Shown here: positions 1 to 23,985 of the stretch, one piece after another
Position numbering within the stretch: position 1 is the stretch's first letter
Layout of the letters: the number at the start of each line of letters is the position of its first letter
Source of the DNA: a virus
Direction: 5' to 3' (one strand)
Virus record (IMG/VR): IMGVR_UViG_3300010157_002315
Span: 1 to 23,985 of that record
Length of the DNA stretch: 23,985 bases
Notes under the pieces: model-generated
The model's input: only the letters and a program-made list of their open reading frames with translations
Told to the model about the DNA's origin: nothing
The model's database searches: none
Program-made: the position numbers and the translations under genes

Positions 1-885
1 AGGCTCGTTAGTCTTCATAAACTTGAGTTTAGCAATCAGTTTTTCTTTTGGAACTGCTTTAGTCTTACGTGGAGCACGGTTAACCTTAGCTTCTTGTGCA
101 AGCATTTCACATGCACTAGCAATTTCTTGATAAAATGCATGAATAGACTTAACCTGACGACGGGTAAGATGTTTATGACCTTCACGCAACTGTTCGTCAG
201 GAGCATCACCTAACAGTTCTTCAAGTTCTGCAAGGTCATGTGCATACAAATCACGAATGAAACGTGCATGAGCTGCCTTGGCACCCTTAGCTTTGAGCAA
301 GTTAAGCACCTTAAATGCTTTGGGATCAAAGTCTGTAGGATTCAATTGAAAGCTTTCAATTGCATCTTCAATTTCGGTAGTCATTGCATAGGCAGTATCA
401 CGAACACGCTCTTGTATTGAAATAACAAGTGCAGTACTTTTGACTTCTGCAACTGCTTCTTCGTCAATGTCGTCTTTACCGTCTGCAATAACATCAGTAA
501 TTTGTTTACGCAACCAAGCGGCGGTGTCCTTACCGTCGTTAAAATCCGCACGGACTGCCGGCATACCGCGAAGCAAACAACTAGCAATGGCACCCATTGT
601 GACATTACACCGATTATCTTTAGTTTTCTTAAATGCAATAATGTCTTCTTTAGTGCAACCAATTGTAGCCATCCATTTTAAAATTTGTGGCTTTAAATCC
701 TTGCCGCTAAATTCCAAACGGTAGTAGCTCATAGCACCATGCCAGTGGCGTAAGAATTGGCTAGCGTTCATGTCTTCTGCATTATCCCATTTTGGACTGT
801 AGTCCTTCTTGGCATTCTCTCGAATGGTCACACTGGTGATCTTTTTTGCTTTAGGTTTAATTTTTACGCCTGCTACTGTAGCCAT
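1..885 (-). CDS. Partial phage protein of unknown function (N-terminal 295 residues)
   Basis: An uninterrupted minus-strand reading frame runs from ATG at 885 off the left edge, so the C-terminus is missing. The start is supported by GGAG seven bases upstream and by a perfect sigma-70 promoter just before it. The visible 295 residues are hydrophilic and probably helical. The N-terminus is Lys-rich (MATVAGVKIKPKAKKITSVT), the middle has an aromatic stretch (FLRHWHGAMSYYRLEF) and there is an acidic patch near residues 139-146. The C-terminal part is again Lys/Arg-rich. No signal peptide, membrane segment or catalytic motif is visible. I do not recognise the family. The strong host-type promoter suggests early transcription; this is an inference. 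Confidence 0.85.
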   Translation of the reverse strand, partial: MATVAGVKIKPKAKKITSVTIRENAKKDYSPKWDNAEDMNASQFLRHWHGAMSYYRLEFSGKDLKPQILKWMATIGCTKEDIIAFKKTKDNRCNVTMGAIASCLLRGMPAVRADFNDGKDTAAWLRKQITDVIADGKDDIDEEAVAEVKSTALVISIQERVRDTAYAMTTEIEDAIESFQLNPTDFDPKAFKVLNLLKAKGAKAAHARFIRDLYAHDLAELEELLGDAPDEQLREGHKHLTRRQVKSIHAFYQEIASACEMLAQEAKVNRAPRKTKAVPKEKLIAKLKFMKTNEP

Positions 886-916
886 TTTCTGCTCCGTTTT
901 GTTAAACAATATGTAT

Positions 917-945
917 ATTATACTGTCTTTCTCTTTAACTGTCAA
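917..945 (-). promoter_or_regulatory. Perfect sigma-70 consensus promoter for the gene at 1-885
   Basis: On the minus strand TTGACA (940-945) is followed by a 17-base spacer and TATAAT (917-922), a full match to the bacterial housekeeping consensus at ideal spacing. The -35 box overlaps the stop codon TGA (942-944) of the upstream radical SAM gene. The start codon of the downstream gene lies about 30 bases beyond the -10 box with a good Shine-Dalgarno. This probably separates an early-type unit from the late-type radical SAM cluster. Confidence 0.85.
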
Positions 946-2201
946 TCAATTTTGGTTAGAATTTCGGCTAGCCAAGGCACATAATCTTCTATATTTTGGC
1001 TACGAATCTTATCCAATTTTGCAGTGTGTTCTTTCAAATCTTTGAGCGCATAGCTTCTATCTTGTGCAAGCATATAATTTAGGATACTATCAAACTGCGG
1101 TTGAAACTTTCTACGCCACGGTGCGCTAGCATACCATTTTTTGTACTCATCAGATATCCATACTTTAATTTCCGTTGGTAGTACTTGTATGTTCTGGTAA
1201 TGCGGTCCTTCGAGTATATGAAACGAGGGGTTTGGTCTAATATTAGGCATACGATTTTCTCTTAACCAATCGGTCATAGTTAATAATTCTAGAATATTAA
1301 AAACACTAATAGTAGGGGCAAACTTTGCCAACAAGTTTGCGCACGATGCATTACCTAATTTTAAAATATTTTCTTTTATGTCATTCCACTGCACAGGATA
1401 TCTCATATAGTATGCTAAATCACCTATAGCATCAATACTGCAACCAATATGTATTTCTTTAAATTGCGACCAGACGGTAAATGCGTTATCTGGAATAAGA
1501 GTCATGTTGGTATTATATTCTAAAATAATTTGACCGCTAACTCCTAGCTCTATACACAGATCTAATAATCTCCATTGTGCCTTGTTGATTAACGGTTCGC
1601 CGCCTGTCAAGTATAATCGATTTACGTTAGGGACAACCTGTCGCATCATATCCCAGAACTTTTCATCTTGATACCATGTAAAATCGTCATTCTTTAATGT
1701 CCAAGTATTGTTAGTTTGTTTTAATTGATAATTGTTAGTTGAATAAAAATCAAAATTATCACTTCCGGTTAGGTCAACAAAATCGTCATACCATAGACTG
1801 CTGTCCCATGGACCACAGCTACGGCATTTCATATTGCATAAATTTCCAAAACGTAAGTCAATATACTCTAATGGAAATTCGTCAGTGTTAATATATCCTG
1901 CCTGACTGTTTTTAATTTGTTCTATTGGATAATGCTTGAGCATGTGTAGGCGCTTACTGGATAATCCTGCACGTTCTTCATCCCAACATAAACGGCATTC
2001 TTCAGGTTCTTCTCCTGCAAGCATCTGAGACCGCACCCGCTGATGCAACTCACTATTTCTTGTTTGATCTATAGAGTGGTCTTGTACACGCATACCAGTC
2101 TTGCCAAATGGAGGATGTACACACTGGCAGCACATTCGGAAGTCTCCGTTTTGTTGCACACTTAAATGGTTCCAAGGCAAAGGACATATTTTATTCGTCA
2201 T
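942..2201 (-). CDS. Radical SAM protein with N-terminal Cys module (twitch/SPASM-like), 419 aa
   Basis: The radical SAM core is shown by C122-x3-C126-x2-C129 (LCNMKCRSC), which would bind the [4Fe-4S] cluster and SAM, and by TGGEP at 199-203. Ahead of it is an auxiliary Cys module: C6-PLPW, G19, C24-C25, C27, then C69-x2-CWDEERAG (69-79) with a following SSKR. The same arrangement recurs in the paralogues at 6474-7679, 7676-9064 and 9061-10464. Such proteins are usually annotated as twitch/SPASM-type radical SAM enzymes; those modules hold extra Fe-S clusters and often act on peptides, but the substrate here is unknown. The gene is divergent from the plus-strand radical SAM gene, with 28 bases between the starts. 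No Shine-Dalgarno precedes the ATG, so the message may be leaderless. Confidence 0.93.
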   Translation of the reverse strand: MTNKICPLPWNHLSVQQNGDFRMCCQCVHPPFGKTGMRVQDHSIDQTRNSELHQRVRSQMLAGEEPEECRLCWDEERAGLSSKRLHMLKHYPIEQIKNSQAGYINTDEFPLEYIDLRFGNLCNMKCRSCGPWDSSLWYDDFVDLTGSDNFDFYSTNNYQLKQTNNTWTLKNDDFTWYQDEKFWDMMRQVVPNVNRLYLTGGEPLINKAQWRLLDLCIELGVSGQIILEYNTNMTLIPDNAFTVWSQFKEIHIGCSIDAIGDLAYYMRYPVQWNDIKENILKLGNASCANLLAKFAPTISVFNILELLTMTDWLRENRMPNIRPNPSFHILEGPHYQNIQVLPTEIKVWISDEYKKWYASAPWRRKFQPQFDSILNYMLAQDRSYALKDLKEHTAKLDKIRSQNIEDYVPWLAEILTKID

Positions 2202-2214
2202 GATAATATATAGC

Positions 2215-2222
2215 TATAAATA
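2215..2222 (+). promoter_or_regulatory. T4 late-type promoter box TATAAATA
   Basis: An exact TATAAATA lies in the 28-base gap between two divergent radical SAM genes and ends seven bases before the plus-strand ATG at 2230. In T4-like phages this octamer is the -10 element read by the gp55 late sigma factor. Transcription would begin at or within a base or two of the ATG, and no Shine-Dalgarno is present. The assignment rests on motif identity and position only. Confidence 0.55.
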
Positions 2223-2229
2223 CTTCACT

Positions 2230-3285
2230 ATGACAAATAATGCAGATTTTACTCCAGGAAAGCCCATTAGGACCTATGCTAAAAATGGCGCATGGAGAGA
2301 TTGGAGTACTGACGAACTAGTTGGTGCAAAATTAAATTATCTTCCTGGCTGGAAATGTGGCGCGGGCGTAGATAGTTTATTCATCGATATGGATGGCGGA
2401 GTATGGACTGCCAGTTGTCGAGTAGGCGGCAAGTTGGGCAGTGTATGGGATGATTTTAGAGTTCCGGAAGATTGGATTGATTGTAAACGTAATGTATGCT
2501 CGTGTGGCGCAGATTTGTTTATTCCTAAAACACAAACTATTGAATTTAAATCTTTGCTACTTAAAGGGCAGGGATTGGAACCGCAAAATGAATTACGTGA
2601 TGATAATCAAACAGAATTTGTTGCCATGGAGCGTACTCATGCTAGTACACAAAAACAAGTATATTGGGAAATAGGCCGTCGTTGTAATTATGACTGTAGC
2701 TATTGCTGGCCTTGGATTCATAATAATACAGATCCCCACAAACCTTTAGAAGATTTAATGAAGGCCACTGCTCTCATTGAAGAAAGATTTACCAAAGGTG
2801 AGACTGTTAACTTTATTATTAGTGGCGGCGAGCCAACAGTTAATAAAGACTTTTTAGATTGGCTACGCTATCTAAATGCAATGGGTCATCATGTTAGCCT
2901 ACACAGCAACGGAAGTCGCTTACCTGACTACTATAGAGAAGTCATACACTATGGAGACTTAAACATTAGCGTACACTTTGAGTTTTATGATCGTGCAAAG
3001 TTAGTCAAGGTGATTGAAGCACTAGCGGATGAAAAAGCCAACAATGGGGGTAGCGGCCATTTAGAAATTAAGTTTATGATGACTCCAAAAGATCGAGAAG
3101 AAACCTTAAGTCTGGAAGCTGAACTAAAAGCACTACCGCACTTTGTTGAATACTGTACATGGGCTATTGTTCCTATTCGTGGCAGTCTTGAAAACAAAAC
3201 AAGTAGTCCTAATAGTGGAAGTGGAAGTGAGGTTATGGATGGTTATACTAAAGAAGATTATATTTTATTCGGGGATAGAAAATAA
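2230..3285 (+). CDS. Radical SAM protein with N-terminal permuted Cys domain, 351 aa
   Basis: This is the only plus-strand gene in the window. The core is C152-x3-C156-x2-C159 (RCNYDCSYCW) with SGGEP at 198-202 and SNGSR further on. Before it, residues 41-100 form a Cys-rich domain (WKCGAG, FIDMDG, CRVGG, then C85-x4-C90-x-C92). The same domain is at the C-terminus of the radical SAM protein at 11298-12245, so one of the two is permuted. The frame is open from 2101, but that would overlap the divergent neighbour; ATG at 2230 sits just after a TATAAATA box and gives a sensible N-terminus, so I chose it. The gene converges with the radical SAM gene at 3294-4499, eight bases away. The C-terminus ends in a Ser/Gly-rich stretch. 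The substrate is unknown. Confidence 0.9.
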   Translation: MTNNADFTPGKPIRTYAKNGAWRDWSTDELVGAKLNYLPGWKCGAGVDSLFIDMDGGVWTASCRVGGKLGSVWDDFRVPEDWIDCKRNVCSCGADLFIPKTQTIEFKSLLLKGQGLEPQNELRDDNQTEFVAMERTHASTQKQVYWEIGRRCNYDCSYCWPWIHNNTDPHKPLEDLMKATALIEERFTKGETVNFIISGGEPTVNKDFLDWLRYLNAMGHHVSLHSNGSRLPDYYREVIHYGDLNISVHFEFYDRAKLVKVIEALADEKANNGGSGHLEIKFMMTPKDREETLSLEAELKALPHFVEYCTWAIVPIRGSLENKTSSPNSGSGSEVMDGYTKEDYILFGDRK

Positions 3286-3293
3286 TATTATTT

Positions 3294-4499
3294 TTAAAGA
3301 TGCTGTTTTAGATACACTAATTCTTCTTTTATTTCAGGTATTATGTCTATAATACTGACATCTCTAGTCTTATCTAATCGAATAGTCGAATTTACAAATT
3401 TATCATGTAGGTCGTTGCCCACATACGGCTGAGTTCTTAGATAATTTATAACTACCTCATAAAATTCTGAATCAATTAATTCGTATTTTTGAGCTAATTT
3501 TTCTCTAGTAGGAGGTGATAATGCAGACACAATTCCATCTGCATAATTAACAAAAAAATTAAATTTTGTTTTTGCAATGAGTATCTTGTTTAGTGGCCAA
3601 ACAACGTTGTCCCACCATGTTCTAAATTCTTCAAGCCTATACACACTATACGCTCCAATAGCAAATGTATTACTAACACCTATAGTATTAGGCATCTCTA
3701 AAAACACTTTTATATTATTGAGTAAATTACTAACAGAACTAATTTCAGGATTCTTATATCCCCATCTTAACCATCTATTAAGTTCATCGGGCCCGTCTAT
3801 GCTAACCAAAAAACCTACCTCTTTTGCTTTTTTAAGAAGATCTAACATTTGATAATTTATATAGGTAGCGTTGGTATTTAACATAATTGTTATTTCTCCA
3901 AGTACTCCTATATTCTCTAGATGAGTTAATAATATAATGTTTTCTTTGTTTAAAAAGGGCTCACCGCCTTTTAACATGACGTTTTTTAGTTTTGAAAAAT
4001 CAATGTTAGAAAAAATTTCTTTAGAAAAATCTATGTCAGCAGGATGAATCTTCCAAGAAATTGCTTCAGTATTACTGCTAGGTTCTTTAATTTTATCTAA
4101 CCAATTCCATTCTTTATCAAACTCTGTCCATAAACTGCTGAAAGATGGACTACACATATAGCAAACAAGATTACAGGTGTTTGAACTATTATTTTCTAAA
4201 AATGTTAAAGACCCAGTTGTATCATATTCATTGTATTTTAAAATGTCTAATCGAGCACTTCTTCCTGCATTTTCTTCTGATGTTTTGCAGGATACACATC
4301 CTGGATTCCATACATGATTAAGCATGTCCTCTCTTAATTTTTGCAACCTCGGGCCTTTTAAAATTTTGTCAAGTGGGGTATCGTTTAAATTCCCTAACCC
4401 TCCTATAAACGCACAACAGGGAGTTACTCGTTTATTTGGATGTATACAAACACCATTAAACGGAGCCGAACACAAAGGGACAACATTATTATTGATCAT
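3294..4499 (-). CDS. Radical SAM protein with N-terminal Cys module, 401 aa
   Basis: The core motif is C109-x3-C113-x2-C116 (TCNLVCYMC), with LKGGEP near 176-181. The N-terminal module has C10-SAPF, C18, C28-C29 and C68-x2-C71 followed by a SEENAGRSAR stretch, a diverged form of the CWDEExAGxxSxR motif of its paralogues. The CSAPFN start of the module is shared with the protein at 5381-6490, so these two form a subgroup. The start follows AAGGAT at good spacing and abuts the stop codon of the SGNH-like gene upstream with no intervening base, so the two are probably co-translated. The reaction and substrate are unknown. It ends the contiguous minus-strand run that begins at 12921. Confidence 0.93.
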   Translation of the reverse strand: MINNNVVPLCSAPFNGVCIHPNKRVTPCCAFIGGLGNLNDTPLDKILKGPRLQKLREDMLNHVWNPGCVSCKTSEENAGRSARLDILKYNEYDTTGSLTFLENNSSNTCNLVCYMCSPSFSSLWTEFDKEWNWLDKIKEPSSNTEAISWKIHPADIDFSKEIFSNIDFSKLKNVMLKGGEPFLNKENIILLTHLENIGVLGEITIMLNTNATYINYQMLDLLKKAKEVGFLVSIDGPDELNRWLRWGYKNPEISSVSNLLNNIKVFLEMPNTIGVSNTFAIGAYSVYRLEEFRTWWDNVVWPLNKILIAKTKFNFFVNYADGIVSALSPPTREKLAQKYELIDSEFYEVVINYLRTQPYVGNDLHDKFVNSTIRLDKTRDVSIIDIIPEIKEELVYLKQHL

Positions 4500-5384
4500 T
4501 CAAAAATCCTTAAATTCGGTCATTTGAATATGATGCATAATTTTTTTAGATAATTCTTCAACTGCAATTTTAGTAGGATGGTATCCAGGAGTAATATAGA
4601 GATCGTAAGATTCATCTAATACCCAGCGCCAAGGTATACCAATATATGGATGTGTACTTATATCCAGTTCGTTGAATTCTTTACTATGTTTGTTAAGCGT
4701 ATTGTCACTGACTGTAAATTTAATCCAGTTGCTATTATCTAAATTATTAAAATTTAATCTAGTATGTTTTTTTAATATTACTAAGTCAGATTTTTTAGTT
4801 GCCTGGCCTAATGATTTCCAAAATGTGTATGTAATTCCTTCTGATTTTAAATAATTTTCTACTGCTAATATTCGAAACATACCATCAACTAACAGATCGA
4901 TATCTTTAGCACTAGCAAGCCATGCTATACTGTTTTCATAAAATTCGTTATATAGATTTTTATTCCAATCGTCGTTGTTAGATTTATACCAATCTAGCAT
5001 TGTGACATTAATGGTTGTAAACTTTTCAGTACTATTGCTCCATCTACACAGTCTAGCAGGCTCAGTCCACCCAATACATACATGAAGATTTTTTCTTTCT
5101 TCTGGGGTTAATTGGCTAATATACCCAATAGTTGTTAAGGCAATTTCGGAATTATTATTACCGTCTCTTGATAAATCAACTGATGTTGTATTCAACAATC
5201 TACTAAGAACTCCAGCAAAGTTATACTGGGGTCTTATTAATTTTGTATAGTTATCATGTATTTGGTTTTTATCTAATTTTGTTGATCTATGGAATTCTCG
5301 CCAGTTGCCGTGGGTTGCATGATCCCATGCAATATCATCGCCTGCGGTATAACTACATCCGTTAATCAATAGAGTTTTTTTCAT
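4500..5384 (-). CDS. SGNH/GDSL-hydrolase-like protein, 294 aa
   Basis: The N-terminus LLINGCSYTAGDD carries S11 in the position of the block I nucleophile of SGNH esterases. A later SRDGNNNSE (72-80) resembles block II with G75. Near the C-terminus GYHPTKIAVEEL has H269 in a block V-like position. The block III stretch is less typical (CIGWTEPARL), so catalysis is not certain. SGNH enzymes remove or transfer acyl groups, often O-acetyl on sugars. The start overlaps the stop of the upstream radical SAM gene (ATGA) and the stop abuts the next radical SAM gene, which puts it inside the same pathway. There is no signal peptide, so it would act in the cytoplasm. Confidence 0.7.
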   Translation of the reverse strand: MKKTLLINGCSYTAGDDIAWDHATHGNWREFHRSTKLDKNQIHDNYTKLIRPQYNFAGVLSRLLNTTSVDLSRDGNNNSEIALTTIGYISQLTPEERKNLHVCIGWTEPARLCRWSNSTEKFTTINVTMLDWYKSNNDDWNKNLYNEFYENSIAWLASAKDIDLLVDGMFRILAVENYLKSEGITYTFWKSLGQATKKSDLVILKKHTRLNFNNLDNSNWIKFTVSDNTLNKHSKEFNELDISTHPYIGIPWRWVLDESYDLYITPGYHPTKIAVEELSKKIMHHIQMTEFKDF

Positions 5385-6490
5385 ATGGTATTTATTTTAA
5401 TATGATTTTTACTTGTGTCGTACCAATTTTTTATTTGATTATGGATGAAATGATGACATTTTTTTAAATTACCAAACGGATCATCAGTGCCTAATGTTTC
5501 TAATTTTTCTGATAATGTGTTATATATAATTTTTAATTCTTCTTTAGATAAGTTCCAGATAGCTAAATGAGCAGGATGATGAATAGTATTGTACCATAAG
5601 TAAACTTTATTAGTATTGCAGAACTCTACAAAGTCCGGCATTTCCCACCAGTTATTACGCATTGGATTAATCATAACACTTAACATTCTATCATTATCAT
5701 GGCAGTACTTTTTAAAAATATCAAAGTTTTTCATTAACTCGCCAAACTCTCCGTTAACTCGTATTTCTTCGTAGTTGTTTTTATTAAGACTATCAATACT
5801 AATGTTTAAATGTAAATTACATCCATCCATAATTTTTTGAACTTGTTTATTGTAAACTGTTCCATTGGTGGCTATGTTGATTTTTAGACTAGGATTAATC
5901 TCAGCAGCTAGCATACATATATCGTATACAATTTTTTGTGCAAACGGTTCGCCACCATTAAAACGTAATTCTTCTAAATGCGGTATAAATTCTCTTAACT
6001 GTTCAACAAAAGTATCATCGTACAGCATTGGCATCGGCGGCAGTTTGTCGCGATTTTTTCTAATGCCCGAACTAAGGCGCCCCTCACACATGACACATTC
6101 TAAATTGCATTGATTGCTTAATTCTAACTCTAGCATGGTAGGATATTCCTTAATACTAAAGTGATCATATGCCATTGCTAATGGCCAATTGCCAACTTGT
6201 ATGTTATTTTTACAAACTTTACATTGTTCTTCAAAAATATTATTTTTTAAATTATTACGATATTTGTTAAATGCATCGCCCTTCCAAATATCTAAAATAG
6301 TTTTAGTGCCATCCCAATCTTCTAATGCACCTACTAGAAGCCAGCATGGACTAACTTTTCCGTCACTAGTAAAGTACATGTTATTAAATGGTGCAGAACA
6401 CGGACTGCGAGTATCTACAGATTTTAGCAAATCCATATTTTTTCGTTTTTCGTGATATTCCAATACTTCTTGTTCAGTTAATTTTTGCAT
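5381..6490 (-). CDS. Radical SAM protein with divergent N-terminal Cys module, 369 aa
   Basis: The core is C128-x3-C132-x2-C135 (QCNLECVMC) and NGGEP at 178-182. The auxiliary module begins at C31-SAPF after about 30 extra residues. It has a single C49 followed by Trp where most paralogues have CC, and then C90-x2-C93. The WDEE-x-AG motif is lost (KNNIQVGN instead). If the module binds an auxiliary Fe-S cluster, its ligation differs from that of the other members. The start lies 17 bases inside the end of the upstream radical SAM gene and the stop overlaps the start of the SGNH-like gene, so it is translationally linked on both sides. The substrate is unknown; the changed ligands suggest a distinct step in a shared pathway. 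Confidence 0.92.
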   Translation of the reverse strand: MQKLTEQEVLEYHEKRKNMDLLKSVDTRSPCSAPFNNMYFTSDGKVSPCWLLVGALEDWDGTKTILDIWKGDAFNKYRNNLKNNIFEEQCKVCKNNIQVGNWPLAMAYDHFSIKEYPTMLELELSNQCNLECVMCEGRLSSGIRKNRDKLPPMPMLYDDTFVEQLREFIPHLEELRFNGGEPFAQKIVYDICMLAAEINPSLKINIATNGTVYNKQVQKIMDGCNLHLNISIDSLNKNNYEEIRVNGEFGELMKNFDIFKKYCHDNDRMLSVMINPMRNNWWEMPDFVEFCNTNKVYLWYNTIHHPAHLAIWNLSKEELKIIYNTLSEKLETLGTDDPFGNLKKCHHFIHNQIKNWYDTSKNHIKINTI

Positions 6491-7679
6491 TTGTTAATAC
6501 TTTATACCATTCGTTAAATTCTATTTCAAATTTTTGATCTCTTATTTTATCAACTTCATTAACTTCATTAAAAAATAAATCTAATTCATCCTGGCCAGGT
6601 TGATTTAAAAAACTTAATAATTCATGTATTTTTTCTATTTTGCTATTCTTGTATTTTTCTATTAATATATTTTTAATCTGTTGTGGTAAATTTTTAATAC
6701 AGTTATAACTTGAGTGATGTAGTATATTAAAGAAGTATGATACTCCGTGTTCATTTAACCAGTTGTATATTTCGTCTAGATAAAAAATATTAAAATTACT
6801 TATAGTTGGGAAAATTGTAATAGATACATTGGAATTTTCGTTTTGTAGTTTTTTGTATTGCTTTAAGTTGTCTTCAATTGTTTTGAAATTACCTGGAAAT
6901 CTTTGATATTCATATCGATTATCAATATCATCTATGCTTAAGAATATTTGAGCATATTTAAATTTTTTAATGTACTGTAATACTTTATCATTTACTATTG
7001 TAGCATTAGTATTCATTAGAAATGTAATGTTCTTAGATAAGTCTAGGTCATCTAAAGTTTTTAATAACTTTAAGTTTTCCGGACTTGTCATAGGTTCGCC
7101 ACCTGTAATTTCTAAATGCTGTAGATCCTTCAACCAGTTAACAAATACTTCTTCATTGTTAGTATCAAAAAATTTATTTTCAAGCCAGTATTCGCTCCGG
7201 TATTCCGGATCGTGTTTATTTTCAATAATTTTAATACCATACCGTTGCTTATGTTCTTTAAACAAAGAGCTTGATGCCATTGGTCCGCAGATTCTACATT
7301 TAAGATTACACACATTACTCAGTTTTAAATCTAATGCTTTTGGTCCAGATTTATTAACTGGCAAAAATTCTATCTTAGAAATATCAATGTTTTGTGGAAA
7401 GTCCTGACGCATACTCCTAATTCCAGCTGATTCTTCATCCCAACATTGATGACACTCTTTAGGTTTTTTACCGTCTAAAAATGCTTTTCTTAAGTTTTGA
7501 AAACCTTGTGAATTCCACAGCACATCAATCCTGCCATCCTTCATATTAGGCAATTGTAATTCATTATTAATATTCGGTTGTGCAAATTTACAACACGGTC
7601 TTAGAGATCCATTGACATCAGTCGACAGATTAGTCCACGGCATTACGCAAAAACTATCGCCATAACTACCTAGATTCAT
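6474..7679 (-). CDS. Radical SAM protein with N-terminal Cys module, 401 aa
   Basis: The N-terminal module is complete: C11-VMPW, DVNG, C29-C30, then C76-x2-CWDEESAG (79-86) and SMR. The core is C124-x3-C128-x2-C131 (VCNLKCRIC) and TGGEP at 192-196. A later stretch, SIDDIDNRYEYQR, closely matches SVDDIGERFEYQR in the neighbouring protein at 7676-9064. The two also share LDLKLSN before the cluster, so they arose by duplication. The start overlaps the stop of that neighbour by four bases (ATGA) and is preceded by AAGAAGAG. The enzyme is expected to be a cytoplasmic Fe-S protein; its substrate is unknown. Confidence 0.94.
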   Translation of the reverse strand: MNLGSYGDSFCVMPWTNLSTDVNGSLRPCCKFAQPNINNELQLPNMKDGRIDVLWNSQGFQNLRKAFLDGKKPKECHQCWDEESAGIRSMRQDFPQNIDISKIEFLPVNKSGPKALDLKLSNVCNLKCRICGPMASSSLFKEHKQRYGIKIIENKHDPEYRSEYWLENKFFDTNNEEVFVNWLKDLQHLEITGGEPMTSPENLKLLKTLDDLDLSKNITFLMNTNATIVNDKVLQYIKKFKYAQIFLSIDDIDNRYEYQRFPGNFKTIEDNLKQYKKLQNENSNVSITIFPTISNFNIFYLDEIYNWLNEHGVSYFFNILHHSSYNCIKNLPQQIKNILIEKYKNSKIEKIHELLSFLNQPGQDELDLFFNEVNEVDKIRDQKFEIEFNEWYKVLTNAKIN

Positions 7680-9064
7680 GTCTTACTCTTCTTTAATAAA
7701 TCATGTAATTCTGGAAAAGTTTGTTCAAATGATTCTTCTCGATACCCGTCATGTAAATTAACTACGTCATAAAATTTTTCAATCATTGCAGGGTCATTAT
7801 CATTTAACATCATAAAGTTAATAATGTCTTTTATGCTAATTGAATCTCTATTAAATTTTATATTACTATAATCTATAGTTTCTAATTTTGTTTTTACTAT
7901 TTCTTTAACGTCTTTAGGTAAATTTTTAATGTTAAAGTGATCAGGGTAATGTACTAGGTTCAGCCATATTTGCAAATTAAACTTTTCAGCTTCTTTTAAA
8001 AATTCAGGTAGATACAAAACATTCATTATTCCAACAGTACAGTATATGTTAAACTCGTACTTTAGTTGATGCTTGTCTGCATGTTCAACAAATAATGCAA
8101 GATTCTTAAACACATCGTCATATACTGCATTTTTTCTTTGATATTCAAATCTTTCGCCTATATCATCAACACTAAAATTAATAGTGATAAACGAACATTT
8201 TTTCCAGTACTCAAAAAACTTAGGATTAAATTGTGTCGAATTACTGTTATAAAAAAATCTTAATCTTTCAGTAGTACCATAGGTTGTTATAATTTCCAAC
8301 ACCTTACTATGTTCTTGTTGTATTAGTGGTTCTCCACCGTAGAATTCGATGTCAGTTATATTAGGCGCCCATTGTTTCAATATTTCTTCGTTGTACGTAT
8401 CTTCAAATAATTTTTCACGAGAGTTCTCAGTGTAAATTTTAATAACATTGTCATCTGCCAGTTTTAAATCTTTATGTTCTTTAATCCATTGGCTAGATAA
8501 AAATGGGGTACATATTCTACATTTTAAATTACATAAATTACTGAGCTTTAGATCTAAGTGGTCTGGACTTTGGCTAGGAACTTTTACAAACAAATTATAT
8601 CGAGGATTCTCTTTACCACCATTTTGCACTACTTGTCTAAGGCTTTTCATACCAGCCGCTTCTTCATCCCAACATACCTTACAACCTTCAGGTCGTTGAT
8701 TTCGCATAAACTGATCACGGATCATAACAAACTCATCTTGATTCCATAATTCGTCTAAGTTTTTATTAGGTAATTTTGTATGATCATTTAGATCCGGTGC
8801 CACACCGTTTTTGTATTTACAACAAGGTTTGGCCCTACCATCAGGATCTATTTGTAATCTTGCAAACGGTAGCACACAAAAATTATCTGGAATATTGTCA
8901 ACGATATCGTTGTCAGAAAGCTCACCCGCACTTCTTTTACCTTCTAATTTTTTAGATATATCCCAGTTATATATCTCGTCAATTTTTTTACACAACCCTA
9001 CCATTGTGTCCCACTCCCAATGCTGGTATGGGGTGCTATAAAAATTCCATTCTTTTTTAATCAT
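7676..9064 (-). CDS. Radical SAM protein with N-terminal Cys module, 462 aa
   Basis: A paralogue of the downstream gene with about 55 extra N-terminal residues rich in Trp and Tyr. The module reads C63-VLPF, DPDG, C81-C82, C128-x2-CWDEEAAG, SLR; the core is C178-x3-C182-x2-C185 (LCNLKCRIC) with YGGEP near 242-246. I place the start at ATG 9064, which overlaps the TGA of the upstream gene as ATGA, like other junctions here. An in-frame ATG at 9076 would add four residues with a longer overlap. The C-terminal third has an NLVHYPDHFNIKNLP stretch that mirrors ILHHSSYNCIKNLP in the paralogue. Function beyond radical SAM chemistry cannot be assigned. Confidence 0.93.
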   Translation of the reverse strand: MIKKEWNFYSTPYQHWEWDTMVGLCKKIDEIYNWDISKKLEGKRSAGELSDNDIVDNIPDNFCVLPFARLQIDPDGRAKPCCKYKNGVAPDLNDHTKLPNKNLDELWNQDEFVMIRDQFMRNQRPEGCKVCWDEEAAGMKSLRQVVQNGGKENPRYNLFVKVPSQSPDHLDLKLSNLCNLKCRICTPFLSSQWIKEHKDLKLADDNVIKIYTENSREKLFEDTYNEEILKQWAPNITDIEFYGGEPLIQQEHSKVLEIITTYGTTERLRFFYNSNSTQFNPKFFEYWKKCSFITINFSVDDIGERFEYQRKNAVYDDVFKNLALFVEHADKHQLKYEFNIYCTVGIMNVLYLPEFLKEAEKFNLQIWLNLVHYPDHFNIKNLPKDVKEIVKTKLETIDYSNIKFNRDSISIKDIINFMMLNDNDPAMIEKFYDVVNLHDGYREESFEQTFPELHDLLKKSKT

Positions 9065-10464
9065 AATGTTTTGCAATAGTTGTAAAATTCTGTATATTCA
9101 GGAAATGTTTCTACTAAATTAAGACCACGACGTTGATCAAAGGTATTGTACCATTCATAAAACTTCTTACGATCTTCAGTATAGTCTCCATCGTTAGTTG
9201 CCATACTGTCCGCCAGGCTCTTTAAAAATATCATATATTGATCATATCGACCGTGAAAGTCAGTTGGATTAGGTATTCTGCTAACATGCTGTTCCATGTA
9301 TTCAATTGTTTCGTATAGATATTTTGAAAATTCTGATGGTAATATCATGGGGTTTTGCCACTTAGGAAAGTTAACAATATTTTGTTTTAGTCCAATAGGT
9401 CGTTGATATTGGTCTGACAAGTTAGTTGCATACTCTACAAAGTTTTTAGTAGTAGCAATACTTAATACATTAACAGACATTAGAAATCCTATTTGGAATT
9501 CAGAATCTTTAACAGCTAGAATTTTATTTACATTTGAGTTAAATCGATCCCACGAGATGCCATTGCGAATGTACTCAGCACGATTTTCTAAACTCTCCAT
9601 ACTAATTAAAATTTCTAAATCAAATACTTTTGTAATTTTAGGAAGACTGTTGATAAATTTATTAAAATAATTAGCAGGTGTATGCATGTTTGTCACAATA
9701 CACAGTGTCGGCTTTAATCTTTTAATAGGCATTATTTTATCAAATCGAGCAGTCATTTTTTCTACATACTCATAGAATTCAGGAATAATAAGAGGTTCGC
9801 CACCAATCATATTAATTCGGTGTATGCTCCAGCTTCCGACTGAATTAAACCACTCCCAGAATTTAGCTTCATAACTGGGTGCTGTTTTTGGAAACTCTCG
9901 ATCATATTGTTCTTGCGTGATTTCACCTATCTTTATTAGTTCTGTTGCCCACTGTGTTGAGTAATGATGATTACAGTACATACATTTTAAATCACATGTA
10001 TTGCCTAGACTGATTTCCATCATGTAAGGTTTTCTAGCCTTTAAAAATGGATGATTTACGGAATTAATTTTTCCTAGTTCTACACGTACATTCTCTTCAT
10101 TGTACTCTATGTCTCGAGGAATAACACGCTCACGTTTTAAGAAGTTCCAAAAATTTTCTGGTTCTCTAGGACTCTTCATGCCTCGGTCTTCTAAGTTCCA
10201 GCAGCTCTGACAGTCAGCGTGCCTAACACCGTTGATCAAATCTAGACGACTTTGAATAATTTCATCATTGTTTAAAAAGGCATCTATGCCTTTTTCCTGT
10301 AGTAAAGATTCAGGCACCTGCTTTGATGGAGTACGACAGCAACTTCTAAACTCGCCACGGTCCATTTGAAATATTGGATAATTCCATTTAAACTCACACA
10401 TGGTATCCATAGGATTACCTGCTACGGGCGATTCGGGTAATATTGGTATTATTTTATTATTCAT
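9061..10464 (-). CDS. Radical SAM protein with N-terminal Cys module, 467 aa
   Basis: The auxiliary module is C23-EFKW, C42-C43, C85-x2-CWNLEDRG and SPR; the core is C157-x3-C161-x2-C164 (TCDLKCMYC), with IGGEP at 220-224. The module and core are separated by a longer linker than in its neighbours, with an aromatic segment (FWNFLKRE). A large insert near residues 170-215 holds KFWEWFNSVGSW. The ATG overlaps a TGA (ATGA) that closes a 65-base remnant of a sulfotransferase gene, and a TTTAAATA box ends four bases before the ATG. The gene therefore was, or still is, coupled to that remnant. The substrate is unknown. Confidence 0.93.
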   Translation of the reverse strand: MNNKIIPILPESPVAGNPMDTMCEFKWNYPIFQMDRGEFRSCCRTPSKQVPESLLQEKGIDAFLNNDEIIQSRLDLINGVRHADCQSCWNLEDRGMKSPREPENFWNFLKRERVIPRDIEYNEENVRVELGKINSVNHPFLKARKPYMMEISLGNTCDLKCMYCNHHYSTQWATELIKIGEITQEQYDREFPKTAPSYEAKFWEWFNSVGSWSIHRINMIGGEPLIIPEFYEYVEKMTARFDKIMPIKRLKPTLCIVTNMHTPANYFNKFINSLPKITKVFDLEILISMESLENRAEYIRNGISWDRFNSNVNKILAVKDSEFQIGFLMSVNVLSIATTKNFVEYATNLSDQYQRPIGLKQNIVNFPKWQNPMILPSEFSKYLYETIEYMEQHVSRIPNPTDFHGRYDQYMIFLKSLADSMATNDGDYTEDRKKFYEWYNTFDQRRGLNLVETFPEYTEFYNYCKTL

Positions 10465-10525
10465 GATATATTTAAAGCAGTAAGAACCTCATTAATATTT
10501 GAAATCCTAACAAACAAATTCTCAT
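10461..10525 (-). pseudogene. Deletion scar of a third sulfotransferase-like gene
   Basis: An ATG at 10525 overlaps the stop of the upstream sulfotransferase-like gene (ATGA). It opens MRICLLG, whose codons match the start of the sulfotransferase-like gene at 12921 in 23 of the first 24 bases (reading ATGAGAATTTGTTTGTTAGG here). Immediately after, in a different frame, the sequence encodes ISNINEVLTALNIS and a TGA that overlaps the next gene's ATG. That tail resembles the IVNADEV stretch near the C-terminus of the 12226-12921 protein. The simplest reading is an intact paralogue that lost all but its first seven and last fourteen codons by a frame-breaking internal deletion, keeping both overlap junctions. 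Read in the first frame it encodes only 17 residues. Confidence 0.72.
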
Positions 10526-11298
10526 AGGTTGTTAGTAGAAAACATATTATCTACTTGTTCTTTTATTTTTAATAACTGATCATAATTTTGTATAATTTCA
10601 CTGTAATCAACATCATAGACTTTTCTAGAATGTGTATAATTTTGGAATGGTATTTTATTATTGATACAATCAAATCTTAAGTTGTTATAGTTAACTGTTG
10701 TACATCCTAATAAATCTGCTATCTTTTGTTTTTCTATATTTGCCTGCTTCATTTGAAAATATGCTGCTTTAAAATCTAGTGCAGGTACAATAATATTGGG
10801 AATATTAATTTTAGTTTTTTCACCATTACTAGTTGACCAGAACTCGCCCTTAGTAGTTTCCCACTTGTGATTTATGCCGGTTAACCCGGCTACTGCTGAA
10901 CTTATTGTACTGTCAAATGTATCTCTAATAAGATTAACTATAATAATCTTATGATCTTGGATTCTTTGAAGATTATCTAAGTCGTTAGTTTCTTTTAATG
11001 GTCGTGTCATATACATATATTTTAAAACTAATGGCTGATTAATATCACCTTTTAATAATATATCTACTCTAGAATTTACAAAATTAGTAGGATTTAAAAC
11101 TTCGTAAGGTTCTGTCTCAAAAAACTCTTTAATAATATTATTGTCGTCTAGTTTATATCTACTATTGATTCGAGTAAATGGAGTACAAAATTCATGTAAA
11201 TTAATATAATTTTTAAATCGATGATAAGTATGACCAATGCCGTTAGTTAGCCATGTACTCCCTGTTCGAGGAATTGATAACACGCAATATCGAAACAT
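10522..11298 (-). CDS. Sulfotransferase-like protein, 258 aa
   Basis: The N-terminus LSIPRTGSTWL (7-17) matches the 5'-phosphosulfate-binding loop of PAPS-dependent sulfotransferases. NLIRDTFDSTISS (122-134) fits the 3'-phosphate-binding motif with conserved Arg, Asp and Ser. The length is typical of small bacterial and phage sulfotransferases. It would move a sulfuryl group from PAPS to a hydroxyl or amine of a glycan, lipid or small molecule in the cytoplasm; the acceptor is not known. The start overlaps the stop of the radical SAM gene at 11298-12245 as TAATG with AAGGA upstream, so the two are coupled. A P-loop kinase-like role cannot be excluded, but the RDxxDS pattern favours sulfotransferase. 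Confidence 0.75.
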   Translation of the reverse strand: MFRYCVLSIPRTGSTWLTNGIGHTYHRFKNYINLHEFCTPFTRINSRYKLDDNNIIKEFFETEPYEVLNPTNFVNSRVDILLKGDINQPLVLKYMYMTRPLKETNDLDNLQRIQDHKIIIVNLIRDTFDSTISSAVAGLTGINHKWETTKGEFWSTSNGEKTKINIPNIIVPALDFKAAYFQMKQANIEKQKIADLLGCTTVNYNNLRFDCINNKIPFQNYTHSRKVYDVDYSEIIQNYDQLLKIKEQVDNMFSTNNL

Positions 11299-12245
11299 TA
11301 TTTTTCCTTAGTACACATGATATCAAAATTACAATGGCACATGGTCTTATTACAAATAACTGGATCCATTGGTAGTTGCAATTTTGTATCTTCAATATGC
11401 CCAATAACTCCTCCTACCTTACACCATCCTCGATGAATGGTGCCGTCCATATCGACAATCAATTGTTCAATGCCCGCGTAGCATTTCCACCCTAACCAAT
11501 TGTTGGTTTTTTCGCTGATAAATCTGTGGGCACTAGATACTAAACTTTTGCCTTCATCATTTACTGCTCGCATTGCACCTCGATAGTAATCAAACTTCTT
11601 GTCAAACTTGATATGTTTAGTAATCAACTCATGTTGTTTATCAAATATTTTCTTTTGGAATTCAGTGTAATCAAATAATGTATCACCAAAATCGTGAATC
11701 AATGGTTGTAAGGCCATTGAGATATTACCTAAATTCTTTACTTTATTTGCTACTGCATAGCAGTGATCAAACTTTTCAGGACTCATCATAATATTAACGT
11801 GTGTACGAACATCGTTATGTAATAATTTAACTACATTAACAAAATGTTCATCATCTGCAAACTCTGGATGATAGCTTAAACACACATGGTCAAAGAACTG
11901 CATGTTTTCTTCCCAGTATCTTAATGTACGTGACCCATTGCTGATCAAACCTACTTTAATACCCATCTCTGTACAAAACTGACAAATCTCAATAAAGTCT
12001 TTATACATAGTGACTTCACCGCCGGTAAATTCAAAATAGATATTTTTATGAAAATAGTGATCTTTTACTTTTGCAATAAAGTTTTTAATTACCTGCGGAT
12101 CTGGCCAACGTTTAGATCCGTCATGCAGGGACGCTGGGCAATAACTACATTCGAAATTACAAGTATTACCAAGACACCAGTTTACTACAAACCAATCTTC
12201 ATGACCAGGATTAGAATGTTCTAGTTTAATATATTGTTCTGTCAT
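11298..12245 (-). CDS. Radical SAM protein with C-terminal Cys domain, 315 aa
   Basis: The core sits at the N-terminus: C29-x3-C33-x2-C36 (TCNFECSYC) and TGGEV at 74-78, then SNGSR near 102-106. The C-terminal 63 residues form a SPASM-like Cys domain: WKCYAG (C255), VDMDG, C275-KVGG, C298-x4-C303-x-C305 and C311. Cys spacings of 20, 22-23, 5 and 2 match those of the N-terminal domain in the plus-strand protein at 2230-3285. Core features are shared too (SNGSR, MMSP versus MMTP), so the two are homologues with permuted domain order. The start overlaps the end of the upstream sulfotransferase-like gene by 20 bases, and the stop overlaps the next sulfotransferase-like gene by one. It is thus sandwiched between two sulfotransferase-like genes. 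Confidence 0.92.
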   Translation of the reverse strand: MTEQYIKLEHSNPGHEDWFVVNWCLGNTCNFECSYCPASLHDGSKRWPDPQVIKNFIAKVKDHYFHKNIYFEFTGGEVTMYKDFIEICQFCTEMGIKVGLISNGSRTLRYWEENMQFFDHVCLSYHPEFADDEHFVNVVKLLHNDVRTHVNIMMSPEKFDHCYAVANKVKNLGNISMALQPLIHDFGDTLFDYTEFQKKIFDKQHELITKHIKFDKKFDYYRGAMRAVNDEGKSLVSSAHRFISEKTNNWLGWKCYAGIEQLIVDMDGTIHRGWCKVGGVIGHIEDTKLQLPMDPVICNKTMCHCNFDIMCTKEK

Positions 12246-12921
12246 TTAATAATCTTTTTATATGTTCTTTTACTTCATCGGCATTTACAATCATATCGTA
12301 CGGATCATCGATTACTTGTTTTTTTAATAAAGTATGTGTTCGAATTGGAGTCTTTAGATATTTAGATAAATCTTCAATGGCATGTTCATATCTTATAGTT
12401 GGAACATTTATTTTAAATTGCGTAATTAATTCATCAAATTTTAACATATCGCTATATAACCAATCTGCATTGGTTATATTAGTAATAGTTATAGGTGAAA
12501 TATGTTCGCCATCGAGAGAGCACCATTTATTACTTTCCTCGGCAATTAACCAACTTAACAGTTGATGTTCAATATTTTCTCTTTTTACAATTAAGAAATT
12601 AAAATTTAACTCTTGCAAATCATTAATTATTTTTTCTATAAACGGCACAGTTGGTTGTGTTAGAAACACCTTCATTATTATTGGATGGTCTGTCCTTCCA
12701 AGTTTTAACGTAGTACTTACATATTCAATTTGATCTTTGAACGAAGAAAAGTTCATAGTATTTTTTACAATCTTTAGATGTCCGTCTTCTTTGATTATAG
12801 TATATTCGTGTCCAGGAGTATATGGCTCTGCTAAGTTTGAGCAGAACTGTAATGTCCCCTTAATTAATCCTGAAATAAATTGACTGCCACATCTTGGTAG
12901 TCCTAATAAACAAATTCTCAT
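12226..12921 (-). CDS. Sulfotransferase-like protein, 231 aa, first gene of the cluster
   Basis: LLGLPRCGSQFI (5-16) resembles the 5'-phosphosulfate loop of sulfotransferases, with Cys and Gln replacing the more usual Thr and Thr. VKRENIEHQLLSWLIA (112-127) occupies the place of the 3'-phosphate motif (R-x-x-x-x-x-x-L/S). The remainder, including the IRYEHAIEDL segment, fits small sulfotransferase folds. It is only distantly related to the protein at 10522-11298 but close to the decayed copy at 10461-10525. No Shine-Dalgarno precedes the ATG; an exact TATAAATA ends four bases upstream. It heads the minus-strand radical SAM transcription unit. The acceptor is unknown. Confidence 0.68.
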   Translation of the reverse strand: MRICLLGLPRCGSQFISGLIKGTLQFCSNLAEPYTPGHEYTIIKEDGHLKIVKNTMNFSSFKDQIEYVSTTLKLGRTDHPIIMKVFLTQPTVPFIEKIINDLQELNFNFLIVKRENIEHQLLSWLIAEESNKWCSLDGEHISPITITNITNADWLYSDMLKFDELITQFKINVPTIRYEHAIEDLSKYLKTPIRTHTLLKKQVIDDPYDMIVNADEVKEHIKRLLNDRTIY

Positions 12922-12925
12922 ATGC

Positions 12926-12933
12926 TATTTATA
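12926..12933 (-). promoter_or_regulatory. T4 late-type promoter box TATAAATA heading the radical SAM cluster
   Basis: The minus strand reads TATAAATAGCATATG, with the ATG being the start of the first sulfotransferase-like gene. The octamer is identical to the T4 late consensus, and it lies just downstream (in the direction of transcription) of a terminator at 12952-12994. Initiation here would give a leaderless or nearly leaderless message. The motif alone does not prove use. Confidence 0.6.
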
Positions 12934-12951
12934 TGCGTAGATAATTTAGTC

Positions 12952-12994
12952 AAAAGAAAACCCGCCCGTAAGTCTATGACATTAGAGGGGCGGG
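12952..12994 (-). terminator. Intrinsic terminator after the small exported protein gene
   Basis: On the minus strand CCCGCCC (12988-12994) pairs with GGGCGGG (12961-12967) across a loop of about 20 bases. It is followed by TTTTCTTTT. The GC stem stands out in AT-rich DNA and starts nine bases past the TAA at 13003. It insulates the exported-protein unit from the radical SAM cluster. Confidence 0.75.
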
Positions 12995-13002
12995 CCGTGT
13001 TA

Positions 13003-13260
13003 TTACTTCTTAGCTGGTTCAGCTTTCTTTTCTACTACTGGTTTTTCAATCTTTGGCATTTCTTTAGGTTGCTTTTTGCACTCAGTCTTTTCTGCATTGG
13101 CTTTATCTTTGCAGTCAGTGTGTGCAGATTTTGGAACACGAACTTCCATAGTCTTGCCATTAACTTTGACATCTTTTTCTTCTGCATACGCCATACTCAT
13201 AGTAGCCGCAAGGCATACTGCATAGATGACAGCTAATTGTAATACTAATAATTTTTTCAT
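13003..13260 (-). CDS. Small exported protein, Lys/Glu/Pro-rich, 85 aa
   Basis: The N-terminus is a classical Sec signal peptide: MKK, a hydrophobic run to about residue 23 and a likely cleavage after AYA (26). The mature part of about 59 residues has C50 and C61, which could form a disulfide, and a Lys/Glu/Pro/Ala-rich tail (KPVVEKKAEPAKK). AAGGAG precedes the ATG at good spacing. A hairpin terminator lies upstream and another downstream, so it is probably its own unit; a TGTAAATA box (13284-13291) could serve as a late promoter. The protein would sit in the periplasm of a Gram-negative host. The family is not recognised; it may have been taken from a host or modulate the envelope during infection. 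Confidence 0.82.
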   Translation of the reverse strand: MKKLLVLQLAVIYAVCLAATMSMAYAEEKDVKVNGKTMEVRVPKSAHTDCKDKANAEKTECKKQPKEMPKIEKPVVEKKAEPAKK

Positions 13261-13292
13261 TTTTGGTCTCCTTACCGATATTGTATTTACAA

Positions 13293-13319
13293 AAAAGCCC
13301 AGTTTATGCCTGGGCTTTT
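13293..13319 (-). terminator. Hairpin terminator, possibly bidirectional
   Basis: The minus strand has AAAAGCCCAG, a seven-base loop (GCATAAA) and CTGGGCTTTT followed by more T. The stem overlaps the stop codon of the gene at 13304. Because the stem is flanked by A on one side and T on the other, it could end transcription from both sides, but only minus-strand genes need it here. Confidence 0.8.
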
Positions 13320-13576
13320 CTATATGCTTCCATTGCTCGTGCTCTGGCTACTGCTAATCTAACCAGCACATAATCACTAAGATCATCGTCTGGTTGGATT
13401 GTTTTCGACTTGTCTAAATCTCTACGACGATAACTTGTTATTAGATCTTCATCGTCGATGGTACTGGAAGGATCGCTCCCTCCAAGTATCAAAGATTTTC
13501 TAAGTGGATTACTTCTTAACAGCTTCTGTTTTGGTATCCTTAGCGGCAGGTGCTGGAGCCGCACTTTTAGTGGCAT
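13304..13576 (-). CDS. Small phage hypothetical protein; start uncertain (62-90 aa)
   Basis: The convincing part is the C-terminal 62 residues, acidic then helical (DDEDLITSYRRRDL, then SDYVLVRLAVARARAMEAYR). The only in-frame ATG, at 13576, would overlap the preceding exported-protein gene by 68 bases, has no Shine-Dalgarno, and gives a Leu/Arg/Lys-rich leader that looks like out-of-frame reading of that gene. A TTG at 13492, 16 bases after the upstream stop, is a plausible alternative start giving 62 residues. The stop lies within a terminator hairpin. There is no signal peptide or known motif. Function is unknown. Confidence 0.6.
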   Translation of the reverse strand: MPLKVRLQHLPLRIPKQKLLRSNPLRKSLILGGSDPSSTIDDEDLITSYRRRDLDKSKTIQPDDDLSDYVLVRLAVARARAMEAYRKAQA

Positions 13577-13745
13577 CAGCTTTTGCGACCTCTTTCTTTG
13601 CAGTCTTGTGTGGGGCAGGACTTGCTGTCACAGCTGGAGCACTTGCTGTAGTAGCTGGGGCAGGAGTTGCAGGTGCCTTAGCTGGCTCAGCGGCAAAAGC
13701 AGTTGCGGCAAATAAGGTTGCGATTAAAGTTGCGGTTGATTTCAT
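13509..13745 (-). CDS. Small exported Ala/Pro/Lys-rich protein, 78 aa
   Basis: A Sec signal peptide is visible (MKSTATLIATLFAATAFA, cleavage likely after residue 18). The mature protein of 60 residues is almost entirely Ala, Pro, Lys, Thr and Ser and carries no Cys or aromatic residue except one His. It should be an unfolded, positively charged periplasmic chain. AAGGA precedes the ATG at 9-10 bases. Composition is like the tail of the exported protein at 13003-13260, which suggests related roles. The low-complexity sequence prevents family assignment. It could bind cell wall or nucleic acid, or be cleaved; this is a guess. Confidence 0.78.
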   Translation of the reverse strand: MKSTATLIATLFAATAFAAEPAKAPATPAPATTASAPAVTASPAPHKTAKKEVAKADATKSAAPAPAAKDTKTEAVKK

Positions 13746-13815
13746 GATAAAGTTTCCTTTTTGGTTAATGTAGAAATTTCTATCCCTACATATATATAAC
13801 GCGGTAGCCTAAGAT

Positions 13816-13977
13816 TTAGTTGACATCGTTTGGCGTAATTGGTCTAATATTACAAAATTCACATTCTATATCGCCACACTTATCCTCTAACCAAATATTA
13901 CAAGGTTGGCAATAGTAGCAATCATACTCTTCCGAGTAATTTTTTGGTGCTTGACAGCAGAGTGTATTTAGGTCCAT
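13816..13977 (-). CDS. Cys-rich 53-residue protein, probable zinc or metal binder
   Basis: This short frame starts at ATG 13977, inside the last codons of the upstream gene (the ATG overlaps TGG of the final Leu-Trp-Thr). It ends with TAA at 13816-13818. Eight Cys are present: C7-C8, then CYYCQPC (20-26), C34, and CEFC (39-42). Two CxxC knuckles spaced about 16 residues apart are typical of small zinc ribbons or rubredoxin-like folds. The start has GAG about nine bases upstream, and the overlap implies coupling with the Trp-rich gene. Function is unknown; it may be a metal-binding partner or a small regulator. Confidence 0.72.
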   Translation of the reverse strand: MDLNTLCCQAPKNYSEEYDCYYCQPCNIWLEDKCGDIECEFCNIRPITPNDVN

Positions 13978-14810
13978 AGACTATCTCTAGCCTTGATAAG
14001 ACGAATCATCATGGCTTCGTCTTCTGCTTCATATGCTGCTTCAATTTCTTGTAGTAGGGCATGAGACCTATCGCTCATAGCTTTAAGTTCAGGACTCTTG
14101 TCACTGCCCAACCAACTTAACTTGCCACCGTTGGCTAGACGACTGGCTTCGCAGTATTCTGTCCAACCACTTGCTTCGTAAGGATCAGGACGATTGCGAT
14201 ATGTCACGGTCCACCATGTGTACAGCTCTTTGATTTCTTTTGCACGAACGGCTTGATTAGTAGGTTTGCCGTAGTCGGGATGATCTGGTTCACACCAATC
14301 GTTATTAGTTAAGGACATGGCCCAATCTAAATGGTCAATACCTGCCTGTGGGCAACGCCAAGTACGCCAACGGAACCAACCTGTGGCCCAGAATGGTGCC
14401 GAATATTTTGCACGGTCTTCTTCACTACCCCAAGCAATGTGCATCCAAGCTGACTCTACTTCAACAAAGTCCACAAGCTCATTAAACAAGCAAGGAAGAA
14501 ATCTATTACCCACATCACACCAACTACCAGGCTTGATATCGCGAGTATGGGCAGTAAGGCTATGAGTACGAGATACCCAACGATTGTTAATATAGTACTT
14601 AATATCATAAAGTTTTCTCACTGGCCAGGTAACAAAGTCTTGTAGATGGCCAAGACCTTCTTCGGCTAACCAATAGCGGAAGTTGTGCTTCATTTGAGCT
14701 GTAGTTGTCCAGTCGTCCCATTCTTCGGCTGTGCCTGCACTCAATTTCTTAGTGCCGCGAAGCCAGTCTGCAAAAGGAGTACAACTCCAGTAATGTGTGT
14801 GTTGTGCCAT
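13968..14810 (-). CDS. Trp-rich protein of unknown function, 280 aa
   Basis: The protein contains 21 Trp in 280 residues (7.5 percent), well above normal, with clusters such as WFRWRTW near 151-157 and WW near 204. There is no signal peptide or membrane segment; the C-terminal 50 residues look helical and charged. The start lies one base after the stop of the halogenase-like gene and is preceded by AAGGATTAG, so the two are coupled. I recognise the general style of a phage hypothetical but no named family. The adjacency to a tryptophan-halogenase-like enzyme is noteworthy but does not prove that it is the substrate. Confidence 0.88.
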   Translation of the reverse strand: MAQHTHYWSCTPFADWLRGTKKLSAGTAEEWDDWTTTAQMKHNFRYWLAEEGLGHLQDFVTWPVRKLYDIKYYINNRWVSRTHSLTAHTRDIKPGSWCDVGNRFLPCLFNELVDFVEVESAWMHIAWGSEEDRAKYSAPFWATGWFRWRTWRCPQAGIDHLDWAMSLTNNDWCEPDHPDYGKPTNQAVRAKEIKELYTWWTVTYRNRPDPYEASGWTEYCEASRLANGGKLSWLGSDKSPELKAMSDRSHALLQEIEAAYEAEDEAMMIRLIKARDSLWT

Positions 14811-14811
14811 T

Positions 14812-15975
14812 CTAATCCTTAAAATACTTAAAATTTAAATTCTTATCCCACATCTTCCAATGATCAACAGCCCATCTTGCTACTGAATCATTATCAGTTT
14901 CTGAGTTGTTAACTAATTTTATTGTCTCATGCCATCTTTGATTGTCTAATGCTTTGGTTGCATTTTCTTTTGCCGTCGTCCAAAATTTACTATTAAAGGT
15001 ACTTCCGCCGTGATATACAAAGTTTAAAAAGTTTTCTGTATCAACGGCTGCAAGATATAATGTGGCATTAAACTGATCCTCATTATATTTTCCATGCAAC
15101 AGATCCATAAAATATCTCAATATCAAATCATAATAAAAACCAGCCGATGCCTCTAATGGCTCATAGAACATTGCCCTATTACCATTTTTAAGAATCCTAC
15201 CATCAAGTACACGTTTAGCTCTATAATGTTTAAATGTAAATTCACCTAATTTTAAATCACGTGCATTTCTATTCATCAACTGAGAAAAATTATCCAATGC
15301 TTCATCTTTACTAGTTATAGTATCATTATACAGGTATCCCCAGTTTTGTCTGGTCTGTAATGGCAATCTAAACATCCATCCATTTTCATGAGCCTGGCTG
15401 ATAGTAGTATTCCAGTTGCCAGGCGTTGGATCAAAATATCCTAAGCAATGATTAACATGCATATTGACCATTTCATATTCGTCAGTATACTCTTCTGGAT
15501 AACCACGGCAGTCAATAATAAAATCAAAAAGATATTCGTTATTATCAACCTTAACAGCAGCGCCTGCTTCTACATTCTTAACATCTAGTACATTACCTTC
15601 AATAATGTTAAATTTATCTTTCCATTTTTCAAAGAAACGATTAAAGCAAAAATCTTTTAATTTAAAATTATTAAAATGCATGGAATAGCCAGGAGGTCGG
15701 ATCGCAGGACTAAACTCATGTTCTCTCCAATCAATCCAGGTAGCACCTAACTTCATAGTTGCATCTAATTCATGTCCGTCATTTAGTACTGTAAATCCAG
15801 TACCGAAAAACAAGTTTTCAACTAGCCCAGGTTGTCCAGTTTCACCAATACCTAACATAGGTATATTAGGGTCATATATTGATACTACTTGACTGTCTTC
15901 AGGAAGCCAAGCCAGCAGATGAGATAATGACATTAACCCGACTGTACCGGTTCCTATAACAGCTATCTTAATCAT
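14812..15975 (-). CDS. Tryptophan-halogenase-like FAD-dependent protein, 387 aa
   Basis: GTGTVG (8-13) is the FAD-binding Rossmann motif. MKLGATWIDW (74-83) places K75 where flavin-dependent tryptophan halogenases keep the catalytic Lys. The WxWxIPL signature is relaxed to WMFRLPL (200-206), and YEPLEASAGF (271-280) matches the EPLESTG-type segment bearing the catalytic Glu. At 387 residues it is shorter than PrnA/RebH-type enzymes (about 530), so substrate binding probably differs. Such genes occur in marine T4-like phages, with unproven substrates. It would need FADH2 from a host reductase. The start overlaps the stop of the Bax-inhibitor-1 gene by one base, and it lies in the ligase operon. 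It may alternatively be a hydroxylase or other monooxygenase of the same fold. Confidence 0.88.
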   Translation of the reverse strand: MIKIAVIGTGTVGLMSLSHLLAWLPEDSQVVSIYDPNIPMLGIGETGQPGLVENLFFGTGFTVLNDGHELDATMKLGATWIDWREHEFSPAIRPPGYSMHFNNFKLKDFCFNRFFEKWKDKFNIIEGNVLDVKNVEAGAAVKVDNNEYLFDFIIDCRGYPEEYTDEYEMVNMHVNHCLGYFDPTPGNWNTTISQAHENGWMFRLPLQTRQNWGYLYNDTITSKDEALDNFSQLMNRNARDLKLGEFTFKHYRAKRVLDGRILKNGNRAMFYEPLEASAGFYYDLILRYFMDLLHGKYNEDQFNATLYLAAVDTENFLNFVYHGGSTFNSKFWTTAKENATKALDNQRWHETIKLVNNSETDNDSVARWAVDHWKMWDKNLNFKYFKD

Positions 15976-16664
15976 TATTTTCTATCGCCAAATAATTGTA
16001 GTAAGTTAATAAACAAGTTAATAAAGTCCATATAAAGCGTTAGAGCACCACGAACTTCTGCACTATCACTAGTTTCTATGCTGAGTTCTTCACGTATCTT
16101 TTGGGTGTCATAGGCAGTCAATCCAAGAAAGATAATAATTGCTAATGCTGAGATAACCATTTGCATAACTGTACTACCAATAAAGATGTTAACAATACTG
16201 GCAATGATGATCGCAATCAATCCCACAAACATAAACTTGCCTAGACTGTCTAGACTCTGTTTAGTAAAATACCCATATCCACTCATCACACCAAACAGAA
16301 TAGCCGCACCCATAAATGCTGACACAATACTGCCCATAGTGAACACCGCAAAGATAGTAGCAAAGCTCAGGCCCATTAGTGCCGCAAAACCGTGTAAGCA
16401 TAGTTGTGCTATACTCTTGCTAGGATTATTGGCTAGTACCATCATAACACCAAAGATTGCCGCAAGTGGAGAGAAAATCACAATCCACTTCATTACACCT
16501 GTAAAAAAGAAAGCTAACAACTCTGGGCTAGTGCCTACGAAGTAGCTGACAATCATTGATACAATAACAGCCAAACTCATGTGTCCGTAGACACGACCCA
16601 TTGCTGAATTAATCTCACTAGCAGAACGATATGACATTCCGCCTGTATAACTTGTTCCAAACAT
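15975..16664 (-). CDS. Bax inhibitor-1 / YccA family membrane protein, 229 aa
   Basis: Seven hydrophobic segments span the protein from about residue 29 to the C-terminus, and the length is typical of bacterial members (about 220-235). The C-terminal signature is present: LTAYDTQKI with D186 and LYMDFINLFINLLQLFG with D213, the paired acidic residues that gate pH-sensitive Ca2+ leak in the family member BsYetJ. E. coli YccA of this family interacts with the FtsH protease. In a phage the protein would lie in the inner membrane, possibly altering ion flow, membrane proteolysis or lysis timing; this is an inference. AAGGAG precedes the ATG, one base after the previous stop. Confidence 0.93.
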   Translation of the reverse strand: MFGTSYTGGMSYRSASEINSAMGRVYGHMSLAVIVSMIVSYFVGTSPELLAFFFTGVMKWIVIFSPLAAIFGVMMVLANNPSKSIAQLCLHGFAALMGLSFATIFAVFTMGSIVSAFMGAAILFGVMSGYGYFTKQSLDSLGKFMFVGLIAIIIASIVNIFIGSTVMQMVISALAIIIFLGLTAYDTQKIREELSIETSDSAEVRGALTLYMDFINLFINLLQLFGDRK

Positions 16665-16665
16665 A

Positions 16666-16869
16666 TTATTCTCCTTTATTATATTGATTATTTAAGTGCG
16701 GTCTAAAACGACTAACAAAGCTCTCTACCCAACAAGAATATTCCTTACCGGTTTCTTCATTAACATAGTATGCCCAGTCTTTTCCGTACATGTTTATTTG
16801 TTTAATAACTCTAAATCTTGTACCGTCGACTGCAGACCACACTTGACCTTCTACTACATTTACAATCAT
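16666..16869 (-). CDS. Small conserved-looking phage protein, 67 aa
   Basis: The sequence has the pattern of a small beta-barrel: VVEGQVWSAVDGTRFRVIKQ followed by WAYYVNEETGKEYSCWVESF. Aromatic residues and Gly turns are spaced as in many tiny phage ORFs of the early region. The ATG overlaps the stop of the ligase gene by four bases. The gene ends one base before the Bax-inhibitor-1 gene, and its last codons contain that gene's Shine-Dalgarno. I do not recognise a named family. Confidence 0.82.
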   Translation of the reverse strand: MIVNVVEGQVWSAVDGTRFRVIKQINMYGKDWAYYVNEETGKEYSCWVESFVSRFRPHLNNQYNKGE

Positions 16870-18194
16870 ATTTTTTCTCCTTTGATAAATCCGCGGAATC
16901 CTTTAAACCGAGGAAATCGCAAACTGTATGTACCGTCTTGATTTTGGGTCACGGCATCAGCACGGACTTCAACAATCTGGCCAATAAGATTATCACGGTT
17001 ATTCCAAAACTCAATTCTATCATTATCGCTAAAGCCACTACCAACATTGACATCGATTGACTTCCCGTCATCGTTGCCGGAGCAAACAAGAGCTCCAAGT
17101 CTATCCAAATTTCTTCCAGTGCCTTCTTCAACATTTTGTACCTCCAACGATACTTCAATAAACGGTTTTAATTTAAGCCATGCTACACTACGTTTACATT
17201 CGTAAGGAGCTTCTGGATCTTTGATCATAATCCCTTCGTATCCACCAACAATAGCCTGTGCGTTAATTTCTTTGAAACGCAACTGACCTTCGGTTGTATC
17301 CAAGTCGACTAATTCATTAGCTAGACAAGTCACATTAGGCAACATGTCTTGATTCTGTTCCACCCAAAACTTGACCATGCTACTACGAACGCTCTGAGTT
17401 TTATTATAGATACCTTTTTCGAAATCTTCCAACGGCAGTACATCAAACAAGTTAAGTACAGCATCGCCTGCTTCTACATTGTCCTTGCGGTGTACTTGTT
17501 TCATCAAGTCTTGGAAACTAGACGACATAATCTCGCCATCCAAAATCAAGTCCATATCTTTGCTTGTAGCCTTTGCTTTAACTACACGACTAATCTGTTC
17601 TGCTATGTGAGGGAAGTTAGCAAGTTCTTTACCATTACGACTGAACATATCCACCCGACCATCGCTACGTACAATAGTGATAACGCGAACGCCATCGAGT
17701 TTGACTTCGATGAGTTTCTTTCCTGTGACCTTAGACTCATGATTAGCACTATCGTGAGCAAGCTGACAACCAAATACAGGAATAGCATAGTCGACATATT
17801 TCTTCTCTACTACTTTATTAATTGTTTTATCACTGGTGCCGCAACGCAGATCTTTGATCAGTATTCGTCGATACCAACCATTCCACTGTGCCTTAGTGGC
17901 ACTCTCCATCATCTTAGCAACTGTGTCACGGGCAAGATTGCCTGTGAGTGAGCGATTAACAAAGCCAGTGATAATGAGGCTAAAACTATCCCAATCCAAG
18001 CCAGGACCATCTTCATCTTTTTTCTCCGGAATTTGTTTCAATCCAAATGTTATCATGGGGTCTAGAGCAAGACGTGCGCCGTGAAAGAATTCACTATTGC
18101 CAGCTTCGGCCTGAGCCAAAACAATAGCTTCTTTGTTCAAACGACTAGGATGATCCTCTAACGAGGAAATAACGCTGTAGCAGGGATCGCTCAT
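16866..18194 (-). CDS. ATP-dependent DNA ligase, T4 gp30-like, 442 aa
   Basis: EVKLDGVR (163-170) is nucleotidyltransferase motif I with adenylated K165. Further motifs are LDGEIM (218-223, III), YEGIMIK (319-325, IV) and WLKLKP (339-344, V). A helical N-terminal domain of about 150 residues and a C-terminal OB-like domain complete the usual architecture. T4 ligase has 487 residues, so this one is slightly shorter but intact. It seals nicks in replicating or recombining phage DNA by the adenylate mechanism. GGAG precedes ATG 18194, and a perfect sigma-70 promoter lies 32-60 bases upstream. It heads an operon that continues to the Cys-rich gene at 13816. Confidence 0.96.
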   Translation of the reverse strand: MSDPCYSVISSLEDHPSRLNKEAIVLAQAEAGNSEFFHGARLALDPMITFGLKQIPEKKDEDGPGLDWDSFSLIITGFVNRSLTGNLARDTVAKMMESATKAQWNGWYRRILIKDLRCGTSDKTINKVVEKKYVDYAIPVFGCQLAHDSANHESKVTGKKLIEVKLDGVRVITIVRSDGRVDMFSRNGKELANFPHIAEQISRVVKAKATSKDMDLILDGEIMSSSFQDLMKQVHRKDNVEAGDAVLNLFDVLPLEDFEKGIYNKTQSVRSSMVKFWVEQNQDMLPNVTCLANELVDLDTTEGQLRFKEINAQAIVGGYEGIMIKDPEAPYECKRSVAWLKLKPFIEVSLEVQNVEEGTGRNLDRLGALVCSGNDDGKSIDVNVGSGFSDNDRIEFWNNRDNLIGQIVEVRADAVTQNQDGTYSLRFPRFKGFRGFIKGEKI

Positions 18195-18225
18195 TTTGAC
18201 TCCTATGATTAATTGTATAGTTTGT

Positions 18226-18254
18226 ATTATACAACGTAATTATCAGTATGTCAA
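18226..18254 (-). promoter_or_regulatory. Perfect sigma-70 consensus promoter for the ligase operon
   Basis: TTGACA (18249-18254), a 17-base spacer and TATAAT (18226-18231) read toward the ligase gene. The -35 box overlaps the last coding codons of the HExxH gene upstream, just as the other perfect promoter overlaps its preceding gene. The ligase ATG is about 30 bases downstream of the -10 box, with its own Shine-Dalgarno. Confidence 0.87.
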
Positions 18255-18968
18255 GTAGTCTGGTGTTTTAAATGGCTTTCCAAGTTGGGCATATGGCAGA
18301 TTTCGGACAATTTTCTTTTTCATTGAGCGTATGACTGGATGTTTATGGTTCCAATCAAATGCCTTCATATACTTATACCAGCAGGATTTTTTGGAACGTT
18401 TGGCTAGATTACTATCCAGATATTGTTTGGCTGCATCAAAATTGTTGCCAAATTTATCATTTAGCTCACAGGCAATATTAAATGCAAATGCGCCCATTTC
18501 ATCTTTATGGCCGTAATACTCTTGCTCTCTGCGATCCCTAGCGTAATATGCTGTACTTTCATATCCCAGAATCTGTTTAAATTCTCTAGTACGATATTGT
18601 CTCATGTGTATGATTTCGTGTAGGATAGTATCTGCAAACAATCTACACATTCTATCCCAACGGCTGTCTGAAAGTTTAATTTCAGCACTGGTAGACTTAT
18701 AGCTAAAATTTACTTCAATCTGTCTATATCCTTCTTGATCGTAGTCTGCATAGTATACACCGCCTATGTAAACAACTCCCTTGTCGTGTTTTGAATCGCG
18801 CTGTAATCTAACTCTAATAGGAAGATGCCATTTAAGGTGAGTACTCAGTAGTTTTTGTAAGGTTTTAATGGCAAGGCGTTTACCCACTACAAAAGGCTTT
18901 AACTCGTACATCATAGTGTACAGGTTTTCTCTGTCTAACAACGACCAGTTAAATGGTTTCTTTGACAC
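18243..18968 (-). CDS. SprT-like zinc metallopeptidase-type protein, 241 aa
   Basis: LFADTILHEIIHMRQY contains HExxH (H117, E118, H121), the zinc-binding and catalytic motif of SprT/Spartan-like metallopeptidases. It is followed by a helical region with another candidate ligand zone. Residues 60-95 form beta strands (GVVYIGGVYYADYD). Family members cleave DNA-protein crosslinks or act in replication, and phage copies are common but uncharacterised. The start is GTG at 18968, chosen because AGGAG lies seven bases upstream and no ATG fits. A TATAAT box at 18980-18985 may provide a promoter, but no good -35 is visible. The ligase promoter lies over its 3' end. Confidence 0.75.
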   Translation of the reverse strand: MSKKPFNWSLLDRENLYTMMYELKPFVVGKRLAIKTLQKLLSTHLKWHLPIRVRLQRDSKHDKGVVYIGGVYYADYDQEGYRQIEVNFSYKSTSAEIKLSDSRWDRMCRLFADTILHEIIHMRQYRTREFKQILGYESTAYYARDRREQEYYGHKDEMGAFAFNIACELNDKFGNNFDAAKQYLDSNLAKRSKKSCWYKYMKAFDWNHKHPVIRSMKKKIVRNLPYAQLGKPFKTPDYLTY

Positions 18969-19031
18969 AGCACTCTCCTATTATACATATTTAAGTGTCG
19001 TATCCATGTCCATTAACTGCGCACTTTATTG

Positions 19032-19625
19032 CTATATAACATCAAAGTTTATAATAACACGTCTATCGTCATCTGGATTAGTTGACATATGATAAAATCT
19101 ACCATCAAACAATACTGCTCGTCCTTTTTTAGGCTCTACGGTTTTTGCCACTGCAAGATCAACATCTCTATCTATAAACTGTCGCTGATGTGTTTCAGCA
19201 GATTCTGAGGAAATTACTGTAGGTCCGGTAGCATCACACACATAGTAAATACAAACTAAATGAGGATGCATTATATCCACATGCCATACATTTCGACCCT
19301 TATTGAGCTTTGGCATTAATGAAAATACCCGACCATGCAATAGTTCTTTAGGGTAGAATCCAATTTTTCCACATGCCTCATGTACTATTGGTATTAACAT
19401 ATCAGCAATTGAGCTTGTTGGACCTTTTAATTCGTGATCAAAAAACTTATGCGCCCATCCTGGAGTATCTTTTTTGTTTAACTCGTCATCGTTAAACATT
19501 TTGCTTCCAGTGACTGCCGGAGTAAAAAACCAAGGAAACTCTCTATTGTGAACAATAGTATTTTCGATTAAGTCTTGATACGATTTTGATACAGCATCGT
19601 CAACTACAATAATATCATTTATCAT
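19032..19625 (-). CDS. 2OG-Fe(II) oxygenase family protein, 197 aa
   Basis: WHVDIMHPH gives the iron ligands H115 and D117. GRFYHMST supplies H179, and R189 in [11 protein letters not shown] sits where 2-oxoglutarate is bound. The double-stranded beta-helix pattern and length suit the small prolyl-hydroxylase-like oxygenases that are abundant in T4-like aquatic phages. The reaction would hydroxylate or demethylate a protein, nucleic acid or small molecule; the substrate is unknown. The start overlaps the stop of clpP by four bases. It is the last gene of the long operon from beyond 23985. Confidence 0.9.
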
Positions 19626-20212
19626 GGGCGTTTTGTTATAATTTCGTCGATTAACCCAAAATCTAATGCTTCTTGAGCACTCATGAAATTATCTCGTTCC
19701 ATGGCGTTATGAAACTCTTCAAAAGTCTTACCCTTACTATTATGATTAACGTAGATTTGAGTTAGGCTTTGCTTCATTTTTAGGATCTCTTTTACTTGGA
19801 TTTCCATGTCAGTAGCTTGTCCGCCCGCACCGCCCGAGGGCTGATGTATCATGTGCCTTGCGCTTGGTAGCATTTTACGCTTGCCAGGAGCACCAGCAGT
19901 AGCAAGCAGACTTCCCATACTACAGGCTTGACCCATGACGATTGTAGATACGTCAGGTTTGATAAATTGCATAGTATCGTAAATGGCCATGCCGGCGGTG
20001 ACAACACCACCAGGACTGTTGATAAAGAATGTAATGTCTTCGTTGCCTTGACTTTCTAAAAATAATAACTGAGCTACAAGTAAACTGGCAGTATGCTCGT
20101 TAACATCTGTGTCTAACATAACAATACGATCTTTGAGTAGTCGACTGTAGATGTCATAACTGCGTTCTCCGCGAGCTTCTTGCTCGATTACCATTGGTAT
20201 TAAATTTGGCAT
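19622..20212 (-). CDS. clpP: ATP-dependent Clp protease proteolytic subunit, 196 aa
   Basis: The catalytic triad is intact: S98 in GQACSMGS, H123 in HMIHQPSGG and D174 in [18 protein letters not shown] (63-71) forms the oxyanion region and FGLIDEI closes the domain. Length and motif order match bacterial ClpP, with no long propeptide. ClpP forms a 14-subunit chamber fed by ClpX or ClpA. No ATPase gene is in this window, so it may use host ClpX/ClpA or redirect host proteolysis, an inference. The start overlaps the upstream stop by one base (TAATG), with AAGGAA ahead. Confidence 0.96.
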
Positions 20213-20655
20213 TATTTTCCTTGTGAGTAAGTTTGGGCAAAGATATCTTTTTTCACAACACCGTAGTCATTATGACCGTGGCGTACAATAACATCTTCAC
20301 CTGTATTATAGTGTAGCTTCTCGCCCCAGCTGGTGTCAACTGATCCGGAATGATCTGCTAACTTAGCCATTTTGATAATCTTCTTTGGGGTGCAAATGCC
20401 ATCACCGTGATCATCTTTAAGGTCGTTAAACTTTTCTGGACTAATAGGATATTGTTCACCCTTTGGCCCAGTCATAATAACATAGCCCGCAGGATACTTA
20501 ACAGGTCCTTCTAATGTTTCAATAGTACCGGGCGCATCTGCAATTTCATAATGCTCTTTAGCAGGCTTCTTATATGTTTCAAATCCCCCATGCTTGAACC
20601 AAGCATCTGTAATGCCGTCCATTGATTCTACAATATTAATAAATTCTTTAATCAT
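20212..20655 (-). CDS. Conserved phage-type hypothetical protein, 147 aa (PGDYG-like)
   Basis: The protein has a beta-rich middle with [22 protein letters not shown], reminiscent of small PGDYG-type domains in phages. A His/Asp/Gly-rich C-terminal part follows ([14 protein letters not shown]). The first 20 residues look helical and the N-terminal [20 protein letters not shown] includes aromatic residues. No catalytic motif is certain. The ATG overlaps the stop of the upstream gene by four bases with AAGGA in front. It directly precedes clpP. The domain name is a tentative resemblance only. Confidence 0.8.
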
Positions 20656-21077
20656 TGATAGTCCTTGTCTAAATTTACGTTTGTTAGACTAGCAACTGTT
20701 TGAAACTTTTCCCAAGCAAGTTTAGCCGCAGGATTGTTTTCTAGTTCTTCAGTTGGAAGAACTGTCTCTAACCAAAATTCTGGTCTGCGTCTAGGATGTG
20801 CACCGAACTGCCGCGGCTGATGCATCTTGCCATCGGCGTAAAGCATAATGCTCACACTACGGAATTTGTCCTCGTCGTCTTTACTGTTAAAGTCATAATG
20901 GCCCCATTCTGGATTACTCAAGCCACCCAAACAGTATCCTGACCAAATACCCGACCATTGTTCATCATCTCGTGGATCAAAATCTGTACGAGTAATCAAT
21001 ACTAGTACATCGTTAATATCTACGCGACCTTCAACAATGTCTAAAATGCAACGACTATAACTTAGTCCAATTTTCAT
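20652..21077 (-). CDS. Conserved phage hypothetical protein, 141 aa
   Basis: The N-terminus MKIGLSYSRCILDIVEGRVD and the following VLVLITRTDFDPRD and WSGIWSGYCLGG have the look of a soluble alpha/beta protein. I have the impression of similar sequences in T4-like phages without a known role. A PRQFGAHPRRRPEFWLETVLP stretch follows. There is no signal peptide or membrane segment. ATGA overlaps exist at both ends. Function is unknown. Confidence 0.82.
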   Translation of the reverse strand: MKIGLSYSRCILDIVEGRVDINDVLVLITRTDFDPRDDEQWSGIWSGYCLGGLSNPEWGHYDFNSKDDEDKFRSVSIMLYADGKMHQPRQFGAHPRRRPEFWLETVLPTEELENNPAAKLAWEKFQTVASLTNVNLDKDYQ

Positions 21078-21304
21078 TTTCTGCCTTGTTTGTAGTTTCG
21101 AACCAATGGTCCGTCTGAGGTAAAAGTCTTTGATCCTATTCTACCTTCGTATATTTGACCGTTCCACCGCATCTCTAATTTTAACTGTTTTTCAATACTA
21201 ACTGCAAGATGATCGTGTTCTCGAAAACTCAAAAGATCTGCAACCATTTTGCGGCCGTTGTCTTCACATAATACTTCGCAGGTATCTTCTACTAGTTGTC
21301 TCAT
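21074..21304 (-). CDS. Small phage hypothetical protein, 76 aa
   Basis: A short protein with helical N-terminus (MRQLVEDTCEVLCEDNGRKM) and beta-like C-terminus (MRWNGQIYEGRIGSKTF) ending in basic residues. The ATG and stop overlap neighbours by four bases each, which supports translation. No family is recognised and no motif stands out. Confidence 0.75.
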   Translation of the reverse strand: MRQLVEDTCEVLCEDNGRKMVADLLSFREHDHLAVSIEKQLKLEMRWNGQIYEGRIGSKTFTSDGPLVRNYKQGRK

Positions 21305-21585
21305 AGTTCAAATCTCACTTGTTTAATACTGTCCCAGCGAAAACTTTTCCAAGCATTAGCTTCCAAATCATATACTGGCATAATGCCTTCATTAATCTTG
21401 CGGGTAGTCTCATTGACTTCTACACTCGAAGGATCTTTGAACATGATAATAGTAGGATCAGTGGTGCATTTCATAACCCGCTCTGTACCATCCTTTTTAG
21501 TAAAGACTACAGTGACTGATCCCATTCGCAAATGACTCTTAAGCCATTTTTTAAACAGCCTAGTATTTTTTTCACTTAGATTCAT
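21301..21585 (-). CDS. DUF2693-like small SH3/Sm-like barrel protein, 94 aa
   Basis: The segment GSVTVVFTKKDGTERVMKCT is the characteristic strand pattern of the DUF2693 (WYL_2, Sm-like SH3 barrel) family common in T4-like phages. It is followed by a flexible acidic middle and a C-terminal strand WKSFRWDSIKQVRFEL. Such proteins are uncharacterised; the fold suggests nucleic-acid binding. The start lies inside the 3' end of the small helical gene at 21572-21712 (14-base overlap), and the stop overlaps the next start by four bases. Confidence 0.8.
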   Translation of the reverse strand: MNLSEKNTRLFKKWLKSHLRMGSVTVVFTKKDGTERVMKCTTDPTIIMFKDPSSVEVNETTRKINEGIMPVYDLEANAWKSFRWDSIKQVRFEL

Positions 21586-21712
21586 TTTTCAATTTCTCTT
21601 TTAAATCTGCATTTTCTTTTTCAAGAGATTCGATTCGTACGGCTAATTGCATCATAAGCTCGTACATATTTTGTGCTGTTGTTTTTGTCAATTCTACAAT
21701 ATCTGTTTTCAT
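21572..21712 (-). CDS. Small coiled-coil protein, 46 aa
   Basis: A short frame from ATG 21712 to TGA 21572. Its ATG overlaps the TAA of the upstream gene as TAATG, with AAAGGA ahead at good spacing. The protein is one predicted helix: TAQNMYELMMQLAVRIESL, then EKENADLKEKLKNESK, with heptad-spaced hydrophobic residues, like a leucine-zipper segment. It likely oligomerises or caps a partner. Function is unknown. It fills the 127-base gap between two larger genes. Confidence 0.78.
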   Translation of the reverse strand: MKTDIVELTKTTAQNMYELMMQLAVRIESLEKENADLKEKLKNESK

Positions 21713-22227
21713 TATGCTTTTCCTTTATTTAATTTTGGGATCGACCCTGTAAACTTTTCAAATTGATTAATTAATGCTTTTTCTAAATCCCACTGGATCG
21801 ACGATTCAACTGTAATAGATTCACCTGCCATAATTAATGTTTGTTTAATTATAGGACATTTGTATGCCCAAAATTCGACAAGATTGTTTTTATCATATAT
21901 TAACTCTCTAAGTTCGATCCTACAATACTCATCGGTATCATATGTGTATGTACCTTTCATTGTACGATATCTCCCAAATCTACATTTAGTACCCTTCTTC
22001 GGTTGTCCGTCGGACATCCGTATTCCTAATGGAACACCGGACGCTCCAATTTTATAGATAATGCCGTTTACAGTAATGAAATATACCCAGCTGGTATGAT
22101 CTGCATACATTATACTAGAATCAATTTTATCATAGATCCATTCTCCGTGATAATCATTAATTCTGCAAACACGTTTGAAATCTTTAAAATGACTAACGTG
22201 ATTCAATATTACAGATAATTTAGACAT
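21712..22227 (-). CDS. GIY-YIG-nuclease-like protein, 171 aa
   Basis: Residues 48-61 read VYF, then IYKIGAS after a short turn, which matches the two-strand GIY-YIG start in the relaxed VYFI/YKIG form seen in T5orf172-like domains. R70 (GIR) fits the conserved Arg of the following helix. A Glu-rich helix near the C-terminus (ESSIQWDLEKALINQFEKF) could hold the catalytic Glu and Asn. The middle is Tyr/Lys/Arg-rich. It might act on DNA as a nuclease or be a homing-related remnant. The start overlaps the upstream stop by one base. Confidence 0.6.
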   Translation of the reverse strand: MSKLSVILNHVSHFKDFKRVCRINDYHGEWIYDKIDSSIMYADHTSWVYFITVNGIIYKIGASGVPLGIRMSDGQPKKGTKCRFGRYRTMKGTYTYDTDEYCRIELRELIYDKNNLVEFWAYKCPIIKQTLIMAGESITVESSIQWDLEKALINQFEKFTGSIPKLNKGKA

Positions 22228-23081
22228 TATACTTCCAATAAAATATTAGGGTTCCAGCCAGTTTGCTCACTATACCCGTCGTTTTCATAACCGCGTGGAT
22301 TACATACAACTCGAGTCTCACCAATTTTATAATCAAATGGATGATGAGTGTGTCCATGTGTCCACAGAACAATCTGTGGATGATCCAGAATAAATTCACT
22401 CAATTCGCTGTGGTAGCCACCGTTCATCAAAGTATCGTGTGCATACATTGGATGCATACTTTGAAAACTAGGAGTATGATGTCCAACTACTACACACTTT
22501 TTGTCCTTGTGTTCTTTAACAATGTGCTTAATATAGCCAAGTGTTCGATCATGACGAATAGCAACATCCAACGGACTCATAGCCGCATACTCACGCTGGT
22601 CATTACGAACAATTTTAAAATCGTTCATCATATCTTTAATGGCATGCATAGTCAACGGATCACGCTTGTTCATATCAGTCCACAAGGTACCACCAACAAA
22701 TACAACATCGTTAATGATCTTCATGTCTTGCTCTAACATGTATACATTAGGATACTTGGCACATTCTTCACGCATGTAATCAATAGCCGCATAGAACTTG
22801 CCATTGTAGAATTCGTGATTGCCCATAATATAAATAACGTGTGGGAACTGAAAACTACACCGCTTAAAGAAATCGCGGAAACGAGCAACTCTCTGCATCT
22901 TACGACTAAGGTCTGCTAATGCACCATTACTGTAGGGATTAAAGTCTGCGGCATGATGGTCGTGGAGATCCTGGGCAATCATAATATCACCGCCGAGGAT
23001 AAGGACATCGTAGTCCTGATCGTTAACAATGTTAATGTCAGAGAACTCTAAATGGAGATCACTGACTAGTTTGATTTTCAT
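22227..23081 (-). CDS. Calcineurin-like metallophosphoesterase, 284 aa
   Basis: All metal-binding blocks are present: SDLHLEF (D8, H10), LGGDIM (D32), MGNHEFY (N88, H89), VGHHTPS (H201) and THGHTHH (H242-H246). Such enzymes hydrolyse phosphomonoesters or diesters of nucleotides, RNA or proteins. I start it at ATG 23081 (MKIKLVSDLH). The frame stays open to 23267, but those residues lie within the upstream gene and look like out-of-frame reading. The true overlap with the upstream gene is 23 bases. The C-terminal part contains NPRGYEN, usual for phage and bacterial members. Substrate unknown. Confidence 0.93.
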   Translation of the reverse strand: MKIKLVSDLHLEFSDINIVNDQDYDVLILGGDIMIAQDLHDHHAADFNPYSNGALADLSRKMQRVARFRDFFKRCSFQFPHVIYIMGNHEFYNGKFYAAIDYMREECAKYPNVYMLEQDMKIINDVVFVGGTLWTDMNKRDPLTMHAIKDMMNDFKIVRNDQREYAAMSPLDVAIRHDRTLGYIKHIVKEHKDKKCVVVGHHTPSFQSMHPMYAHDTLMNGGYHSELSEFILDHPQIVLWTHGHTHHPFDYKIGETRVVCNPRGYENDGYSEQTGWNPNILLEV

Positions 23082-23484
23082 ATTCTTTCTTTCGTTGTTG
23101 ACGCTCTGCTTCGTGATGATCACACAGAGTCTTAATCCATCCGCCATCTCGGCGTTTACCAGGAGCACCACATTCTTCACAACTAGCATCTGCCCATACT
23201 TCAGCCATTTGTACCATGCCACGGATTCGCTCATCGCCACCGTCGTAATAAAAACGTAGCCCACCAAATTTTTCTTTAATCTGTGCTACCACTACCTGTG
23301 CTACAACTTCTGACTGTTTATTCTTCCAATCAAGGTGATGCTGAATCTGACCACACAGTTCTTCAAGAATTGGCCACCAGCCTTCGCCACATGCAAATCC
23401 ACCATACTTGCCGCTAAACATCTTTGGAAAACGTTCTTCCATATGTTTAGCAAATGCATCATACTTTTCAAATTCATTATCCAT
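23059..23484 (-). CDS. Conserved phage-type Zn-ribbon-like protein, 141 aa
   Basis: A helical N-terminal half includes KYGGFACGEGWWPILEELC. The C-terminal half has FGGLRFYYDGG followed by CEECGAPG (C102, C105) and TLCDHH (C121, H123/H124), a zinc-ribbon-like arrangement. The pattern occurs in many phage hypotheticals. The tail is Lys/Glu/Gln-rich. It begins one base after the previous stop and overlaps the metallophosphoesterase start by 23 bases. Function is unknown; nucleic-acid or protein binding is possible. Confidence 0.85.
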   Translation of the reverse strand: MDNEFEKYDAFAKHMEERFPKMFSGKYGGFACGEGWWPILEELCGQIQHHLDWKNKQSEVVAQVVVAQIKEKFGGLRFYYDGGDERIRGMVQMAEVWADASCEECGAPGKRRDGGWIKTLCDHHEAERQQRKKEYENQTSQ

Positions 23485-23485
23485 A

Positions 23486-23683
23486 TCAATCCTTATCTAC
23501 TGGTATACAGTAAGTGGCCCACAGACCTTTTTGTACCCACATGTCTCCACCTTTATCTGGCACCATAATAATACCATTGAGACACATACGTTGTGGAATA
23601 GGAGCGAGGACCAACACTACTAACTGACTGATGATCACAATACCCAGTATGGTCATTAAGGTTCTGAATACCCAATTGCTCAT
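23486..23683 (-). CDS. Small membrane protein, 65 aa
   Basis: MSNWVFRTLMTILGIVIISQL begins with one hydrophobic helix (about residues 5-27). A soluble part with two Cys follows (RMCLNG and ATYCIP), perhaps in the periplasm. I start at ATG 23683, which overlaps the upstream TGA as ATGA. An in-frame ATG at 23707 would lengthen the overlap. No family is recognised. Length and topology resemble small phage membrane peptides whose roles include membrane remodelling or lysis inhibition, but nothing proves this here. Confidence 0.8.
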   Translation of the reverse strand: MSNWVFRTLMTILGIVIISQLVVLVLAPIPQRMCLNGIIMVPDKGGDMWVQKGLWATYCIPVDKD

Positions 23684-23901
23684 ATAAACTTCCCTAGTCC
23701 TGCCCAAATCAACTGATCCAGTTCTGTTTGGTAATCTTTGCCCAGTCTACGTTTTTCATGAATAGCTTCTAGTATTTCTTTGCCGTCGCCAAAATCACTA
23801 ACCCCTGACCCACGTGACTCTAGTTCTTCAATTAGGTCTTCTGTGTCAAAATCGGACAAGTCAACGTCTACTTCAACTTCTGTGTAAATTGTCTTATACA
23901 T
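23680..23901 (-). CDS. Small acidic phage hypothetical protein, 73 aa
   Basis: The N-terminal half is acidic and beta-like (TEVEVDVDLSDFDTEDLIEE), followed by helical segments with a Gly-rich turn (SRGSGVSDFGDGKE). I recognise this style in T4-like phages but not a function. The ATG overlaps the stop of the upstream partial gene by one base (TAATG), and its stop overlaps the next ATG by four bases. Confidence 0.82.
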   Translation of the reverse strand: MYKTIYTEVEVDVDLSDFDTEDLIEELESRGSGVSDFGDGKEILEAIHEKRRLGKDYQTELDQLIWAGLGKFI

Positions 23902-23985
23902 TATTGTACTGCCTTAACGTAATTTAATCTAGTCACATCATTTTGATGCTTCCAGTGTTTGCTGTGATCTTTAACTTTGGCTTTG
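23901..23985 (-). CDS. Partial gene: C-terminal 27 residues of an unknown protein
   Basis: The minus strand is open from the right edge to TAA at 23901-23903. It encodes a basic tail (KVKDHSKHWKHQNDVTRLNY, then VKAVQ). The TAA overlaps the next ATG, which supports it as real coding sequence continuing outside the window. Too little is visible to name it. Confidence 0.6.
   Translation of the reverse strand, partial: KAKVKDHSKHWKHQNDVTRLNYVKAVQ

Follow-up and report, generated by a model that had tools for sequence, protein, structure and literature searches.

Radical SAM (rSAM) genes have been described before in T4-like phages. In the pelagimyophage host recognition cluster (Zaragoza-Solas et al. 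2020, PMC7029224), rSAM cassettes are found next to GT8 and fibre genes, and another report describes 12 rSAM genes in the T4-like viral genome TARA_ERS488813_N000010 (PMC5332604). The system analysed here resembles the former in its hypervariable island, tail fibres, GT8 and rSAM gene cassettes and T4-like aquatic phages, and the latter in its many rSAM genes per phage genome. However, the pelagimyophage report presents rSAM genes only as added cassettes and does not mention a sulfotransferase (PMC7029224). In the passage concerned, the other report assigns the rSAM enzymes to Fe-S metabolism; it proposes no pathway there and connects them with neither sulfotransferase, SGNH nor fibre genes (PMC5332604). 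In Agrobacterium phage Atu_ph07 and Sinorhizobium phage Phosso, three to five rSAM genes follow STR6 and FIB7 homologues at the corresponding position, but these belong to other families and have other partners, and that region yielded no homologue of the sulfotransferase-fold, SGNH-fold or GT8 proteins. Neither the combination of rSAM cassettes with GT8 and fibre genes nor a large number of rSAM genes in a single T4-like phage is new in itself. Beyond the pelagimyophage report, the present analysis resolves the order of the genes, their orthologue groups, their partners and their counterparts in cells, and an ordered multiparalogue cassette with a cellular counterpart appears to be undescribed. 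We found no paper joining rSAM, sulfotransferase and phage, and none joining rSAM, SPASM, polysaccharide and glycan.

The window (the whole stretch of 23,985 nucleotides of viral DNA that was analysed) derives from a large freshwater phage. Positions 942 to 12921 hold eight rSAM genes, all open and intact, together with a pair of sulfotransferase-fold genes and an SGNH-fold gene. The main operon opens on the minus strand with the sulfotransferase-fold gene SULFa (12226 to 12921), followed on that strand by C0 (11298 to 12245), SULFb (10522 to 11298), T0 (9061 to 10464), T2 (7676 to 9076), T1 (6474 to 7679), T3 (5381 to 6490), the SGNH-fold gene (4500 to 5384) and T5 (3294 to 4499). T4 (942 to 2201) is likewise on the minus strand, as is the downstream flanking gene c17 (1 to 945, phrog_11903), which is cut by the window end. 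An earlier note on this DNA had described a series of genes interleaved by overlaps. This holds in that neighboring genes overlap or abut, with gaps of -20 to +57 nt, but C2 (2230 to 3285) lies on the plus strand, contrary to the remaining cassette genes, and starts at the ATG at 2230 rather than at the open reading frame start at 2101. Such gaps leave no room for a further gene, and the absence of a precursor peptide from the cassette, also noted earlier, stands; a distant precursor is possible. For cassette genes with a suitable homologue, dN was far below dS, indicating purifying selection.

Both transcription units are immediately preceded by a T4-late-type box, TATAAATA, in agreement with the late-type promoter proposed earlier. 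One copy (12926 to 12933, minus strand) lies 4 nt before the SULFa ATG and the other (2215 to 2222, plus strand) 7 nt before the C2 ATG. The box is not overrepresented in the window as a whole (three copies versus 4.2 expected), and two of the three copies are those at the cassette start codons. It was also detected near the gene start in 14 of 37 C2 homologues.

CxxxCxxC and GGEP/GGEV were present in all eight rSAM genes, as had been claimed, and the eight enzymes are all different. Profile matches to Pfam Radical_SAM were far beyond chance (E values from 7e-6 to 2e-16), and seven of the eight proteins passed the PF04055 cut-off, the exception being T0 (26.7 versus 29.5 bits). Judged by the CxxxCxxC and GGE motifs, all eight are radical SAM superfamily members. 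The curated cut-off of 170 bits for NCBIfam NF033640 (N_Twi_rSAM) was passed by T4 (352.3 bits, E = 3.6e-105), T2 (327.2 bits), T1 (317.7 bits), T0 (242.5 bits, E = 7.8e-72) and T5 (193.6 bits), that is, by five of the six T proteins. Because T3 reached only 147.8 bits, we call it a close relative of the family; C0 and C2 scored far under the cut-off and fall outside. NF033640 is a sequence family named by its domain and not by function, and to our knowledge no function has been assigned to it. Six of the eight enzymes are thus in or near one family, and the profile searches did not scatter the eight among unrelated characterized families.

The NF033640 architecture includes an N-terminal, BtrN-like twitch. 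Four cysteines invariant in our alignment (A10; C8, C26, C73 and C76) are candidate cluster ligands with BtrN-like spacing, and the module aligns to BtrN with an E value of 7.5e-7. The T proteins are therefore predicted to carry a BtrN-type twitch auxiliary cluster domain. BtrN, of butirosin biosynthesis, is an aminocyclitol dehydrogenase with a sugar-like substrate (PMC9012708); its twitch, with aligned cysteines, is C-terminal, whereas that of the T proteins is N-terminal. In the tree, T2 proteins formed one clade (SH-aLRT 98) and T3 grouped with L121 (SH-aLRT 95); its nearest relatives are N_Twi proteins encoded in a Chitinophagales genome. C0 (Radical_SAM E = 6.9e-11; alignment A6) and C2 (E = 1.9e-16) bear homologous predicted cluster-binding, SPASM-like cysteine modules at opposite protein ends, C-terminal in C0 and N-terminal in C2, with 39% identity over 59 amino acids. 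C0 is the most conserved cassette gene, with 50 to 100% identity across 80 viral loci among the matches listed; its counts are slightly high, since 11 of 102 members of the single-linkage C0 cluster lack CxxxCxxC and some resemble C1. A PDB profile search with C0 gave no match at 0.001.

SULFa and SULFb (SIPRTGSTWL) form one family, in which P9, R10, G12, R114 and S123 are invariant (alignment A1). Motifs of PAPS-dependent sulfotransferases are present, namely a 5'-PSB loop, PRxGS(Q/T) in SULFa, and an Arg/Ser 3'-PB motif. The AF2 model of SULFa (pLDDT 90.8) matched Stf0 trehalose sulfotransferase best among PDB structures (Z 12.6, rmsd 3.5 A over 185 residues), followed by heparan 3-OST (Z 10.9) and then generic P-loop kinases (Z of about 10). 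The modelled fold of SULFa is thus nearest to carbohydrate sulfotransferases. PDB profile searches with the SULF proteins yielded weak matches only, all five to sulfotransferases. The SGNH-fold protein (GCS, GxxN and HP motifs; AF2 pLDDT 79) matched Escherichia coli TesA best (Z 14.5, rmsd 3.0 A over 168 residues) and carbohydrate esterases with a Z of about 12, which predicts an SGNH/GDSL hydrolase fold. In alignment A2, Ser11, G75, N78 and H269 are invariant, and the block V Asp at H-3 is not conserved. Its PDB profile search returned nothing useful. Clustering gave 38 SGNH homologues, whereas a close scan misleadingly returned the window lineage alone. The earlier labels "sulfotransferase-like" and "SGNH-like" are therefore upheld at the level of fold (Stf0, TesA) and not at that of Pfam, in which none of the three proteins had a match; for this reason, we refer to the SULF proteins as sulfotransferase-fold and do not file them under a Pfam family.

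Relatives of the cassette genes recur as linked sets and in conserved order on dozens of viral contigs, and partly on Bacteroidota chromosomes, which gives good support to the linked multistep pathway proposed earlier. The recurring order across the viral sample, 46 dereplicated loci, is fibre/structural, p102, GT8, GT8, C1, C0, (SULF), T0-T2-T1-T3, SGNH and B12-rSAM. C1 occurred in 33 loci, GT8 in 32, STR3/p102 in 30, FIB7 in 26, B12-rSAM in 20, T0 orthologues in 18 and SULF in 15. Strict adjacency of T0, T2, T1, T3 and SGNH was found in 6 of the 46, a low count because small open reading frames intervene and contigs end. FIB7 contains a Peptidase_G2 chaperone domain (E = 5.9e-8), and the GT8 proteins match glycogenin (E = 3.5e-5). 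A DxD-like motif is the sole basis for reading C1 as a glycosyltransferase, which a PDB profile search did not confirm; hhalign of C1 against GT8 gave a probability of 1.4%. Cassette variants encode UDPG/GDP-Man dehydrogenase, NAD epimerase, cytidylyltransferases and carbamoyltransferase, and up to 22 rSAM genes were found on a single 117-kb viral contig. The compared phages share a structural gene with jumbo phages of the Rak2/Atu_ph07 type.

The region is a hotspot of varying gene content. rSAM, GT8 and fibre genes stand together in relatives, but the lineage of the window has its GT8 pair at another place; in a 345-kb relative (G001), the fibre-GT8-GT8-C1 block is about 80 kb away from the C0-SULF-C2 locus. 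No glycosyltransferase was recognized in the window, and no gene matching GT8 in its 55-kb parent contig, itself a fragment. The parent contig, which continues past c17, has a tail-fibre-like gene one gene from the cassette. Neither VrlC nor gp14, the genes that flank the pelagimyophage host recognition cluster, was identified in the window or in the parent contig.

Of 150 genomes from a single Bacteroidota order, 34 contained tandem arrays of NF033640 members (E <= 1e-40). On Bacteroidota chromosomes, tandem N_Twi arrays are accompanied by SGNH, glycosyltransferase, AsnB and B12-rSAM genes, in one case within a polysaccharide locus. A general census of 20 mixed bacterial loci was noisy, whereas one of Bacteroidota with control regions was informative: SGNH, glycosyltransferases and AsnB recurred around the arrays of 20 genomes, with 38 SGNH genes at 14 of 20 loci versus 3 genes at 1 of 20 in control regions. 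A Chitinophagales locus combines T1- to T3-like genes with GT2, NTP-transferase, a GDP-mannose-dehydratase-type enzyme, DegT, C-methyltransferase, sulfotransferase, SGNH, B12-rSAM and an ABC transporter. Surface-polysaccharide-type genes adjoining cellular arrays include AlgX-like, ABC transporter, UbiA and Caps_synth genes. Some bacterial arrays (G018 and G019) had no evident glycan genes nearby.

From the genes, their folds or families, their conserved linkage and the late-type boxes, we propose with moderate confidence a late-expressed sugar-remodelling pathway, in which the sugar most likely ends up on a tail-fibre protein or another protein of the virion surface. The six twitch enzymes, C0 and C2 would each perform one radical step on a sugar or glycan, such as alcohol oxidation, epimerization or deoxygenation. 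The two sulfotransferase-fold enzymes would transfer sulfate from PAPS onto the sugar, and the SGNH enzyme would add or remove an O-acyl group. The GT8 pair, and perhaps C1, in the fibre module of relatives would transfer the sugar to its acceptor. The resulting particle would display an unusual, often sulfated glycan, varying among phages through cassette gene exchange. Conserved order, fibre and GT8 partners, sugar-nucleotide enzymes, the SULFa fold, the BtrN-like twitch and the cellular counterpart support such a pathway. Against it count the lack of a recognized glycosyltransferase in the window, the arrays G018 and G019 with no evident glycan genes, the unconfirmed C1, the sequence proximity of the rSAM core to enzymes that include peptide maturases, and the non-conserved SGNH Asp.

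The target could instead be the surface polysaccharide of the infected host (O-antigen or capsule), for example in a superinfection block, which we consider possible but rather unlikely. The pelagimyophage authors so interpreted the glycosyltransferases of GT8/rSAM cassettes (PMC7029224), and cellular arrays adjoin surface-polysaccharide-type genes. However, the cassette was found to lack genes for a membrane protein, flippase, polymerase or exporter, and such genes did not recur as a family of the cassette in the loci that were compared; the promoters are of late type, and fibre genes are adjacent in most loci. Of the three targets named earlier, fibre-gene linkage favors the virion, nucleic acid is little supported and the host envelope is a less probable candidate than the virion; tail-fibre glycans are probably the target.

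It seems doubtful that the rSAM enzymes modify residues of a virion (fibre) protein directly, in a RiPP-like manner that dispenses with a small precursor, with sulfation and acyl chemistry following on the modified protein. The cassette has neither a precursor peptide nor space for one, and no maturase model scored above its cut-off for the cassette proteins, although the solved rSAM cores nearest by sequence, which belong to several enzymes, include peptide maturases such as SkfB, and Atu_ph07 and Phosso have their other-family rSAM genes after structural homologues. We regard a peptide substrate as less well supported than a sugar, given that the partner genes encode glycosyltransferases, sugar-nucleotide enzymes and carbohydrate-sulfotransferase-fold proteins. 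Still less probable is an accumulation of unlinked auxiliary metabolic genes, such as heme or cofactor enzymes, with no common product. Such a pile would suit a hotspot whose gene content differs between relatives, and viral genes that share these Pfam domains carry the annotation ahbD elsewhere (PMC9301287); distinct orthologue groups nevertheless keep their order across divergent phages, purifying selection acts on them, partners of the same types occur in bacteria, and AhbD model scores were far below the cut-off. That the enzymes produce a nucleotide of the 7-deazaguanine or hypermodified thymine type, destined for phage DNA or tRNA, is very improbable, for despite a QueD-like gene downstream in the parent contig and weak PHROG QueE matches, the best score against QueE model TIGR03365 was 23.5 bits (C2) versus a cut-off of 206, and the genes conserved alongside the cassette are of the fibre and sugar type rather than of the DNA-modification type.

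More broadly, we tentatively suggest that N_Twi enzymes with SGNH and glycosyltransferase partners form a carbohydrate radical-chemistry system common to Bacteroidota and aquatic jumbo phages, with which phages would give their tail fibres a coat of sulfated glycans that carry multiple radical edits and whose structure cassette exchange reshuffles. Isolates with rSAM genes at the same place, such as Phosso on S. meliloti, make these ideas partly testable now. If the sugar-remodelling reading is true, the large rSAM family NF033640 would gain a function and become a further source of radical enzymes that modify carbohydrates. Phage genes of this kind would then have to be reinterpreted where they have been read as auxiliary metabolic genes for heme (ahbD) or Fe-S metabolism. 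The sugar-remodelling reading would also mean that phages spend over 10 kb on one virion glycan.

The window, a virus record of 23,985 bases, matches part of an IMG/VR parent contig of 55,284 bases exactly at the two ends that were tested. Positions 942 to 12921 hold a cassette of eleven intact genes, coding for eight radical SAM (rSAM) proteins, two sulfotransferase-like proteins, and one SGNH-like protein. Ten lie on the minus strand; the rSAM gene C2 (2230 to 3285) alone is on the plus strand. The earlier note had ascribed CxxxCxxC together with GGEP or GGEV to all eight rSAM genes, and this held for 8 of 8. It had also seen no obvious precursor peptide in the cluster; gaps within the cassette range from −20 to +57 nt, and therefore no such gene can be hidden inside it. 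The TATAAATA box occurs three times in the window, as chance would give. Two copies precede start codons, at 12926 to 12933 (4 nt upstream of the first gene of the minus-strand operon) and at 2215 to 2222 (7 nt upstream of C2), and the box lies close to the start in 14 of 37 C2 homologues. Judged from these boxes, the cassette is likely expressed late.

NCBIfam NF033640, which takes its name from an N-terminal twitch domain (N_Twi), was matched by six of the rSAM proteins (T0 to T5). Five passed the 170-bit cut-off, with T3 below it at 147.8. The twitch of BtrN, which is C-terminal, aligns with the N-terminal module of these proteins, including at four cysteines (E value, 7.5e-7); the position of the twitch is therefore permuted in this family. 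BtrN oxidizes an aminocyclitol (PMC9012708). The other two, C0 and C2, have rSAM cores that align with each other (hhalign probability, 99.8%). Each also has a Cys-rich module, at the C terminus of C0 and at the N terminus of C2; the two modules are 39% identical across 59 residues. T2, T4, T5, and others formed single clades in the tree, which points to old paralogues that have each been retained; for the closest pairs, dN was far below a near-saturated dS.

Neither sulfotransferase-like protein had a Pfam match, and both retain the PRxGS loop and an Arg/Ser pair. One of the two was modelled with AF2 (pLDDT, 90.8), and the model resembled the trehalose sulfotransferase Stf0 (Z, 12.6) and heparan 3-O-sulfotransferases (Z, ~11). 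The SGNH-like protein fitted TesA (Z, 14.5) and carbohydrate esterases (~12); no variation was seen in its Ser, Gly/Asn, and His blocks, but the customary Asp is not invariant.

Scanning IMG/VR with four cassette genes revealed relatives in more than 100 loci. All-against-all clustering of 2,167 ORFs gave a shared gene order: STR11/13 and STR6 (structural), FIB7 (a fibre gene with a Peptidase_G2 chaperone domain), STR3, p102, GT8, GT8, p112, C1 (a candidate glycosyltransferase), C0, sulfotransferase, T0, T2, T1, T3, and SGNH, followed on the opposite strand by a B12-binding rSAM and C2. Dereplication at 95% C0 identity left 46 loci, of which 33 had C1, 32 had GT8, 30 had STR3 and 30 p102, 26 had FIB7, 20 had the B12-rSAM, 18 had T0, 15 had the sulfotransferase, and 10 had SGNH. 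The GT8 proteins match glycogenin (E value, 3.5e-5), and cassette variants add UDP-glucose/GDP-mannose dehydrogenase, NAD epimerase, cytidylyltransferases, and carbamoyltransferase. A simple hydropathy scan predicted no membrane segments in cassette proteins and showed no recurrent membrane transporter or polymerase among cassettes. Three contigs assigned to MAGs of Rickettsiales, Pelagibacter, and Betaproteobacteria (L122, L123, and L124) also carry the GT8-GT8-C1-rSAM block; they probably come from phages and were binned with the MAGs.

The neighbours of the cassette in the window lineage are the flanking gene c17 (1 to 945, minus strand) and a fibre-like gene that matches phrog_6002 (virion structural) and phrog_2617 (short tail fibre). 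A 345-kb relative has the same local arrangement, with its STR6-FIB7-STR3-p102-GT8-GT8-C1 block about 80 kb off. STR6 homologues occur in jumbo phages of the Rak2/Atu_ph07 type. The STR6 and FIB7 homologues of Atu_ph07 and Phosso are followed by three to five rSAM genes, which belong to families other than those described here. Thus, rSAM genes behind a fibre gene are a recurrent theme. Conserved unknown proteins are interleaved with these genes (Atu_ph07, L236 19001 to 25162; Phosso, L237 18236 to 25360), and one of 296 to 306 amino acids could be a virion substrate.

rSAM cassettes together with GT8 and fibres (PMC7029224) and a T4-like genome with 12 rSAMs (PMC5332604) are on record, so this kind of system is already known. 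In open-licence papers, neither the ordered cassette nor the permuted modules were found described, nor were the link to sulfotransferase and SGNH genes and the Bacteroidota counterpart; this is weak evidence that no description exists. The 261 "ahbD" auxiliary genes from Baltic viruses (PMC9301287) may be SPASM/twitch rSAMs of the cassette kind rather than heme genes.

Other genes of the window and its parent contig were also noted. Directly upstream of the cassette are two small ORFs, rich in Lys, Ala, and Pro, whose starts look like signal peptides (13003 to 13260 and 13509 to 13745, minus strand); their place in L015 and L018 is taken by a PstS-like phosphate-binding protein, judged by eye. 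One tryptophan-halogenase gene (phrog_2928) occurs upstream of the cassette (14812 to 15975) and a second elsewhere in the parent contig (L161:7548-8708), which also carries a candidate B12-type rSAM (L161:2583-4061) and, adjoining the fibre gene, a QueD-like gene (L163:4518-4967), a hint that this phage may also have a 7-deazaguanine pathway. A membrane protein with six segments, similar by eye to the Bax-inhibitor-1 family (15975 to 16664, minus strand), keeps its place in relatives. The product of 19032 to 19625 (minus strand) has DNA endonuclease V as its top PHROG, but families of 2OG-Fe(II) oxygenases match it too, and the endonuclease label may be wrong.

A cellular counterpart was found in Bacteroidota. 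In the tree, T3 falls among N_Twi proteins encoded by one cluster of a Chitinophagales genome, other members of which are close to T1 and T2. Amid its eight or nine N_Twi genes, this chromosome region encodes GT2 enzymes, a sugar nucleotidyltransferase, a GDP-mannose-dehydratase-type enzyme, a DegT aminotransferase, a C-methyltransferase, Sulfotransfer_4, SGNH/AlgX-like proteins, two B12-rSAMs, a carbamoyltransferase, and an ABC transporter. N_Twi proteins (E ≤ 1e-40) were present in 34 of 150 genomes of that order, mostly in at least two copies and often in tandem. Their 119 neighbours (19 of 20 fetched loci) included GDSL/SGNH (24), Gly_transf_sug (10), Caps_synth (9), UbiA (7), Asn_synthase (6), PhyH (6), and B12-binding (3). 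Compared with same-size regions from nearly the same genomes, hand-picked at arbitrary coordinates, the SGNH family counted 38 genes in 14 of 20 N_Twi loci versus 3 genes in 1 of 20 control regions, with a profile seed from a case locus that favours the case side; AsnB counted 9 versus 0. The link between N_Twi and glycan genes is strong in this one bacterial order. It is not universal, since the arrays of two genomes, G018 and G019, have no evident glycan genes. These carry 26 (L127) and 42 (L137) N_Twi-like matches, respectively, some in long tandem arrays adjoining ATP synthase genes.

The families or folds, linkage, order, and selection of the cassette genes are the observed part of a mechanism in which a sugar or glycan would undergo one radical change by each T enzyme and receive sulfate and acyl groups, and glycosyltransferases would attach the product. 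From gene position and the late boxes, we infer that the acceptor would be a fibre. The main rival is modification of the host envelope, the target preferred by earlier authors (PMC7029224). Direct modification of a protein is possible, as there are peptide maturases among the solved structures related to the rSAM core. Modification of DNA finds little support.

At both TATAAATA boxes, the ATG is only 4 or 7 nt away and a Shine-Dalgarno sequence is not clear; relatives likewise have a spacing of 4 to 8 nt. If these boxes act as late promoters of the T4 type, the resulting transcripts would have almost no leader.
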